Shown here: piece after piece, positions 1-64,000 of the stretch | How positions within the stretch are numbered: the stretch's first letter is position 1 | How the letters are laid out: every line of letters begins with the position of its first letter | From: Gracilimonas sp. | GTDB lineage: Bacteria > Bacteroidota > Rhodothermia > Balneolales > Balneolaceae | Direction of reading: 5' to 3' | Length of the DNA stretch: 64,000 nt | Assembly (NCBI RefSeq): GCF_040218225.1 | Contig: NZ_JAVJQO010000006.1 | Location: 124,001-188,000 of the forward strand | The notes under the pieces: generated by a model | Databases searched by the model: none | Told to the model about the DNA's origin: nothing | What the model saw: the letters and a program-made list of their open reading frames with translations, nothing else | Translations under genes and position numbers: made by a program

Positions 1-1
1 G

Positions 2-292
2 CCTGTATTTGAAGCAGTTGTTGAAGCTGGACGTTTACGATTGCGTCCTATTCTTATGACGACACTCACCACCGTATTAGGCTTGCTGCCTCTCTCCTTT
101 GGCTTAGGCGCCGGAGCAGAAATCCAGGCTTCTCTTGCCCGTGTGGTAATTGGTGGTTTGACTGCCTCAACGCTGGTTACTCTGGTATTTATTCCTGTTG
201 TTTATGTAACCACCGATCAGCTATTGGAAAAAGCCAAAGCCATAAGCTGGAATCCATTTTCTACATCTAAAGAAGTGGAATTAGCAAAATAG
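2..292 (+). CDS. RND efflux transporter, C-terminal end (partial)
   Basis: This is the last 96 codons of a gene that begins before the window; the reading frame is open from base 2. The visible part contains the RND signature [18 protein letters not shown] followed by a hydrophobic helix, a glycine-rich turn (GLGAGAEIQ) and the last transmembrane helix ending LVFIPVVYV, as in the inner-membrane pump subunits of the HAE1/AcrB and CusA/CzcA families. Such pumps use the proton gradient to export drugs or metals through a periplasmic adaptor and an outer-membrane channel. Which substrate class applies cannot be told from this fragment. The cytoplasmic tail is short and polar. Family membership is secure; the subfamily is not. 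Confidence 0.93.
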
Positions 293-350
293 ACTGATTT
301 GTTTAGGGTGCGAAAGCTTGTTCACCTAAAACGCTCGGCCAATTCTTAGG

Positions 351-392
351 GTTGATAAAGTGACAATTAGATAATACTCTCACTTTATCAAC
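351..392 (+). terminator. Perfect 13-bp inverted repeat after the RND gene
   Basis: GTTGATAAAGTGA at 351-363 and its exact complement at 380-392 enclose a 16-base loop. A weaker hairpin with one bulge (TTTAGGGTG / CACCTAAA) lies just upstream at about 305-330. Position after the RND stop codon and before the next start at 412 suggests an intrinsic terminator, but there is no long T-run, so an operator for the following gene is also possible. Confidence 0.45.
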
Positions 393-411
393 TTTCACTT
401 AACAATTCCCT

Positions 412-1359
412 ATGAGCTCCTGGACACTCAAATCCATTCCTCCCCACGACTGGTTTCTCTGCCTCGATATTGAATCCTACTTTGACCACGAGCACGAACC
501 CGAAAAGATCTTCGAAGAAGGATTTATCCGGCCTATCCCAATTGGAGACACGGACGCTATTGTAACTGTATTTTTTAATGGTGATCCGGAAAATCCTGAG
601 TTTCATATTGAATCTCAGGAATCGCTCTCCAAAGATGAAATTGCCGAAGCCAACAAAAGCCTTACCAAGATTTTTGGAACAGATATGGATTTAAGGCCTT
701 TATACGATCAGGCCAAAAATGACCCGGTTTTGGAAGATAAACTTACCAATCTCTATGGCTTAAAAAGAATGACCCGGGCTAATTTGTTTGAGGATATCTT
801 ATATCGGATTGTGCAGATGCAGATGAATCACAAACCGACCGCTAAAAAGATGATGTATAAAATCCGGGAGACGTACGGCACAGCTCTGATGCTTGGCAAA
901 AAATCACTCCCAGCCTGGCCTCGCCCCCATCAGCTGATGAAAGCAGATCCGGCTAATATCCGTAAACTTGGACCTACCCTTCGTAAAGGTCAGTACTTAG
1001 TCGGACTGGCAAATGATATTGTAGCAGGTGAAGTAGATATGGATCACCTGAGCACCTGTGATCCACAAGCATGCTATGATGAACTCACAAGCATAAAAGG
1101 CATCGGACCTACTTCCGGTCAGGATTTGATGATGATGCGCGGGCGGACTGATGCTGTCTTCCCATCAAACAAAAAAAGTGGAGAAGAAAAAGGCCTTCGT
1201 CGCTGGATTATATGGAGCTACGGAGAAGATCCTCACAATACTTCTGAAGAACGGTTTCAGGAACTCATCCAAAACTGGAAAGGCTATGAAGCAGCAGCTT
1301 TAGAGTTCCTTTATGCGAATTACATCCTTAAGGAAAAAGAAGAGCAGGCTAAGAAGTAG
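412..1359 (+). CDS. AlkA-like HhH-GPD DNA glycosylase homologue with altered active site
   Basis: The 315-residue product resembles the 3-methyladenine DNA glycosylase II (AlkA) branch of the HhH-GPD base-excision repair superfamily. An N-terminal AlkA-like region (about 1-100) is followed by a helical domain and the helix-hairpin-helix LTSIKGIGPTSGQDL at about 225-239. In catalytic members the hairpin is followed by a block like VFPxxDLGLRR with an invariant aspartate. Here the block reads VFPSNKKSGEEKGLRR (249-264), which is longer and carries Glu259 where the Asp would align. It may still act on damaged bases with Glu, or may only bind DNA. It stands alone between two unrelated genes. The ATG at 412 is the first in frame and gives a full-length protein. 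Confidence 0.72.
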   Translation: MSSWTLKSIPPHDWFLCLDIESYFDHEHEPEKIFEEGFIRPIPIGDTDAIVTVFFNGDPENPEFHIESQESLSKDEIAEANKSLTKIFGTDMDLRPLYDQAKNDPVLEDKLTNLYGLKRMTRANLFEDILYRIVQMQMNHKPTAKKMMYKIRETYGTALMLGKKSLPAWPRPHQLMKADPANIRKLGPTLRKGQYLVGLANDIVAGEVDMDHLSTCDPQACYDELTSIKGIGPTSGQDLMMMRGRTDAVFPSNKKSGEEKGLRRWIIWSYGEDPHNTSEERFQELIQNWKGYEAAALEFLYANYILKEKEEQAKK

Positions 1360-1417
1360 AATAATTATTCAGAAAAGCTATATTAACAAGCCTTGAACTC
1401 TGAATTCACATCACACT

Positions 1418-3061
1418 ATGAAGTATCTTCTACTAACTTTAGCATCTCTTTTAGCAACCTCTTCCCTCTTTGCCTATCAGTCCAAGCCGGTTATATCCGT
1501 TATCCCAAAACCCGTTTCGGCAGAATATGAAGATGGTTTTTTTGAACTTGATTCCAGTACATCTATCCACCTTTCTGGTGATTCAGAAGAAATGCAGTTT
1601 CTTGGAGAATACCTGAACGACCTTATTTATTCTGCCACATGGGTGAATCATACCATTACTTTTGAAAAGACCCGAACAGATACCAATGCTGCGATATTCC
1701 TGGAGATTGATGCCAAAAGTGATATCAGTAACCCGGAAGGGTATATACTTTCTGTGACTGAGAAAGAAATCAGGATTTCAGCCCATAAGGCCGCTGGTTT
1801 GTTTTATGGAGTACAAACCCTCAGACAACTTTTTGATCCTGTCATTGAGCATAAGCTTCCGTCTCTGGCACCTAACAATCAGAAGTGGTTAGTACCTGCT
1901 GTAAACATCAAAGATTATCCTCGTTTCCGGTATCGCGGCATGCACCTTGATGTTGCCCGCCACTTTTTCCCTGTCGATTTTATAAAGAAATATATCGACC
2001 TGTTGGCTATGCATAAGATGAACCGGTTTCACTGGCACTTAACGGAAGATCAAGGCTGGCGCATCGAGATCAAAAAGTATCCCAAATTGACTGAGATCGG
2101 TGCCTGGAGAGATTCTACCCTAATCGGGCGATATGGTTCAAATCGGTATGATAATGTTCGCCATGGCGGATTTTATACGCAGGAAGAAATTCGGGAAGTA
2201 GTTGAGTATGCTCAAAAAAGACACATTACCATCATTCCTGAAATAGAAATGCCTGGACATTCTTCGGCTGCTTTAGCTGCCTATCCTCAGTTTGGCTGTT
2301 TCGATAAGGAATATCATGTACAATCAACTTGGGGAGTTTTTGAAGATATCTACTGCCCAAGTGAAGAAACTTTTGCGTTCCTCGAGGATGTCTTAACCGA
2401 GGTAATGGAACTGTTTCCAAGTAAATACATTCATATTGGTGGTGATGAAGCCCCGAAGAAACAATGGAAAGAAAGTGATATCGCCCAGGAAGTCATCAGA
2501 CGGGAAGGCTTGAAAGATGAACACGAACTCCAGAGCTATTTCATTGGACGCATTGAAAAATTTCTCAATGAAAACGGACGGCAAATTATTGGCTGGGATG
2601 AGATTATGGAAGGTGGGTTAGCACCTCAGGCAACGGTTATGAGCTGGCGGGGAGAAAAAGGTGGCATCGAAGCCGCTAAAATGAAGCATGATGTCATTAT
2701 GACCCCCAACGGTTCAAATTATTTTGACCATTTCCAGGCCCAACCAACAGGGAACGAACCTATTTCTATTGGCGGACTTACCACCCTTGAGGATGTCTAC
2801 CACTACGAACCTGTTCCCGAGGAACTTACTCCTGAAGAAGCAAAGTATATACTAGGTTCCCAGGGCAATGTTTGGACAGAATACATTCACTCCGGAGATA
2901 AAGTGGAGTATATGGCTTACCCAAGGGTTACAGCTCTGGCAGAGGTTTTATGGACTCCAAAAGAACAGAAAAACTGGCTGGAGTTCTGGGCACGGCTACA
3001 ATCTCATTTTGAACGGCTGGATATACTGGAAGTCAATTATGCGCCGCACTATAAAAAGTAA
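1418..3061 (+). CDS. Beta-N-acetylhexosaminidase, GH20
   Basis: A 547-residue secreted glycoside hydrolase. Residues 1-19 form a signal peptide (hydrophobic core then SLFAYQ). The GH20b N-terminal domain (about 25-165) precedes the catalytic barrel, which begins with RYRGMHLDVARHFFPVDFIK and contains the substrate-assisted catalytic pair Asp343-Glu344 in HIGGDEA. The tryptophan-rich segments HWHLTEDQGWR and GWDEIM line the sugar pocket in this family. It should release terminal GlcNAc or GalNAc from chitin oligomers or glycoconjugates in the periplasm. Its stop codon lies two bases from the stop of the convergent exchanger gene, so no separate terminator fits between them. Confidence 0.95.
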   Translation: MKYLLLTLASLLATSSLFAYQSKPVISVIPKPVSAEYEDGFFELDSSTSIHLSGDSEEMQFLGEYLNDLIYSATWVNHTITFEKTRTDTNAAIFLEIDAKSDISNPEGYILSVTEKEIRISAHKAAGLFYGVQTLRQLFDPVIEHKLPSLAPNNQKWLVPAVNIKDYPRFRYRGMHLDVARHFFPVDFIKKYIDLLAMHKMNRFHWHLTEDQGWRIEIKKYPKLTEIGAWRDSTLIGRYGSNRYDNVRHGGFYTQEEIREVVEYAQKRHITIIPEIEMPGHSSAALAAYPQFGCFDKEYHVQSTWGVFEDIYCPSEETFAFLEDVLTEVMELFPSKYIHIGGDEAPKKQWKESDIAQEVIRREGLKDEHELQSYFIGRIEKFLNENGRQIIGWDEIMEGGLAPQATVMSWRGEKGGIEAAKMKHDVIMTPNGSNYFDHFQAQPTGNEPISIGGLTTLEDVYHYEPVPEELTPEEAKYILGSQGNVWTEYIHSGDKVEYMAYPRVTALAEVLWTPKEQKNWLEFWARLQSHFERLDILEVNYAPHYKK

Positions 3062-3063
3062 AA

Positions 3064-4149
3064 TCAGTTTTTTAAAAGTTTCCTTTTCCTATAATCGAAA
3101 AGAAATTTAGCCAAGATCATAACGACCGTTAGCGGGATGATAATCCAGGTCATCCCCCATTCCATGGTCTCTTTAAAAGGATGTTGTAAAGCAATAAACA
3201 CCAGATAGGTAATGTAGGCTACATAGTAAAAAAGGAAACCAGCTGCCTCTGGCCTACCCAATTCTTTTGCTGGCCAAAAAAGTGGCAAACAGGCTACTGC
3301 TACTATAACCATAAAAGGCAGATCCAGGTTGATAGCATCCACTGAAACATTTAAAGCTCCCGGAGCAACAATAATGGTCAGACTGAGCGTTAGCAGAATA
3401 TTATACAGGTTACTGCCCATCACATTAGCAACAGCGGTATCAGAATCATCCCGGCGAACGGCAGAAAGTGAGGTCGCCACTTCAGGCAATGAGGTACCTA
3501 TTGAAACAATCGTCAGCCCAATGATAAGCTCTGAAATACCCAACACGCCTGCAATTTCAACGGCAGACTCTACCATCCATCGAGAGCCCATCACAATCAA
3601 AACCAGCCCTGCCAGTAGTAATAAAATGTATTTTCCGTAAAAAAGTGTGGTAACAGGCTCATCCAGTTCAGGCTGCTCTTCCTTATTAGATTTATTAGCT
3701 GAACGGTCTTTTCTGATCTGGCTGTACATGAAAATGGAGTAGGCAACTAAAGCTCCGAAAATGATGAACCCATCAATCATGGTAAGTAAACCATCCATAG
3801 CTAATACATAAAGCAAGATACTGGCTCCGATTACCACGGGGACATCTATTTTTATAATCCGGTTTGTGATGTTAAGAGGTTTTACCAAACCAGCAATCCC
3901 AAGAATCAGAAGTATATTGGCGATATTGCTACCTAGTATATTCCCTAAAACAAGGTCAGGCTTCCCTTCTGCAGCTGCTTGTAAACTGATAGCCAACTCT
4001 GGGGCTCCGGTAGCAAATGCCACCACTGTCAAACCCATTACAACCGGAGATACACTCCAGGCTAAACCAAATCTATCTACTGATTTCAGGAACAGCTCTG
4101 CCCCGATTATCAGCGTAACCAACCCTACGATGAATAATAAAACCGTCAT
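3064..4149 (-). CDS. Calcium/sodium antiporter, CaCA family (YrbG-like)
   Basis: An inner-membrane protein of 361 residues with about ten hydrophobic helices and the two inverted alpha-repeats of the cation/calcium exchanger superfamily. The first is FATGAPELAISLQAA plus GNILGSNIANI near residues 46-80. The second is IGTSLPEVATSLSAV plus NVMGSNLYNIL in the C-terminal half. The acidic residues in GAPE and SLPE are the ion ligands in structurally known members. A charged loop around residues 145-165 separates the halves. It probably extrudes Ca2+ in exchange for Na+ or H+. The ATG at 4149 gives a first helix directly. The divergent promoter region shared with the amidohydrolase gene is about 170 bp. 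Confidence 0.92.
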   Translation of the reverse strand: MTVLLFIVGLVTLIIGAELFLKSVDRFGLAWSVSPVVMGLTVVAFATGAPELAISLQAAAEGKPDLVLGNILGSNIANILLILGIAGLVKPLNITNRIIKIDVPVVIGASILLYVLAMDGLLTMIDGFIIFGALVAYSIFMYSQIRKDRSANKSNKEEQPELDEPVTTLFYGKYILLLLAGLVLIVMGSRWMVESAVEIAGVLGISELIIGLTIVSIGTSLPEVATSLSAVRRDDSDTAVANVMGSNLYNILLTLSLTIIVAPGALNVSVDAINLDLPFMVIVAVACLPLFWPAKELGRPEAAGFLFYYVAYITYLVFIALQHPFKETMEWGMTWIIIPLTVVMILAKFLFDYRKRKLLKN

Positions 4150-4318
4150 TTCCGATGAATTTTCTTTTTTCTAAACCGGCATAAAACTACTACAAAAAAC
4201 ACTCTAAAGCGTATGTTCAAGCGCTAAACTTTGTATCAATTTTACAATCACCGACCTTTCTTTTATTTAGGTTCATTTACCTATATTGCGTCACACAGAA
4301 TAACCAAACATATATCCT

Positions 4319-5602
4319 ATGAAATTCCGCAGCTTTCTCTTCACGTTCTTTGTTTCACTAATTATTTCTACATCAGCATTTGCCCAGCGAACCGTAATCC
4401 ATGCCGGCACCCTGATTGATGGAGTTTCTGATGAAGTACGAAATGAAGTCAGCATCATTATCGAAGACAGCAAAATTACCGGAATCGAAAATGGATATAT
4501 TTCCGGAAATCGTGGTGACGAAATTGTTGACCTAAAATCTAAAACGGTGATGCCGGGACTCATTGACCTCCATGTTCATTTAGAAAGTGAAACAAGTCCA
4601 CAAAAATATTTAGAGCCCTTCACTTTTGATGAGGCAGAGAAAGCTTTCAGATCGGTTCAATATGCAAAAAGAACACTCATGGCCGGTTTCACCACCGTTC
4701 GCGAATTAGGCGGCTCGGGAGTGAACATCGCCCTCAGAGATGCCATCAAAGGAGGATATGTAGATGGACCTCGAATTATCACCGTTGGTAAGTCACTAGC
4801 TACCACAGGCGGACACGCTGACCCTACTAACGGTTGGAAAAAAGACCTGATGGGAAGCCCGGATCCGGTTGATGGAGTGTTAAATGGTGTCGCCGAGGCG
4901 CGTGAAGCCGTAAGACAACGCTATAAAAATGGAGCTGATCATATTAAAATCACAGCAACCGGAGGTGTACTAAGTGTAGCTAAGTCAGGAGATGCACCAC
5001 AGTTTTTTATGGATGAATTGAATGCCATTGTTGAAACTGCCAGCGAATATGGAATGCATGTTGCCGCTCATGCTCACGGAGCTGAGGGTATGAAACGAGC
5101 AGTGGAAGCAGGTGTTCTTACGATCGAACACGGCACAAAAATGACGGAAGAAGTAATGGATCTCATGATTGAAAAAGGCACATACTACGTCCCTACTATT
5201 TCAGCCGGAAAATGGGTTGCAGAAAAAGCAAAAGTAGAAGGATATTACCCTGAACTTGTTGTACCCAAAGCCCTTGAAATTGGCCCAATGATCCAAAACA
5301 CTTTTGCCGATGCATATAAGCATGGCGTGAAAATTGCTTTTGGAACCGATGCCGGTGTTTTCCCCCACGGACAAAATGGAAAAGAATTTAAGTACATGAC
5401 GGAAGTCGGGATGCCGGTAATGGAAGCCATTCAAAGTGCAACCATAACTGCAGCCACAGTATTAGGGCTGGAACATGAAATCGGATCTATTGAAGTCGGA
5501 AAAAAAGCTGATATCGTAGCCACCGAAGAAAATCCAATTCAAGATGTAACAACACTGGAGCGAGTTTCTTTTGTGATGAAAGATGGTGTGATTTATAAAT
5601 AA
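4319..5602 (+). CDS. Secreted metal-dependent amidohydrolase (imidazolonepropionase-like)
   Basis: A 427-residue protein with a signal peptide (residues 1-22, ending SAFAQ) and a complete amidohydrolase barrel. Metal ligands are visible: His85 and His87 in DLHVH, Lys210 in HIKIT (the likely carboxylated lysine), His251/His253 in HAHG, His271 in IEHGT, and the catalytic Asp344 in GTDAG. The C-terminal strand motif IEVGKKADIV is typical. The family includes secreted Xaa-Pro dipeptidases, imidazolonepropionase-like enzymes and organophosphate hydrolases, and substrate cannot be read from sequence. It is transcribed divergently from the exchanger and may continue into the small membrane-protein gene 34 bp downstream. 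Confidence 0.92.
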   Translation: MKFRSFLFTFFVSLIISTSAFAQRTVIHAGTLIDGVSDEVRNEVSIIIEDSKITGIENGYISGNRGDEIVDLKSKTVMPGLIDLHVHLESETSPQKYLEPFTFDEAEKAFRSVQYAKRTLMAGFTTVRELGGSGVNIALRDAIKGGYVDGPRIITVGKSLATTGGHADPTNGWKKDLMGSPDPVDGVLNGVAEAREAVRQRYKNGADHIKITATGGVLSVAKSGDAPQFFMDELNAIVETASEYGMHVAAHAHGAEGMKRAVEAGVLTIEHGTKMTEEVMDLMIEKGTYYVPTISAGKWVAEKAKVEGYYPELVVPKALEIGPMIQNTFADAYKHGVKIAFGTDAGVFPHGQNGKEFKYMTEVGMPVMEAIQSATITAATVLGLEHEIGSIEVGKKADIVATEENPIQDVTTLERVSFVMKDGVIYK

Positions 5603-5636
5603 TTTATAAACAACATCATGTAGTCTTTCAAACACT

Positions 5637-6161
5637 ATGCACAATAGAAACCCGAAAAAGAGACTTAAAAACAGATTACAGTGGACATTTCAGGTTGAGG
5701 GAATGAATGTGGTCATGTTTTTTGGAATCATGGTCTTTCTCAACTTCAACTACAATTTTTATGACCTGATATTTCTCTCCTATGGTTTATCCCTGATGTG
5801 TTTTATCCTTTTTCAGGGCACTTATTACTGGTGGATCAAGTACTCTGTGATTACAGAGCGACAAGTTTTTAAAAACACCGTTCTTTCACGCTTTCGAAAG
5901 TTCAGAAAGCAAAACCAGATAGCAATAATAGCGATCCCTCTTATGCTTTTGATTCAATGGTTCCTATCGGGCAAAAGTATCAGCAGTGATAATCTTATCG
6001 GATGGGCCATTTTCGCCAACCTCTTCGGAGTATGTGAATACATCAATTACTATCACAAGCAATTGATGTACGACAACAGAAATGACCTGAACTACCTGCT
6101 GCAAAACCGAAAACTAAAAGAAGCAGCACTCCATAAAGACCTTCGCGAGAACAAAATCTAA
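5637..6161 (+). CDS. Small four-helix membrane protein of unknown function
   Basis: I do not recognise a named family. The 174-residue product starts with a strongly basic stretch (RNPKKRLKNR), then has hydrophobic segments at about 22-40, 43-65, 95-111 and 117-134, and ends in a charged, Leu/Asn-rich tail. The basic N-terminus and the basic loop after helix 2 (FRKFRKQNQ) suggest both ends are cytoplasmic by the positive-inside rule. It lies 34 bp after the amidohydrolase stop on the same strand and could be co-transcribed with it. No enzyme motif is visible. Confidence 0.75.
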   Translation: MHNRNPKKRLKNRLQWTFQVEGMNVVMFFGIMVFLNFNYNFYDLIFLSYGLSLMCFILFQGTYYWWIKYSVITERQVFKNTVLSRFRKFRKQNQIAIIAIPLMLLIQWFLSGKSISSDNLIGWAIFANLFGVCEYINYYHKQLMYDNRNDLNYLLQNRKLKEAALHKDLRENKI

Positions 6162-6222
6162 ATTGATTCTGTTTTAGCACCTCATTACAAAACTATTAAT
6201 TCACTTACTCTAGCCTAATTCC

Positions 6223-6729
6223 ATGAAATCCGCAGAACTCAAAGAAATACAGCAACCCCTCAAAGAACAGTATAAACAAGATCCGGAGAAGGCTTTGGTT
6301 ACCTTAAAGGCTTCTTCACGGGTTGGCGAAGGCATCACCTGTAAAGTAGAAACAGGAAAAGCTATGGTTAAGGCTGGTCTCCACCCCGCAACAGGAGGTG
6401 ATGGATTATCTGTATGTTCGGGAGATATGCTGCTTGAAGCACTTACAGCTTGTGCCGGAGTCACCTTGAGTGCTGTGGCAACAGCCATCGATTTCAACCT
6501 GAAAGATGCATCCATTCATGCCGAAGGAGACCTGGACTTCAGGGGCACTCTGTCGGTGGATAAAGAGGCCCCGGTTGGGTTCAAAAACATAAGAGTGAGC
6601 TTCGAACTGGATACCGATGAGGAGCAGGAAAAGATTGACACCCTGATTAAACTTACCGAACGGTTTTGTGTTGTTTATCAAACTTTGGCAACCGGTAATG
6701 ATATCTCTGTATCCGCAACTAAGACCTAA
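6223..6729 (+). CDS. OsmC/Ohr-family protein
   Basis: This 168-residue protein has the OsmC fold: an N-terminal beta region, a central helix LEALTACAGVTLSAVA carrying the first conserved Cys77, and the second conserved cysteine Cys149 in ERFCVVYQTL. OsmC and Ohr proteins use such a pair to reduce organic hydroperoxides. Some paralogues lack strong peroxidase activity, and the exact subfamily is not clear. An extra Cys65 sits just before the central helix. The N-terminal 25 residues are longer than in compact Ohr proteins. It appears monocistronic, with 61 bp before it and 16 bp before the next start. Confidence 0.88.
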   Translation: MKSAELKEIQQPLKEQYKQDPEKALVTLKASSRVGEGITCKVETGKAMVKAGLHPATGGDGLSVCSGDMLLEALTACAGVTLSAVATAIDFNLKDASIHAEGDLDFRGTLSVDKEAPVGFKNIRVSFELDTDEEQEKIDTLIKLTERFCVVYQTLATGNDISVSATKT

Positions 6730-6745
6730 ATAGAACTCGAAAAAT

Positions 6746-8104
6746 ATGATTAAAATAATTGGAAGTTTTTTCTGTGTTTTTTTGGCACTAATTAATTCAT
6801 TTGCTCAGTCTCCCATTAATACTGAAAGAGAAAAAGCAGAACCATTATTTCATCTCGTCAATGATATAAAAATTAACGGGACTGTCGATCAATCATTAGT
6901 ATTTGATTATGGAGTGTTGGTTGTATGGAGAAACCGGCATTCAGATCACACATATTTGTCAAAATTTAACAACAGGGGAGATTTAAACTGGGAACGTAAA
7001 TTCCCCGTCAAAAATAATCTCAGAGCCTCTGTCTCCAAATCAAGTAATACGATCATATTAAGTATTCCTATCCCTTGGGAAGATGAATATAATACCGCCT
7101 TAAGAAAATGTGATTACAAAGTTTTAAACAGAAATGGGGAGCTCCTGAATGAGTTTAAACTAGACTGTGCTGTTGTAACTCCAATAGGTGATAAAGGGTG
7201 GGTACTCCTTCAATACGAACAGTATTCAAAAACTATTTATAACTATCAAAAGAGTGAGTTTTTTGAAGAAAAAGATCACCTGACAAATATCACAGTTCTA
7301 TCAGACAACACTCTAATTATATTTGAAAAAATTTGGGAGAAAGTAAGTCAAGCAGATGTATCGAATGAGAAAAAAGGGGATTATACTCCAGTAAATAAAC
7401 AAAGGAATAGAATTCGTGCAAAACTTGATTCTGTACTTCTTTCTACCCTAACAATTTCAGGTGGGGATATTAAGTCAAATAAAAATGCTTTGAGGTCTCA
7501 GGAAAAAATTGATTATGGTTTTGGGTTTGATTCTCAGCAGGTTGAATTTGAATCCCTTTCGAATACTATTGGCTGGAGTACCCGTTTTCTTACTCAGGTA
7601 GAACCAACGAGAAAATATGAGAGCAAATTATTTTTTCTAAACCAAAATGGAGAATTGAAAAGTACTTTCTCTTCGAATTCAGCAATTGAGAACTTTTCAT
7701 TTGTTAACAGCTCCACTGTTCTGGTCTTTTTGCAACATATCAATCCTTTAAAACCTTTTGAGTCTTCAATGGCTCTTTATGACATTATCGAAGAGAATGT
7801 TGTCTGGGAAAAGAAAAATGACATGTTCAAGAACTATGCCCCTAAAACATTTGTCGTGAATGAAGATGTAGACTTTTTACTGTTGCAAGGTAACATTAAG
7901 CCTGAACAATCTTGTAAAACAGATATCTTGCATTTAGAATTGCAATCAGGAAGAGTCAGTTGCCCGCCATTATTCAAAGAATTGGGGCCATTATATCATC
8001 CTGAGTTAATACAGCTTTCAGAAAATAATACGCAATTTCTTCTTATCAACTCAGAAAAAGACAATCTGTTTTTTGCATCTCTAAATGAGAAATTTGCAAA
8101 TTGA
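6746..8104 (+). CDS. Secreted protein of unknown function
   Basis: The 452-residue product begins with a signal peptide (IGSFFCVFLALINSFAQS). It has no domain I can name. Repeated short strand-turn patterns such as VFDYGVLVVWRNRHSDHTYLSKF and TVLVFLQH, with many isolated aromatic residues, would fit a beta-propeller-like or YD-type fold, but this is only an impression. Codon use is visibly more A/T-rich than in flanking genes (frequent ATA, TTA, AAT and AAA), which may point to a later arrival. It starts 16 bp after osmC. The ATG at 6746 directly precedes the signal peptide. Confidence 0.7.
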   Translation: MIKIIGSFFCVFLALINSFAQSPINTEREKAEPLFHLVNDIKINGTVDQSLVFDYGVLVVWRNRHSDHTYLSKFNNRGDLNWERKFPVKNNLRASVSKSSNTIILSIPIPWEDEYNTALRKCDYKVLNRNGELLNEFKLDCAVVTPIGDKGWVLLQYEQYSKTIYNYQKSEFFEEKDHLTNITVLSDNTLIIFEKIWEKVSQADVSNEKKGDYTPVNKQRNRIRAKLDSVLLSTLTISGGDIKSNKNALRSQEKIDYGFGFDSQQVEFESLSNTIGWSTRFLTQVEPTRKYESKLFFLNQNGELKSTFSSNSAIENFSFVNSSTVLVFLQHINPLKPFESSMALYDIIEENVVWEKKNDMFKNYAPKTFVVNEDVDFLLLQGNIKPEQSCKTDILHLELQSGRVSCPPLFKELGPLYHPELIQLSENNTQFLLINSEKDNLFFASLNEKFAN

Positions 8105-8208
8105 TAAAATCTGTGAAAATTTAAATCGATTATGAATAATGGGAGGATTTCGCAATAGTCCGCCCAATTTTGTAAGATGTTTTTGCACATTCAATTAACC
8201 AGCCAATT

Positions 8209-8505
8209 ATGACTGTAGATGCCATAAAAGAACAGCTCAAGACTGCCAAGAATCCAGTAGCTAAATCTTTTCATATCGGAGATCATTTTAAAGTTCTTAT
8301 TTTTGGATTTAATAAGGGAATGAAGCTTGAAGATCATAAAGCCCATCACCCCACAAAATTACTGGTGCTGGAAGGAGAAGTAATTTATCACCAGGAGAAG
8401 AAAGACATACGCCTCAAAAAACACCAGGAAGTGGAAATACCGGCCGAGGTTTCTCATTCGGTAGCCGCTCTTGATGATGCCCTCGTATTACTTACCCAAG
8501 GCTGA
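8209..8505 (+). CDS. Small single-domain cupin
   Basis: A 98-residue protein with the conserved cupin barrel core. The first motif is degenerate (GMKLEDHKAHHPTKLLVLEGEV, residues about 44-65), with three histidines and an acidic residue able to bind metal. The second motif (EVEIPAEVSHSV, about 79-90) holds the last histidine. Single cupins of this length serve as metal-binding sensors or small isomerase-like enzymes, and no substrate can be named. The ATG at 8209 follows 104 bp of gene-free DNA. The AIG2-like gene follows after 24 bp and is probably in the same transcript. Confidence 0.85.
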   Translation: MTVDAIKEQLKTAKNPVAKSFHIGDHFKVLIFGFNKGMKLEDHKAHHPTKLLVLEGEVIYHQEKKDIRLKKHQEVEIPAEVSHSVAALDDALVLLTQG

Positions 8506-8529
8506 TTTGTTTAGTAACCGCCCGGCAGC

Positions 8530-8934
8530 ATGACAAAAACAAATCTGCTTTTTGTGTATGGAACGCTTATGAAAGGCTTTGAAAACCCTGTAGCCCGGCA
8601 TCTCCATTCTACCCAGAATTTTCTTGGCGAGGCTTACTTTCCCGGCCTGCTTTTTAAAGTAAGTTTTTATCCGGGAGCTGTTTGCATACCTGATTCTGAA
8701 AACAAAGTCTATGGCCACTTATTCAAAATCACTCAAAATCAAAAACAACTCCTCCAAAAACTGGATGATTACGAAGGTATAGGTACGCAATTTAAACAGC
8801 CGAATGAATTCAAGCGCGATGTGATTCCCGTCTTTTTTAAAGGACAATCCTTAACGGCCTACACCTATCTCTTCAATGCACCTTATAATCAATACCCAGT
8901 CATAACCTCCGGCCGTTTTTCTGAAGAGGCATAA
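8530..8934 (+). CDS. Gamma-glutamylcyclotransferase-like (AIG2/GGACT) protein
   Basis: The 134-residue product starts with the family hallmark FVYGTLMKGFENP, the substrate-cradling YGTL loop, followed by a GEAYFPGLLFKV strand and the conserved acidic region KLDDYEG, where the catalytic glutamate lies. Members cleave gamma-glutamyl amines or amino acids to release 5-oxoproline, but many bacterial members have no assigned substrate. It follows the cupin by 24 bp. The following 72 bp hold the operator region of the ArsR-type gene, so the transcript probably ends here. Confidence 0.87.
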   Translation: MTKTNLLFVYGTLMKGFENPVARHLHSTQNFLGEAYFPGLLFKVSFYPGAVCIPDSENKVYGHLFKITQNQKQLLQKLDDYEGIGTQFKQPNEFKRDVIPVFFKGQSLTAYTYLFNAPYNQYPVITSGRFSEEA

Positions 8935-8941
8935 ACTTTTA

Positions 8942-8990
8942 TTTGCGTAACCAAATTGTTACACATATATTTACGTAACCAATTAGTTAC
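8942..8990 (+). promoter_or_regulatory. Promoter with two tandem palindromic operators for the ArsR-SRPBCC operon
   Basis: Two near-identical palindromes, GTAACCAAATTGTTAC (8947-8962) and GTAACCAATTAGTTAC (8975-8990), lie with centres 28 bp apart, directly upstream of the ATG at 9007. A possible -33 TTTG (8942-8945) and -7 TATATTTA (8966-8973) with 20-bp spacing place the first palindrome between the promoter elements and the second just after the -7 box. That layout suits repression by the winged-helix product of the next gene. Confidence 0.75.
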
Positions 8991-9006
8991 ATAAAAGTTT
9001 CAATCT

Positions 9007-9327
9007 ATGCCCCAGGATGTTTTCCAAGCCATTGCTGACCCAACCCGTCGGGAAATTATCGATCTGCTAGCCGGACAATCGCTCCCTGTAAATGATGTTG
9101 CCGAGAAGTTTGATATGAGCCGGCCTGCCGTATCCAAGCATATCAAAATATTAAATGAATGCGGTCTGGTCTTGATCCAGAAACAAGGCCGCAAACGCTA
9201 TTGTCGGGCTGATACCCGCAAACTACAGGAAGTAATGGAGTGGACTCAACGCTACCGCCAATTCTGGAATAAGAAGCTCGATGCACTTGAGTCTTTACTG
9301 ACCGATATTGACAACACCAACACCTAA
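9007..9327 (+). CDS. ArsR/SmtB-type winged-helix repressor (SRPBCC-associated)
   Basis: A 106-residue winged-helix regulator opening with the typical DVFQAIADPTRREIIDLL helix. The recognition helix is MSRPAVSKHIKILNECGLV (about 38-56), and the wing follows with GRKRYCRAD. It lacks the CVC metal-binding pair of arsenic sensors. It matches the metal-independent subgroup encoded next to SRPBCC/AHSA1 genes. Two copies of a GTAAC palindrome immediately upstream are the probable autoregulatory operators. The next two genes follow with gaps of 10 and 5 bp, and the DUF6940-like gene after 8 bp, suggesting one operon of three or four genes. Confidence 0.93.
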   Translation: MPQDVFQAIADPTRREIIDLLAGQSLPVNDVAEKFDMSRPAVSKHIKILNECGLVLIQKQGRKRYCRADTRKLQEVMEWTQRYRQFWNKKLDALESLLTDIDNTNT

Positions 9328-9337
9328 TGAAACAACC

Positions 9338-9883
9338 ATGAATGATAATAAAGGCGTATTTACTGAACCGGGAACTATCCGATTTGAAAGGCTTTTGCCT
9401 GGCCCCGCTGAACGGGTGTGGGAGTTCCTTACCAAATCAGAATTAAAGGCTAAATGGCTTTCTGCCGGGGATGTAGAAACAGAGGTAGGGGGAAAGGTTG
9501 AGCATCAATTTGATCATGCCACACTTTCGCCTGAGGATGATTCATTTCCGGAAAAGTATAAGGACCTTAAGTCGGGAGATTCATCCCACGGCGTAGTTAC
9601 TCAATGTGATCCCCCTCACCTTCTGAGTTACACCTGGGCTGAAGGTGATGGTACGGGTTCGGAAGTAACATTCGAGCTTTTTCCGGAAGGAGATAAAGTC
9701 CGACTCGTATTAACACACCAGCAATTACCGGACGAGAAAGAAGTTCAGCTGGGAGTTGGCGCCGGTTGGCATACCCATCTTGGCATCTTAATTGATGTGC
9801 TGGAAGGGAAAACACCGAAAGGATTTTGGAAAGTGCACATGCCTTTAGAAAAGGAATATGCTAAGATAGTTGATAAACTTTGA
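9338..9883 (+). CDS. SRPBCC (AHSA1/START-like) domain protein
   Basis: A 181-residue single-domain protein of the SRPBCC ligand-binding superfamily, AHSA1 subgroup. It opens with IRFERLLPGPAERVWEFLTKSELKAKWL, followed by GGKVEHQFDHA, and ends with a long helix containing GAGWHTHLGILIDVLEGK, which closes the hydrophobic cavity. The ligand is unknown. The ATG at 9338 is preferred over a TTG at 9308, which would overlap the repressor gene. In related cassettes the neighbouring ArsR-type repressor controls this gene, and the shared upstream palindromes agree with that. Confidence 0.9.
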   Translation: MNDNKGVFTEPGTIRFERLLPGPAERVWEFLTKSELKAKWLSAGDVETEVGGKVEHQFDHATLSPEDDSFPEKYKDLKSGDSSHGVVTQCDPPHLLSYTWAEGDGTGSEVTFELFPEGDKVRLVLTHQQLPDEKEVQLGVGAGWHTHLGILIDVLEGKTPKGFWKVHMPLEKEYAKIVDKL

Positions 9884-9888
9884 AGAGC

Positions 9889-10326
9889 ATGAGTAATCAA
9901 AACTTTAGTATATACCATCAATTATATATCAAAAAAGACGCGAAGTCAGTTTTTGAGGCCATTACTCAACCCGAACACCTCAACAATTGGTGGCCATTAA
10001 AAAGCTCAGGCGACCCTGGCATCGGGAACGAGTACAACTTCTATTTTGGAGAGGAATACGATTGGTATGCGGAAGTCACTACCTGTATTATCGATACATC
10101 TTTTCATGTTAAGATGATCCGGTCGGACAAGGACTGGGCTCCTACAACTTTTGGATTTGACTTGGAAGAAGATAAGAATGGAACCCAGTTAACCTTCCAG
10201 CATATTAACTGGCCTGCTTGCAATGATCATTTCAAAACGGCTTCTTATTGTTGGGCTATTTTATTAAAAGACCTCAAGAATTATATTGAACATGGTGTAA
10301 TTGTGCCTTTTGAACAAAGATCATAA
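9889..10326 (+). CDS. Second SRPBCC domain protein
   Basis: A 145-residue SRPBCC/START-like protein, distant from the one just upstream. It has the N-terminal strand FSIYHQLYIKKDAKSVFEAI, the TQPEHLNNWWP helix, repeated tryptophans, and a C-terminal helix CWAILLKDLKNYIEHG that seals the cavity. The ATG at 9889 is used rather than a TTG at 9880 that overlaps the previous stop. It is the third gene of the repressor-led operon. Function is unknown; a small-molecule-binding or conjugating role is inferred from the fold only. Confidence 0.88.
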   Translation: MSNQNFSIYHQLYIKKDAKSVFEAITQPEHLNNWWPLKSSGDPGIGNEYNFYFGEEYDWYAEVTTCIIDTSFHVKMIRSDKDWAPTTFGFDLEEDKNGTQLTFQHINWPACNDHFKTASYCWAILLKDLKNYIEHGVIVPFEQRS

Positions 10327-10334
10327 CAAAACCT

Positions 10335-10916
10335 ATGTGGGAAGCAGATACAATTGAATCTTCCGAAAATCATACCCGATTTGCAATTCTTGAACAAAAT
10401 GAACCCATTTCAAACCTCCGTTTTCTTGAACTTCTTCGTGATGAAAACCCTTTTTGTACCTTTTACAACAACTATTTGAAAAGCCTGCCATTCGAGGCCT
10501 TCTTTTGGGAAAATAAGCCTATCACCACTTCCAGGCTTGAAGAGCCTTATGAATGTAACGTCATAAAAAGTGATTATTTGGCTCAAAAATCCTCGGATTT
10601 TCAAACTTTCAGTTCCCATTTTAAAAAAGAGAAGCAGGTGGTAAGCTTTCCGAATTTAGGAAATGATGCCCAACTCATTGCCCCCTGCCCTGTTGGTAAG
10701 GGTAAAGGATATCCACACATTGGCACCTTCATTCGGGAAGCCCCTGAATCACAAGTTCAGCAGCTCTGGGAACGAACAGCCAGACAAATGCTGAATCAAA
10801 TTGGGGAAGAGCCAAAATGGCTGAGTACTTCTGGTTTAGGAGTTTTCTGGCTTCATATTCGCATTGATTCTGTCCCAAAGTATTATCAGACTAAAGAATA
10901 CAAAGACGTTGATTGA
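10335..10916 (+). CDS. Uncharacterised conserved protein (DUF6940-like)
   Basis: The 193-residue product resembles a conserved family of unknown function that I associate with DUF6940, mainly through the C-terminal block WLSTSGLGVFWLHIRIDSVPKYY. Conserved-looking polar residues (SFPNLGNDAQLIAPCP, then KGKGYPHIGTFIREAP) suggest an active or binding site in the middle. There is no signal peptide or membrane helix. It begins 8 bp after the second SRPBCC gene, so co-transcription is likely. The family name is from memory and moderately secure. Confidence 0.7.
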   Translation: MWEADTIESSENHTRFAILEQNEPISNLRFLELLRDENPFCTFYNNYLKSLPFEAFFWENKPITTSRLEEPYECNVIKSDYLAQKSSDFQTFSSHFKKEKQVVSFPNLGNDAQLIAPCPVGKGKGYPHIGTFIREAPESQVQQLWERTARQMLNQIGEEPKWLSTSGLGVFWLHIRIDSVPKYYQTKEYKDVD

Positions 10917-10968
10917 AATGGACTAATATTCCGAAATATTTTAATTACTGATATACTTATCATCTAAA

Positions 10969-11613
10969 ATGGATCCTAAAGAATTAGCTCAACAGCTTAG
11001 AAAACCTACTGGTGAAGCCGGGCTGGAAGTAGCCACAGCGTTAAACGAATCGAATCAGGAACTGTACGATCTCGCTTTTGAGGTGCTGAACCTAAAACCT
11101 CGCCAAAATATACTTGAGATCGGTTTCGGTAATGGAAAACACTTTTCACAGTATTTCCAGGCACAACCACAGCTGAACCTCACCGGCGTTGATTTTTCTA
11201 CAGATATGTGTGAAGAAGCCATGACCCGCAATTCCCAGTTCATAGAGGAAGGAAAACTGAGTATTCACTGTGCAGAAACCTCTTCGCTCCCATTTCAAGA
11301 GAATGAATTTGATCTAATCCTGGCTATCAATGTGATTTACTTCCTGGATCCACCTGAATCTCACCTGCAGGAAATCCGCAGAGTCCTGAAACCAAATGGC
11401 TCTTTCCTTGTCGGTTACCGTCCGCGGCACTCTATAGAACACCTTGAGTTTACAAGGCATAATTTTGTGCTTTATGAAACTGATGTACTCGTCGACCTTA
11501 TGGAATCCAATGGATTCAAAGTTTCAGATCAGAAAACCAAAAGCTATCAAAAGCTTGCAGTGGATGAGACTGAATTTGAAGTGAAAGATGCATGTCTTGT
11601 TTTACAAAAATAA
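10969..11613 (+). CDS. Class I SAM-dependent methyltransferase
   Basis: A 214-residue Rossmann methyltransferase. Motif I is ILEIGFGNGKHFS (about residues 44-56), the acidic end of strand 2 is in LTGVDFS, motif II/III are LSIHCAETSSLPFQENEFDLILAI, and the post-motif strand is RRVLKPNGSFLVGYRP. This is the Methyltransf_11 type that includes ubiquinone/menaquinone-like and small-molecule methyltransferases. Substrate is unknown. A strong bidirectional terminator follows directly after the stop codon, separating it from the convergent nuclease gene. Confidence 0.88.
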   Translation: MDPKELAQQLRKPTGEAGLEVATALNESNQELYDLAFEVLNLKPRQNILEIGFGNGKHFSQYFQAQPQLNLTGVDFSTDMCEEAMTRNSQFIEEGKLSIHCAETSSLPFQENEFDLILAINVIYFLDPPESHLQEIRRVLKPNGSFLVGYRPRHSIEHLEFTRHNFVLYETDVLVDLMESNGFKVSDQKTKSYQKLAVDETEFEVKDACLVLQK

Positions 11614-11646
11614 AAACGCCTCAGGTTAGATTAACCAGAGGCGTTT
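11614..11646. terminator. Bidirectional terminator between convergent genes
   Basis: AAACGCCTC (11614-11622) pairs with GAGGCGTTT (11638-11646), and the inner GGTTA/TAACC extends the stem across one A-A mismatch, leaving a 3-base loop. A-rich and T-rich flanks on the two sides fit termination of both the methyltransferase (+) and the nuclease (-) transcripts. Confidence 0.85.
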
Positions 11647-11671
11647 GAATATTAAAGAACTGAAAATCTAT

Positions 11672-13438
11672 TTACTTTATCAGCATCATCTTCTTGGTAA
11701 GCTGTTGCCCTGAACCCGCAGACAATCTGTAAATATACACACCACTTGAAAGATTAGCGGCATCAAAGGTTACCGTTTGTTGTCCGGCTGATTGCCTTCC
11801 ATTTACCAGGGTTGCCACTTTCCTGCCCATTACATCAAATACTTCCAACTGCACAGAGCTGTTTTCAGACAACTGATAGCTGATTTGAGTGGTAGGATTG
11901 AATGGATTTGGATAATTCTGTTCCAGTGAGAATCCTACAGGCTGATCGGCAGGCTCATCTTCATTGCTAACCAGCGTAGTAAACTGAAAGCGTGTCCATA
12001 TAGGGTAATGGTCAGAAGTAGAGCTCAAATAACTGCCAATGTAAGAGGTATTTTCCACGCGCTCTGTAGCTACAATGTATTCATCAGAGAGCTCTGAGGT
12101 AATGGTTATATGATCGATGAAAGAACCCGATGCCTGTGACTGAAACCCTCTTTCTTCGAGGCTTTTTGTAAGTATTGTATAGTTTTCATCTTCATCAAAG
12201 TTATCATAAGGAGAATCCTCACCAGTTGTAATTGAGCCTGTGATGGTATCGTTATAATCACCCAGGAAAATCACATTATCCGCTGATCTTTCATTATCCA
12301 GATATAGTTTCAGTTCGCCGGAAGCATTTTCCCTTTGCTCGTAGGAATCGGTGTCGTCAAAGGCTTTTGCGTGAATGTTGTACGCATAAATTTCCCGGCT
12401 TTCTCCGTCAATGGTAACATTGAATCTGAAGAATAACGGATAACGTCCATTCGCCCAGTTAGACTGAGTCATACCCGTCGTTATCATTCCCGAATCCAGG
12501 GAATCAATGGTAGCTCTTTTGAAAATAAAAGCCGTTTTCTGGGTTTGAGCAAAATTAGCGATAAAGCCTCCATAACCTTCCAATCCAGCTATTAAATCAG
12601 AAAAGGCAGTGGTGCTTGAAATCTCCTGAAAAGCATATAAATCCGCATCCACTTCGTTAATAACCCGGGTCACATTTTCCATTTGCTCTTCTTCATCATT
12701 GGGACCCTGACTCCCTGACCCAAACCATTCAATATTCCAGGTAGCTACTTCAAAAGTTTGGTCTTTGGAAACCTCTTCTCCTGGATAGGTCAGTTCTTCA
12801 GCATCAATGTCATTTAAATCGCGGGGCAAAAGTTGAAATGTATCACCAAAGATCCCAACCACGCCTACAATGGTGGTGATTCCCTCCGGAGCCGTTGCTC
12901 CAATTACTTCTGTATCGTCATTTATGTATAAGACTCCACTTCCCGTTCGGTCTGTGATCGTATACTCATCAGACTGAAAGGCTCCTGTATGAATAATATC
13001 CACATCCATAGAAACTAACTGTCCTTCATAATCTCCGGATTCAAGCTCTGCAACTGTGATGGGTACAGGTTTTACATTGCGATTCCCTTCCGGAAAAAAT
13101 TCATACTGTACATTATCACCAACAATCTGAATGAGGCCATTGAACTCTCCCAGCTCTCCTGTAATCACAATAGAATCGCCCCGATTCACATCCAGGTCAA
13201 AACCGTTATCACCCCGCATTAAATCAAAGTTAAACCAAGCTATACCACCCGTTTCGTCCTGAAAATAAACAGGGCCTTCAAATTCGTTTGTAACAGTCAT
13301 ATGGCCGGTTACGGTTACCGTTGTCCCCTGATCTTCTTGCCGGGCTTCAGAAATAGAAATGGGTTGCTGAGCTAAAAGATTAGTAGCAGATATGAGAAAA
13401 ATAAAGAGGAACAATAATGAGAGGCGCATTTTCTTCAT
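11672..13438 (-). CDS. Secreted endonuclease/exonuclease/phosphatase-family protein with T9SS sorting domain
   Basis: A 588-residue exported protein. After a signal peptide (ending NLLAQQ) comes an OB-fold-like region (about 25-205). The EEP nuclease domain begins [16 protein letters not shown] (about residue 232), and its metal/catalytic motifs include FLGDYND (about 390) and SDHYPIW (about 475). The last 90 residues are a type A T9SS sorting domain with [16 protein letters not shown] and a final KKMMLIK. OB-plus-EEP proteins of this type degrade extracellular DNA or RNA. The ATG at 13438 is chosen over a TTG nine bases upstream. The gene diverges from a 5'-nucleotidase across 253 bp, suggesting joint control and successive steps in nucleic-acid use. 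Confidence 0.9.
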
Positions 13439-13607
13439 TGAGAACAAAAATTTGATGAATATTAATTATTTAAGATAGGACTTTTCGGAACCGGGTGCAT
13501 AATCAGGATAGCCTAAAAAAGGCTTTGATTATTTTTTAGAAATAAAAGTTAAGCTTTCGCTAAAGCCATTAAATTATTGTTATCCCATTCTATAATCATT
13601 AATCAGA

Positions 13608-13646
13608 AGTAATGTGACCGTAAAAATTCGGTAACAGTACTTAAAC
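13608..13646 (+). promoter_or_regulatory. Three GTAA repeats at 11-bp spacing upstream of the 5'-nucleotidase
   Basis: AGTAAT (13608-13613), CGTAAA (13619-13624) and GGTAAC (13630-13635) are separated by exactly 5 bp each. A weaker TTAAAC at 13641 continues the series. The hexamer pattern and the 11-bp period match the array upstream of the TonB receptor, where the order GGTAAT, GGTAAA, GATAAC recurs. OmpR/PhoB-type response regulators bind such phased direct repeats. The protein involved is not known. Confidence 0.5.
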
Positions 13647-13648
13647 AA

Positions 13649-13688
13649 TTTGTCGGTTCATAAAACCTTACACTTATTAACCGACAAA
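13649..13688 (+). promoter_or_regulatory. 10-bp perfect inverted repeat next to the 5'-nucleotidase start
   Basis: TTTGTCGGTT (13649-13658) and AACCGACAAA (13679-13688) are perfectly complementary across a 20-base loop and end three bases before the ATG at 13692. In mRNA the hairpin would cover the ribosome-binding region. In DNA it could be an operator downstream of the phased repeats. It contains no coding sequence in the preferred gene model. Confidence 0.5.
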
Positions 13689-13691
13689 CCT

Positions 13692-16600
13692 ATGAAAACC
13701 AATACAATTCGATTAGCTTTACTGGCTTTTTCGCTCTTGTTCTCAGGAAGTGTTCTTGCCCAGCAAAGTAGTTTCGACCTGACACTACTGGGAACCTATA
13801 AAACTGGTATTTTTGACGAAGGAGCTGCAGAAATTTCCGCTTATGATCCTGGATCAAAACGACTTTTTTTCACAAACGCTGATGCTAACACCATTGTAAT
13901 TCTTGATTTAAGTGATCCATCTAATCCTGCCGAAGTCTCAACTATAGACCTGGACACTTATGGCGGGGGTGTGAATAGCGTGGATGTTTACAACGGAATC
14001 GTTGCAGTGGCGGTAGAAGCCGACCCAAAAACTGACCCCGGGGCCGTAGTATTTTTTGATAAAGACGGTACATTCATCAGTAGCGTTCAGGTTGGAGCTC
14101 TTCCTGACATGCTTACTTTTACTCCGGACGGCTCCAAAGTTGTAGTTGCTAATGAAGGAGAGCCCAGTGATGATTACACAATCGATCCGGAAGGAAGTAT
14201 CAGCATTATCGACGTTTCAGGTGACCTTTCTGCAGTTTCTGCTACAGAAGTGACTACTGCAGATTTCACTTCATACAATGCACAGAAAGCGACATTAATA
14301 GCTGATGGAGTTCGAATTTTCGGACCTAATGCATCTGTTGCCCAGGATATAGAACCAGAATACATTACTGTATCAGAAGACGGATCTATGGCTTATGCCA
14401 CCCTTCAGGAAAATAACGCAATCGCTGTCATTAATCTCACAACGGGAGTTATAGATGATATTTATGCATTAGGCTATATTGATCATAGCTTGACAGGTAA
14501 CGAACTAGATGCCAGTGATGACGATGATAAAATCAATATTCAAAACTGGCCCGTGCGTGGACTATTTATGCCAGATGCCATTGCAAGTTTTGAGGTAGGT
14601 GGTACCACATATTTGGTTACTGCAAATGAGGGTGATGCCCGCGAATATGAGTATGAAAATAGTTTTGGTAACGATACCCTTGCCTATGCTGAAGAAGCCA
14701 GAGTTGAAGATATTGAACTAGACCCATCAATTTTCACAAATGCAGCAGAGTTGCAAAACGATACCACTCTTGGGCGACTAAATATCACTACAGCATTAGC
14801 TGACACAAACGCAAACGGCCAATATCAAACGTTGTATTCTTTTGGAACCCGTTCTTTTACCATATGGAATGCTGGTGATGGATCCAGGGTATTTGACAGT
14901 GGCAGTCAGTTTGAAATGAAATTGGCGGAGTTAATTCCAGATAACTTTAACTCAGACAATACGGAAAACGGCTCATTTGACAGCCGAAGTGATGCTAAAG
15001 GTCCGGAGCCAGAAGCTGTAACCATAGCCACTTATGCCGGAAAAATTTATGCTATGATTGGTCTTGAGAGGGTTGGTGGTATCATGGTATATGATGTAAC
15101 AGACCCAATGAACCCGGAATATGTGACCTACTCTACTTCCCGGGACTTCTCAATAGCTACTTTCACCGAAGATGATATTGAAGAACTCGATGATCTGAAT
15201 GATAACGCAGGTATAGCTGCTATTCTTTCCAGTGTCGTTGAATCTGGTCCTGAAAGCATCACTTTCATTAAACAAGGAGCAAGTACTTCTGCAAAACCAC
15301 TCTTTGTTGTTAGCAATGAGATTACTGGAACAATCACCGTATACGAAGCCGACATAGCAAGCGATGCTGCCCCACTTTTCTTTTCAGAGTATGGAGAAGG
15401 AAGCAGTAATAACAAATACCTCGAAATCTATAATCCTACGGAACAAATTGTATCGTTGAGCGAGTATGCATTCCCGAATGGAAATAATACCGTTGATATA
15501 CCAGGATCTTTTGAGTTCTGGAATTACTTCCCTGAAGGCGCTGAGATTGCTCCCGGAGATGTATATGTTATCGCTCACCCTTCAGCTGATGCTAAGATTC
15601 TGGCTGAAGCAGATTTTACCTGGCAGTACCTGAGTAATGGCGATGATGGCTATGCACTGGTTTACGGTAACGAAGACAACTACCAAATCCTTGATATCAT
15701 TGGTGAACTAGGTGAGGATCCTGGCTCAGGATGGGATGTGGCAGGAGTAAGCAACGGGACACAAGATCATGTACTGGTCAGAAAGGAAGCCGTTGTAAAT
15801 GGTAATCCTGCACCACTTGGATCTTTTGGTACTGATGCAGACAACTCCGAATGGGTTGTACTTGAGAATGAAAACTGGAAAAGTTTAGGAAAACGTGAGC
15901 TTAATCCGACTTTCTCATTAACCATTCTGCACAATAACGACGGAGAATCTCAACTTATAAATGCAGGTTCAGGAGACCTCGCTAATTATGGAGGTGTAGC
16001 CCGCTTCAAAACACTAGCCGATCAGCTTAAAGCAGAAGCTGTTGCTGAAGGCCGGGGAGTTATTATGCTAACCTCTGGAGATAATTTCCTTCCCGGACCT
16101 GAATTCAATGTTGGGCAGGAGAATGTAGAAAATGGCGGGGATTATTATGATGCCATCGCCTTAAATGCAATTGGATATGATGCCTTTGCAATCGGAAACC
16201 ATGACTTCGATTTTGGGCCTGATGTATTGGAAGAATTCATTTCTCAATTGGGAGAAAATGCCCCCTTTATTTCTGCAAACCTCGACTTTAGTGGTGAGGC
16301 TGGTCTACAGGCTCAATTCGATAATGGCTTGATCGCAAAATCTACCATCCTGTACACTAATGGAGATTCTGTTGGAATTGTAGGAGCAACTACTCCTTCA
16401 CTTCCATTTATTTCCAGCCCAAGAAATGTTGAGGTAAGCTCTGCTGTAGCTGATTCGGTTCAAAAACAAGTAGATCTGCTCACCGCGAAAGGCATTAACA
16501 AGATCATCTTGATAAGCCACCTGCAAAGTATTAAAGAAGACTCAGCACTTGCTGCAGAACTTTCTGATGTAGACGTGATGATCGCCGGTGGTGGTGATGA

Positions 16601-17912
16601 GTTACTGGCAAACGAGGGTGACCTTATGGTGCCCGGCGATGAAGTGGCCAACGCCTTTGGACCTTATCCTTTGCTGTACAAAAATGCCGACGATATCGAT
16701 GTTCCTGTTGTAACTACAACCGGTAACTATAAGTACATCGGTAAGCTTTCCCTTGAATTTGATATCGACGGTAACTTAATCTCTGTTCTTAATGATAAAT
16801 CTGGCCCGGTTCGTGTTTCTGGTGTTGGAGATGATGCTGTAGCCGAAAATGCAGTTGTTAAAACCTCAGCTGTAGATCCGGTTATTGCAGGCCTGGAAGC
16901 ACTGGATCAAAATATAATCGGAACATCAGCAGTTGTCTTGAATGGGGTTCGCGGAGATGTCCGAACGAAGGAAACTAACCTGGGGAACCTTATTGCAGAT
17001 GCCCTTTTATGGCAGGCAAAAGAGCTGGCAAGTACATTTGCTGTTGCCGTTCCTGATGTAGCCCTGCAAAATGGGGGTGGAATTCGTAACGACTCACAAA
17101 TTCCAGCTGGAAATATCAGTGAGCTAACTACTTTCGATATCCTTCCATTCTCCAACTTTACCTCAGTAGTACCAAATATTTCTGCGTCGCAGTTTAAGGA
17201 GATTATGGAGAATGCGGTTTCAAGAGTAGAAAACGTAGACGGTCGTTTTGCCCAGATTGCTGGCTTCACTTTTGAGTATGATCCACAAGGAACTGCTCAA
17301 ATCCTAGATGCTGATGCAAATGTAACCACTGCAGGCTCCCGTATAATAACTCTTACCCTCGATGACGGAACCGAAATAGTTTCTGAAGGCGAAGTAGTGA
17401 GCGGAGCGCCTGCTGTTAGCATTGCCACCATCAACTTTTCTGCATCCGGTGGTGATCAATATCCATTCCGTGGTGCAGCTTATACTACACTTGGTGTAAC
17501 TTACCAGCAAACTCTTGCAAATTTTATAACATCTTCAGGAGCACTAAATGGTACAATTACCTCCGAAGATTACCCGGTTGGCGGGGAAGACAGAATCACG
17601 GTCTTTGAAGAGATGGAGACTTCCAATGAGCCAAATGCCGGAATTCCTGAGAGGTTTGCACTCAAACAAAACTATCCTAACCCTTTTAATCCAACGACTC
17701 AAATTGCGTTTGACCTGCCGGAAACTGCAGAAGTTCGTTTGAGCGTATTTGATATGCTGGGAAGGAAAGTAACAGATTTAGTAAACGAGAGAATGTCTGC
17801 CGGTACTCATTCTGTACAATTTGACGCTTCTGCACTTTCAAGTGGCATGTATATCTACCGTATTGAAGCCGGAAGCTTTTCCAAAACCCAAAAAATGATG
17901 CTTATCAAATAG
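13692..17912 (+). CDS. Giant secreted choice-of-anchor-I / lamin-tail / 5'-nucleotidase with T9SS sorting domain
   Basis: A 1406-residue exported multidomain enzyme. A signal peptide (ending GSVLAQQ) leads into a beta-propeller of the choice-of-anchor-I type (about 25-545), then a lamin-tail domain (FSEYGEGSSNNKYLEIYNP, about 560-670). A metallophosphatase domain follows, with ILHNNDGES (Asp750) and GNHDFDFG (His837, Asp838). The 5'-nucleotidase C-terminal domain contains NLGNLIADALLW and NGGGIRNDS (about 1090-1300), and a T9SS sorting domain ends the protein. It should strip phosphate from extracellular nucleotides at the cell surface. In classical enzymes the first metal motif is NDxH; here Glu752 takes the His position. 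The ATG at 13692 is chosen over a TTG at 13650. It is likely functionally paired with the divergent nuclease gene. Confidence 0.92.
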   Translation: MKTNTIRLALLAFSLLFSGSVLAQQSSFDLTLLGTYKTGIFDEGAAEISAYDPGSKRLFFTNADANTIVILDLSDPSNPAEVSTIDLDTYGGGVNSVDVYNGIVAVAVEADPKTDPGAVVFFDKDGTFISSVQVGALPDMLTFTPDGSKVVVANEGEPSDDYTIDPEGSISIIDVSGDLSAVSATEVTTADFTSYNAQKATLIADGVRIFGPNASVAQDIEPEYITVSEDGSMAYATLQENNAIAVINLTTGVIDDIYALGYIDHSLTGNELDASDDDDKINIQNWPVRGLFMPDAIASFEVGGTTYLVTANEGDAREYEYENSFGNDTLAYAEEARVEDIELDPSIFTNAAELQNDTTLGRLNITTALADTNANGQYQTLYSFGTRSFTIWNAGDGSRVFDSGSQFEMKLAELIPDNFNSDNTENGSFDSRSDAKGPEPEAVTIATYAGKIYAMIGLERVGGIMVYDVTDPMNPEYVTYSTSRDFSIATFTEDDIEELDDLNDNAGIAAILSSVVESGPESITFIKQGASTSAKPLFVVSNEITGTITVYEADIASDAAPLFFSEYGEGSSNNKYLEIYNPTEQIVSLSEYAFPNGNNTVDIPGSFEFWNYFPEGAEIAPGDVYVIAHPSADAKILAEADFTWQYLSNGDDGYALVYGNEDNYQILDIIGELGEDPGSGWDVAGVSNGTQDHVLVRKEAVVNGNPAPLGSFGTDADNSEWVVLENENWKSLGKRELNPTFSLTILHNNDGESQLINAGSGDLANYGGVARFKTLADQLKAEAVAEGRGVIMLTSGDNFLPGPEFNVGQENVENGGDYYDAIALNAIGYDAFAIGNHDFDFGPDVLEEFISQLGENAPFISANLDFSGEAGLQAQFDNGLIAKSTILYTNGDSVGIVGATTPSLPFISSPRNVEVSSAVADSVQKQVDLLTAKGINKIILISHLQSIKEDSALAAELSDVDVMIAGGGDELLANEGDLMVPGDEVANAFGPYPLLYKNADDIDVPVVTTTGNYKYIGKLSLEFDIDGNLISVLNDKSGPVRVSGVGDDAVAENAVVKTSAVDPVIAGLEALDQNIIGTSAVVLNGVRGDVRTKETNLGNLIADALLWQAKELASTFAVAVPDVALQNGGGIRNDSQIPAGNISELTTFDILPFSNFTSVVPNISASQFKEIMENAVSRVENVDGRFAQIAGFTFEYDPQGTAQILDADANVTTAGSRIITLTLDDGTEIVSEGEVVSGAPAVSIATINFSASGGDQYPFRGAAYTTLGVTYQQTLANFITSSGALNGTITSEDYPVGGEDRITVFEEMETSNEPNAGIPERFALKQNYPNPFNPTTQIAFDLPETAEVRLSVFDMLGRKVTDLVNERMSAGTHSVQFDASALSSGMYIYRIEAGSFSKTQKMMLIK

Positions 17913-17942
17913 GCCTTTTAGCTTAAACTTAGCTAGTCCTTC

Positions 17943-17977
17943 AAACCCTGTGCATTTAGATATGCATGGGGTTTTTT
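17943..17977 (+). terminator. Intrinsic terminator of the 5'-nucleotidase gene
   Basis: AAACCCTGTGCAT (from 17943) pairs with ATGCATGGGGTTT through a 13-bp stem including two G-U pairs, followed by a run of six T. It lies 30 bp after the stop codon. Confidence 0.85.
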
Positions 17978-18005
17978 ATATCTCATTTTCTGGTACCTTA
18001 TTCCT

Positions 18006-18431
18006 ATGAAAAAGAAAATGTGTGGTTTCGTTCTTGCCTTGCTGGTTATAGCCGGCTGTAATACCCCTTCAGAGAAAGTCCCCGACTTTATTACCGGCTC
18101 TTTTAACGATGACTATGGCATAGAGTATGAAATATCGCAAGAACTGTGGCACCAGAAGCCGGATGCCAGATTTCACATCGTAACCTGGAATGTGAAAGAC
18201 CAGTATCTGATTGCACGGAATGACTCAACCAATCCTTCAGAACCAGGGCTTTATACCCGGTTCGACTGGATGAAATTTGAGAATATGCCTCCTTATAGAT
18301 GGGGTTTTTGTATGACTACCTACAATGCTAAAACTATTGAAGAAGCCAGAAAGATCTCTGAACCTGACAGAGAAAACCCTAAAGAAGGTTGTAATGGATT
18401 CCCTTTTTCAAGGATGAAGAATCACGAGTAG
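18006..18431 (+). CDS. Putative lipoprotein of unknown function
   Basis: The 141-residue product has a lipoprotein signal peptide with lipobox VIAGC (cysteine at residue 18), so the mature protein is probably anchored in the outer membrane. The mature part is rich in tryptophan and aromatic residues and contains two further cysteines (RWGFCMTTY and EGCNGFP) that could form a disulfide. I recognise no family. Its last ten bases overlap the 3' end of the convergent anti-sigma gene. Confidence 0.75.
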   Translation: MKKKMCGFVLALLVIAGCNTPSEKVPDFITGSFNDDYGIEYEISQELWHQKPDARFHIVTWNVKDQYLIARNDSTNPSEPGLYTRFDWMKFENMPPYRWGFCMTTYNAKTIEEARKISEPDRENPKEGCNGFPFSRMKNHE

Positions 18432-18664
18432 ATTTTTAGTTCTTCCATCGCCTTCAGCAAGGCTTGATATTCTTCCTTACACTCACCACATTTTTCCAGA
18501 TGCTCTTTAACAAGTGGCATCGCTTTTTCAGGTGATTTCCCCAGAAGCTCCATTTCTGCGAATTCATGAATCTGATCGAAGCATTCCCCACAGCCCAACT
18601 CATTCTCATGAGTTGCTTTTACGGTGCCGACTAATATTTTTATGATCTGCTTGTTCAATTTCAT
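18422..18664 (-). CDS. Zinc-binding anti-sigma factor-like protein
   Basis: An 80-residue protein with the H-x3-C-x2-C zinc motif of ZAS/zf-HC2 anti-sigma domains in VKEHLEKCGECKEEYQALL (about 52-70), preceded by another cysteine pair in LGCGECFDQIHEF. No transmembrane helix follows, so it would be a soluble redox- or metal-responsive anti-sigma factor. It lies 49 bp downstream of the ECF sigma gene on the same strand, the usual arrangement for a sigma/anti-sigma pair. It overlaps the convergent lipoprotein gene by 10 bp. Confidence 0.8.
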   Translation of the reverse strand: MKLNKQIIKILVGTVKATHENELGCGECFDQIHEFAEMELLGKSPEKAMPLVKEHLEKCGECKEEYQALLKAMEELKIYS

Positions 18665-18713
18665 GTCAGAATAACTCTCTTCCTTTTTTCTGATGTGCTG
18701 AGCCTACCATATC

Positions 18714-19358
18714 TTACATCTCCTCCAAAAGTTTTTCCGGATCAATACCGTCCAGCTCCAGGCTATTCTTAAGCTTAAGCCGTGCATCGTGTACTAACTT
18801 ATAGATTGCATTTCGGTTCGTGTCCATTTTTTGTGCTACAATCGTTAATGGAATTTGATCAATAATCAGGTATTGAAGCACTGTTTTTTGTTTCTCCGTA
18901 AGCTCTTCATTCATCACCTTCATTACCTTTTCCACCATCATAGCTTCGTGGGTAAGCTGGTCGGGTAATGCTTCTTTCTCTTCAATCTCAACTGCATGTT
19001 CAGCTTCACCCTTGGGATTCACATAGTCATGCAGCGAAATATCATTATATCGTTTACGGCGGAGCTCCGTATACCCTTCTCTCACAGCGATCTTCATAGC
19101 CCATGTTGTGAATTTGCTTTCTCCACGGAATGTATCCAGCTTGTTCAGAATTTTCAGCACAGCATCCTGCGCGATGTCTTCCACAAAATCCCCTAAATTT
19201 TTGTCTACGTATTTATACAGAGAAGCTTTTAATCCCCTTACTAAATACGCCCTTAATTTTGAAATAGCCGCTTCCTCAGGAGGTGGAGACAATGCTTCTA
19301 TCCACTCTTCATTGGTAGAATAATCCGTATTAGATTTTTTCCTGAACCGGTTGAACAT
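18714..19358 (-). CDS. ECF-type RNA polymerase sigma-70 factor
   Basis: A 214-residue sigma factor. Region 2 contains the core-binding and -10 recognition helices (FVEDIAQDAVLKILNKLDTFRGESKFTTWAMKIA, about residues 57-90). Region 4 contains the helix-turn-helix LTEKQKTVLQYLIIDQIPLTIVAQKMDTNRNAIYKLVHDAR (about 155-195). A longer acidic linker (EHAVEIEEKEALPD) joins them. The zinc anti-sigma gene directly downstream should hold it inactive until a signal, perhaps oxidative or thiol stress by analogy with ZAS-controlled sigma factors. The targets are not visible in the window. Confidence 0.92.
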   Translation of the reverse strand: MFNRFRKKSNTDYSTNEEWIEALSPPPEEAAISKLRAYLVRGLKASLYKYVDKNLGDFVEDIAQDAVLKILNKLDTFRGESKFTTWAMKIAVREGYTELRRKRYNDISLHDYVNPKGEAEHAVEIEEKEALPDQLTHEAMMVEKVMKVMNEELTEKQKTVLQYLIIDQIPLTIVAQKMDTNRNAIYKLVHDARLKLKNSLELDGIDPEKLLEEM

Positions 19359-19455
19359 TCAAAAGGGGTTTATTTTCCGCTACAGCTTGAACTCAGTAGA
19401 TGGCCAATTATTTTATAAACTAATGTAGTAGTTGTAAACATGATTTCACAAAAAA

Positions 19456-19482
19456 GCCTCGCTCTTTTTTGAAGAACGAGGC
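19456..19482 (-). terminator. Terminator of the PTPS-folE2 operon
   Basis: GCCTCG and CGAGGC form the base of a stem with an inner TCTT/AAGA helix. On the minus strand the hairpin is followed by a run of six T. It lies 25 bp after the folE2 stop codon and upstream of the sigma-factor gene. Confidence 0.85.
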
Positions 19483-19506
19483 ATTTCTTTGAAAGAACTA
19501 CCTAAG

Positions 19507-20406
19507 TTATCTCAAGCCATTTGGGAGTCCTTTGCAAATTCGGCTTACAGCATCGTGGCTGTGGAGGCTTTCCATGTGTACACACCGTACCACAAAATCG
19601 CGGATGCTGTTGTAGCTGTCCAGCTCATCATAAAGCAACCGGGCGGCATCTTCTACAAACTTTTGGTATGCGCCATTTAACTCAGCAAATGCCTGTTCAT
19701 CTTCCCGTTTAACCATCACCTGTGTTTCGGTTTGCAGAGCAGTTCGGCAGATATTCACCAGGTCTTCCACAAAAAACTCATCTTTCAGTGCCACCGTGAT
19801 ATTAGCAACACTTCGCTGGCTATGTGGGATGGCAGCAACATCGCGGGTCTCGCGTGCATGTTCTGATAATTCATACGAGCAAGGGCAAGCACTGCTGTAT
19901 TCAAAATCGAGATGCATGTATTTCTGGAACTGGTTATAATTATCCAGCTTGCCTTCAAAAGAGACCTTGTAATACTGATACCCTTTCATTCCTGAACGAA
20001 GACTATCTTTCAGAAGCGGATAGTTAAAACTAATTCTAAGATATGATTCCTGACTTTCCAGATTTTCTTTATATGCCCTGAGAATTTCTTCAAGGCGGTC
20101 AAGATGAAATACCTTATCCTGAAATTTATAAAAGGTCCGCATAATGCGGCTCATATTAATGCCCTTTTTATCCATTTCAAGACTAACATATCCGTCTACG
20201 GAAGCTTCAAGTGTAATGGGTTCTCCTTCTCTTCTGCGAAACTTTAGCGGCAGCTTAAAATTGGAAATCCCCACCTGCTGAATAGGCACATTGGCGCCTT
20301 CAATCAAAGAAGCAGGACCATTTTGTAAATCCGGCAAAGATTCTTTGTAGTCTTTTGTTACCGTAAAGGTAGGGTCATAAAATCGTTGTACTTCATTCTT
20401 AATCAT
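19507..20406 (-). CDS. folE2: GTP cyclohydrolase I type 2, FolE2
   Basis: A 299-residue enzyme of the COG1469 family, converting GTP to 7,8-dihydroneopterin triphosphate, the first step to folate, tetrahydrobiopterin and queuosine precursors. Diagnostic blocks are NVPIQQVGISN, LEMDKKGINMSR, SSACPCSYELS (the catalytic cysteine region), IPHSQRSVANI and MESLHSHDAV near the C-terminus. Unlike zinc-dependent FolE, this type can use several divalent metals. The ATG at 20406 is preferred to a TTG at 20457 that would overlap the upstream gene. It lies 29 bp after the PTPS gene, so both probably make pterins in one operon. Confidence 0.95.
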   Translation of the reverse strand: MIKNEVQRFYDPTFTVTKDYKESLPDLQNGPASLIEGANVPIQQVGISNFKLPLKFRRREGEPITLEASVDGYVSLEMDKKGINMSRIMRTFYKFQDKVFHLDRLEEILRAYKENLESQESYLRISFNYPLLKDSLRSGMKGYQYYKVSFEGKLDNYNQFQKYMHLDFEYSSACPCSYELSEHARETRDVAAIPHSQRSVANITVALKDEFFVEDLVNICRTALQTETQVMVKREDEQAFAELNGAYQKFVEDAARLLYDELDSYNSIRDFVVRCVHMESLHSHDAVSRICKGLPNGLR

Positions 20407-20435
20407 ATCTCTAACTGCTAATGATGAATAGTCTG

Positions 20436-20867
20436 TTATATTCCCCGATAAGGACAATATTCGGCAATATTTCGTTCGGTTTCGAAAAGTTTGACCATAT
20501 AAAGCTTACCATTGTTGGCGCAGGCAGCTTCCACATCAGGCCTAAGCTCTTCAAAAAATGCACGGACCAGGTTTTCTGTTGTTGGGATAATCCCTTCCAG
20601 GAAATCAACGTCCAGATTCAGGTTCCGATGGTCGCAGGGATCCAGAATTTTTTCTTTTATAATGGATTTGAGCTTACCAAGATCAATGATATATCCCGTT
20701 TCAGGATCAGGCTCACCCGATACGGTTACTTCTATGATATAATTATGTCCGTGCCAGTTTGGGAGATTGCATTTCCCAAAAGTCTTGCGGTTCCATTCCT
20801 CACTCTTATCTGGATTATGAAGCCGGTGTGCGGCATTAAAATGTGCTCTGCGTGTTACAAACGTCAA
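20436..20867 (-). CDS. 6-pyruvoyl-tetrahydropterin synthase / QueD-family enzyme
   Basis: The 143-residue product has the T-fold and zinc site of PTPS/QueD: His14 in AHFNAAHRL and His39/His41 in NWHGHNY. The catalytic cysteine is Cys33 in GKCNLPNWHGH, and PTTENLVRAFF is the conserved pterin-binding block. It acts after FolE2 on dihydroneopterin triphosphate, giving 6-pyruvoyl-tetrahydropterin or, in QueD, 6-carboxy-tetrahydropterin. Sequence alone does not separate the two roles. A carbinolamine dehydratase elsewhere in the window (50.3 kb) makes a tetrahydrobiopterin role plausible. Confidence 0.92.
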   Translation of the reverse strand: MTFVTRRAHFNAAHRLHNPDKSEEWNRKTFGKCNLPNWHGHNYIIEVTVSGEPDPETGYIIDLGKLKSIIKEKILDPCDHRNLNLDVDFLEGIIPTTENLVRAFFEELRPDVEAACANNGKLYMVKLFETERNIAEYCPYRGI

Positions 20868-20973
20868 TGTTTCTATTCCTAAATTTTTTGGTTACTCGAT
20901 AAGCTAACATTTAGAAATTAGAAACAGTTCTGCAAATGTAAATATTTTTCTGACCGACAAATTGCCCTTCCCT

Positions 20974-22107
20974 TTATTGAATTCTATCCAGCCATTTTGG
21001 ATAATCTTTTTCCAATAATTCTTCCGCGTAGTTTCCAAGCCATGAGTAGCCGACACGGCGTTCATAGGGTATTTCAGATAGCGCATAATGTACCGTGCCT
21101 TCCCGATCCACAAACATCGGATAATTGGTTCCTATTTCGTAGAATCTTGCCCAAAGCGGTGATTCACCGGTTGGATCAAACCCCACAACCCGATCAAAAC
21201 CTTTTGGCAAATCAGGTTTTTCTACCTCAATTATTCGTACATCTGTTAGCTTCACTTTATCAAACCAAACAACGGCACTGTTTATAGCATTGATTATAAC
21301 GGAGTCCGGTTCCTCAATACCCATCAAATAGTAGACAATTCCTACGCTCTCTGATCCACTCAAAGAAATAAGCTCATACGTACGTGCGGCAGCGGGTTCC
21401 AGAGTTTCCCGATCATATTGCGCACACCAGGTTGTAAGTTTTCCATCTACTTCTACCTGTGTTTTCAAAATAATGTCCAGTCCTTTCTCAATTGCTTTGG
21501 TTGATTTTTCTTTTCTGTCAGCATCAACAAATGAATATGATTTTTCTTCATTAGCGACATCTCTCAATAGCTGCATCGCCCCTATCATAGCTCCATCATT
21601 AAACGTAATATGCTCGTAATACCCATTTCTGATAGGATAATATTGGGGCCAGCCGCCATTATTATATTGAGCCTGCAAAAGGTAATCTATGCCTTTTAAA
21701 ACTCCATTCTTAAATCGTTCTCTTTCGGTAGCTGTATATACTTTGGCAAGATATTTTATTTGAGAAATAGTAGCTCCATTGTCTATAGTAATATCGTTCA
21801 GAGAGCTATTTGTTAAACTTTTATTTGTCCGGATGAGCTGTTTTTTCTGTTCAGACAGTTTTTTTGCCATATCAATATTTTTCGGCCAACCCCCACTTTC
21901 ATGCTGATATAAAAGTACATTATCTGCGATTCGGATTGCCTCTGTACTTTTATACCATTCTGATTCCTGCAGAAGAGCTTCCCCCCAGGTAATCGGGTCT
22001 TCAGCGTTTTGGGCAGTCACTAATTGAATGCCTCCAACCTGAAATACTAAACTGCATAAGAAGACGAGTGAAAAGAAATAGGGTTGTGATTTTTTAGTGA
22101 TCTTCAT
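20974..22107 (-). CDS. Secreted pectate lyase, family PL10
   Basis: A 377-residue exported protein with a signal peptide (MKITKKSQPYFFSLVFLCSL) and the alpha/alpha-toroid motifs of PL10 pectate lyases: QHESGGWPKNIDMA near residue 70, TIDNGAT, NNGGWPQYYP, ITFNDGAM, and WCAQYDRETLEPAAAR with the catalytic arginine region. The C-terminus has GYSWLGNYAEELL. It should cleave polygalacturonate by beta-elimination outside the cytoplasm. The ATG at 22107 is chosen over an earlier in-frame one at 22179 because it starts the signal peptide directly. No other polysaccharide-utilisation genes are adjacent. Confidence 0.92.
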   Translation of the reverse strand: MKITKKSQPYFFSLVFLCSLVFQVGGIQLVTAQNAEDPITWGEALLQESEWYKSTEAIRIADNVLLYQHESGGWPKNIDMAKKLSEQKKQLIRTNKSLTNSSLNDITIDNGATISQIKYLAKVYTATERERFKNGVLKGIDYLLQAQYNNGGWPQYYPIRNGYYEHITFNDGAMIGAMQLLRDVANEEKSYSFVDADRKEKSTKAIEKGLDIILKTQVEVDGKLTTWCAQYDRETLEPAAARTYELISLSGSESVGIVYYLMGIEEPDSVIINAINSAVVWFDKVKLTDVRIIEVEKPDLPKGFDRVVGFDPTGESPLWARFYEIGTNYPMFVDREGTVHYALSEIPYERRVGYSWLGNYAEELLEKDYPKWLDRIQ

Positions 22108-22554
22108 TCCAAAGTAATTTTGGTTAAAGAATAAATATAATATACAGGAGGATGGTTTGCAGAAATGCTTCCAAATCAAAAAATCAGCAACGTTCCGCTG
22201 TTTTAAACCTTCTCCAGCTTCTCAGGCTAATAAGAAAAAACAGCCAACAAAGTGTGTTTAATAACTCCAGATACAGTGATGAGGAAATACCAGAAATCGG
22301 TAAAGAAGTCCGTGAAACTCTGTTTAAGCTTGTTCATTATCTCATCGACAGCAAGCATTTAACACTACAGCATATCAAATTAATTAATCAATAAAATGTA
22401 TGCTGAATTTGAAAATCCAGAGTCAGAAACCATTCAATCGGGTGAAGTCGTTACTTTCATCAATTCCCGTAAAGCATTCCTACCATATTGAAGGTAATGA
22501 ATTTAACATCAAGCAAGTCTCTCTACCACAAGATTAAATTAAAGTCAGGGCTAT
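22108..22554. other. Gene-poor stretch with two tiny open frames
   Basis: This 447-bp stretch separates two minus-strand genes. On the plus strand it has an 80-codon open frame (22152-22394) and a 45-codon frame (22400-22537, ending VSLPQD). Neither matches a family I know, and the first has low-complexity composition. They could be remnants of a decayed gene or chance frames. No convincing terminator for the sensor gene or promoter is visible. Confidence 0.4.
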
Positions 22555-25545
22555 TTATAAGCCTGTTTTTTCTTTTTTGAATGTTATTTTGAAGAGAGAG
22601 CCATTCTCTGAAATTGTTTCCAGAGTCCCTTCAAGTTGAGACACCAAGGTTTGAACCAAGGTGAGACCAAGAGAACCTGTTTCCATAGGATCTTCTTCAG
22701 GCATACCAATGCCATCATCCTGGATAACAAATTCGATTTCATCATTTTCCTTTTGCTTGAACTTTATACAGATATTCCCCTGCTCCTTTCCCTTAAAAGC
22801 ATGTTCAAATGCATTACTAACCAACTCATTCATTATCAGACCGCAGGGAATACTTTGATCCAGATTCAGCTCCAGGTCGTCCACTTCGGTATGTACAGAG
22901 ATATCTTTGTTTTCAAAATTGTAGGAAGAGGCAATGATTCGGGTTAAATCAGTGACATATTTTTCAAAGTCAATTTTAGCAAGGGTATCGTTTTGATATA
23001 ATTTTTCATGAATCAGGGCGATACTTTGAACCCGCATCTGGGCTTCAAGAAGAACCTGGGAGGATTTATCGTCATCTATTTGTCCACGTTGTAATTCCAT
23101 TAAACCTGAGATAACAGCCAGATTATTTTTGATCCTGTGATGAACCTCTTGTATCAATATTTCTTTTTCTTTGAGTGTGGCCCGAAGATACTCTGTTCGG
23201 TGATCCACCATTTTTTTCAACTTCTCTTTTTCAAGCCACTGAAGCCGTAATCGTTCTCCGCCATACACCAATCCCAAAAAACCTGCCACCATTAATCCAA
23301 AAAACCAATATGAATTCCAAAATGGTGTATCAATAACAAATGGGAATGAAGCAGTTTCATTAGTCCATAGTCCTTTTTGGTTCTGCGCCTTTACTTGAAA
23401 TATGTACTTCCCGGGTTTTAAATTCTGAAAGCTGACACTGTTTAGCTTGGTAGGTTCTGACCAGTTGTTATCGAGGTTTTCAATTTTATACTTATAAGTA
23501 AGTTCCTCAGGCGAAGAATAATCTAAACCCTCATAGTAAAATGTGAGATTATTCTCTTCTTTTTTAAACCTTTCAACCGGACCATTCCTGATTTCATCAT
23601 CAAGCTTAATAGTAGCGCTCAATTGATTCGATTTGTCTCTAAGGAAATCTACGCGGATATCAGTAATTATAATTCTCGGGCCTTTTGAAACTGTCTCCTC
23701 AAATTGATTCGAATAAGAAAATACTCCCTGATCAGATCCAAACCAGATAGTCCCCAAATTTTCAGCTACAGCATGGTGATTTGTTTTCATACTACGTATA
23801 TCATTTTGATAGGCAATATGGACCATCGAGCTAAGTTTGTTATTCCTGAAACTTAACTTATGGAGCCCTGATGAAGTGGCGTGCCAAAGGGTACTATCCG
23901 TAAGTAATAAAGACTGGGTGTCCACAGTCTGAAGACCTGATCTGTTATCAAACACATCCGTTTCTCCAGTTTTTGGGTCAACTCTTATGATCCCTTCAAT
24001 TGTCCCCAGCCAGTATTGGTTCTGTTCATCTGCAATTACATACCTGACTTGAGTTTGGAAATCTGGTGCATAAAGGATCTCAGGAGTTACAACTTCCCTG
24101 TCCCGGAGTACAGAAAGTCCCTGATCAGTTGCTACCAGTATTTGCCCATTTTTATCCTGATTAATATGTAGAACATAACTGCCGGTAAGCCCGGAATCTA
24201 TGGTAATAATCTTATACTCATTATCTTTTATGGTGATAAGACCATTTGGTGTACCCGCATAAATCGTTGAATCCTCGCCTATAAAAGTGTCTGTTATATC
24301 CTGACCATAAGAATTAAAGTCTAAAAGCTGTAGTTTTTCAAAAGGAGAATAGCGATACAACTTTCCGGATTCTGAGAGAAGTAATAAATCTCCATTTGGG
24401 AAAGCTTCAATATCATCAATCTTTATATTCACTTCTGTGGATAAAACAGAAAACAAAGAAACCGAGTCGTCTTTTATAGCTGACAAGCCCTTATCCGTTC
24501 CAAACCAGACCATTGGAGAATTTGGATCACTAAAAACTGAATGCACTATATTGGAAGGAAGGAAAGTCCTTTTATCATACCTGATTAACGGAGGATTTCG
24601 TACAAGGTCTACGCCACTATCTTCAGTAAGCACCCAGTACCGTTGCTCCTGATCAAGAAATACACCTTTAATTTTATTATCACTCAGGTTGTTTTCCGAT
24701 CCTAACCTTATGGCAGTTTTCCTGTCATAGAAATACAATTCATCAGAGTTGTTCAGAACCAAAAGATTGCCAAGCTCTGTCTCATTTATACTAATTATTG
24801 TTCCTAAACCCTCGCCAAAAAGATCTTCTGTTCTTTCTATTTCAGACCCAGCAGGTTTAAATATGCCTTTATCAGAAATGACCCAAGCTGAATTATTGGC
24901 CGAGGGGCTTACCTGAAAAAAATTGTGCCCCGAAAAACCATCAACTTCCTTGACCAAGGTTCCATCATCCGGGTTTAATATCCGGATACCCTGGTTGCTA
25001 AAAACCCATAATCCGAATTCATTTTGCCATATAGCTGTAATTGGTGATGGTTGTTCATTAGAAAAAGGGAAATGCTGTGTGAGCTGTACCTGACCTTTCT
25101 TAAAAAGTCCATTCTTCTCAGTTCCAATCCAGAGATCTGAATTCTCTGACTCAAAAATAGATGCCACCCTGAAACCTTCTCTCGCCAGGGTATCGAACGG
25201 ATACGTGACCGTAGTTCCAGAAACTTTTGCCAATCCACCTGTCTTTGTAGCAACCCATAGTGATTCATCCAGATCTTCATGAATATGAGTTACCGTATCA
25301 TCTTTAAGACCATTACTTATTGTAATTTGCTCACTGTACCGACCATTGAATTTTACCAGCCCCTCTCCTTCTATACCAAGCCAAATTAATCCATCCTTTG
25401 TTTGATGGATGGTGGTGATATTGTTGCCGGGCAATCCGCTTTTATCGGAATAGTTCTTTACATCCAGCAACTGTGCATGTGCTAAGTTACCGGCTACTGC
25501 AAATAAGAGAAAAAATAGGTACAACTGAATACTTCTTCGACACAT
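22555..25545 (-). CDS. Large two-component sensor: periplasmic Reg_prop propeller, Y_Y_Y, HisKA_2 kinase
   Basis: A 996-residue hybrid-type sensor without a receiver domain. A signal peptide (MCRRSIQLYLFFLLFA) leads to a long periplasmic region of Reg_prop repeats (about 25-650; for example SGLPGNNITTIHQTKDGLIWLG), forming one or two propellers. A Y_Y_Y domain (about 680-740, YKYKIENLDNNW) and one transmembrane helix (about 740-760) follow. The kinase core has a HisKA_2 phospho-acceptor (EVHHRIKNNLAVISG, about 803) and HATPase motifs NELVSNAFEHAF and DDGIGM. No partner regulator is in the window. The start at 25545 lies 4 bp after the PstS-like gene, suggesting that the two proteins work together. 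Confidence 0.92.
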   Translation of the reverse strand: MCRRSIQLYLFFLLFAVAGNLAHAQLLDVKNYSDKSGLPGNNITTIHQTKDGLIWLGIEGEGLVKFNGRYSEQITISNGLKDDTVTHIHEDLDESLWVATKTGGLAKVSGTTVTYPFDTLAREGFRVASIFESENSDLWIGTEKNGLFKKGQVQLTQHFPFSNEQPSPITAIWQNEFGLWVFSNQGIRILNPDDGTLVKEVDGFSGHNFFQVSPSANNSAWVISDKGIFKPAGSEIERTEDLFGEGLGTIISINETELGNLLVLNNSDELYFYDRKTAIRLGSENNLSDNKIKGVFLDQEQRYWVLTEDSGVDLVRNPPLIRYDKRTFLPSNIVHSVFSDPNSPMVWFGTDKGLSAIKDDSVSLFSVLSTEVNIKIDDIEAFPNGDLLLLSESGKLYRYSPFEKLQLLDFNSYGQDITDTFIGEDSTIYAGTPNGLITIKDNEYKIITIDSGLTGSYVLHINQDKNGQILVATDQGLSVLRDREVVTPEILYAPDFQTQVRYVIADEQNQYWLGTIEGIIRVDPKTGETDVFDNRSGLQTVDTQSLLLTDSTLWHATSSGLHKLSFRNNKLSSMVHIAYQNDIRSMKTNHHAVAENLGTIWFGSDQGVFSYSNQFEETVSKGPRIIITDIRVDFLRDKSNQLSATIKLDDEIRNGPVERFKKEENNLTFYYEGLDYSSPEELTYKYKIENLDNNWSEPTKLNSVSFQNLKPGKYIFQVKAQNQKGLWTNETASFPFVIDTPFWNSYWFFGLMVAGFLGLVYGGERLRLQWLEKEKLKKMVDHRTEYLRATLKEKEILIQEVHHRIKNNLAVISGLMELQRGQIDDDKSSQVLLEAQMRVQSIALIHEKLYQNDTLAKIDFEKYVTDLTRIIASSYNFENKDISVHTEVDDLELNLDQSIPCGLIMNELVSNAFEHAFKGKEQGNICIKFKQKENDEIEFVIQDDGIGMPEEDPMETGSLGLTLVQTLVSQLEGTLETISENGSLFKITFKKEKTGL

Positions 25546-25549
25546 AATC

Positions 25550-26494
25550 TCAGTTGTTAGAAAGGTTGGTTTTAATTGAATCGAGCTGAGATAAATATTT
25601 TTGATAAATATTCTCTGAGTGGGGGATATTACCAACATCAGATACTATATTTGAAGCGTGGATAAGATAAAATTCGATGAAGTCTTGAAGTTTTTCATTA
25701 GCTAATGCATTTGTTGAAACGTACATGTAAAGGGTCCTGGAAAGTGGCTGATAAGTGCCATTTTTAACTGAGTTTTCAGTTGGGGTAATAGGACCATCTC
25801 CATTTTCAGGATTTTGATCATCTATAGGTATCAGCTTAAGAGAGAAATAATTTTCCTTATAGTATGCGAACCCAAAAAATCCCAACCCGTATTTATTATC
25901 AGCCACCCCATCCACTAAAAGTATATCGTTTTCGGAGGCGACATAATCCCCCCTGCTTGAGCCGTAATCTAAAATAACCTCTGAAAAGTAGTCGTAGGTC
26001 CCGGAGGCACTGCTGGGGCCAAAAAGCTGAATAGGTTCGTCTGGCCATGAAGACCTTATATCTTTCCAGGTCTTTATTTCTTTTTCGTTTTTAAGACTCC
26101 AGAGCTTTTGTAACTCCTGAACCGTAAAAAAATCAACCCAATAATTTTCTGAGTTAACAACCAATGCAATACCATCTTTGCCGACTTCTATTTCCATAAA
26201 TTCGATGCTATTGTCGGTACAAGATCGAGCTTCCTGTTTCGTGATCTTTCTGGATGCGTTGGCAATTTCTATGATGCCCGCACACAGCTTGTTAAATCCG
26301 CCTGAAGTTCCTGAAATGGTATGAGAAAAGGTCAGTCCATCTTGTTCAACACTAAATTCCTGGATAATCTTTTCAGAAATTGGGTAAACGGTACTGGAAC
26401 CATCAATACTTATGAGAGAAGATTTATTTCGCTGCAAAAAATCGCAGGAGGTAAGAAAAAAGGATAAAAGAACAAACAGAACTGCCCTGATCAT
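25550..26494 (-). CDS. PstS-like phosphate-binding lipoprotein
   Basis: The 314-residue product has a lipoprotein signal (LLSFFLTSC, lipid cysteine near residue 17) and a type II periplasmic-binding fold related to PstS. The N-terminal ligand-loop region is IDGSSTVYPISEKI. SGTSGGFNKLCAG and GPSSASGTYDYFSEV correspond to the phosphate-contacting segments. No pstC, pstA or pstB gene is nearby; instead a sensor-kinase gene follows after 4 bp. It may therefore deliver a ligand to that sensor rather than to a transporter. The ATG at 26494 is preferred over a TTG at 26500. Confidence 0.85.
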   Translation of the reverse strand: MIRAVLFVLLSFFLTSCDFLQRNKSSLISIDGSSTVYPISEKIIQEFSVEQDGLTFSHTISGTSGGFNKLCAGIIEIANASRKITKQEARSCTDNSIEFMEIEVGKDGIALVVNSENYWVDFFTVQELQKLWSLKNEKEIKTWKDIRSSWPDEPIQLFGPSSASGTYDYFSEVILDYGSSRGDYVASENDILLVDGVADNKYGLGFFGFAYYKENYFSLKLIPIDDQNPENGDGPITPTENSVKNGTYQPLSRTLYMYVSTNALANEKLQDFIEFYLIHASNIVSDVGNIPHSENIYQKYLSQLDSIKTNLSNN

Positions 26495-26633
26495 GTACAA
26501 AAATTGAGTGAGAAATTATCCTCTAACATACAATTCACAGTTTAATAAACTATTAAATACTTCACTGAAACTGAGGGGCTATGTAAAGTTTCTGTTAGTT
26601 TTTTGAATTAGTTCGGCTGCTTCGCTGAAATGA

Positions 26634-26675
26634 ATAAAAAAGGCTATAACACCCATAAGCGGAGGCTACCCGCTT
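26634..26675 (-). terminator. Possible terminator of the ars operon
   Basis: AAGCGG (26657-26662) and CCGCTT (26670-26675) can form a short stem just after the acr3 stop at 26686. On the minus strand a six-T run follows about 15 bp later, which is rather far. The remaining DNA up to 26494 shows no other feature. Confidence 0.35.
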
Positions 26676-26685
26676 TACGTCTCGA

Positions 26686-27723
26686 TCAATAAGCCGCTCT
26701 TCTTGCATTAGCAAACCGCACCAGCGATAGCATCACAGGCACTTCAATTAAAACACCAACAACGGTTACTAAAGCTGCACCAGACTGCAGTCCGAATAAA
26801 GCGATAGCCACAGCAACAGCGAGCTCAAAGAAATTACTGGCTCCTATCATAGATCCCGGAGCACAGACCTGATACGGAAGTCCCAGCCATTTTCCGCCAA
26901 ACCACGCAATCCCGAAAATGAAATAGGTTTGAATAATCAGGGGAATGGCAATGAAAATAATATCCAGAGGCTGAGAAATAATACGTTCTCCCTGGTAAGC
27001 AAATAGGAGAATGAGCGTAATCAGCAGTGCTGAGATCGAAACCGGTTTGAATCTGGGTAAAAATTTATGGGTGTACCATTCCTTCCCTTTCTGAGCAATT
27101 ACTACTTTGTGTGTCAGATACCCGGCAACCAACGGAATCACCACAAACACGATAATGGAAGCTGCCAATGTATTCCAGGGAATGGTTATATCAGTGATGC
27201 CTAACAATAATCCTACTATCGGAATGAATAGCACCAGGATCAGCAAATCATTTACAGAAACCTGTACAAGCGTATAGTTTGGATCCCCATCCGATAAGTA
27301 TGACCATACAAAAACCATTGCCGTACAAGGAGCAGCTCCAAGTAAAATAGCACCGGCAATATACTGGTCGGCCAACTCCGGACTCAGCCACGCCGAATAG
27401 AGCTGATCAAAGAAGATCCATGCAAAAAACGCCATCGTGAAAGGTTTTATGGCCCAGTTAATGATAACGGTCCATACCACACCTTTGGGCGATTTTCGGA
27501 TCTCTTTAAGCGATCCGAAATCAACCTGCAGCATCATTGGGTAAATCATCAGCCAAATCAGAATAGCCACGGGAATGTTTACTTTATAGATCTCCCACCG
27601 GCTGATAACCTCTATAGAGTCTCCGGCCAAATATCCAACTCCAATTCCGATTCCAATACATAGCAGTACCCAAACCGTCAGGTACCGCTCGAAAAAGTCC
27701 ATTCTTTTTTGTTTATCCGACAT
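26686..27723 (-). CDS. acr3: Arsenite efflux permease, ACR3 family
   Basis: A 345-residue inner-membrane transporter with ten hydrophobic helices of the BART superfamily. The ACR3 hallmark cysteine is present in LLGAAPCTAMVFVWSYLSDG (about residues 128-147), and the second conserved region is CAPGSMIGASNFFELAVAVAIALFG (about 283-307). It exports arsenite using the proton gradient. It is the last gene of the operon, one base after the preceding DUF6428 stop codon, and a second ArsR-type operator lies before that DUF6428 gene. A potential terminator follows at about 26.66 kb. Confidence 0.96.
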   Translation of the reverse strand: MSDKQKRMDFFERYLTVWVLLCIGIGIGVGYLAGDSIEVISRWEIYKVNIPVAILIWLMIYPMMLQVDFGSLKEIRKSPKGVVWTVIINWAIKPFTMAFFAWIFFDQLYSAWLSPELADQYIAGAILLGAAPCTAMVFVWSYLSDGDPNYTLVQVSVNDLLILVLFIPIVGLLLGITDITIPWNTLAASIIVFVVIPLVAGYLTHKVVIAQKGKEWYTHKFLPRFKPVSISALLITLILLFAYQGERIISQPLDIIFIAIPLIIQTYFIFGIAWFGGKWLGLPYQVCAPGSMIGASNFFELAVAVAIALFGLQSGAALVTVVGVLIEVPVMLSLVRFANARRAAY

Positions 27724-27724
27724 G

Positions 27725-28171
27725 TTAACAACAGGCTCCGGCTTTGGCTGTTCGGGTTAAACTTGGCTTACAAACCGTTGGCTTGACCATTAAATCTATA
27801 ACCAACCTTTCTTGCTGTACAGCAAAATTTTGAATTGAATATCTGCTGGTGGGGTGATCAGAATCACCGAATTCTATGAATAATTCCGCTTCATTTTGAT
27901 ATGACTTCTTTTGCCCAACCAAGTCAATGATTTTAAGTGCTTTATTGGTTGTCCATTCAGCTGTCTTGTAGGAGTTCTCATTCACCCAAAGCTGGATGAC
28001 TGTCTCATTGTATGAATGTTGATTCCCGCCACAATCCACAGAGTCAACAGAATGATGCTGTATCTCAGTGATGTGCAGATCGCCTGAAATAATAGTGTTA
28101 TCCGGAAGGCTGAACTGAAGTTCTTTGCCGGAATTATTAACCAATGTATTTATAAATGTTGAAGTATTCAT
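27725..28171 (-). CDS. DUF6428-like arsenic-operon protein with Cys-Cys tail
   Basis: The 148-residue product belongs to a family of unknown function that I associate with DUF6428, common in Bacteroidota ars operons. It is soluble, with an N-terminal domain containing ISGDLHITEIQHHSVDSVDCGG, rich in histidine and with one cysteine, and an Arg/Lys-rich end finishing AGACC. The terminal cysteine pair recalls the tails of two other proteins of the same operon and might bind As(III). A 16-bp palindrome like the arsR operator lies only 4 bp upstream of its ATG. Confidence 0.78.
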   Translation of the reverse strand: MNTSTFINTLVNNSGKELQFSLPDNTIISGDLHITEIQHHSVDSVDCGGNQHSYNETVIQLWVNENSYKTAEWTTNKALKIIDLVGQKKSYQNEAELFIEFGDSDHPTSRYSIQNFAVQQERLVIDLMVKPTVCKPSLTRTAKAGACC

Positions 28172-28174
28172 TTT

Positions 28175-28190
28175 ATCGTATTTATGCGAT
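28175..28190 (-). promoter_or_regulatory. Second ArsR-type operator inside the ars operon
   Basis: ATCGTATTTATGCGAT is a near-palindrome matching 14 of 16 bases of ATCGTAATTATACGAT upstream of arsR. It lies between arsC and the DUF6428 gene, 4 bp from the latter's start codon. It suggests separate repression of the DUF6428-acr3 pair by ArsR. No obvious promoter elements were found next to it. Confidence 0.6.
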
Positions 28191-28207
28191 TAATTTGGAT
28201 AAATTTT

Positions 28208-28816
28208 TTAGACCTTGCTCACCATATAAAACATCTCTGTTGCAATCTGAAAGCACCGTTCATCATAAGTTTCTTTTTCTGCATTAGTGCCATCAGATTC
28301 TTTTGGATCCCGATAGGTAATGGATATTCTAAATTCAGCTCCGGGCACAAAAGGACAGTTTTCGTCGGCATCAGAGCATGTCATGATAGCAGCAAAAGAT
28401 GTATCAGGATTGAAATCATCATCAAAGGTTTTAGAGAAACAGATAAGCGGCTCGGCTTTTTCGTCAAACTTTACCATATATCTGGGATTTTCGCCGCCGG
28501 AATTTTTCACCATAAATCCGGCTCTTTCAATGGCTGCTACCGCCCTTGAATTGAAAGCTGTGGCTTCAGTTCCACCCGAATAGGTTTGGATGTTTTTGAG
28601 ACCAAGCTGATGGGCTGCAACAGCTGTCCAAATCTGCGCCAAATGACTTCTTCTGCTGTTATGTGTACAAATGAAGTTCAGCTTTACGGGTTGATCTTTC
28701 TCAATCTTTGAACGGATATAATCAGCCAATTTCCCCAGTCTTTCTTTTCTTTCCGGGAGAATGGAATTAAAATCAGACTCCAGATTTTTTGTGTATTTTT
28801 TTAATTCTTTATACAT
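28208..28816 (-). CDS. arsC: Arsenate reductase, low-molecular-weight phosphatase type
   Basis: A 202-residue protein of the LMW tyrosine-phosphatase-like ArsC family. The CX5R loop is Cys50-THNSR-Arg56 in NFICTHNSRRSHLAQ, and an acidic DP pair is at 170-171 (TYRDPKESD). The second cysteine that thioredoxin-linked ArsC enzymes carry inside the loop is Arg55 here. Cys147 and Cys154 in MTCSDADENCPFVPGA probably take part in relay instead. It reduces arsenate to arsenite, which ArsM methylates or Acr3 exports. The gene lies 11 bp after arsM and has an N-terminal helical extension of about 40 residues. Confidence 0.9.
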   Translation of the reverse strand: MYKELKKYTKNLESDFNSILPERKERLGKLADYIRSKIEKDQPVKLNFICTHNSRRSHLAQIWTAVAAHQLGLKNIQTYSGGTEATAFNSRAVAAIERAGFMVKNSGGENPRYMVKFDEKAEPLICFSKTFDDDFNPDTSFAAIMTCSDADENCPFVPGAEFRISITYRDPKESDGTNAEKETYDERCFQIATEMFYMVSKV

Positions 28817-28827
28817 CAGTTCTGTAA

Positions 28828-29733
28828 TTAACAGCAGCCCGAACCGGGTTCACAGGCATTAGCATTGGCATTTCCAAGCATGGTCACCGCTTGCTGTTTA
28901 GTTGATTTATTTTCACCACCCTTTTGAGCGAAAACAGTAATACTGTAAATACCGGTTCCGCCAGAGTTAAATTCGACAATCTCATCTTCACTTAGATACT
29001 GATTCAGAATGTCATCGGGGATCTCAATAGGTTTCTGTTTCTGTATAGTGATATTTTCAAATCCGGCTTCTTTGATGTAGTCCAGATACGTTTCTTTCTG
29101 AATAGCTCCTGCTACACATCCGGCATACATTTCTGCGTCTTCTCTAAGCGCTTCAGGGAGATCTCCTTCCAGCACGATGTCGGAAATGCTGAAATGTCCG
29201 CCAGGTTTAAGTACCCTGTAGATTTCTGAAAATACTTTGGGCTTATTGGGCACCAGGTTTAATACACAGTTACTAACAACCACATCAGCTACGTTATCGG
29301 AAACAGGCATCTCCTCGATATCACCAGAACGAAATTCAACATTATTGAACCCAAGCTTGTCAGCATTTTCACGGGCTTTTTTAATCATCGGTTCCGCAAA
29401 ATCAATTCCCAGAACTTTACCTGTTTCACCGGATTCATGCCGGGCTACAAAGCAATCATTCCCGGCTCCTGAACCCAAATCAATTACATAATCACCTGTC
29501 TGGATTTTTGCGAATTGAGTGGGAAGACCACAACCCAGACCTAAATCCGCCTCGGCGTTATAGCCTTCAAGTTCACTATAATCATCCGTCATGATATTAT
29601 AAACCTTGGTGGATTCTCCTCCAGCTCCACAACAAGATCGGGCATTATAGTCTTTGCCTTGTTCGCTGATCTCAGAATACTTCCTGCGAACGGTTTCTTT
29701 GAGTTCTTCGGGGGATTTTTTTTTGGTTTTCAT
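28828..29733 (-). CDS. arsM: Arsenite S-adenosylmethionine methyltransferase
   Basis: A 301-residue ArsM. SAM motif I is VIDLGSGAGNDCFVA (about 83-97), and GHFSISDIVLEGDLP follows the fold. The four arsenic-related cysteine sites of the family are present: Cys34/Cys35 in ARSCCGAGG, Cys68 in LGLGCGLPTQFA, Cys156 in VVVSNCVLNLVP and Cys206 in MYAGCVAGAI. The tail ends ANACEPGSGCC and adds three cysteines. It converts As(III) to methylated, partly volatile species. The start codon lies one base after the arsR stop codon, so the two genes are probably translationally coupled. Confidence 0.95.
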   Translation of the reverse strand: MKTKKKSPEELKETVRRKYSEISEQGKDYNARSCCGAGGESTKVYNIMTDDYSELEGYNAEADLGLGCGLPTQFAKIQTGDYVIDLGSGAGNDCFVARHESGETGKVLGIDFAEPMIKKARENADKLGFNNVEFRSGDIEEMPVSDNVADVVVSNCVLNLVPNKPKVFSEIYRVLKPGGHFSISDIVLEGDLPEALREDAEMYAGCVAGAIQKETYLDYIKEAGFENITIQKQKPIEIPDDILNQYLSEDEIVEFNSGGTGIYSITVFAQKGGENKSTKQQAVTMLGNANANACEPGSGCC

Positions 29734-29734
29734 A

Positions 29735-30067
29735 TTAGCAGCAGGTTGGCTTTGGTATTGAAATTTCTTCGATCATAACTTCCATCACAGATTTGAATTC
29801 AGCCAAATTATCCTCGTCAAAGCAATAGCAAGTTCTCACCCCTTCGATCTCGCCTTTAATAATTCCGGCCGACTTCAAAGCCTTTAAATGTTGCGAAACA
29901 GTGGATTGCGCAAGTGGTAATTCTTCTGTTATATCTCCACAGTAACAGGCATTCGTTTTAGCCAAGATTTGTAGAATTGCAATCCGTGCCGGGTGAGCAA
30001 TGGCCTTGGCAAACTCAGCTGCTTTGATCTGTTTTTTGTTAAATAATTGTGCTTTTGTTATCGCCAT
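29735..30067 (-). CDS. arsR: Arsenical-resistance repressor ArsR
   Basis: A 110-residue winged-helix repressor with an early helix FAKAIAHPARIAILQIL and a recognition helix LAQSTVSQHLKALKSAGII. Cys41 and Cys43 in NACYCGDI lie in the alpha-3 position of classical As(III) sensors. Further pairs are Cys80/Cys82 in VRTCYCFDE and a terminal Cys109-Cys110. Arsenite binding should release it from its operator. The operator overlaps the transcription start and lies directly next to its ATG. It is the first gene of the five-gene operon. Confidence 0.95.
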   Translation of the reverse strand: MAITKAQLFNKKQIKAAEFAKAIAHPARIAILQILAKTNACYCGDITEELPLAQSTVSQHLKALKSAGIIKGEIEGVRTCYCFDEDNLAEFKSVMEVMIEEISIPKPTCC

Positions 30068-30122
30068 AATCGTATATCGTAATTATACGATTGATAGTAC
30101 GGGATTAATCATGAAGTGTCAA
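30068..30122 (-). promoter_or_regulatory. ars operon promoter with overlapping ArsR operator
   Basis: On the minus strand TTGACA (30122-30117) and TACTAT (30099-30094) are separated by 17 bp, a canonical sigma-70 spacing. Immediately downstream lies the 16-bp palindrome ATCGTAATTATACGAT (30076-30091), followed by another half-site AATCGTAT at 30068-30075, and the arsR ATG begins at 30067. The leader would be about 20 bases and lies inside the operator, so no separate ribosome-binding site is visible. Confidence 0.8.
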
Positions 30123-30174
30123 TACTTTTTAGCGAAATTTTCTGTTCACACTTGAATCAATTAACCAAAAGTCA

Positions 30175-30260
30175 TGTCATGCCGAATGCCTGAGATCAGG
30201 AGGTGTGTAAGCTTTTGACTTTAATTTAGAACCAGATTCCTGTCTTCGCGGGAATGGCCG
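30175..30260. repeat. Degraded dispersed intergenic repeat
   Basis: The stretch contains GCCTGAGATCAGG and, on the minus strand, CATTCCCGCGAAGACAGG followed by AATCTGG, which resembles the ATTCCCGCGAAGGCGGGAATC class of short palindromic repeats scattered between genes in many bacteria. Flanks are imperfect, suggesting decay. No gene lies in the roughly 280 bp between 30093 and 30374. Confidence 0.5.
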
Positions 30261-30293
30261 TTCGTGCAATTTGAAAATAGCGACATAAAAAAA

Positions 30294-30319
30294 GAGAGCC
30301 CCGGTTCCCCGGAGCTCTC
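30294..30319 (-). terminator. Terminator of the TonB receptor operon
   Basis: GAGAGC and GCTCTC form the outer stem, with an inner CCGG/CCGG helix and a short loop. On the minus strand it is followed by a seven-T run. A second small hairpin (CTCACA/TGTGAG, 30334-30349) lies between it and the stop codon. Confidence 0.85.
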
Positions 30320-30374
30320 CTTGATCAGCACACCTCACAGTGATGTGAGACGTTTATGTGAGTAGGAATAGTGA

Positions 30375-33287
30375 TTATTTAATCAATGTCATTTTGCGTG
30401 TTACCGCTACATTTCCGCTGGTTAAGCGATAGATGTACAATCCACTTGAAAGGTTGCTTGCATTGAAGTTTAGCGTGCTCATACCTGAAGAGAACATTTC
30501 CCTGTTGGCAAGCGTAGCCACTTCACGACCCAGCATGTCATACACTTTCAGCGTTACTTGCTGTGCCTGTGGCAGCGTAAAACTAATCTGTGTAGTTGGG
30601 TTAAATGGGTTTGGATAGTTTTGGTTCAGCGTTACTGAATTCGGAACTTCTGAAGGGCTTCCTTCAGTATCAGTAACTAAACCACTACCTAAGAATCCAT
30701 AAGCATCCAAAGCAGTCCAGCCAGCAGCCCAGTTAGAGCCATCAAAAGCACCTGCATAATTTGTTGGATAGAACCAGTCATCTTCCATAGCTACTGCAGT
30801 TCCATAAACAGGGCTATCTGGATTTGGTCGTGGATCTAAACCTGCATCGTCAGTTCGGCTTATCCCTCTAAGCATTGGATCAACAATTGTATTGCTGTTA
30901 GCACTCAGCATTGTTTCTTCGTAACCATTTGTTGCCATGTCAGCAAAAGTAGTACCTGTTCCAAAGCTGAAGAAGATACTGTTAGTGATATTCAATGAAT
31001 CTGCTTCAAGTCGAGCTCTTGAGTCAAAGTCATCTACACCGTCTACATCTTCTACGCGTAGAGCGTTACCCGGGTGATCTGTGAATACTGAGTTTGCATA
31101 TAATGCACCAGTGTTGTCACGGAACTCAAGCATTTGTCCCGGATCGCCGGATGGAGTTGAAGAAACGCCAGGTCCAATGTAAGTAGCATTTGAAATCACT
31201 GGGTATGCAAATGGAGTACCCGTTTCATCGCCACCGGCACCATCCATTTCAGCTGAACGTCCAGCCTGATCGCTATCCTGGATAACAAACCAGAATTGGC
31301 CTTTTCCACGGAATCCCTGATCCCAGTCAAAAGCGTCATCATTGTTAAAAGCAGAAATCAGGTATCTTGTATTTACTGTTCCACCGAACCACTCGTATCC
31401 ATCATCGCCACTGGCAAATGACTCTATATACTCAATAGTAGTTCCGGCGCCAACGCCACCAAGAGTTAAACCTTGAATCTCGTTACCTGAACTTGAACCA
31501 ATATTGATTCCTGAGTGACGGATAGATACATAGCGAAGTACACCAGAATCATCCATGTCATCAGTACCACCATATCCTACTAAGTCAGGATCTGAAGAAA
31601 TCTCATTTACTCCTTCAATAGTAGCTTCTACAGTATTGTTGGTTGAAGCACGGCCAAGAATAACAAGTCCGCCCCACTCTCCAACATCATCTTTGGTTAA
31701 GTTGGCATCATCTTCAGCAGTAAAAATAATAGGATTGCTTGAAGTACCTTCAGCAAAAATTCTAGATCCACGAGTGATTACCAAACCGGAAGCATCCAGA
31801 TCCTGTCCTTCGCCACCACGTACTGTGGTTCCAGCTTCTATGTATAGATCAGCACCATCAGTCACAAACACCATTCCATCCAGAAGATACTCATTGTCAG
31901 CAGTCCAGTAAGTATCTTCAGTAATATTTCCTGATACTGCTTCCATTCCTGGTGTACCTGACTCACTTAAATAGCCATATTGGTCAAGAGCAGTCCATCC
32001 TGCTAACCAGTTATTTCCACCGAAAGCACCTTTAAAAGAAACCTCGCTAAAGAAAGCGTCTTCTGGTATAACAGCACCACTTAAAACCGCGCTATTACCA
32101 GGACGAGGGTCTAAACCAGCATCACCTGTTCGGCTAATTCCGCCTAACTCTGGATCAATAGTAACATTATTGTTAGCTGTAAGCATGGTTGCTTCATAAG
32201 CATTTGTTGCCATGTCAGCTAATGTAGTACCTGTTCCAAAGCTGAAGAAAACACTGTTTGTAATGTTCAATGAATCTGCTTCAAGACGAGCTCTTGAGTC
32301 AAAGTCATCTACACCGTCTACATCTTCTACGCGAAGAGCGTTACCCGGGTGATCTGTGAATACAGAGTTAGCATAAAGCGCACCCGTGTTGTCACGGAAC
32401 TCAAGCATTTGTCCCGGATCGCCGGATGGAGTTGAAGAAACGCCAGGTCCAATGTAAGTAGCATTTGAAATCACTGGGTATGCAAACGGAGTACCTGTTT
32501 CATCGCCACCGGCACCATCCATCTCAGCAGAACGTCCAGCCTGATCGCTATCCTGGATTACAAACCAGAATTGGCCCTTTCCACGGAATCCCTGATCCCA
32601 GTCAAAAGCATCATCATTGTTGAAAGCAGACACTAAATACTTTGTGTTTACAGTTCCACCGAACCACTCATATCCATCATCACCACTGGCAAATGATTCT
32701 ACATATTCAATAGTAGTTCCGGCACCAACGCCACCAAGGGTTAAACCTTGAATTTCGTTACCAGAACTTGAACCAATATTGATTCCTGTGTGACGGATAG
32801 ATACATACCGAAGAATACCGGAATCATCCATGTCATCAGTACCACCATAACCTACAAGTGCTGGATCGCTGGTGATCTCGTTTACCCCTTCGATGGTAGC
32901 TTCAACAACATTGTTAGTTGAAGCGCGACCTAGAATTACCAGTCCGCCCCACTCTCCAACATCATCTTTGGTTAAGTTGGCATCATCTTCAGCAGTAAAG
33001 ATAATGGGATTTTCCGCTGTACCTTCAGCGAATATCTTTGAACCACGGGTAATTACCAAGCCGGATGCATCAAGATCCTGACCTTCACCACCACGAACTG
33101 TGGTCCCTGCTTCAATATACAGATCGGCTCCTCCTGTTACGAAAATCATACCGTCAAGTACGTATTCGTTATCAGAGGTCCACTCTGTATCTTCAGTAAT
33201 GTTTGCACTTACAGTCACAGTAGTTTGCGCCATCGCAAGGAAGGGCAAACTCATCAAGACTGCTATTAGTAGCGTTGCTTTCTTCAT
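30375..33287 (-). CDS. Secreted surface protein with two near-identical ~425-residue modules and T9SS sorting domain
   Basis: The 970-residue product has a signal peptide (LLIAVLMSLPFLAMAQ), two tandem copies of a glycine- and aspartate-rich module (about 25-450 and 450-865), and a T9SS sorting domain with [16 protein letters not shown] and a final KMTLIK. Each module contains VRGGEGQDLDASGLVITRG, TKDDVGEWGGLVILGRAS, ESFASGDDGYEWFGGTVN and FDWDQGFRGKGQFWF, and a right-handed beta-helix is likely. The function is unknown. The gene follows the TonB receptor by 41 bp, so it may be a surface binding or processing partner for the receptor's substrate. The DNA of the two modules is almost identical over long stretches. 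Confidence 0.88.
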   Translation of the reverse strand: MKKATLLIAVLMSLPFLAMAQTTVTVSANITEDTEWTSDNEYVLDGMIFVTGGADLYIEAGTTVRGGEGQDLDASGLVITRGSKIFAEGTAENPIIFTAEDDANLTKDDVGEWGGLVILGRASTNNVVEATIEGVNEITSDPALVGYGGTDDMDDSGILRYVSIRHTGINIGSSSGNEIQGLTLGGVGAGTTIEYVESFASGDDGYEWFGGTVNTKYLVSAFNNDDAFDWDQGFRGKGQFWFVIQDSDQAGRSAEMDGAGGDETGTPFAYPVISNATYIGPGVSSTPSGDPGQMLEFRDNTGALYANSVFTDHPGNALRVEDVDGVDDFDSRARLEADSLNITNSVFFSFGTGTTLADMATNAYEATMLTANNNVTIDPELGGISRTGDAGLDPRPGNSAVLSGAVIPEDAFFSEVSFKGAFGGNNWLAGWTALDQYGYLSESGTPGMEAVSGNITEDTYWTADNEYLLDGMVFVTDGADLYIEAGTTVRGGEGQDLDASGLVITRGSRIFAEGTSSNPIIFTAEDDANLTKDDVGEWGGLVILGRASTNNTVEATIEGVNEISSDPDLVGYGGTDDMDDSGVLRYVSIRHSGINIGSSSGNEIQGLTLGGVGAGTTIEYIESFASGDDGYEWFGGTVNTRYLISAFNNDDAFDWDQGFRGKGQFWFVIQDSDQAGRSAEMDGAGGDETGTPFAYPVISNATYIGPGVSSTPSGDPGQMLEFRDNTGALYANSVFTDHPGNALRVEDVDGVDDFDSRARLEADSLNITNSIFFSFGTGTTFADMATNGYEETMLSANSNTIVDPMLRGISRTDDAGLDPRPNPDSPVYGTAVAMEDDWFYPTNYAGAFDGSNWAAGWTALDAYGFLGSGLVTDTEGSPSEVPNSVTLNQNYPNPFNPTTQISFTLPQAQQVTLKVYDMLGREVATLANREMFSSGMSTLNFNASNLSSGLYIYRLTSGNVAVTRKMTLIK
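30690..33215 (-). repeat. In-frame tandem duplication, period 1275 bp
   Basis: The two halves of the surface-protein gene match at an offset of exactly 1275 bp (425 codons). One example is the run starting at 31111 and its copy at 32386, identical over about 100 bp. Boundaries are approximate and were judged by eye. Divergence is concentrated near the ends of each unit. Confidence 0.85.
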
Positions 33288-33328
33288 TTGTACGTATGTT
33301 TATTTAGGGTTTTAAGTTAAATTCTATT

Positions 33329-36196
33329 TTAAATTTTGTATTTGATACCAAGAGAGAAGGTTCTTCCACGCTGATATTTCTGATAAAAATATTCATCACC
33401 TTTAAATTTCTGTGATTGGATAATATCCGGATTCAGGATATTGCTGATCTTAAAACTCAGCTCGAAATTCTCACCAATAGTTTTGTTTGAGGTGAAATTG
33501 AGAGAACCATAACCTCTTTCATATATATCTGGTGTTGCGCCTTCAGTAACGATTCCCAACCGATCTCCAAAGAAATTGTAACTGATTGAAGAATTGAACT
33601 CGATATCAGGATTTGCATACCCTAAATCTAAATTGAAAAGGAAAGGTGACTGACCCTGTAGTTCTCTGGTGTCTTCAGCATCTGGTCGTGCATTGCGAAT
33701 TACCTGTAGCTCAAGCTCAGGAATGTCTACATAAGATCTTACGAGTGTGTAATTGGTTGAAAGTGAAAAGTGACGAAGATCTTCGGTTAAGAATCCTAAA
33801 TTTTTACGTACCTCAAATTCAAGTCCATAAACTCTACCCTCTTCTACATTCTGAATGGAAAGAGCATCATTTCCAATATCAGTTCGAATCACACGCTCGA
33901 GGGGATTTTCAAGCTCTTTGTAAAAACCACTTACAGCCAGAATCTCACCAGGGCCTGTAAATAATTCCCATCTGACATCATAATTGGTAATTAATGTACG
34001 TTTGAGGTTCTCATTACCCTGAAATAGGAGCCCTCCAACAAAGTCGAACGTGATATATGGAGCTAATTCACGGAAAGTAGGTCTGGCTACTGTTTGGGTG
34101 TATGCCGCACGAACATTCATATTCTCTGTAAAGCTGTAGATTGCATTCACAGAGGGCAGGTAATCAGTATTAGATAATGAACCCACTGCTAAAGCAGTAT
34201 CCTGACTGATTACTTCTATATCAGCATTTTCGACACGAACACCACCTATAAGCTTAAACTTATCGGTGACAGGTAGTTCAGTCATCAAATAAGCTGCAGA
34301 AACTGTTCTTGTAGCATCATAATTACTTCTTGGTGTAGATGCATTTTGAACGTAGTTACCAAATTGTGGGCGGCCGTTATTAGCGTAACCTAAAATTCCT
34401 AATGAGTCAAAGAATGCATCAACATCTCCTTCCACATCATTAAGTGTAAAGTTTTGGGTGTCGGTATAGAAGTCAAACCGCTGCTCCCTAAAGTCACGTT
34501 CAACATCAACAAGGTTACCACCAAATTTGATATTACCCGCTACACCATTAAAAGAATTGAACGGGATTGTAACATCAACTCCGGCATTCCGATTATTCTC
34601 TTCCAGATTTCTATAGAAACGTCCTGGACGTTGAAAGTTATTTGTTGGACTGGAATAAAGAATTGCTCCAGAAGCAAAAGTATCTACTTGAGTAGTGAAG
34701 TACCTAAGATCTGGTTCATCTTGAGTATTTGTTGCATTAGCTGCCTTCCACTCAACCGTTGTTTTCAGGAAATTTTCAAAATAACTTTTCCCACTTAGCT
34801 GAAATGAGGTCAAACTACGTTCAGTATATTGTACTACCCTGGTTTGAAAAAGAGCATTAGGGATGTCATACTGAAAGCCTTCGAGATATCTACCTGCTCC
34901 TGTACCACTTTGGGTCTTTAAAAAGCGAGCTGAGAATCTATGATTATCAGTAAGACGATATGAAACCGTTGCCATACCACCCCAGTCTACATTTCTTTCT
35001 CCCTTCACATCATTCACATCCAAACGACGGAACAGCTGCTCTGAATCGTCAAAATTACCTACCAAATCATAGCGGGCAACATCTCCATTGTTATAACCTG
35101 AGTAACCCTGGCTATATGAAAAGCTTGCAGTGTATCCAAGATCATTGCCAAAAAAAGGCACCTGGTTACCAATCGAAAAACCGTAGCTTTGATTCATTAC
35201 ACCATATTGCTCTCTTGGTTGAAATTCATTGTTAAATGAATTTGAAAGGCGGTCTAATGTTTCAGCAGCTTGCTGGTCATCTCTGGTATCCCTTAAAGTC
35301 GGAATCTCTTGTCCGCTTTTTATAAAGTCTTTTACTTCTTTCGGGATTTCTCTCCTCCCTCCATCAAAACCGAATGCATCTGTACTACTCGGATCACCGA
35401 TTCTTAGATCCGTGAAAGTTGCCTGAGTATTATATCCTGTTGAAGCAGATAACTGAAAAGAAAATTGTTCAGGGAAATCTTTAGTTGCTATATCTACCAA
35501 CCCGCCGCTAAAGTTACCTGGTTTGTCAGGGGTAAAGGTTTTGAGAGTTACAATATTCTCTAACAGATTAGCAGGAAAGATATCCATCTGAAAAGATTTC
35601 CTGTTTGGATCTGACGACGGAAGCTCTGAGCCATTTAAATGAGTGCTGGTATACCTGTCACCTAACCCCCGGATAAAGACATACTTACCATCTACTACAG
35701 AAGCACCTACAACTTTTTGAAGTGCCCCGGCCGCATCACCTGCTCCTGAACTCGAAATACTTTCAGCAGAAATAGCATCGCTGAAAGAAATAGATTTTTG
35801 GCGCTGGCGCAGAAGCCCTGCTTCGTTATCAAGGATAGCTTCTGCCGTTATAATAACGTCATCAAGCTCTTCTGTTTCGGGCTGAAGAGTTAGGTCAAGC
35901 CTGGTTGCCTGTCCTGCATTAACCTCAACGCCGGTAATGGTTTGCTTCTGAAAAGAGATATAACTGACTTCAAGAGTATAACTACCTGGACTGAGATTCC
36001 TGATCGTGTACCGACCATCTAGATCGGTAGACGTACCGATGGTAGTTCCTTGAATTACAACATTAACTCCGATTAGAGTTTCGCCGGTCTCGGCATCTAC
36101 AACGGTTCCTGTGACGGAACCTGTTTCTTGCGCTTTTAGATTAACAGAAATAGAAAGCGCAAAACAAACGAGTGCTGATATTATGTGTGTTTTCAC
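33329..36196 (-). CDS. TonB-dependent outer-membrane receptor with carboxypeptidase-regulatory-like domain
   Basis: A 955-residue receptor. A signal peptide is followed by a CarboxypepD_reg-like domain (GSVTGTVVDAETGETLIGVN, about 25-105), a plug domain (about 125-245, with VFIRGLGDRYTSTHLNG) and a long beta-barrel ending in the aromatic-rich strand FSLGIKYKI. Such receptors import bulky ligands powered by TonB-ExbB-ExbD; exbB/exbD genes lie 5 kb away. The substrate is unknown. A five-copy phased repeat and a good -7 box upstream point to activation by an OmpR/PhoB-type regulator, so a phosphorus-containing ligand is a reasonable guess. Confidence 0.94.
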   Translation of the reverse strand: MKTHIISALVCFALSISVNLKAQETGSVTGTVVDAETGETLIGVNVVIQGTTIGTSTDLDGRYTIRNLSPGSYTLEVSYISFQKQTITGVEVNAGQATRLDLTLQPETEELDDVIITAEAILDNEAGLLRQRQKSISFSDAISAESISSSGAGDAAGALQKVVGASVVDGKYVFIRGLGDRYTSTHLNGSELPSSDPNRKSFQMDIFPANLLENIVTLKTFTPDKPGNFSGGLVDIATKDFPEQFSFQLSASTGYNTQATFTDLRIGDPSSTDAFGFDGGRREIPKEVKDFIKSGQEIPTLRDTRDDQQAAETLDRLSNSFNNEFQPREQYGVMNQSYGFSIGNQVPFFGNDLGYTASFSYSQGYSGYNNGDVARYDLVGNFDDSEQLFRRLDVNDVKGERNVDWGGMATVSYRLTDNHRFSARFLKTQSGTGAGRYLEGFQYDIPNALFQTRVVQYTERSLTSFQLSGKSYFENFLKTTVEWKAANATNTQDEPDLRYFTTQVDTFASGAILYSSPTNNFQRPGRFYRNLEENNRNAGVDVTIPFNSFNGVAGNIKFGGNLVDVERDFREQRFDFYTDTQNFTLNDVEGDVDAFFDSLGILGYANNGRPQFGNYVQNASTPRSNYDATRTVSAAYLMTELPVTDKFKLIGGVRVENADIEVISQDTALAVGSLSNTDYLPSVNAIYSFTENMNVRAAYTQTVARPTFRELAPYITFDFVGGLLFQGNENLKRTLITNYDVRWELFTGPGEILAVSGFYKELENPLERVIRTDIGNDALSIQNVEEGRVYGLEFEVRKNLGFLTEDLRHFSLSTNYTLVRSYVDIPELELQVIRNARPDAEDTRELQGQSPFLFNLDLGYANPDIEFNSSISYNFFGDRLGIVTEGATPDIYERGYGSLNFTSNKTIGENFELSFKISNILNPDIIQSQKFKGDEYFYQKYQRGRTFSLGIKYKI

Positions 36197-36237
36197 GTGT
36201 GCTGATATGTTTTAGTTTTGCTTTCATAACTACGATG

Positions 36238-36316
36238 CAAAACTAAACCTCAGCCTTTGCGCTACTGTTAACCAGCAGTTATCCTTTCTTTACCTGTAGA
36301 TTACCTCAATGTTAAT
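36238..36316 (-). promoter_or_regulatory. Promoter with five direct repeats at exact 11-bp spacing
   Basis: Read on the plus strand, the hexamers GTTAAC (36267), GTTATC (36278), TTTACC (36289), ATTACC (36300) and GTTAAT (36311) follow each other at exactly 11 bp. Downstream in the transcribed (minus) direction, TAGTTTTG (36245-36238) is a perfect -7 box of the TAnnTTTG type, placing the nearest repeat over the -33 region. The architecture is that of Pho-box arrays bound head-to-tail by OmpR/PhoB-family activators. The regulator is not identified. Confidence 0.65.
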
Positions 36317-36326
36317 AGCCGAAATC

Positions 36327-38447
36327 TCAGGCCTTTGATTCTTCACTCTCTTCTTTATCTGAAGAATCTTCTGTTTTATTATCTATATCTTTTTCTTCAA
36401 CCTGAGCGTCTTCAGACTCTATTACTTCAGCGTCGTCTACTTCAGATTTTTCTTCTTTATCCTTTTGAACTCCATTTTTCTTGGAATCAGAAGATTGTTC
36501 GAAAATTCCAGCCGGATATTTTCCGTGCGGGCGATCACCTAATAATTCGCGAAGGGCATGGTGATCCAATACTTCTCTTTCGAGTAATGCCTCAGCTAGT
36601 TTCTCAAGTTCATCTTTATGCTTTTTGAGCAATTCGATGGTACGATCATGATTCAAATCAATAATCTTACGAACCTCTTTATCGATCTGCTCACTGGTTT
36701 TCTCAGAGTACTTTTTGTTAAAGCCATAGCTGTTCTCAGGATTTTGAGAATCCTTCAAAGAGATATATCCCAGCTCTTCGCTCATTCCGTATTCAGCAAC
36801 CATAGCAAATGCCATGGTCGTAATGCGCTCAAGATCATTTTGGGCTCCCGTTGAAATTCGGCCAAAGATAATCTCTTCTGCCACACGACCACCAAGAAGA
36901 GCACAAATCTTGTCATTAAGCTCTTCTGTTGTCATCAGGAAGCGTTCTTCCAGTGGAGTTTGCAAAGTGTAGCCCAATGCTGCCAGTCCACGTGGCACAA
37001 TACTCACCTTAAGTACAGGATCGGTATGCTCCAGAAACCAGCCTACAATAGCATGACCGGCCTCGTGGTAAGCCACAATCTTCCGCTCATCAGGACTAAT
37101 GAGTTTATTCTTACGCTCTAGTCCTGCAATTACCTTCTCAATAGAATCCTGAAAGTCTTCCATCTCGATACTGTTCTTCTCTCGGCGGGCGGCCAACAAT
37201 GCAGCTTCATTACAAAGATTGGCAAGATCAGCACCAGCAAATCCCGGTGTTTGAGACGCCAATACACGGAGATCGATATTATCTGATAGCTTTAACTTTT
37301 TGGTGTGAACCCTCAGAATTTCGACACGACCGTTAAGATCTGGCTTGTCAATCATAATCTGACGATCAAAACGTCCGGGTCTTAGCAGAGCTGAATCCAG
37401 AATATCAGGACGGTTGGTAGCTGCCATCAGGATTACTCCTTTGTCGGAGTTAAACCCATCCATTTCACTCAACAACTGGTTCAGAGTGTTTTCTCGCTCG
37501 TCGTTAGATCCCATAGCCATTCCACGTCCACGGGTACGACCAATAGAATCAATCTCATCAATAAAAATAATACACGGAGCTTTTTCTTTGGCTTGTTTGA
37601 ACAGATCACGAACACGTGCTGCACCAACACCAACAAACATCTCCACAAAGTCAGAACCACTTAAGCTGAAGAACGGCACACTGGCTTCGCCCGCTGTTGC
37701 CTTGGCAAGCAATGTTTTTCCAGTTCCCGGAGGGCCTACCAATAAAACACCTTTTGGCAGAACGCCACCAAGCTTAGTAAATTTCTGTGGATTTTTAAGA
37801 AACTCCACAACTTCTTCTACCTCAGCCTTAGCTTCCTGCAGACCGGCTACATCTTCAAATGTAACTTTAGTTTCTTTCTGCTGGTCATAAAGTGAGGCCT
37901 TATTCTTACCAATATTCAGAACTTGCTGACCCGGATTCATTTTTCTGAAAATGAAAATCCAGATTACTATTAACAGAGCAATTGGAATCAGCCATACAAA
38001 AATTCCGCTAAACCAGTCTTCTTCAATTCTAACGTCGTACTCCACGGCGTTGGCATCCAGTACCGGACGAATTTCATCGCCACGAAGCATGGTGGTTCTG
38101 AATTTTTTAAAATCCTCAACACCTTCAGTCGAAAATGGCAGGTTGTTACTGTCACCTTGTTCCGGTCTGTTGATTATTCCATCAGAAATGGCTTTATCAG
38201 AATAAACCCCGGTTACATCCACTCCATTGGTTATGGTTATTTCACTGACATATCCGTTTTCTACGTGTTCAAGAAACTTACTGTACTTAATTCTGTTTCC
38301 TGTATCAGGAGAAAAGAAAAGAACCTGGGCAAGTAGAAGTACAAAGAATAATACAAATATACTCCAGGTAGGAAATTTAGGTGAGTTACCACCTTTTTTA
38401 CCATCTGGCTTAACTGATTTTTTTTGATTTTGTTTTTTCTGCGCCAT
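36327..38447 (-). CDS. ftsH: ATP-dependent zinc metalloprotease FtsH
   Basis: A 706-residue membrane-anchored AAA+ protease. Two N-terminal helices (about 25-45 and 150-170) flank a periplasmic domain. Then come Walker A GPPGTGKT (238-245), Walker B IIFIDEID, the SRH arginines ([10 protein letters not shown]), and the zinc site HEAGH (461-465) of the M41 peptidase domain. It removes damaged or unassembled membrane proteins. The last 70 residues are strongly acidic and low-complexity (Glu/Asp/Ser/Lys), longer than in most homologues. About 130 bp separates it from the TonB receptor gene. Confidence 0.98.
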
Positions 38448-38574
38448 TAAAACGAGCTTAAAAAATTATCTTAGACTATAATATAACGAACCTTACACTC
38501 AGATGAGTTTACGAGATCGAATTATCTTTATTGAATTGAACTAATTATTGGCAATAAACGTGCCACTAACCTAA

Positions 38575-39603
38575 TCATGACAAATCATCAAATGAAACCA
38601 CATCACCTTCAGCGGTTTGCATTTTCATGCCCTCTTCTTTTGGAACCATACGCCCTATTACTACGAAATCATTAAAATGATTCACGAACTCTTCCACTTT
38701 CTCCTCGGATAGAGTAAACATGAGTTCCAGATCCTCTCCACCAAAAAGTGCATAGCGATCTACATCTTCTTGCATTTCATCAGCGACCTGACGAGTCTCA
38801 ATTGCTATTGGCAGGGCCGCTTGATAAATATAAGCACCAAGGTCAGATGCTTCTGAAATAGCGTTAACTTCATTAACCAGCCCTTTTGTAACATCGATCA
38901 TAGAGGTAGGAATCAGCTTATGCTCTCTCAACGTTTCTATTAAATCTTTTCTTGCCTCAGGAACCAATTGTCTCTTAACCACAAACTGATAGTCTCCCAG
39001 TTCTGGCTGAATAGATTCATCGCCATGTTCTTCCCAAAACTTTTTTTCTCGCATCAGGATGCGTAAACCAGCCAGTGCACCTCCTACATCTCCTGTAAGG
39101 CAAATAGCATCCCCTTCTTTAGCACCTTTTCGATACGTAATATGTTCTGCATCCACTTTTCCATAAACACTAATTGAAACCACAAGGTTGGCGTGATTGG
39201 CTTTTAAGTCACCACCAACAACCTCTACTTCGTGCTTTTTTCCTGCAGCATAGATGCCCTGATATAGGTCTTCGACCATTTGTACCGACATACGATTGGG
39301 AACGGCCAGATTTATAAGTACAGCTTCGGGTGTACCGTTCATAGCATAAATATCACTCACACCGGCAGAAAGAATCTTGTATCCAAGATGATTAAAAGGA
39401 GTATATGTGGGATCAAAGTCAACTCCTTCAACATAGGTATCACTGGTAAGGAGTGTCAGTTTGCCGCTCTCTTCTTTAATTACGGCTGAGTCATCTCCTA
39501 TAGATTGGGCAACTTTATCATTCTTGAAAGCATCATAATTCGAAATTTTTTCAAGAAGCCCTTTGCTCCCAATACTTTGTATCGTTTGAAATTCTTCGGA
39601 CAT
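38575..39603 (-). CDS. thiL: Thiamine-monophosphate kinase
   Basis: A 342-residue ThiL, which phosphorylates thiamine monophosphate to the active pyrophosphate. The N-terminal nucleotide and metal residues are in IGDDSAVI and TSDTYVEGVDFD, followed by NLAVPN, VVGGDLKAN, the AIR-synthase-like CLTGDVGGALAGL, SMIDVTKGL, and YALFGGEDLELMFTL near the C-terminus. The usual ISDGL motif reads MIDVTKGLVNE here. The ATG at 39603 is preferred. An upstream in-frame start would run into the terminator of the preceding operon, so the gene is probably transcribed on its own. Confidence 0.95.
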   Translation of the reverse strand: MSEEFQTIQSIGSKGLLEKISNYDAFKNDKVAQSIGDDSAVIKEESGKLTLLTSDTYVEGVDFDPTYTPFNHLGYKILSAGVSDIYAMNGTPEAVLINLAVPNRMSVQMVEDLYQGIYAAGKKHEVEVVGGDLKANHANLVVSISVYGKVDAEHITYRKGAKEGDAICLTGDVGGALAGLRILMREKKFWEEHGDESIQPELGDYQFVVKRQLVPEARKDLIETLREHKLIPTSMIDVTKGLVNEVNAISEASDLGAYIYQAALPIAIETRQVADEMQEDVDRYALFGGEDLELMFTLSEEKVEEFVNHFNDFVVIGRMVPKEEGMKMQTAEGDVVSFDDLS

Positions 39604-39621
39604 AAACAGGGGGGTTAAAAT

Positions 39622-39657
39622 AAAAAAAGGCACCTGCACCACTGGTACAGCTGCCTT
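39622..39657 (-). terminator. Terminator of the exbB-exbD operon
   Basis: On the minus strand AAGGCA pairs with TGCCTT, with inner CTG/CAG and ACCA/TGGT helices and single mismatches between them, followed by seven T. It lies between the second exbD stop and the thiL start. Confidence 0.8.
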
Positions 39658-39675
39658 AATCTTTAAAAAATTAAA

Positions 39676-40122
39676 TTAAGGTTCGCGACGTGTGGAGTAA
39701 TTAATTCGAAACGTGCTAGCCTGCTTCAATTCTTCCTGAACATCAGTTAGAAGTCCAAATTCGGAATTCTCATCGACACGTAAAGAAACAATCAATTTAG
39801 GCTGTTCGCGAAGTTTGTCGTACATCAGTGTTCTGATTCCACCAATATCTTCAACGATAGCATCATCAATTTGAACCTTATCTTCACCAAGTTTATTACC
39901 CGGAAGTCTTTCCGGCCCGATATACACATAAGAAAGAAGTCGCTTTTGCTCAATCTTTTCAATGTTCTCGGCTTGGGTGAGGTTAACACGAACCTTTAAT
40001 GTTACTTCTCTCAATACGGTAGTCACCATAAAAAAGAAGAGCAACATAAATACAACATCCGGCATGGCGGAAGTTGGCACTTCCTGCTTACTGCCTGCAT
40101 TTTTCTTTTTAAAATGAGCCAT
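39676..40122 (-). CDS. ExbD/TolR-family biopolymer transport protein (second copy)
   Basis: A 148-residue inner-membrane protein with one N-terminal helix (VPTSAMPDVVFMLLFFFMVTTVL, about 15-37) carrying the proton-conducting Asp of the family (MPDVVF), and a periplasmic domain ending LKQASTFRINYSTRREP. It forms the rotor-stator complex with ExbB that energises TonB or Tol-type partners. It lies 6 bp after the first ExbD gene. Two non-identical ExbD proteins in one operon is common in this group and may form mixed dimers. Confidence 0.92.
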   Translation of the reverse strand: MAHFKKKNAGSKQEVPTSAMPDVVFMLLFFFMVTTVLREVTLKVRVNLTQAENIEKIEQKRLLSYVYIGPERLPGNKLGEDKVQIDDAIVEDIGGIRTLMYDKLREQPKLIVSLRVDENSEFGLLTDVQEELKQASTFRINYSTRREP

Positions 40123-40128
40123 GATAGA

Positions 40129-40671
40129 TTATTCGTTAGGTTCTGCTATTGAAATTTTCTTAGGATACATATCCTTTACCTGCTCTTGCTGAGGACTATC
40201 TTCTTCAAGGGCACCATATGGAACACCATAATTAGCTCTTGAAGCTTCATCCCTGAGATCTTTATAGGCACCCATTACTTCATCCAACATATCGACATAA
40301 ATTCGATACGGAGTTTCGCGTTGGGTTCTGATTGAGATAATTGCCAAATCAGGGGTTTCTGCAAGGTTAGGGTCGTTTGTTGGATTCTTAATGAACTCAA
40401 TTAAACGAGTTTTTACTTCACCAAGCTGATAGAATTCTTCATCCATTACAATTCGCCCTTCCTGATTCACAAGAATATTCATCAGGTTTCTTTCTTTAAT
40501 CGGTGGTGGTTCCACATCATCTTCTAATGGAGGAGGAAGAACCAACCCGATTCCGGTATCAACGTTAATTGTTGTAGTTACCAGAAAGAAGATCAGCAAG
40601 AGAAAAGCGATATCCGCCATGGAAGACCCATTGATCTCCGCACTTTCTCTTTTTCTTTTTTTAAGTAGCAT
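40129..40671 (-). CDS. ExbD/TolR-family biopolymer transport protein (first copy)
   Basis: A 180-residue ExbD-like protein. The N-terminal basic segment (LLKKRKRES) is followed by a single helix SSMADIAFLLLIFFLVTTTI with the conserved Asp in MADIAF. The periplasmic domain is longer than in the second copy and includes PPPLEDDVEPPPIKERN, a proline-rich linker, and a C-terminal DMLDEVMGAYKDLRDEA helix. It works with the upstream ExbB to convert the proton gradient into force on an outer-membrane partner. The 12-bp gap to the small membrane protein gene supports one operon. Confidence 0.92.
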   Translation of the reverse strand: MLLKKRKRESAEINGSSMADIAFLLLIFFLVTTTINVDTGIGLVLPPPLEDDVEPPPIKERNLMNILVNQEGRIVMDEEFYQLGEVKTRLIEFIKNPTNDPNLAETPDLAIISIRTQRETPYRIYVDMLDEVMGAYKDLRDEASRANYGVPYGALEEDSPQQEQVKDMYPKKISIAEPNE

Positions 40672-40683
40672 ATTGCGTTCCTA

Positions 40684-40950
40684 CTAAAACTTAAATGTTC
40701 CGCGAAGTCCGGTCAGGACAATCGCTGCAACCATACCAAGCATCATTAGAGCTGCTGTCATCACTCCGGCATCTGAAAACTCACCGGATATTGCATATGC
40801 AATTCCAAAGACAACAAATGGGATGGCCATCATTCCAATCTTTTTGTAGTCCTGCTTGCCCATTACAAGGCTTCGAACCCCGGCACCAGCCATAGTGACC
40901 ACACCGAGAACGATTAACCCAAGAGCAAGTCCGACACTAATTGCAACCAT
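40684..40950 (-). CDS. Small membrane protein in the exbB-exbD operon
   Basis: An 88-residue protein with three hydrophobic segments (about 3-24, 40-56 and 62-84) separated by a short charged loop (GKQDYKKIG). I recognise no named family, but its position between exbB and the exbD pair, with gaps of 12-31 bp, implies it is made together with the complex. It could be a regulatory or assembly subunit. The ATG at 40950 is the only good start. Confidence 0.82.
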   Translation of the reverse strand: MVAISVGLALGLIVLGVVTMAGAGVRSLVMGKQDYKKIGMMAIPFVVFGIAYAISGEFSDAGVMTAALMMLGMVAAIVLTGLRGTFKF

Positions 40951-40981
40951 TTCTTTATCCTTTTTATTGTTTGGATTCTAA

Positions 40982-41701
40982 TTATGCGTCAGTGTCGCTA
41001 GTAGATGGAGGAACTAAATCTTTTCCTTCATTCAGCATGATAATGGAATCAATCAGTGTGATTGAACTTTCTTCCATTTCTGCAATCAGTCGGTCAATTT
41101 TAGATACACAGTAGTTGTATCCGATTTGAAGAATAATACCCGCAATCAGACCTCCGGCGGTTGTTAAAAGCGCAGTTTTAATACCACCCGCTACAATACT
41201 TGGGGAGATATCAGCTGCAGCCTCAATATCATCGAACGCCTCGATCATACCTACTACGGTACCAAGGAATCCGAATAGCGGAGCAATTGCAATGAAAAGT
41301 GATAACCATACAAGACCGCGCTCGAGGAAGCTCATTTCAATAGAGCCGTATGCCGAAATTGCTTTCTCAGCTGCTTCGATGCCTTCGTGTGAACGCATTA
41401 AACCAGCTTGGAATACTGACGCTACAGGACCTCGGGTTTGTGCACAAAGTTCTTCGGCAGCTTCAATACCACCATCCTGAAGAGCTTCTTGTACGTTTAC
41501 AATAAATTTACGTGTGTTGATGTCAGCAAGGTTGAGAGTAATGATCCGCTCAAGAAAAATAGCGAGACCGAGGATCAATGTAACCAATACCGGCCACATC
41601 CATCCGCCTTCATTACCTTCATTAAATTTTGCTACTACGACATTAAAAAACCCTTCGTCAGCAGGGGCTTGTAAGAGAAAAAGAGCAATCGACGATATCA
41701 T
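40982..41701 (-). CDS. ExbB/TolQ/MotA-family proton channel
   Basis: A 239-residue protein with three transmembrane helices (about 38-58, 130-155 and 170-195). The family signature is in the second and third: IAIAPLFGFLGTVVGMIEAF and GGIKTALLTTAGGLIAGII, with the conserved threonine and glycine positions. It forms the pentameric ring around ExbD. An N-terminal extension of about 30 residues precedes helix 1. It heads a four-gene operon whose products could serve the nearby TonB-dependent receptor, though no tonB gene is visible. Confidence 0.94.
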   Translation of the reverse strand: MISSIALFLLQAPADEGFFNVVVAKFNEGNEGGWMWPVLVTLILGLAIFLERIITLNLADINTRKFIVNVQEALQDGGIEAAEELCAQTRGPVASVFQAGLMRSHEGIEAAEKAISAYGSIEMSFLERGLVWLSLFIAIAPLFGFLGTVVGMIEAFDDIEAAADISPSIVAGGIKTALLTTAGGLIAGIILQIGYNYCVSKIDRLIAEMEESSITLIDSIIMLNEGKDLVPPSTSDTDA

Positions 41702-41870
41702 GTCTACTCCACTAATAGTTTAATTGTTAAAGGCTAAGTTTAATGAAGCGAAAGAATAGTTCATTTTATACTAAATGTCAAAGTAACATCAACCATAAAA
41801 AGTCATTTTTACGTAATGTTACCCACTTTCGAATTCACAATATTAAGTTACAGATTATTAATGGTTTTTA

Positions 41871-44800
41871 TCAAAAAGTTGCACTCATAACTAATTTTAT
41901 AGTATGTACCGCAGCACGGTCTGTGACGGTTCTTCCATCATAATTAAAACTTATTCGAATTAAATTACTTGCCCGGTAAGAACTATTGAGCGACCAAATG
42001 AGATTAGTACCTTCCCCTGTTCCCTCGGTCAACTCATAACTTCCGTATGACGATGAACTTCCATTCACAACTGTATTTCGTAATTCCATCCGGATGTTGG
42101 ATTGTAATTTCCTCCACAAAAATGTTCGGTGCATAGTTGAAATTTTGAGTAGATCTGCCGTCACATTTTGAACTGGAAAACGGTCTTCTTTTCGGGCATA
42201 GGAAAACTCAAACCCTGCATTCCAGGAACGATTAATAGTTCCGTTTATGCCAGGCTTCAATGTAAAAGTCTGGATATCAAAATTTCGATTTTGCAGGCGG
42301 TTACTTTCGCTTCTGTTCACACTACCCTGAGCATCTAAAGAAAGGCGAATCCGGTCTGTGATGTCATAAGCGGCATTTATGTATTTCAGATCTGTATAAC
42401 TTTCTATTGATTCTGTGCTTCGCTGATTTAAGCTGCGATTTTCAGTATATCCGAATCTCAAATCTGTACGATCAACGCCATTGAGAAGATCCACTTCTTT
42501 TTCCCACAATAGCCTTCCCTGTACGGTATTCGAATCGTTACGAAATGAATTCAGCTTCAATAAATAGACATCTTCTAAATTACGGGTCGTGGAATTTTCA
42601 GTTATATCAATTCGGGATCGCAGCTTGATTTCCCGCATCCAGCTATTATCATTTAAAAATGTAAATGGCATGATGGTATTGAGTAAACGTACATTCAAAT
42701 CAATTACAGGCAGCAATTCATCTGAAGGCAAGAACTGCCGAATGAATGTTCCTTCATTTGGACTCACTTCCAGGAAAAACTCGTCTACTTGCTGTGTTCC
42801 ATCTCCATTCAGATCATCCCACACGTATTGTCCAATCTCAGGCCCCACTTCAATATAAGTTTCCTGTAACAAAGCCTGCCTCTGGGTATTGGCTTCATAG
42901 AAAAACTCCCCATCAATAAACTCGCTGGGGGTTGAGTAATTGGTAACCGATTTAATCAGCAGCCCTTGTCTATTTCGTCCACCCTCCTGTTCAAATGCAT
43001 CTGTAAATTGCTTATCTCGGAGACGTACTTCATTGGTTGTTACGAAATTGCTTCCCGGACGATAACTCACTCTATATCGTTGCTCTACCGCTATAGCTTC
43101 ATCCTGCAAACGATTATCCAGCACCCCCTCTTCTTCCCGGTAAGCGACAGAAGCATCCAGTTCAAGATTAGAAAATTCAATCCGTAAGCCCGGACCAATA
43201 TCGTAAAAGTTCTGCGAAAGCTGATTGAGCGAATCCGTAACACTATTTCTCTGTTCCCGGCTCTCCTGCTCAAAAGAAAGGTAGGGTGTGATCAGGGTTG
43301 AGCCTATTCCTATTCCTTTACTTAAAGACCCATTCTGTCTAAACCAGCTTCCGTCCTGATTTAGAATGTCATCTTCACTTTGCACCCAGTCCTGACTGTA
43401 TCTAAAATCAACGATTCCTTCTTCGGTGCTTGATAAAGAAGAAGCCTGGCGGATCCCGGAAAACCGATCCCGTTCTACAATCCCAAGCTCTCCGCTAATC
43501 GTTGTTTGTGAAGTTGGGCTGATGCTCACGCTTGCCTGATTGATAGATTCCTTACTTTCTCCTGTCCGGGTAATATTCCATTTTCGATTAAACTCCACAT
43601 CACGGGTGCGCTCAAAAAACTCGAATCTCCTTCCCGAATATCTTCTGCTAATGGATGCATTAATTTTACCAATCGCTGAATTAGCTTCATTAATCCTTAA
43701 ACCGGACTCATAAGCCATGTCGGTATTATTACCATCATCAAGGCCTGAAAAGCGGTTGGCGTCAAAATCACTGGCTGCCCATTCACCGAAAAATTCCATA
43801 TTGTCGGTGATGCTGAAACTGCCATAGATAGACGCCATTTGTTGTTTCTGTGGAGCCGGAAGCTGCCGGAAGGGCTCATAACTACCGAGACCCGGACCTG
43901 CCCATTCATATAACAGACCATTCACCTGCCCGCTTACTCTCCTGTAGCTGCCTTCCCCTTCGCCCACATTAGAAAACTGCACCCGGTATATCGCATCCGC
44001 TGAACCGGGCTGGTTCTCGTAAATCGTATAGCTCTGACCATTTAAAACTGTATCTTTTTCTGCATATAGTACAAACTGATCACGCTCTTCTTCAGTTGCC
44101 ACTCTCGCACCGCTTACAACGGCATTATCCAGGTTGTCCCCAACATCCTGCAATAACTCAATGTCACTTTGGGTAAGTGTTTGCTGAGAAAGCAGCTCAT
44201 CGCCATCGGCTTGCCGGATGACCGAAGCCCCAATTTTCAGCCTTCCGTCAATAAACTCTCCACCACCTTCTGCAGCTACCATCGTTCGGTTGAAATCCTG
44301 ATCTACATATTCGTATTCAATAACGATCCGGGTTTCATCTTTAATGAGCAGATTATTGGTAAAAATAACTTCTCCTAACCCATAATCTATGATGTATTCA
44401 TTTTCCGCTCCGCGCTGCACTTGTTGCCCATTCACATACACCTGCTCTGTTCCTGCCAGAATAATCACAAACTCCTGATCATTCCGCCCGGTAAGCCGAT
44501 ACGGACCCTGCACCCCATCCTGACCTTCAAAATTTACCGACTTATATGTTCCCCGAACCACCGAAGCAGCCCCGGTATAATCTCCGTAATCTGAATTCAC
44601 ATATCCTGTAGCTCCCTGAAGTCGGCGGTTGAGTCGTGCGAAGGTGCTTTGCTCCAGGCTGATATCCACATCCCCCATTTCAACTGTTGCGTTAGGTGCT
44701 TCTACCTGGATAAAAACTTTGTCAAATTCCCGAAGGTTTTGTGTGGTTCCATCCGGCTGAATGGGAATGCTTTGGTCGGTGAGAGAAGCATTGATGTTTA

Positions 44801-45293
44801 TATTTTCTGTTAGTGCGCCACTTAATTCAAAATTCAAGCCGCTTTCAAGTGCAAAGTCCTGATTCGAACCTACTATAATTCCCCGGCTCAGGCTTCCCGA
44901 TTGCCTCAGATTTGATTCCGTCAAGGTAGGTCGTTGCTGCATGCTTTCAATCTCACGCTCTAAGGAATCAGGATCAGCGAATAGAGATGTATCCAATTCT
45001 ACCGGTTTTCTGGGCTGGAAAGTTCTTGGAATGGTGAAAGGATATTCTTCATAAATAACGCGTATCTGTGCATTCTCTTCAGCTTCATAGTCAGGGAATG
45101 AAAGAAGTCCATTCTGTTCATCAAACTCCCAGTCACTCCTATCAACCTCGGTTCCATTCACTTCAACGATAATAGTTGAAGGAAGCACCCAATTTCCCAG
45201 AAAATAAGATGAATCTGGATCAAAGGGCTGCAGTGCTTTTTGCTGTGTGATCGTAGATTGTCCATAAACAGAAACCAAGCTTATCAGACACAT
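41871..45293 (-). CDS. Large predicted outer-membrane beta-barrel protein
   Basis: An about 1140-residue exported protein of a Bacteroidota-type family without firm function. The N-terminal half has LPSTIIVEVNG and the striking block SLSRGIIVGSNQDFALESGL and NININASLTDQSIPIQPDGT, recalling SprA-like and related barrel proteins. The rest is alternating strands, ending with the aromatic-terminated strand KLVMSATF typical of barrels inserted by the BAM machinery. The ATG at 45293 leaves a signal peptide of only about 11 residues without a basic end. An in-frame non-ATG start upstream (up to a stop near 45359) would add LAEQAFKTYVYHLTGTLL and make a normal signal. The true start is therefore unsure. 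Confidence 0.8.
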   Translation of the reverse strand: MCLISLVSVYGQSTITQQKALQPFDPDSSYFLGNWVLPSTIIVEVNGTEVDRSDWEFDEQNGLLSFPDYEAEENAQIRVIYEEYPFTIPRTFQPRKPVELDTSLFADPDSLEREIESMQQRPTLTESNLRQSGSLSRGIIVGSNQDFALESGLNFELSGALTENININASLTDQSIPIQPDGTTQNLREFDKVFIQVEAPNATVEMGDVDISLEQSTFARLNRRLQGATGYVNSDYGDYTGAASVVRGTYKSVNFEGQDGVQGPYRLTGRNDQEFVIILAGTEQVYVNGQQVQRGAENEYIIDYGLGEVIFTNNLLIKDETRIVIEYEYVDQDFNRTMVAAEGGGEFIDGRLKIGASVIRQADGDELLSQQTLTQSDIELLQDVGDNLDNAVVSGARVATEEERDQFVLYAEKDTVLNGQSYTIYENQPGSADAIYRVQFSNVGEGEGSYRRVSGQVNGLLYEWAGPGLGSYEPFRQLPAPQKQQMASIYGSFSITDNMEFFGEWAASDFDANRFSGLDDGNNTDMAYESGLRINEANSAIGKINASISRRYSGRRFEFFERTRDVEFNRKWNITRTGESKESINQASVSISPTSQTTISGELGIVERDRFSGIRQASSLSSTEEGIVDFRYSQDWVQSEDDILNQDGSWFRQNGSLSKGIGIGSTLITPYLSFEQESREQRNSVTDSLNQLSQNFYDIGPGLRIEFSNLELDASVAYREEEGVLDNRLQDEAIAVEQRYRVSYRPGSNFVTTNEVRLRDKQFTDAFEQEGGRNRQGLLIKSVTNYSTPSEFIDGEFFYEANTQRQALLQETYIEVGPEIGQYVWDDLNGDGTQQVDEFFLEVSPNEGTFIRQFLPSDELLPVIDLNVRLLNTIMPFTFLNDNSWMREIKLRSRIDITENSTTRNLEDVYLLKLNSFRNDSNTVQGRLLWEKEVDLLNGVDRTDLRFGYTENRSLNQRSTESIESYTDLKYINAAYDITDRIRLSLDAQGSVNRSESNRLQNRNFDIQTFTLKPGINGTINRSWNAGFEFSYARKEDRFPVQNVTADLLKISTMHRTFLWRKLQSNIRMELRNTVVNGSSSSYGSYELTEGTGEGTNLIWSLNSSYRASNLIRISFNYDGRTVTDRAAVHTIKLVMSATF

Positions 45294-45408
45294 CAATAAT
45301 GTGCCTGTAAGATGATAAACGTACGTTTTGAAAGCTTGTTCAGCCAGGGGAATCTACATTTATTTGGATATGATCAAGGCTAAAGCTTTCCGCGGAAAGG
45401 GTCAACAA

Positions 45409-47346
45409 TCAGCGATTATTATATGCTTGAAGCCCACGATCCAGAAAGGCTACAAAGTCCTCTTTTTTACTGTACCCTAAAATTTGGGTAATCACACGCC
45501 CTGATTCCGGATCAACAATAGCATAGGTTGGCAGGGCTACATTCCCGGTTAGTTCAAACTGAAACATCTGATTCTCGGGACCATCCGGTCCACCGTCGGT
45601 ATAAAGTTTTACTAATTCCATTTGTTCGAACCTCTGCACCACCTCTTCCAGTGGAAAAATATTTGACTCCATCGCACGGCAGTTTGTACAGGTATATCCT
45701 GTAAAATCAATAAATATAGGCTTTCCTGCTTCTTTAGCAGCTTCCCTGGAAGCTTCATAATCTTTAGACCACCCTTCATCAGCACTCGTTGTTGCTCCAG
45801 AACCTGGTGTGGTTCCAATAGATGCAACAAGAGATACATCGGTTGCCTGTTTTGGTGGAAGGAAAGCATCCCAAATTCCCAACGAAGAGCCTAATAGCCC
45901 AGGTATTAAATAGAAACTGAATAGCAAAAACGGAATGGATAGAAGCATCCGGCCGGTAGAGATACTTTCGGGTTTTTGCTCATGCTTCAGAGAATAAGTT
46001 CCCAACAGGTACAAACCTGTCAAAAGGAAAATGGCAATCCAGGCAGCAATCGTGAGCGGGCGGGATACGATTCCCCATTCCCAGACCAAATCTACATTGG
46101 AAAGGAACTTAAAAGCTGCAGCCAGTTCTATAAAACCAAGCAGTACTTTCACAATGTTCATCCAGGAACCACTCTTGGGCAGCGACTCCATCCATTTCGG
46201 AAATATAGCCAGAACCACAAACGGACTCGCAAAAGCTGCTGAAAACCCAATCATTCCAAGAATAGGATAAAACCATTCCCCTCCCGTTGTGGCAGCAAAT
46301 ACACCTCCTACAAATGGGGCTGTACAAGAAAATGAAACGGCACTTATCGTCAGCGCCATGAATAAAATCCCGGCGATGCCCGAGCTTTCGTTACTTTGCC
46401 GGTTCAGCCAGTTTGTTAATTGGTGAGGCAGTCTCAGCTCATACATACCCAGTAAACTGAAAGCGAAAGCTACCAGTACAAAAGCTATAAAAAGGTTCAC
46501 CCAGGGATTGGATGCAAAGTTCTGGGCTCCGGACACTCCAAATATAGCGGCAAGTAACACTCCAAGTATGGTGAAGGTCGCAACAATGGCGATTCCAAAT
46601 AAAATAGCACCGCCCACTCCTTTTCCTGAGCCTTCCTGTTTAGAAAAGTAAGAAACCGTCAAAGGAATCATTGGGAAAACACATGGAGTAAGTAAAGCAG
46701 CAAAACCAGCCAGAATAGCTACCCAAATGAATGAAAAGATACCGTCTCCCCCCAGCGCCGACTGTTTAATTTGTTGGGCTTCACCAGACACATTATCGTT
46801 GTTCTGACCCTCCTGAAAAACAGCTGCTTCCACCGGATTCTCGGATACGCCTGTTACATTCACCCCGGCAATAATGGATTTGGTTTTTGGGGGAAGACAA
46901 ACACGATCATCACAAACCTGGTAAAAAACTTCAATGTCCAGATTTTGCTTTCCGGTTTGATTTGTTTTGATGGCTACAGGAAGCGTAAAGCTTGCAAAGC
47001 TGCTGTGCCATCCTAATTCGGCTTCGAAATTCGGATCGAATTCAATATCCGCTTCCGATTCAACGATATCACCGATGACGACAAAGTTATTTGATTTGGC
47101 CGAAAATTCGGTTGGAAAAGGACCTGCGTCTTTATCATTAAGAATAGAGTAGAGATGCCAGTCACCTTCAATTGAAGCATCTATTTTTATTTCAAACACT
47201 TCTCCTGCAACTACTTCTTCGGGAGCGTCAGACACACTGAATTTAACCGGATCAGGGATTTGTGCCTGAATAAAAAATGGGGATAACATCATTACGATGA
47301 TCCCCATTAATACTGTTTGAGATGATTTCATTAATCCTAATTTCAT
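45409..47346 (-). CDS. dsbD: DsbD-type thiol:disulfide interchange protein
   Basis: A 645-residue inner-membrane reductase. The signal peptide is followed by an N-terminal DsbD-alpha-like domain (DAPEEVVAGEVFEIKIDASI, about 30-150) containing the cysteine pair in VCDDRVCLPP. The eight-helix core has the essential cysteines in LLTPCVFPMIPL (about 223) and SFSCTAPFVGG (about 338). A C-terminal thioredoxin-like domain has the motif YTCTNCRAM (about 552). It moves electrons from cytoplasmic thioredoxin to periplasmic substrates. ATG choices at 47346 and 47331 both give a good signal; I use the first. It is transcribed on its own between the barrel gene and the rplI operon. Confidence 0.95.
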   Translation of the reverse strand: MKLGLMKSSQTVLMGIIVMMLSPFFIQAQIPDPVKFSVSDAPEEVVAGEVFEIKIDASIEGDWHLYSILNDKDAGPFPTEFSAKSNNFVVIGDIVESEADIEFDPNFEAELGWHSSFASFTLPVAIKTNQTGKQNLDIEVFYQVCDDRVCLPPKTKSIIAGVNVTGVSENPVEAAVFQEGQNNDNVSGEAQQIKQSALGGDGIFSFIWVAILAGFAALLTPCVFPMIPLTVSYFSKQEGSGKGVGGAILFGIAIVATFTILGVLLAAIFGVSGAQNFASNPWVNLFIAFVLVAFAFSLLGMYELRLPHQLTNWLNRQSNESSGIAGILFMALTISAVSFSCTAPFVGGVFAATTGGEWFYPILGMIGFSAAFASPFVVLAIFPKWMESLPKSGSWMNIVKVLLGFIELAAAFKFLSNVDLVWEWGIVSRPLTIAAWIAIFLLTGLYLLGTYSLKHEQKPESISTGRMLLSIPFLLFSFYLIPGLLGSSLGIWDAFLPPKQATDVSLVASIGTTPGSGATTSADEGWSKDYEASREAAKEAGKPIFIDFTGYTCTNCRAMESNIFPLEEVVQRFEQMELVKLYTDGGPDGPENQMFQFELTGNVALPTYAIVDPESGRVITQILGYSKKEDFVAFLDRGLQAYNNR

Positions 47347-47522
47347 TGAGTTAACCAACACGGTTTTAATTCAGCAATCTTTTTGTTCAATCAATTCCGG
47401 CATCACTACGTTTCATTGTAAATAATGCATCCGTTTTCTGATGACTGCTTAACCGTTTTTCTTACGAATGCTAACTCAGTTTTTTCGAAATTAGTATAAC
47501 GAAATCTGAAGCGATAAATTTA

Positions 47523-47969
47523 TCACTCGTCTTTAACTACCCAGAATTTAACCTTAGGATTCAGATCTCCTACAAGGTTTACGGTAGCTGTATATTCACC
47601 CAGTGCTTTAACATCCTGGTCGAGTGAAATGTCTTTCTTGTCTACAAGAATTTCACGCTCTTCAAGAGCTGCTGCTATATCAGCGTTGGTTACAGTTCCG
47701 TGAATCTTGTCTTCTTCACCTGTGGTAACAGGGATAGTCAGGGAAGTAACTTCCAGCTGCTTGGCCAACTCTTTGGCTTCTTTAACTGTAAACTCGGCCT
47801 GACGAGCTGCTTCTTTCTTCAGTCTTTCGAGCTCCTGAATAGCTCCTTTGGTTGCCATAACGGCTTTACCTTGTGGTATAAGGAAGTTTCTCCCGTAGCC
47901 GTCTTTCACATCAACGACTTCACCAGACTGTCCTAATTTTTCTACGTCTTCTCTAAGAATGATTTTCAT
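47523..47969 (-). CDS. rplI: 50S ribosomal protein L9
   Basis: A 148-residue L9 with the N-terminal RNA-binding domain MKIILREDVEKLGQSGEVVDVKDGYGRNFLIPQGKA, a long connecting helix (IQELERLKKEAARQAEFTVKEAKELAKQLE) and a C-terminal domain. It binds domain V of 23S rRNA at the base of the L1 stalk. It is the last gene of the rpsF-rpsR-rplI operon, 20 bp after rpsR. Confidence 0.98.
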   Translation of the reverse strand: MKIILREDVEKLGQSGEVVDVKDGYGRNFLIPQGKAVMATKGAIQELERLKKEAARQAEFTVKEAKELAKQLEVTSLTIPVTTGEEDKIHGTVTNADIAAALEEREILVDKKDISLDQDVKALGEYTATVNLVGDLNPKVKFWVVKDE

Positions 47970-47989
47970 AATTCTGTCAACTTAAAATT

Positions 47990-48241
47990 TTATCTAAGGT
48001 TTTCAGCTACGTACGGCATAAGAGCTAAAAAACGAGCTCTCTTCACTGCTGTAGTTAACTGTCGCTGATGTTTTGCGCTGGTCCCGGTTACACGACGAGG
48101 GAGGATTTTACCCTGATCGTTTGTAAAACGCTGAAGCATTTCAGTGTTTTTGTAATCAATATACTCAAGTCCGGCACGGGTAAATTTGCACTGCTTTACC
48201 TTACGTTGACCTTTTTTCGGATGTGATGGATTCTTAATCAT
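47990..48241 (-). CDS. rpsR: 30S ribosomal protein S18
   Basis: An 83-residue S18 with the conserved core [52 protein letters not shown]. It binds S6 and 16S rRNA on the platform of the small subunit. It follows rpsF by 29 bp in the usual order rpsF-rpsR-rplI. The zinc-type cysteine cluster is reduced to a single N-terminal cysteine. Confidence 0.98.
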
Positions 48242-48270
48242 AATTCAAATTCTTTGTATGAGGGTTATAC

Positions 48271-48660
48271 TTAATCGTCGTTCTCTTCTGAATCTTCGTC
48301 TTCATCTTCAATTGCGAAGATATCAGGAACTTCATTTTTCTTTTGAAGTTCACGATGACGCAACATTTTAGCGTCGTACTTGAGAGTCATAAATCGAAGA
48401 ATATCATCATCAATTCTTAACTGACGCTCAACAGAAGCGATCGCTTCAGCAGGTGCATCAAAATACATGTTCACATAATAACCACTGCCTTTTTTGTCAA
48501 TGCTATATGCAAACTGACGTAAGCCCCACTCATCAACTTCATCAATTTCTCCACCGTTTTTTTCGATTAGCTTGGTAACTTTATCAACGGTTTCTTTGAA
48601 CTTATCCTCTTCGAGAACAGGATTTATGATATAGGTAAACTCGTAATAGTTCTTGCTCAT
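48271..48660 (-). CDS. rpsF: 30S ribosomal protein S6
   Basis: A 129-residue S6. The ferredoxin-like fold starts YYEFTYIINPVLEEDKFKE and contains KNGGEIDEVDEWGLRQFAYSIDKKGSGYYVNMYF, which contacts S18. The last 25 residues are an acidic Glu/Asp tail, longer than in E. coli S6 before modification. It is the first gene of the ribosomal operon, with a hairpin-rich leader that may carry autoregulation by the S6-S18 complex. Confidence 0.98.
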   Translation of the reverse strand: MSKNYYEFTYIINPVLEEDKFKETVDKVTKLIEKNGGEIDEVDEWGLRQFAYSIDKKGSGYYVNMYFDAPAEAIASVERQLRIDDDILRFMTLKYDAKMLRHRELQKKNEVPDIFAIEDEDEDSEENDD

Positions 48661-48680
48661 TTTATATGTGTTTCTTTGGT

Positions 48681-48719
48681 TGCTTCCTTAGATGGAAGCA
48701 GTCGCCCTGGCACTTTGCC
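48681..48719 (-). promoter_or_regulatory. Hairpins in the rpsF leader, possible S6-S18 autoregulatory site
   Basis: On the transcribed strand GGCA/TGCC (48708-48719) and a 7-bp perfect stem TGCTTCC/GGAAGCA (48681-48700) stand in the leader of rpsF. Leader structures binding S6-S18 are known in several phyla, but I cannot verify the diagnostic bulge here, so the assignment is tentative. Confidence 0.35.
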
Positions 48720-48813
48720 GAGCAACAGAGACCCCAAAGATACACTTTTTTTGAAGTCTATTCCAACTTCTCCAGTGTGAAATATTCTACTAATTAAAAG
48801 CAGAAGCCAAGGA

Positions 48814-50280
48814 TCAGGGAGCTACAGAAATAGCTGGAGTTGAGTATCCGCCAAATGTATTCAGAATATCCATTAATCCTCCAGTAGGAAGTAAAGGCTC
48901 TACTCCATAATACAGGGTTAGAATGGCCAGAATGGCAATCGTGCCTTTGTAAAGCAATGTAGGCTTAAATAACTCAATAGGCTGATGCTCTTCACGGAAA
49001 TACAAATATACCATTACCCGCAGATAATAATACACGCTAGCAGCACTAGCTAAAACACCAACCACGGCTAAACCAACCATATCAGCACTGATAGCCGCAG
49101 CAAATACGTAATACTTACCTACAAAGCCAACCAGCGGAGGAATTCCTGCTAAAGAGAAGAGAAAAACGGAAAGCGAAATCCCCATCAGTGGTTCTTTATA
49201 ACCAAGACCTGCGAGGTTTTGCACCTGATTGAAATCAAGACCTTTGTTTCTTTCATAGTATGCGATCACTCCAAAAGCACCCACATTCATGAGGGTGTAA
49301 GCGAATAAATAAAATAGTACCGCACTGTATCCCTCAAATGTACCTGCTGCTAAACCAACCAGAGCATATCCGGCGTGAGCCACACTGGAATAGGCGAGCA
49401 TTCTTTTCACATTGTCCTGTACAAGAGCAATGATGTTACCAAAAATCATGGTTACAATAGCGATGAGGCTTAACACTGACTGCCAATCCAATCCTTCCAT
49501 AATCGGAAGCGCTCTTGCAAGCACCAAAATAAAGGCAACAAACGTACCTGCTTTAGAGGCGGTAGCCATGTAAGCGGTTAATGTGGTTGGTGTCCCCTGA
49601 TAAACATCGGGAGTCCACATATGAAATGGTACGGCAGAAATTTTAAACAAAAAACCTACCAACAGAAGCCCGGTACCCGCAAGAAATAATAGATTTGTGC
49701 TTGCAGCTGCTCCAATTTCAGGAATGTTTGTGGTACCTGTAGCACCATAAAGAAGAGCCATTCCATAGAGTAAGAATCCTGTTGAAAATGCTCCTAACAG
49801 AAAGTATTTAAGCGCAGATTCTGCACCTGCTTTTTCGTCTTTAATCAAACCTGCCATTACATATAAACAGATAGACATGGTTTCCAGACCTACAAATAAC
49901 GTAATCAGGTCGTTAGAACCGGCAAGGGCCAGCATCCCCGAAGTAGCAAACAGCATCAGGGCATAAACCTCACCATAGTAGTGACCGATGCCCTTCAGAT
50001 AATCTTCACTAATAAATACACAAAAAACAGCACCGGTAAGTATGATCATATTTCCGAAAGCTACAGGGCCTCCGTAAACCAGCATTCCTGAAAATGCTGT
50101 ATCTAAGTTAGTACCCAAAGATTGCACACTCACGATGAGAGCTGCAATCAGGGAAAGAGCCGTAATCCAGAAATTGAAGGGGCTATCTTTTTTCAGTGAT
50201 TCCACCACAATTACTACTAAACCAGCAACGGCTGTAATAACACCGGGTAGAAAAGCTTGTATGTCGCCTAAATAATCCAT
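48814..50280 (-). CDS. nuoN: NADH-quinone oxidoreductase subunit N
   Basis: A 488-residue inner-membrane antiporter-like subunit of complex I with about 14 helices. Family features include the conserved glutamate in LFVGLETMSICLYVMAG, the lysine-bearing broken helix 7 region ALKYFLLGAFSTGF, FKISAVPFHMWTPDVYQGTP, and the SSVAHAGYALVGL block. It contributes to proton (or sodium) translocation. It is the last gene of the nuoL-nuoM-PCD-nuoN operon, 9 bp after the carbinolamine dehydratase. Confidence 0.97.
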   Translation of the reverse strand: MDYLGDIQAFLPGVITAVAGLVVIVVESLKKDSPFNFWITALSLIAALIVSVQSLGTNLDTAFSGMLVYGGPVAFGNMIILTGAVFCVFISEDYLKGIGHYYGEVYALMLFATSGMLALAGSNDLITLFVGLETMSICLYVMAGLIKDEKAGAESALKYFLLGAFSTGFLLYGMALLYGATGTTNIPEIGAAASTNLLFLAGTGLLLVGFLFKISAVPFHMWTPDVYQGTPTTLTAYMATASKAGTFVAFILVLARALPIMEGLDWQSVLSLIAIVTMIFGNIIALVQDNVKRMLAYSSVAHAGYALVGLAAGTFEGYSAVLFYLFAYTLMNVGAFGVIAYYERNKGLDFNQVQNLAGLGYKEPLMGISLSVFLFSLAGIPPLVGFVGKYYVFAAAISADMVGLAVVGVLASAASVYYYLRVMVYLYFREEHQPIELFKPTLLYKGTIAILAILTLYYGVEPLLPTGGLMDILNTFGGYSTPAISVAP

Positions 50281-50289
50281 TCGCTAATT

Positions 50290-50574
50290 TTATAAAACGC
50301 TTTCAATTGCTTTGGCAAGGTCTACATCTTTTTGAGTGACCTTATCGCCCGCATCATGTGTATTTAAACTGATATTAACCGTGTTGTATACATTAAACAA
50401 CTGCGGGTGATGTACCTGTTTTTCAGCTTCCAGTCCAACCCGGACAATAAACCCGAGGGCTTCACTGAAATCATTAAATGAAAATTCTTTTTTGATAACA
50501 TCATCGCCTAACTCCCACCCTTCTAAGGAATTCAGAGCTTTGCGAATATCCTGTTTTGAAAGTGGTTGTGCCAT
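50290..50574 (-). CDS. Pterin-4a-carbinolamine dehydratase
   Basis: A 94-residue PCD, which dehydrates 4a-hydroxytetrahydrobiopterin during recycling of tetrahydrobiopterin used by aromatic amino acid hydroxylases. The active-site block is complete: QVHHPQLFNVYNTVNISL and NTHDAGDKVTQKDVDLA with the catalytic histidines. Its ATG at 50574 lies one base from the nuoM stop and its stop is 9 bp before nuoN, so it is an integral cistron of a complex I operon. PTPS and FolE2 genes at 19.5-20.9 kb make an upstream pterin supply likely. Confidence 0.95.
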   Translation of the reverse strand: MAQPLSKQDIRKALNSLEGWELGDDVIKKEFSFNDFSEALGFIVRVGLEAEKQVHHPQLFNVYNTVNISLNTHDAGDKVTQKDVDLAKAIESVL

Positions 50575-50575
50575 G

Positions 50576-52186
50576 TTATTTGGATGCCATTTGTGATTCA
50601 ACTTGATCTACGTCATAGAATCTTGCAGTCCAGTCAGGAAGGTCTTCATCAAGTTTTGACTGCTCGATAACAGCCATACTTTTTTCCTGAGATGCTTCAA
50701 TTAATTCCGTTACCTGTACTTCTGAATACTTCGTGAAGTCAACCGGGTGGATTCCAATCCAAAACATGAATATTACCAATGGAACCAGTAAACCGATCTC
50801 ACGACCATTCAGATCTACTAATTTCTCATTTTCTTCATTAGTCAGCGGACCAAACATTACCCGCTGGAACATCCACAGCATATACACTGCAGCCAAAATC
50901 ACACCGGTAGCAGCGAGTATGGCAAATACCTTGTTGTTATACAGTTCTGAGAAGAATGATCCGTTCAGAATTAAAAACTCACCTACAAAACCGTTCAATC
51001 CCGGTAATCCTATTGACGCTAAAGTCGCAATCATGAACATTACTGTAAACACAGGAACCTTCTTGGCAATACCACCAAAGTCTTTAATCATACGAGTGTG
51101 GCGCCGATCATAAATCATCCCAACAATAAGGAAGAGCGCTCCGGTTGAAAGTCCGTGGTTAATCATCTGGATGATAGCACCCTGAACAGCAACGGTGTTC
51201 AGAGCAAAAATTCCCAATACAACAAATCCTAAGTGACTGACCGATGAATAGGCAACCAATTTCTTCACATCTTTCTGAACCATCGCCACAAGCGCACCAT
51301 ATATGATTCCAATCACAGCAAGTGTGGCCATCCAGGGAGCAAACTCCATAAATGCATTCGGGAAAATTGGCAAACAAACGCGGATCAATCCATAAGTACC
51401 CATCTTAAGCATGATGGCTGCAAGCACTACAGAGCCTGCCGTTGGGGCCTCGGTATGCGCGTACGGCAACCAGGTATGGAAAGGAAATAAAGGCACTTTG
51501 ATACAAAAGGCCAGTGCAAAAGCCAGGAATAAATACGTTTGCTCAACCAAACCAATGGTATACATATCACTGGAAAGGAATCTCCAGTCGGTTGTAAAAT
51601 TTGTTCCAGCTCCCATCGCTGCGCCGGCATCATATCCAAGATAGATCAATCCAACCAACATTATGAGTGAACCGACCAATGTGTAAATGAAAAATTTAAT
51701 GGTGGCCTGAATCCGCCCGGCTCCGCCCCAGATACCAATCAGAAAGTACATGGGAATCAAAGAAAGCTCGAAAAATACATAAAATACCATCAGATCAAGC
51801 GAAGCAAAAACTCCCAAAGAAGCCGTTTGCAACAACAAAAGCATACTCAGGTAACCGGCCAGATGTTTTTTCACGGAATTCCATGATGATAAAATCACGA
51901 TAGGCCCCATAAAGGTAGTAAGCATGAATAATAACAGACTTAATCCATCCAGACCCACGAGGTATTTAATGTCTAATGATTCCATCAACCTTCCGCCTTC
52001 AGTTAAAAACTGCGGGGTTCCTGAGGCTGCAACATCAAAACTCAACATCAGAGGCAGAGAGGCTACAAAGGTTAGGGCTGTCACCAACAGGGCAATCCAC
52101 TTTCGTGAGGTTTCATTCTTGATCATTAAAATCAGCGGAATGCCTAACAGTGGTAAGTAAATAACGATATTTAAAAGAGTTTCCAT
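50576..52186 (-). CDS. nuoM: NADH-quinone oxidoreductase subunit M
   Basis: A 536-residue complex I subunit with about 14 helices. Conserved elements are FYVFFELSLIPMYFLIGIWGG (with the functional glutamate), FHTWLPYAHTEAPTAGSV, and MVQKDVKKLVAYSSVSHLGFV. The C-terminus carries an extra polar tail of about 55 residues (EASQEKSMAVIEQSKLDED onward) beyond the last helix. It lies 17 bp after nuoL and forms one of three proton channels in the membrane arm. Confidence 0.97.
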   Translation of the reverse strand: METLLNIVIYLPLLGIPLILMIKNETSRKWIALLVTALTFVASLPLMLSFDVAASGTPQFLTEGGRLMESLDIKYLVGLDGLSLLLFMLTTFMGPIVILSSWNSVKKHLAGYLSMLLLLQTASLGVFASLDLMVFYVFFELSLIPMYFLIGIWGGAGRIQATIKFFIYTLVGSLIMLVGLIYLGYDAGAAMGAGTNFTTDWRFLSSDMYTIGLVEQTYLFLAFALAFCIKVPLFPFHTWLPYAHTEAPTAGSVVLAAIMLKMGTYGLIRVCLPIFPNAFMEFAPWMATLAVIGIIYGALVAMVQKDVKKLVAYSSVSHLGFVVLGIFALNTVAVQGAIIQMINHGLSTGALFLIVGMIYDRRHTRMIKDFGGIAKKVPVFTVMFMIATLASIGLPGLNGFVGEFLILNGSFFSELYNNKVFAILAATGVILAAVYMLWMFQRVMFGPLTNEENEKLVDLNGREIGLLVPLVIFMFWIGIHPVDFTKYSEVQVTELIEASQEKSMAVIEQSKLDEDLPDWTARFYDVDQVESQMASK

Positions 52187-52203
52187 CTACTAATCAGTGA
52201 CAA

Positions 52204-54225
52204 TTACATTATCATTAAATAAAGGATCACAATTACGCCAATCACAAATGCCAGCGCATAACTTGAAACCACTCCCGTTTGGACGTATCGGAATAAGCTT
52301 CCGAATAAGCGGACCGTTCCCGCTGTAGCATTTACAATTCCATCTACCACTTTCATATCAAAAACGGCAAGAACTTTGTCGGAGAACTTCACGATAGGAT
52401 CTGAAATCAGTCCCTCATAAACCTCATCGAGATTATACTTGTCTTTCCATGTTTGATAAAGTCCACCAAATCGATCGGCGAGTTTTGCGTCCGACTCAAG
52501 CTGCTGATTGTTGTTGTACATTCTGAAGGCTGTCCACGTGCCGGCAATGGCAATAACAATAGAAAACGCCATGATGCCCCACTTGATTGGCTTGCCAAGA
52601 ATCAGCTCATAATCAGCATTAATGTTGTACAGCCAGTTATGCAGTAAATTTATATGAGCAGTTTCTCCGGTGAAAGTTTCCACAACAAAATTAGGTACAC
52701 CTAAGAATCCGCCTACAGCAGCCAGGCCTGCCAAAGTCCAAAGAGGAATCGTCATGGTTGCAGGACTTTCGTGCAGATATTTTTCAGCTCCGATAGCTTC
52801 CTTAAAACGCTGCCCCAGTTTGAAGTCCCCATGAAAGGTAGTAAGTGTAAGACGGAACATATAAAAAGCGGTAAGGAACGCAGTAATCATTCCAACACCC
52901 CAAAGCGCCATATACATATAGCTTCCAAATTCACCGGCTCCGGCGTTGGCAGTCATGGCTAAAATTTCATCCTTAGAAAAGAACCCGGCTAATGGCGGGA
53001 TACCGGCAATGGCAATAGTCGAAATCAGAAAAGTCTTGTAGGTAGATGGCATGTATTTTCGAAGCCCACCCATATTTCTCATATCCTGCGGATCGAAATG
53101 CACATCTTTGCCTTCGTGCTCAAGCTCATGCTCCACATGGTGCATGGCATGAATAACCGACCCTGAACCGAGGAACAGACAAGCCTTAAAGAAAGCATGG
53201 GTTACTACATGGAACATGGCGGCAGTAAAAGCTCCGGAACCTAAAGCCAGGAACATATACCCCAGCTGTGAAACCGTAGAGTAAGCAAGCACACTTTTAA
53301 TATCATTTTGAGTGATGGCAATAGTGGCAGCAACAATCGCGGTCAAAGCTCCAATAACCGCTACAATCAGCATTACTTCCGGTGACATCACAAACATCGG
53401 CGACATTCTTGAGATCAGGTAAATACCTGAAGTTACCATCGTAGCCGCATGGATAAGGGCAGAAACCGGAGTCGGACCAGCCATCGCATCTGGCAGCCAA
53501 ACGAACAATGGAATCTGTGCAGATTTACCGGTTGCCCCGATAAACATCAATAGACCAATAGTGAAGGTATACTCGCCGGAGAACGCATCCAGGTTTCCAA
53601 GAATTACATCAAAGTTCAGGCTCCCTACCGTTTGGAAAACCATGAACATCGCAATCAAAAATGCGAAGTCACCAATTCGGTTGTAAATAAAAGCTTTTTT
53701 GGCTGCATCAGACTTGGCCATATCGGTGTACCAGAAACCAATCAACAGGTAAGAACAAACTCCAACTCCTTCCCACCCAAGGAATAACAGCAACAGGTTA
53801 TTACCAAGAACAAGATTCAGCATCGCAAAGATGAAAAGGTTCAGGTAGGCAAAGAACTTCCAGTACCCTTCATCGTCAGCCATATACCCCATTGAGTATA
53901 GGTGAATCAAAAATCCTACACCGGTTACCACCAGCGTCATTAAGATAGAAAGCTGATCCAGCCGGTATGCAATATCAACACTGAAGCTCCCCACTTCCAT
54001 CCAGGTAAACAGCTTGTAAACCACTGCTTCGGATTCAGCATTAATATTCAGAAAGAAATAAACTGCAATCGCAAAAGGCACAAATACAGCCAGGTTGGCA
54101 ATCAACCCTATGAGTTGCTTCTTATTTCTATAGTTCTCTGCGAACAGGCCGATAATTCCGTTGATCAGAAAACCAGCTAATGGAAGAGCAATTATGAGTG
54201 AAAACAGCGCCGTAGCGGATTCCAT
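52204..54225 (-). CDS. nuoL: NADH-quinone oxidoreductase subunit L
   Basis: A 673-residue complex I subunit, the most distal antiporter-like channel. It shows LLLFLGWEGVGVCSYLLIGFWY, the WLPDAMAGPTPVSALIHAATMVTSG block, QNDIKSVLAYSTVSQLGYM, and the C-terminal helices including the long lateral helix region (YLHESPATMTIPLWTLAGLA onward). It heads the nuoLM-PCD-nuoN operon. Upstream nuoJ and nuoK lie beyond the oppositely oriented NhaD and barrel genes rather than directly adjacent. Confidence 0.97.
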   Translation of the reverse strand: MESATALFSLIIALPLAGFLINGIIGLFAENYRNKKQLIGLIANLAVFVPFAIAVYFFLNINAESEAVVYKLFTWMEVGSFSVDIAYRLDQLSILMTLVVTGVGFLIHLYSMGYMADDEGYWKFFAYLNLFIFAMLNLVLGNNLLLLFLGWEGVGVCSYLLIGFWYTDMAKSDAAKKAFIYNRIGDFAFLIAMFMVFQTVGSLNFDVILGNLDAFSGEYTFTIGLLMFIGATGKSAQIPLFVWLPDAMAGPTPVSALIHAATMVTSGIYLISRMSPMFVMSPEVMLIVAVIGALTAIVAATIAITQNDIKSVLAYSTVSQLGYMFLALGSGAFTAAMFHVVTHAFFKACLFLGSGSVIHAMHHVEHELEHEGKDVHFDPQDMRNMGGLRKYMPSTYKTFLISTIAIAGIPPLAGFFSKDEILAMTANAGAGEFGSYMYMALWGVGMITAFLTAFYMFRLTLTTFHGDFKLGQRFKEAIGAEKYLHESPATMTIPLWTLAGLAAVGGFLGVPNFVVETFTGETAHINLLHNWLYNINADYELILGKPIKWGIMAFSIVIAIAGTWTAFRMYNNNQQLESDAKLADRFGGLYQTWKDKYNLDEVYEGLISDPIVKFSDKVLAVFDMKVVDGIVNATAGTVRLFGSLFRYVQTGVVSSYALAFVIGVIVILYLMIM

Positions 54226-54250
54226 TTATTAAACTTTGTTTTGATTTCAG

Positions 54251-54278
54251 TAAAAACAAAGCCGCGACTCGCACGGCT
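54251..54278 (-). promoter_or_regulatory. Terminator-like hairpin in the nuoL leader
   Basis: On the minus strand AGCCG/CGGCT (54278-54274 and 54264-54260) can pair and is followed by TTTGTTTTT, ending about 25 bp before the nuoL start. It could be an attenuator or a terminator for a short upstream transcript. The divergent 247-bp region also holds the nhaD promoter, which I could not place. Confidence 0.35.
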
Positions 54279-54472
54279 CCGAAATGGATGGCAAAGATAC
54301 AAAAAACTATAGGAAGGTAAAGACAGTTTTACCTGATTTTTTGTTCTTTTTCAATCGCTGCTTTACAATATTTTAATGAGAAATTTCAGAATCAGATGAG
54401 TTCTGTTTTTGAAAGCTTCCTGCAACTGTTATTTTATGAACTTAAAATTTTTAACTATTCAACTCGAACATC

Positions 54473-55912
54473 GTGGTCTCATCATCATTATTTAAAAAAC
54501 TACGTTACTTATTAGCTCCCATGTTTGTTTTGCTTCTTTCCGGAGTAGCTTTTGCTGCTGAAGAAGGAGTAAACCATGGAATTGACGCTAGTGAATTAAG
54601 CTTATTTTGGGTCATTCCTTTTGCGGGAATCCTTCTTTCAATCGCTATTTTCCCTCTCGTTGCCGAAGATTTTTGGCACCATCATTTTGGGAAAATATCC
54701 GCTTTTTGGGGATTTCTGCTCGTAATACCTCTCATTTTTGAATTTGGATTTGATAAAGCCCTTTATGAAGTGCTTCATGTTTACCTGCTGGAGTACATTC
54801 CCTTTATCATCTTATTATTTGCCTTATTTACCATTTCGGGTGGTGTCCGGATTAAAGGATATATGAAAGGTACCCCCGAGGTTAATACCGGACTTCTCCT
54901 TATTGGTACCATACTCGCCAGCTGGATGGGTACGACCGGAGCCGCCATGCTTCTTATCCGCCCTATGTTGCGCGCCAACGCCTGGAGAGAAAAGAAAGTC
55001 CATATGGTAGTATTCTTCATTTTCCTTGTTGCTAACGTTGGAGGTTCATTAACACCACTTGGCGATCCTCCGCTATTCCTTGGATTCTTACAGGGAGTAA
55101 GCTTCTTCTGGACTACAACCAACTTATTCTGGGAGATGGCTTTTGTTGTAGTGATTCTGTTAGTCCTCTATTATTTCTGGGATAAAGCCCTTTATAATAA
55201 AGAGACTAATACTCAGCCTTCCAGCGAAGGAAGCGAGCCGCTTGGACTTGAAGGTAGCTTTAACCTGTTGCTGCTTGGTGGTGTTGTTGGAGCCGTACTA
55301 TTCTCAGGATTGGTAAAACTTGGAGAATTTGAGATTTATCATGTACACGTGAAGTATGAAAACCTTGTTCGTGACTTTACCCTGCTATTCCTTTCATGGG
55401 TGAGCTGGCATTTCACTTCTAAAGAAAGTCGTGCAGCTAATGGATTCAACTGGTTCCCGATTCAGGAGGTTGGAAAACTTTTTGCCGGAATCTTTGTTAC
55501 CATCATCGCCCCAATAAGTATGCTTAAAGCCGCACAAGGTGGCGAAGGCGCACTTCAGTTTGTGAACAACGCTGTGTTTACGGGTGGAGAACCAAACGAT
55601 GTAATGTTCTTCTGGATAACTGGTATGCTCTCAGCATTCCTGGATAATGCCCCTACTTACCTGGTATTCTTTAATGCCGCCGGTGGTGATGCAGCTATCC
55701 TGATGACAGAACTCAAGAGTACTTTAATAGCCATTTCTTCTGGTGCAGTATTCTTTGGTGCTATGACGTATATTGGTAACGCACCCAACTTCATGGTTAA
55801 ATCAATTGCCGAGCAGGATGGTGTTAATATGCCAAGTTTTGGTGGCTATATGTTATGGTCTTTTGGTATACTGGTACCAATTTACATACTCGTAACCCTG
55901 ATATTTATATAA
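54473..55912 (+). CDS. NhaD-type Na+/H+ antiporter
   Basis: A 479-residue inner-membrane protein of the NhaD/ArsB ion-transporter superfamily with about 12-13 helices. Recognisable blocks are SWMGTTGAAMLLIRPMLRAN, NVGGSLTPLGDPPLFLGFLQG, and ITGMLSAFLDNAPTYLVFFN, the last with the conserved Asp-Asn-Ala-Pro motif. It expels Na+ (or Li+) for H+ in alkaliphiles and marine bacteria. A GTG at 54473 is used as start because it precedes a signal-like first helix; no ATG fits better. The outer-membrane barrel gene starts one base after its stop. Confidence 0.93.
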   Translation: MVSSSLFKKLRYLLAPMFVLLLSGVAFAAEEGVNHGIDASELSLFWVIPFAGILLSIAIFPLVAEDFWHHHFGKISAFWGFLLVIPLIFEFGFDKALYEVLHVYLLEYIPFIILLFALFTISGGVRIKGYMKGTPEVNTGLLLIGTILASWMGTTGAAMLLIRPMLRANAWREKKVHMVVFFIFLVANVGGSLTPLGDPPLFLGFLQGVSFFWTTTNLFWEMAFVVVILLVLYYFWDKALYNKETNTQPSSEGSEPLGLEGSFNLLLLGGVVGAVLFSGLVKLGEFEIYHVHVKYENLVRDFTLLFLSWVSWHFTSKESRAANGFNWFPIQEVGKLFAGIFVTIIAPISMLKAAQGGEGALQFVNNAVFTGGEPNDVMFFWITGMLSAFLDNAPTYLVFFNAAGGDAAILMTELKSTLIAISSGAVFFGAMTYIGNAPNFMVKSIAEQDGVNMPSFGGYMLWSFGILVPIYILVTLIFI

Positions 55913-55913
55913 C

Positions 55914-57086
55914 TTGATTAATCCGATTAAAACATCATATTTCACTAAAGGAGCAGCTTTTATGTTGCTCCTTTTTTTTGGCTTCAACCTATCTGCAAAA
56001 GCCCAGAACCAAGCGGTTGAAGATTCAACCGAATTCGCCTTTCTTCCGGCTTTAGCCTACGATAGTGATTTGGGATTGATAGCAGGTGGCATTGCCAGTC
56101 ATTACAAGTACCGTGATGGTATGAAACCATTCTACTCTTTCCTGAATTTTTATGGTATCGCAACTACCCGGGGACTTATCTCTGTTTTCCTGGAATATGA
56201 TAAGCCATATATTTTTGACTCCGATCAGCGGTTTTATTCAGAAATCTTCATGTCCCGCTTCTCTGGTAATCAGTATTACGGGATTGGCAATTACAACGAA
56301 CTCCCAGATGTTCTTCTTGATAGTACCGACTACTATTTATACAATTCTTTTTCTGCCGGTTTCGACTTTATGCTGCGAAAGCCTTTGGTTAAAAAGAACC
56401 AAGGACCACAATTGGATATATACGGTAAAATTACCTACGAGTATGAAACCCCATATAATAATAAAGACAGTCAGCTTATTATTGACGACCAGCCAGCCGG
56501 AGTAAACGGGTCTCATATTACAGCTATCGGGACGGGAATAGTTTGGGAGGGCCGTGACCAGGAATTTCAACCTTCTACCGGAACGTACCTGAAGGCCGGG
56601 ATTGAGGTGGGAAATAAAGTGATAGGCAGCGACTATAACTATCTGCTGCTCGAAACTGATGCACGTGCATATACCTCTTTTCACCTGCTAAAGAAAATCA
56701 CTTTTGCTAACCGCCTTTTCTTCCAGCATTCTTCCGGAGAATTGCCTTATTGGCAGCTTCCTGACCTGGGTGGTGCTGAATTAATGAGAGGTTATCCGGA
56801 ATATAGATTCAGAGATGAGAACGCCATTTTGCTTAATTCTGAATTAAGAACATGGCTGTTTGAATTTCCCACCATAAGTTCACGTTTTGGCGGAACCTTA
56901 TTTACAGACATCGGCCGCACCTTCCCAAATGGAGAATCAATAGAGACCATAATCAATGACCTTAAATACACCTATGGGTTTGGAATCAATGCTTCTTTCT
57001 TCACTGCTGATTTCATTCTAAGAGCCGATGTTGGTTTTTCTAAAGAAGACTATGGCATTTACTTCACTGCAGGGTATTTGTTCTGA
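55914..57086 (+). CDS. BamA/TamA-like outer-membrane beta-barrel protein
   Basis: The 390-residue product has a signal peptide (AAFMLLLFFGFNLSAKAQ) and about 16 predicted barrel strands of the bacterial surface antigen (D15) type, without POTRA domains. The family motif is seen in DLGGAELMRGYPEYRFRDENAILLNSELR and FGGTLFTDIGRTF near the C-terminus. A TTG at 55914, one base after the nhaD stop, is the likely coupled start; an ATG at 55962 would shorten the signal. It could be a porin-like or phospholipase-related barrel. Why it is coupled with an antiporter is unclear. Confidence 0.85.
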   Translation: MINPIKTSYFTKGAAFMLLLFFGFNLSAKAQNQAVEDSTEFAFLPALAYDSDLGLIAGGIASHYKYRDGMKPFYSFLNFYGIATTRGLISVFLEYDKPYIFDSDQRFYSEIFMSRFSGNQYYGIGNYNELPDVLLDSTDYYLYNSFSAGFDFMLRKPLVKKNQGPQLDIYGKITYEYETPYNNKDSQLIIDDQPAGVNGSHITAIGTGIVWEGRDQEFQPSTGTYLKAGIEVGNKVIGSDYNYLLLETDARAYTSFHLLKKITFANRLFFQHSSGELPYWQLPDLGGAELMRGYPEYRFRDENAILLNSELRTWLFEFPTISSRFGGTLFTDIGRTFPNGESIETIINDLKYTYGFGINASFFTADFILRADVGFSKEDYGIYFTAGYLF

Positions 57087-57176
57087 TTATCAATCCGTAG
57101 CTCCTGCCCACTATATTTGCAGTTGTGAACTTGATTCAGAATCCGAACCATTCTCATACAATCTTTTAGAATAAAA

Positions 57177-57204
57177 AAAGCCCTCCTGAAATCAGGAAGG
57201 CTTT
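57177..57204. terminator. Bidirectional terminator between the barrel gene and nuoK
   Basis: AAAGCC and GGCTTT flank an inner TCCTGA/TCAGGA stem with a two-base loop and one mismatch. A run of A before it and T-rich sequence on the minus strand serve both convergent transcripts. A smaller AACACAA/TTGTGTT hairpin follows. Confidence 0.85.
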
Positions 57205-57246
57205 AACCAAAACAACACAAAAGGTTGTGTTATAAATTTGTAACTG

Positions 57247-57549
57247 CTACCAGCGTAAGAGGTTGATTTTACCCACATCTACTGTCAGGTTATTCCTGAA
57301 GATTGCAATAATGATTGCTAATCCAACAACGGCTTCAGCAGCTGCCACCGCCAGGGCAAAAAATACCAGAATTTGTCCGTCTATGTTTCCATGATGACTT
57401 GCAAATGAAACCAGTGATAGGTTCACGGCGTTCAACATCAGCTCAACACACATGAAAATCACAATAGCATTTCGGCGAATCAGCACACCAATAATTCCAA
57501 TGGTAAACATGATCGCACTTACTCCTAAAAACCAGTCAATTCCTACCAT
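57247..57549 (-). CDS. nuoK: NADH-quinone oxidoreductase subunit K
   Basis: A 100-residue, three-helix complex I subunit of normal length. It carries the two conserved membrane glutamates of the family, in [18 protein letters not shown] and [19 protein letters not shown]. It forms part of the proton pathway near the quinone site. It lies 2 bp after nuoJ, and the short operon ends at the terminator near 57.2 kb. Confidence 0.97.
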
Positions 57550-57551
57550 AA

Positions 57552-58070
57552 TTAAATCTCGTCTGTTCTTTTAATTTTATGCTGTGCAATCATCAGTGCT
57601 CCAACTACTGCTGCGGTCAATAATACAGCAGTCAGCTCAAATGGCAACAAGTAATCAGTGAATAGCACATCTCCCACTGCCTCAACGGTTCCAACAGCAG
57701 CCATTTGTTCAGAAATTTGCGGGAGCATATCAGTAACCCCGGCAAGACTGTAAAAGATTTGCCCCATTACACCCATTGCCAGAAGGAAAGCCAGCATATA
57801 TTTTACACGGAACTTATCAAACAGTTTTTCTTCATCTTCCACATTTAACAACATGATGACAAAAAGGAATAGCACCATGATGGCACCTGCATATACCAAT
57901 ATTTGTATCACGGCCAAAAACTGAGCGTTGAGGATGAGGAAAATTCCAGCCAGTGAAACCATGTTCAAAACAAGGAACAATGCACTGTTTACCACATTCT
58001 TGTTGATGACCATAGCCAATGCTGAGCCTATAGCCAGAACTGCTAACATGATGAAAAAATAAACGACCAT
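57552..58070 (-). CDS. nuoJ: NADH-quinone oxidoreductase subunit J
   Basis: A 172-residue, five-helix complex I subunit. The conserved helix is [27 protein letters not shown] (about 49-75), including the glycine-containing kink. It couples quinone chemistry to the channels. The nuoA-I genes that normally precede it are not upstream here; instead uppP lies 95 bp upstream on the same strand, so the peripheral arm genes must be elsewhere. Confidence 0.96.
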
Positions 58071-58165
58071 AAATAATCTGTTTTGTGAGCGCCAAAGGTA
58101 GCCATATTTGCTTCCGGCTTCAAGAACTTGAGGTGCTATTTTTATTATTTATAAAAATTTTATTG

Positions 58166-58972
58166 TTATACGATAAAATAAATCAGTCCTGCCCCACCAA
58201 CAAGCCAGCAGTAGTAAGAAAAATAGTGAAACCCTTTTTTCTTCAAAATGATGATGAGGTATTTCAGGGCAAAGTAACCTGAAATAAAGGACGTAAAGAA
58301 TCCTACTACCAGGCTAATCATTTGCGCATCGCTTACCCCTACTTCCATCATCTCTTTAAACTGAAGCAGCATCGCACCTGCTATTACCGGAATCACCATG
58401 AGGAACGAAAAATTAGCAGCGTCTTCCCTCTTCACCCCTAAATACAAAGAGGCAGAAATGGTTGAACCTGCACGACTCACCCCGGGGATCATCGCAAACG
58501 CTTGTGCCAGTCCAATCACAAAGCTATTAGGAAGATTAATATCCTTGGTCGTATCACCAACAAACCTGGTAAGAAATAAAATCAAGCCCGTCACAATAAG
58601 CATAATGGAAACCAACAGCGGGTCCATAAAAATATCTTCAATGTAATCCTTTAAAGTGAATCCAATAACCATGGCTGGAATCATACTTACCAAAATAAAG
58701 CCAATCAGTTTTACTTGTGGATCATCTTTTTTCTGTGATGGGGCTTTCAAAAATCCAACACCCGACATCAGCAAATCCCCCAAAAGCTTGCGGTAGTAAA
58801 TCAGAATGGCGCACAGGCTTCCAAAATGCACAACTACTTCGTAAGTGATGCCGGCTTCAAGGTCTCCGCCTAAAATATATTTACCCAAAACAAGGTGCCC
58901 TGAGCTGCTAATGGGTAAAAATTCGGTTATTCCCTGGATGAGTCCTAATAAAAAAGATTGTAAAACGTCCAT
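58166..58972 (-). CDS. uppP: Undecaprenyl-diphosphatase
   Basis: A 268-residue BacA-family enzyme that recycles the C55 lipid carrier for cell wall and surface polysaccharides, and can raise bacitracin tolerance. The two active-site repeats are clear: GITEFLPISSSGHLVLGKY (about 14-32) and MIPGVSRAGSTISASLYLG (about 160-178), the second reading SRAGS rather than SRSGS. Eight hydrophobic helices span the inner membrane. It diverges from the MoxR gene across 76 bp and could share a transcript with nuoJK. Confidence 0.97.
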   Translation of the reverse strand: MDVLQSFLLGLIQGITEFLPISSSGHLVLGKYILGGDLEAGITYEVVVHFGSLCAILIYYRKLLGDLLMSGVGFLKAPSQKKDDPQVKLIGFILVSMIPAMVIGFTLKDYIEDIFMDPLLVSIMLIVTGLILFLTRFVGDTTKDINLPNSFVIGLAQAFAMIPGVSRAGSTISASLYLGVKREDAANFSFLMVIPVIAGAMLLQFKEMMEVGVSDAQMISLVVGFFTSFISGYFALKYLIIILKKKGFHYFSYYCWLVGGAGLIYFIV

Positions 58973-59048
58973 TTATTATATTTGTTCACTTTTTGAAGGC
59001 GAGAAAATAATCATATCATCAGCTAATACTAAAAAAAGAATTTAGAAA

Positions 59049-60050
59049 ATGAGCGAATACGCAATTGACATGGAAGCGCTGGGCGAAAAAATAGAAAAGA
59101 ACAGCGCCTTTATTGAAGACATTCGAAAAGAGCTAGACAAAGTAATTATTGGTCAGCGCTATATGATTGACCGCTTATTGGTGGGACTGCTAACCAATGG
59201 ACACGTACTTCTTGAAGGTGTTCCCGGACTGGCTAAGACCCTCACAGTTTCGAGTTTGGCTACGGTTTTGGATACGGCTTTTCAGCGCATTCAGTTTACA
59301 CCTGATTTACTCCCTGCCGACCTGATTGGTACGCTCATCTACAATCAAAAAGAAGCGGAATTCCTGGTTAAGAAAGGTCCCATTTTTGCGAACATTATTT
59401 TAGCGGATGAGATCAACCGTTCTCCTGCAAAAGTACAAAGTGCTTTGCTTGAGGCCATGCAGGAAAAGCAGGTTACCATTGGTGAAAACACCTTCAAACT
59501 GGATGAGCCTTTCTTGGTACTAGCCACTCAAAATCCGGTTGAACAGGAAGGAACCTACCCTCTTCCGGAAGCACAAGTTGACCGTTTTATGCTGAAGCTG
59601 AAAATCGATTACCCGACCGAGAAGGAAGAAATGCTGATTATGCGTCAGCAGGCCAAAACAGGTAAAAAAGAGCAGTTAAATAAAGTGGTAAGTCCTGCCA
59701 AGATTTTAGACGCCCGTGCTACCATCAACGAAATTTATATGGATGAAAAGGTAGAGCAGTACATTGTAGACCTAGTGTTTGCCACCCGTAAGCCCAAAAA
59801 CTACAACCTGGATGATCTCGAAGATTTAATCAGCTTTGGAGCCTCTCCGCGAGCCACTATCAACCTCAACCTTGCCTCCCGGGCGCAAGCCTTTATGGAG
59901 CACCGAGCATACGTTACACCGGAAGATGTGCGAACTATAGCGATGGATGTTTTAAGGCATCGCATAATCCCCACTTTTGAAGCGGAAGCCGAAGACATTA
60001 CTCCGGAAGATATCGTGACTAAGATTATGAACAATGTCCAAGTTCCGTAG
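59049..60050 (+). CDS. MoxR-family AAA+ ATPase
   Basis: A 333-residue AAA+ protein. Walker A is GVPGLAKT (57-64), the hydrolysis acidic pair is in IILADEINRSPAKVQSALLEAMQE, sensor 1 is LATQNPVEQEGTYPLPEAQVDRFML, and a lid domain ends PTFEAEAEDITPEDIVTKI. MoxR ATPases usually act as chaperones with von Willebrand factor A proteins encoded next door, but no such gene follows here. Its ATG is 76 bp from the uppP start. A strong terminator lies 44 bp after the stop. Confidence 0.94.
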   Translation: MSEYAIDMEALGEKIEKNSAFIEDIRKELDKVIIGQRYMIDRLLVGLLTNGHVLLEGVPGLAKTLTVSSLATVLDTAFQRIQFTPDLLPADLIGTLIYNQKEAEFLVKKGPIFANIILADEINRSPAKVQSALLEAMQEKQVTIGENTFKLDEPFLVLATQNPVEQEGTYPLPEAQVDRFMLKLKIDYPTEKEEMLIMRQQAKTGKKEQLNKVVSPAKILDARATINEIYMDEKVEQYIVDLVFATRKPKNYNLDDLEDLISFGASPRATINLNLASRAQAFMEHRAYVTPEDVRTIAMDVLRHRIIPTFEAEAEDITPEDIVTKIMNNVQVP

Positions 60051-60093
60051 GAATATTGAACACTCAACATCGAATTTCGAACATTGAATTTTT

Positions 60094-60119
60094 AAGGGCG
60101 CCGGTTGGCGCCTTTTTTT
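60094..60119 (+). terminator. Terminator of the MoxR gene
   Basis: GGCGCC and GGCGCC form a 6-bp GC stem with a 4-base loop, extended by two A-T pairs and a wobble, then seven T. Just before it, 60056-60092 holds a TCGAA/TTGAA-rich stretch (AACATCGAATTTCGAACATT) like short repeats seen in Bacteroidota intergenic regions. Confidence 0.85.
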
Positions 60120-60128
60120 GTTTAATGA

Positions 60129-60192
60129 GTCATCGCGAGGAGCCCACATGCCTGACCTTAAATCTATTTTTACTTTCGACGCGGCGATCTCC
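60129..60192. repeat. Dispersed intergenic repeat element (GCGAGGAG type)
   Basis: CATCGCGAGGAGC near one end and CGACGCGGCGATCTCC near the other match the pattern of the common interspersed element whose halves read like CATTGCGAGGAGC and GACGCGGCAATCTC in many genomes. The spacer between is longer here than in typical copies. No coding potential is visible. Confidence 0.5.
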
Positions 60193-60256
60193 TTGAATCT
60201 ATTTATTACACTTACTCAATTAACTAACCTTTTCTACTCCCAAAAAATCAAAAACT

Positions 60257-60393
60257 GGTCGTTCAGTCCATCGGTTAATCGCTGTTCTTTTTGATTGATA
60301 AAAGATAGAACGACCGATTTGCGATGGACGATTTAACTCATTTCTATCTCGTTACAGCCACCCGGAACGTTGGGGAAAAAAGAGATAGAAATG
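60257..60393. other. Structured intergenic DNA with crossing inverted repeats
   Basis: Three perfect inverted pairs lie in 137 bp: GGTCGTTC (60257) with GAACGACC (60308), GTCCATCG (60266) with CGATGGAC (60322), and CATTTCTATCTC (60339) with GAGATAGAAATG (60382). The first two pairs cross each other in the order A-B-a-b, as in a pseudoknot. No reading frame of note is present. It may be an RNA element, a recombination relic or a decayed mobile-element end. Confidence 0.45.
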
Positions 60394-60436
60394 TGTACAA
60401 GAGAATAGCTTTTTTAAGCTTTCGAGGAGTTGAGTA

Positions 60437-60476
60437 GACAATTCTCCAAGGATTCTGAATCCTTGGAGAATTTGTC
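60437..60476. repeat. Strong palindromic element
   Basis: ATTCTCCAAGGATTC (60441-60455) and its complement (60457-60471) are separated by a single T and extended by GACA/TGTC around a one-base bulge. There is no T-run after it on either strand, so it is not an ordinary terminator. A repetitive extragenic palindrome is the simplest explanation. Confidence 0.6.
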
Positions 60477-60547
60477 GTTTAAAACAAACCATCTTTTTAA
60501 ACTCAAACCGTTTTCACATAAGCTGAGAAAAACCTCATCCAATAAAA

Positions 60548-60577
60548 AAGCCTCGCTCAACTTAATGAACGAGGCTT
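60548..60577 (-). terminator. Terminator of the cmk-rpsA operon
   Basis: AAGCCTCG and CGAGGCTT form an 8-bp stem with an inner TCA/TGA helix. On the minus strand it is followed by a TTTTTTATT run. It lies 27 bp after the rpsA stop codon. Confidence 0.88.
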
Positions 60578-60603
60578 AATAACTTTAGAAAGCTATTCGA
60601 GAA

Positions 60604-62634
60604 TTACTCTTCTTCGTCAGAAGATTCGTCCTCTTCTTTCTCAGCTTCTTCAGCTTTTGCTTCATCCTCGGCCTTTTTCTTCTTGGCTTTGGCAGCATCC
60701 GCTTTCTTCTGTGCTTCAGCTTTCTCTTTTTCTTCCATGTCTTTCTTCAAAGCTGCAAGACCTGACATTTCACCGAGTGTCGGAGCACCGGTTTCTGTGT
60801 TAGCACTTTCAACTTTTTTCTTGGCTTTCTTGGCTTTGTTCTTGTCAGAATCAAGCTGACTCAATTCGATGTTTTTGTTTCCTTCATCGAAGTTCAGAAC
60901 AAATGCGTCTTCAACTTTATCGCCTTCTTTATATTCGGCTTCGGTTGATTTAGCATAGCTAAGGAATGCTTCAGCACCTAATGGAAGCTTAACAAATACG
61001 CCTTTGTCGGTAGTTTTAACAACTTCACCTTCAACGGTGTTACCCGGTGCGTACTCTTCAGCATATTGTTTCCATGGGTTGTCTTCCACTTGCTTGTGGC
61101 CAAGGGTGATTCGACGGTTGTCGAAGTCAACACCAAGGATTACAACCTCGATTTCCTGATCTTTGTCAACCACTTCATTTGGATGGTCAACTTTCTCAGT
61201 CCAGCTCAGGTCAGAAACGTGAATCAAGCCATCAATACCGGGCTCGAGTTCAACGAATACTCCAAAGTTGGTAAGGTTGCGAACAACACCGGTGTGCTTG
61301 GATCCAACAGGGAAACGATCAAGGATGTCTGCCCATGGGTCATCTTCAAGCTGCTTAACACCAAGAGAGATTTTCTTCTCTTCTTCGTTGATGTTCAGAA
61401 CAATACATTCTACGATGTCATCTTTCTCAACTAATTGAGACGGATGCTTAATATGCTGTGTCCACGACATTTCAGAAATGTGGATCAGACCTTCAACACC
61501 TTTCTCAAGCTCAATAAATGCACCGTAATCAGCGATAGAAACAACGCGACCCTGTACTTTATTTCCTTCAGGATACTTCTCGTTGATAGCGTCCCATGGG
61601 TGTGGCTGAAGTTGCTTCAGACCCAGAGATACTCGCTTACTTTTCTCATCAAAATCGATAACAGCTACGTTCATGCGCTGGTCGAGTTGTACAATCTCGT
61701 GTGGATCGTCAACACGTCCCCAGGATAGATCCGTAATGTGAAGCAGACCGTCAACACCACCAAGATCGATGAATACACCGAAGTCGGTAATGTTTTTAAC
61801 AGCACCTTCGAGAACCTGACCGGCTTCGATCGTTTCGAGAATTTCTTCTCTCTGCTCCTCAAGATCAGACTCAATAAGAGCACGGTGAGATACAACTACG
61901 TTCTCAGCAGCCATATTCAGTTTAACAACCTGGAATTCCATGGTTTTGCCTACATAGGCGTCAAAGTCACGAACAGGTCGAACATCAATTTGAGAACCAG
62001 GCAGGAAGGCATCGATGCCTAATACATCTACAACCATACCACCTTTAATGCGGCGCTTGATATATCCTTCAATAATAACGCCATCGTCATGGGAAGCTTC
62101 AATTTTCTCCCATGCTTTCAGGATGTCTGCTTTACGACGGGATAGAATTAATTGTCCTTCTTTGTCTTCAACACGATCAAGGAATACTTCCACTTCGTCG
62201 CCGGGCTCCATAGCTTCAAGAGCTTCATTGGAAAACTCGTTGACCTGGATAATACCCTCAGATTTGAAACCGATATCTACAACAACGTATTTCTCATCTA
62301 CTGAGACCACACGGCCGTGTACAATTTCTTTTTCTTCAATTTCATTAAGGGTATCTTCATACATACCCACCATTTCATTGTACTCGTCATCAGAATATTC
62401 ATCGGATGGACGTTGCAGGTCTTCAAGTTTGTATACCTCTCCTTCCACGTCTCCGGAGTACACATGAGTCAATGTCTCTTTTCTCTCTTCTGCGGCTTGT
62501 TCTTCAGCTTCAGTAGCTTTTGCCTCTTCGGCTGTAGTTTCGTCTTGCTCTTCCGCTTCAGCTACTGCTGTTTCTTCAGCCGAATTTTCAGCTGTTTCTT
62601 GTTCTGCTTGTTCTTGTTTTAATTCGTCAGTCAT
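60604..62634 (-). CDS. rpsA: 30S ribosomal protein S1
   Basis: A 676-residue S1 with six S1/OB RNA-binding repeats between about residues 100 and 600, seen from the recurring G-x-V-x3-T/A-D-F/Y-G-x-F-V/I-x-L pattern (for example GAVKNITDFGVFIDLGGVDGLLHITDLSW and GVVRNLTNFGVFVELEPGIDGLIHVSDLSW). An acidic Glu/Ala-rich N-terminal extension (about 1-50) and a Lys/Glu-rich C-terminal tail (about 600-676) are longer than in E. coli S1. It recruits mRNA, which matters in this group where Shine-Dalgarno sequences are weak. It follows cmk by 57 bp. Confidence 0.98.
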   Translation of the reverse strand: MTDELKQEQAEQETAENSAEETAVAEAEEQDETTAEEAKATEAEEQAAEERKETLTHVYSGDVEGEVYKLEDLQRPSDEYSDDEYNEMVGMYEDTLNEIEEKEIVHGRVVSVDEKYVVVDIGFKSEGIIQVNEFSNEALEAMEPGDEVEVFLDRVEDKEGQLILSRRKADILKAWEKIEASHDDGVIIEGYIKRRIKGGMVVDVLGIDAFLPGSQIDVRPVRDFDAYVGKTMEFQVVKLNMAAENVVVSHRALIESDLEEQREEILETIEAGQVLEGAVKNITDFGVFIDLGGVDGLLHITDLSWGRVDDPHEIVQLDQRMNVAVIDFDEKSKRVSLGLKQLQPHPWDAINEKYPEGNKVQGRVVSIADYGAFIELEKGVEGLIHISEMSWTQHIKHPSQLVEKDDIVECIVLNINEEEKKISLGVKQLEDDPWADILDRFPVGSKHTGVVRNLTNFGVFVELEPGIDGLIHVSDLSWTEKVDHPNEVVDKDQEIEVVILGVDFDNRRITLGHKQVEDNPWKQYAEEYAPGNTVEGEVVKTTDKGVFVKLPLGAEAFLSYAKSTEAEYKEGDKVEDAFVLNFDEGNKNIELSQLDSDKNKAKKAKKKVESANTETGAPTLGEMSGLAALKKDMEEKEKAEAQKKADAAKAKKKKAEDEAKAEEAEKEEDESSDEEE

Positions 62635-62691
62635 TATGTTTGGTTATTGGTTTACCTCACAATTGACTTTCAATTGTGGGATAAGTTATGG

Positions 62692-63360
62692 TTAATTGTT
62701 TTTCTGTGTTGATATCAGTTGTTCTATCTTATTACTGATGAAAGCGACTTGTTCCTTAAACGTCATTTCGGATGTATCCACCAAAATGGCATCTTCGGCT
62801 TTTTTAAGAGGATCAGAATCTCGGTTAGAGTCTATCTCATCCCTGCCAGCAATGTTTTGTTTCACTTCTTCAAGCGTAACGTCCTTGCCTTGCGCTTTCA
62901 CTTCCTTGAATCTTCGCTGAGCTCGTGTTTCCAAATCAGCAACCATAAAAAACTTTAAAGCTGCATTGGGGAAGACGGCTGTCCCTAAATCCCTTCCGTC
63001 GGCTATATACACATCGTGTTTAACAATCTCGTGCATCAAATCATTGACAAATGCACGAACATCCGGGTTAGAAGCCACTTCACTCACATGCTCAGAAACT
63101 TCCATGCTTCTGATTTCGTCGCTTACATCACGACCATTCAAGAAGGCATGAAACTTTTCTTGTTTGAAGTGAAAGGAAATCTCACTTTCTTTCAGTGAAT
63201 CAAAGAACTGTGGTAAATCTTTGTTTGCGTCCAGATAAACTAAGGTAGCCACACGATACAACGCTCCTGAGTCAAGAAATTGAATCTGAAGGTTGGCCGC
63301 TACGGCCTTAGCTGTTGAACTTTTACCCGATCCTGCGGGTCCATCGATTACCACTATCAT
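62692..63360 (-). CDS. cmk: Cytidylate kinase
   Basis: A 222-residue CMP/dCMP kinase with the P-loop GPAGSGKSSTAKAVA (7-21), the NMP-binding region LDSGALYRVATLVYL, DGRDLGTAVFPNA, and the lid segment RAQRRFKEVKAQGKDVTLEEV. It supplies CDP for RNA, DNA and lipid synthesis. It forms the widely conserved cmk-rpsA operon, and the terminator of this pair lies near 60.56 kb. The ATG at 63360 gives the usual MIVVIDGPAG start. Confidence 0.98.
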   Translation of the reverse strand: MIVVIDGPAGSGKSSTAKAVAANLQIQFLDSGALYRVATLVYLDANKDLPQFFDSLKESEISFHFKQEKFHAFLNGRDVSDEIRSMEVSEHVSEVASNPDVRAFVNDLMHEIVKHDVYIADGRDLGTAVFPNAALKFFMVADLETRAQRRFKEVKAQGKDVTLEEVKQNIAGRDEIDSNRDSDPLKKAEDAILVDTSEMTFKEQVAFISNKIEQLISTQKNN

Positions 63361-63370
63361 AACAGATCAG

Positions 63371-63401
63371 CTAAATTAAACTTATCTTGTTAATTATTCA
63401 A
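63371..63401 (-). promoter_or_regulatory. Possible cmk promoter
   Basis: On the minus strand TTG (63401-63399) is followed after 20 bp by TAATTTAG (63378-63371), one base off the Bacteroidota -7 consensus TAnnTTTG. The cmk ATG begins 10 bp later, so the leader would be very short. Confidence 0.35.
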
Positions 63402-63408
63402 TCATTTC

Positions 63409-63439
63409 TTGTTTAATATTTTCATAACTCTTAATTTTG
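63409..63439 (+). promoter_or_regulatory. Possible rpsT promoter
   Basis: TTG at 63409-63411 and a perfect -7 box TAATTTTG at 63432-63439 are 20 bp apart, which matches the Bacteroidota promoter pattern. The rpsT ATG lies 49 bp downstream. It is back-to-back with the possible cmk promoter. Confidence 0.5.
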
Positions 63440-63488
63440 GTTTCTCGGAAAGATTCGAGGAAAAAATAATTTTAAAAGCATATTAGCA

Positions 63489-63740
63489 ATGCCAATAACC
63501 GAACAAGCCAAAAAAAGAGTACGACAGGCTGCAAAACACAGAGATCATAACCGAAGCCGTAAGTCAAAGATGAGATCTTTGGTTAAGAAAGTTTATGAAA
63601 TTGATGACAAAGCAAAAGCTGAAGAAGCTCTGAAGGAAGCTGTGTCTTACCTTGACAGAATGAGCGTGAAGGGAATTCTTCATAAAAATAATGCTGCCCG
63701 TAAAAAAGCTCAGTTAACTAAATACGTTAACAACCTATAA
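63489..63740 (+). CDS. rpsT: 30S ribosomal protein S20
   Basis: An 83-residue, highly basic three-helix protein. The core is AKKRVRQAAKHRDHNRSRKSKMRSLVKKVYE, followed by AVSYLDRMSVKGILHKNNAARKKAQLTKYV, matching S20 in length and pattern. It binds the 5' domain and helix 44 of 16S rRNA. It is 13 bp upstream of gpmI on the same strand. A clear -33/-7 promoter pair lies 50-80 bp upstream. Confidence 0.97.
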   Translation: MPITEQAKKRVRQAAKHRDHNRSRKSKMRSLVKKVYEIDDKAKAEEALKEAVSYLDRMSVKGILHKNNAARKKAQLTKYVNNL

Positions 63741-63753
63741 ATTATTAGCTGAA

Positions 63754-64000
63754 TGGCCAACGCCGAATCGAAAGCACTGCTCGTCATTTTAGATGGATTC
63801 GGGTTGGCTGAAAACCCAGATGTCAGCGCGGTAGATAAAGCTGACAAGCCTTTCATTGATTCTCTTTTCCAAAAATATCCGCACTCCAAACTCTCTGCCA
63901 GTGGAGAAAATGTAGGTCTTCCAGATGGCCAATTCGGAAATTCTGAAGTAGGCCACCTTAATATCGGAGCTGGAAGAATTGTTTGGCAGGAACTTTCCAG
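63754..64000 (+). CDS. gpmI: 2,3-bisphosphoglycerate-independent phosphoglycerate mutase, N-terminal part
   Basis: The gene runs off the window after 82 codons. The visible N-terminus has [14 protein letters not shown], with the metal-binding aspartate of the alkaline-phosphatase superfamily, and [20 protein letters not shown], whose serine (in GNSEVGH) is the phosphorylated catalytic residue. It interconverts 3- and 2-phosphoglycerate in glycolysis and gluconeogenesis. It follows rpsT by 13 bp and could be co-transcribed with it. Confidence 0.96.

Follow-up and report, generated by a model that had tools for sequence, protein, structure and literature searches.

What kind of control element was formed by five short direct repeats, spaced at exactly 11 bp, in front of a gene for a TonB-dependent receptor (TBDT), and to which signal would the receptor then respond? 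We addressed this question in a stretch of 64,000 nucleotides from a Gracilimonas species of the Balneolaceae, here called the window. Its own genome (G000) was a 3.54 Mb draft in 11 contigs, 98.6% complete.

Repeat units and promoter box

The five TTA cores started at positions 36268, 36279, 36290, 36301 and 36312 of the + strand, precisely where a preliminary description of this DNA had placed them. They filled part of the 130-bp gap between ftsH and the TBDT gene. On the - strand, which codes for the receptor, the sequence from 36315 down to 36261 read TTAACATTGAG GTAATCTACAG GTAAAGAAAGG ATAACTGCTGG TTAACAGTAGC and was followed by 15 bp and then TAGTTTTG. The features of the locus were as follows.

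36327-38447, - strand: ftsH; the array begins 11 bp past its stop codon
36305-36315, - strand: unit 1, TTAACATTGAG, the promoter-distal end; conserved in orthologues
36294-36304, - strand: unit 2, GTAATCTACAG; conserved in orthologues
36283-36293, - strand: unit 3, GTAAAGAAAGG; conserved in orthologues
36272-36282, - strand: unit 4, ATAACTGCTGG; conserved in orthologues
36261-36271, - strand: unit 5, TTAACAGTAGC; covers the expected -33 region and starts 26 bp upstream of the -7 box
36238-36245, - strand: -7 box, TAGTTTTG, a perfect TAnnTTTG; its distance is kept in most readable orthologues
33329-36196, - strand: TonB-dependent receptor of 955 aa with CarboxypepD_reg, Plug and beta-barrel domains (Pfam); the gene presumably controlled
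30375-33287, - strand: secreted protein of 970 aa carrying a T9SS tail and a pair of near-identical ~430-aa domains

TAnnTTTG is the -7 box of sigma-A promoters, at -12 to -5 (PMC9723704). The preliminary description had noted a perfect box of this type with the nearest repeat over the -33 region, and this geometry held, with the box at 36245-36238 and unit 5 starting 26 bp before it.

Since TAA is a common trinucleotide, a single genome would leave some doubt whether such a five-fold repeat had only arisen by chance or from the composition of AT-rich intergenic DNA. However, in 2000 dinucleotide shuffles the 130-bp gap never showed five in-register copies of one trinucleotide, whichever spacing from 7 to 16 bp was considered. 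In the whole window, such five-fold cases occurred once at 11 bp and twice at 15 bp. We also built a motif profile from TBDT promoters alone (n=16, the window site included). The five-unit score of the array was 37.9, as against 19.7 for the best site in 3.54 Mb of simulated DNA, a value that was partly circular because the array belonged to the training set. With the array far above simulated DNA and conserved in more than a dozen orthologues, chance was refuted as an explanation and its probability was practically nil.

It was also conceivable that the element worked at the RNA level, e.g., within the ftsH 3' end or as an attenuator, since only 11 bp separated it from the ftsH stop codon and the two genes ran in the same direction. 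Against this, the array lay upstream of a -7 box at a fixed distance, and a like array preceded pstS and other genes that had unrelated upstream neighbours. An action on RNA was therefore very improbable.

Conservation at receptor and phosphate-transport promoters

Matches to the TBDT at E<=1e-100 were present in 59 of the 92 family genomes, some of them more distant paralogues, and upstream regions were read for 30 of these 59. A contig scan for the TBDT yielded a single relative, at 78%, in the Balneolaceae MAG CP030887.1. The 16 training promoters carried the unit (T/G/A)TAACA-N5 on the coding strand, usually in 5-7 copies, some of these counts including a weak unit adjacent to the box. Within the unit, position 1 was free, TAA was nearly invariant, and C and A were then preferred. 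The preliminary description had instead proposed nTTAnC-N5 on the + strand, which was the wrong strand and consensus; the coding-strand motif was preferred because it explained the orthologues better. A + strand profile of three TTANC units gave three perfect matches in the own genome and, with one mismatch allowed, rose only modestly above its control. A three-unit KTWAC pattern with one mismatch performed no better than its control, and thus short or loose patterns alone were uninformative.

When the TBDT promoters were anchored on the -7 box, conservation followed an 11-bp period, with rises in phase with the units and lower values in the spacers. Close relatives thus kept the phasing, as would be expected if the preliminary description had recognised a genuine tandem site. 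In most TBDT orthologues with a readable box, the last unit started 26 bp before TAnnTTTG, and both the phasing and this spacing persisted in orthologues of 46-100% identity. Even two paralogues of ~35% identity (L095 and L096) had three units at the 26-bp distance.

A PstB protein above the curated cut-off was found in 25 of the 92 family genomes. None was found in G000 or in most close relatives, and a free-standing PhoU was likewise not found in the 98.6% complete draft of G000. The pst loci of the other relatives were unseen by the TBDT-trained profile. In four genomes (G026, G030, G091 and G037), the only three-unit match in ~10 kb of each locus was situated 45-66 bp upstream of pstS, while the pstS promoters of genus g3 showed two units, TTAACATTGAG TTAACAAAAG and variants. 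With this profile, the 17 regions upstream of pstS outscored 43 other upstream regions of the same loci (Mann-Whitney p=3.9e-9), with one of the 17 in the background range and some genus g3 promoters having only two units. Mean profile score plotted against spacing peaked sharply at 11 bp in both the TBDT and the pstS sets, and several pstS promoters had the TAnnTTTG box likewise at 26 bp. Arrays were also present upstream of a second kind of pst locus that occurred in some genomes (L196, L197 and L204).

Further arrays and the candidate regulator

A pattern of two units in the 26-bp geometry with TAnnTTTG had two perfect matches in the 3.54 Mb of G000, namely the window TBDT and a site just upstream of a Na+/Pi cotransporter gene on contig C2, whose product has a PhoU domain. 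This match was consistent but not fully independent because the pattern was composed after that promoter had been seen; the pstS test was independent. Relatives from genus g2 had three units upstream of the Na+/Pi cotransporter (Pfam). Moreover, a three-unit array preceded an operon of a metallophosphoesterase and a glycosyltransferase in G000 (C6:464190) and in three relatives. Judged by resemblance, on which the PlcP assignment depends, this operon was similar to the PlcP and glycosyltransferase genes of lipid remodelling, which are induced by phosphorus deficiency (PMC4796936; PMC8115612). The preliminary description had proposed a genome scan to see whether profile hits precede phosphate genes, and such hits were present at pstS in relatives, at the Na+/Pi cotransporter in G000 and genus g2, and at the PlcP-like operons.

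The window itself contained a second site of this kind.

13598-13652, + strand: weaker second array, GTAATGTGACC GTAAAAATTCG GTAACAGTACT, with a weak unit on either flank
13692-17912, + strand: secreted protein with choice-of-anchor I, UshA-like 5'-nucleotidase and LTD domains and a T9SS tail

The four-unit score of this array was 23.5, higher than that of any site in the 3.54 Mb of simulated DNA. No orthologue of the protein was found within the genus. The nucleotidase gene was probably a second Pho-controlled gene of the window. Between the two arrays, the region 22555-30067 encoded a binding protein of the PstS family (25550-26500), which scored above the TIGR02136 cut-off, adjoining a two-component-propeller histidine kinase, as well as arsenic-type genes (SBF transporter, ArsR-like protein, methyltransferase). 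The PstB search found no Pst permease in G000 to accompany this binding protein.

Two other receptor genes of G000 were associated with related sequences. A one-mismatch match to the two-unit pattern (L220:1124-1167, C6:1124-1167) was located ~50 bp before a 755-aa TonB-dependent receptor, which was a possible second Pho-controlled receptor. A reverse-oriented three-unit array (L068:6724-6756, contig C8) lay upstream of an 888-aa TBDT.

Full-length OmpR-type regulators numbered five in G000. The most PhoB-like of them, C4:470699, had a PhoR/PnpS-like kinase gene next to it. It scored below the NCBIfam PhoB cut-offs (233 vs 296; 214 vs 270), although just 2 of the 14 control genomes had a protein above the TIGR02154 cut-off. 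Among its same-family relatives with known structure were regX3, MtrA and PhoP. The protein was 81% and 66% identical to the regulators directly beside pst-phoU in G069 and G072, respectively, while the other four OmpR-type regulators had at most 39% identity to them. By these protein comparisons, C4:470699 is the orthologue of the pst-phoU-linked regulators.

The array might instead be bound by another OmpR/PhoB-family protein, e.g., a WalR/YycF-like regulator, that likewise uses 11-bp tandem sites but controls envelope rather than phosphate genes. Such a regulator could be sought among the five of G000; C4:470699 itself also matched YycF with 209 bits, and the adjacent kinase also scored to WalK. 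In addition, arrays stood before genes that are not known Pho genes. A six-copy 11-bp TTAAC(A) array (L003:1501-1560, C6:556149-556209) preceded the gene for a secreted protein of 133 aa, and similar proteins and arrays recurred in many family genomes. This array broke the 26-bp rule; it may overlap the core promoter and could then act differently, e.g., in repression. Three 11-bp TAACA units (L064:8853-8885, C7:22352-22384) were located between prmC-like and dnaA-like genes, in G021 and G028 too. Thus, some arrays of this type were unexplained. Nevertheless, the motif marked pstS, Na+/Pi cotransporter and PlcP-like operons, and the PhoB-like regulator was orthologous to pst-phoU-linked ones, both of which argued against a WalR/YycF-like regulator and made it an improbable reader of the receptor array.

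Probable Pho control and known systems

Since the same units stood at an equal promoter distance before phosphate-transport genes in relatives, the array was very probably a Pho control site. We infer with high confidence from these comparisons that it is a five-unit Pho box controlling the TBDT, presumably through a phosphate response and PhoB binding. A Pho box comprises at least two head-to-tail 11-bp units, and here there were five at exactly 11 bp; the proximal unit should cover the -35/-33 region, as it did in the predicted promoter geometry with 26 bp to TAnnTTTG; and the motif preceded phosphate-acquisition genes of the clade (pstS, the Na+/Pi cotransporter and the PlcP-like operon). 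The unit itself, (T/G/A)TAACA, differed from the CTGTCAT consensus of the E. coli type. The assignment to a PhoB/PhoP/OmpR-type tandem site in the preliminary description was thus supported by the phasing, by the arrays at these phosphate genes and by the orthologue of the pst-phoU-linked regulator.

Under low phosphate, the PhoR-like kinase adjoining C4:470699 would phosphorylate the PhoB-like regulator, and dimers of the phosphorylated protein would bind the tandem units cooperatively, by analogy with PhoB (PMC4415409). With TAnnTTTG at -12 to -5, the predicted transcription start was at ~36233 and unit 5 would extend from ~-38 to -28, so that dimers bound over -33 could contact and recruit RNA polymerase. 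Five units would leave room for two or more dimers and might give a strong or sensitive induction. The gene for the 970-aa protein started 41 bp downstream of the TBDT gene, an order also kept in L039, and the two were likely co-transcribed. The receptor and its T9SS partner would then be switched on together and may take up a scavenged, phosphorus-containing ligand through the outer membrane. A beta-helix fold for the repeated domain of the partner was not supported by a model from a 4-sequence alignment (mean pLDDT 29).

More tentatively, the lineage might possess a Pho regulon without the PstSCAB-PhoU sensor. In this scenario, which we regard as possible but doubtful, PhoB/PhoR control would be kept, the Pho-boxed Na+/Pi cotransporter with its PhoU domain would serve as both transporter and signalling brake, and the TBDT with its T9SS-secreted partner would be the main outer-membrane output.

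The array was very probably a known kind of control site, a TTAACA-type Pho box array, although we found no published Pho-box motif for Bacteroidota or Balneolaceae, including that of this clade, in the open-access literature. The comparison provided an explicit Pho-box grammar for Balneolaceae, (T/G/A)TAACA every 11 bp with the last unit 26 bp before TAnnTTTG, which would allow sequence-based prediction of phosphate regulons in uncultured members. It also linked an uncharacterised receptor/secreted-protein pair to phosphorus scavenging, and it raised the question of phosphate sensing in species for which the searches found neither the Pst transporter nor a free-standing PhoU.

The PhoP box of Bacillus subtilis has a TTAACA-type unit with an 11-bp period, like the array described here. 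It belongs to another phylum; here, the promoters have the -7 box TAnnTTTG of a different sigma factor, and the unit has no fixed first base.

The E. coli Pho box, bound by PhoB, likewise consists of tandem head-to-tail 11-bp units by the core promoter, before pst and other phosphate genes (PMC4415409). Its unit is CTGTCAT, whereas the units found here were (T/G/A)TAACA in up to seven copies beside the Bacteroidota-type TAnnTTTG. Within the Bacteroidota, the pst operon of Bacteroides fragilis is controlled by PhoB (PMC3547664), and the plant-associated Bacteroidetes of another study were without Pst (PMC8115612). In that study, the phoBR operon of Flavobacterium johnsoniae included the TBDT Fjoh_0545 and the secreted lipoprotein FII, Fjoh_0546, both of which showed strong induction on Pi depletion; PlcP was also induced (PMC8115612). 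As in the window, a receptor with CarboxypepD_reg and Plug domains stood beside a secreted protein, under phosphate control that was observed there and is predicted here. The window pair differed in lying away from phoBR and in the T9SS tail of its partner; FII is pectin-lyase-like.
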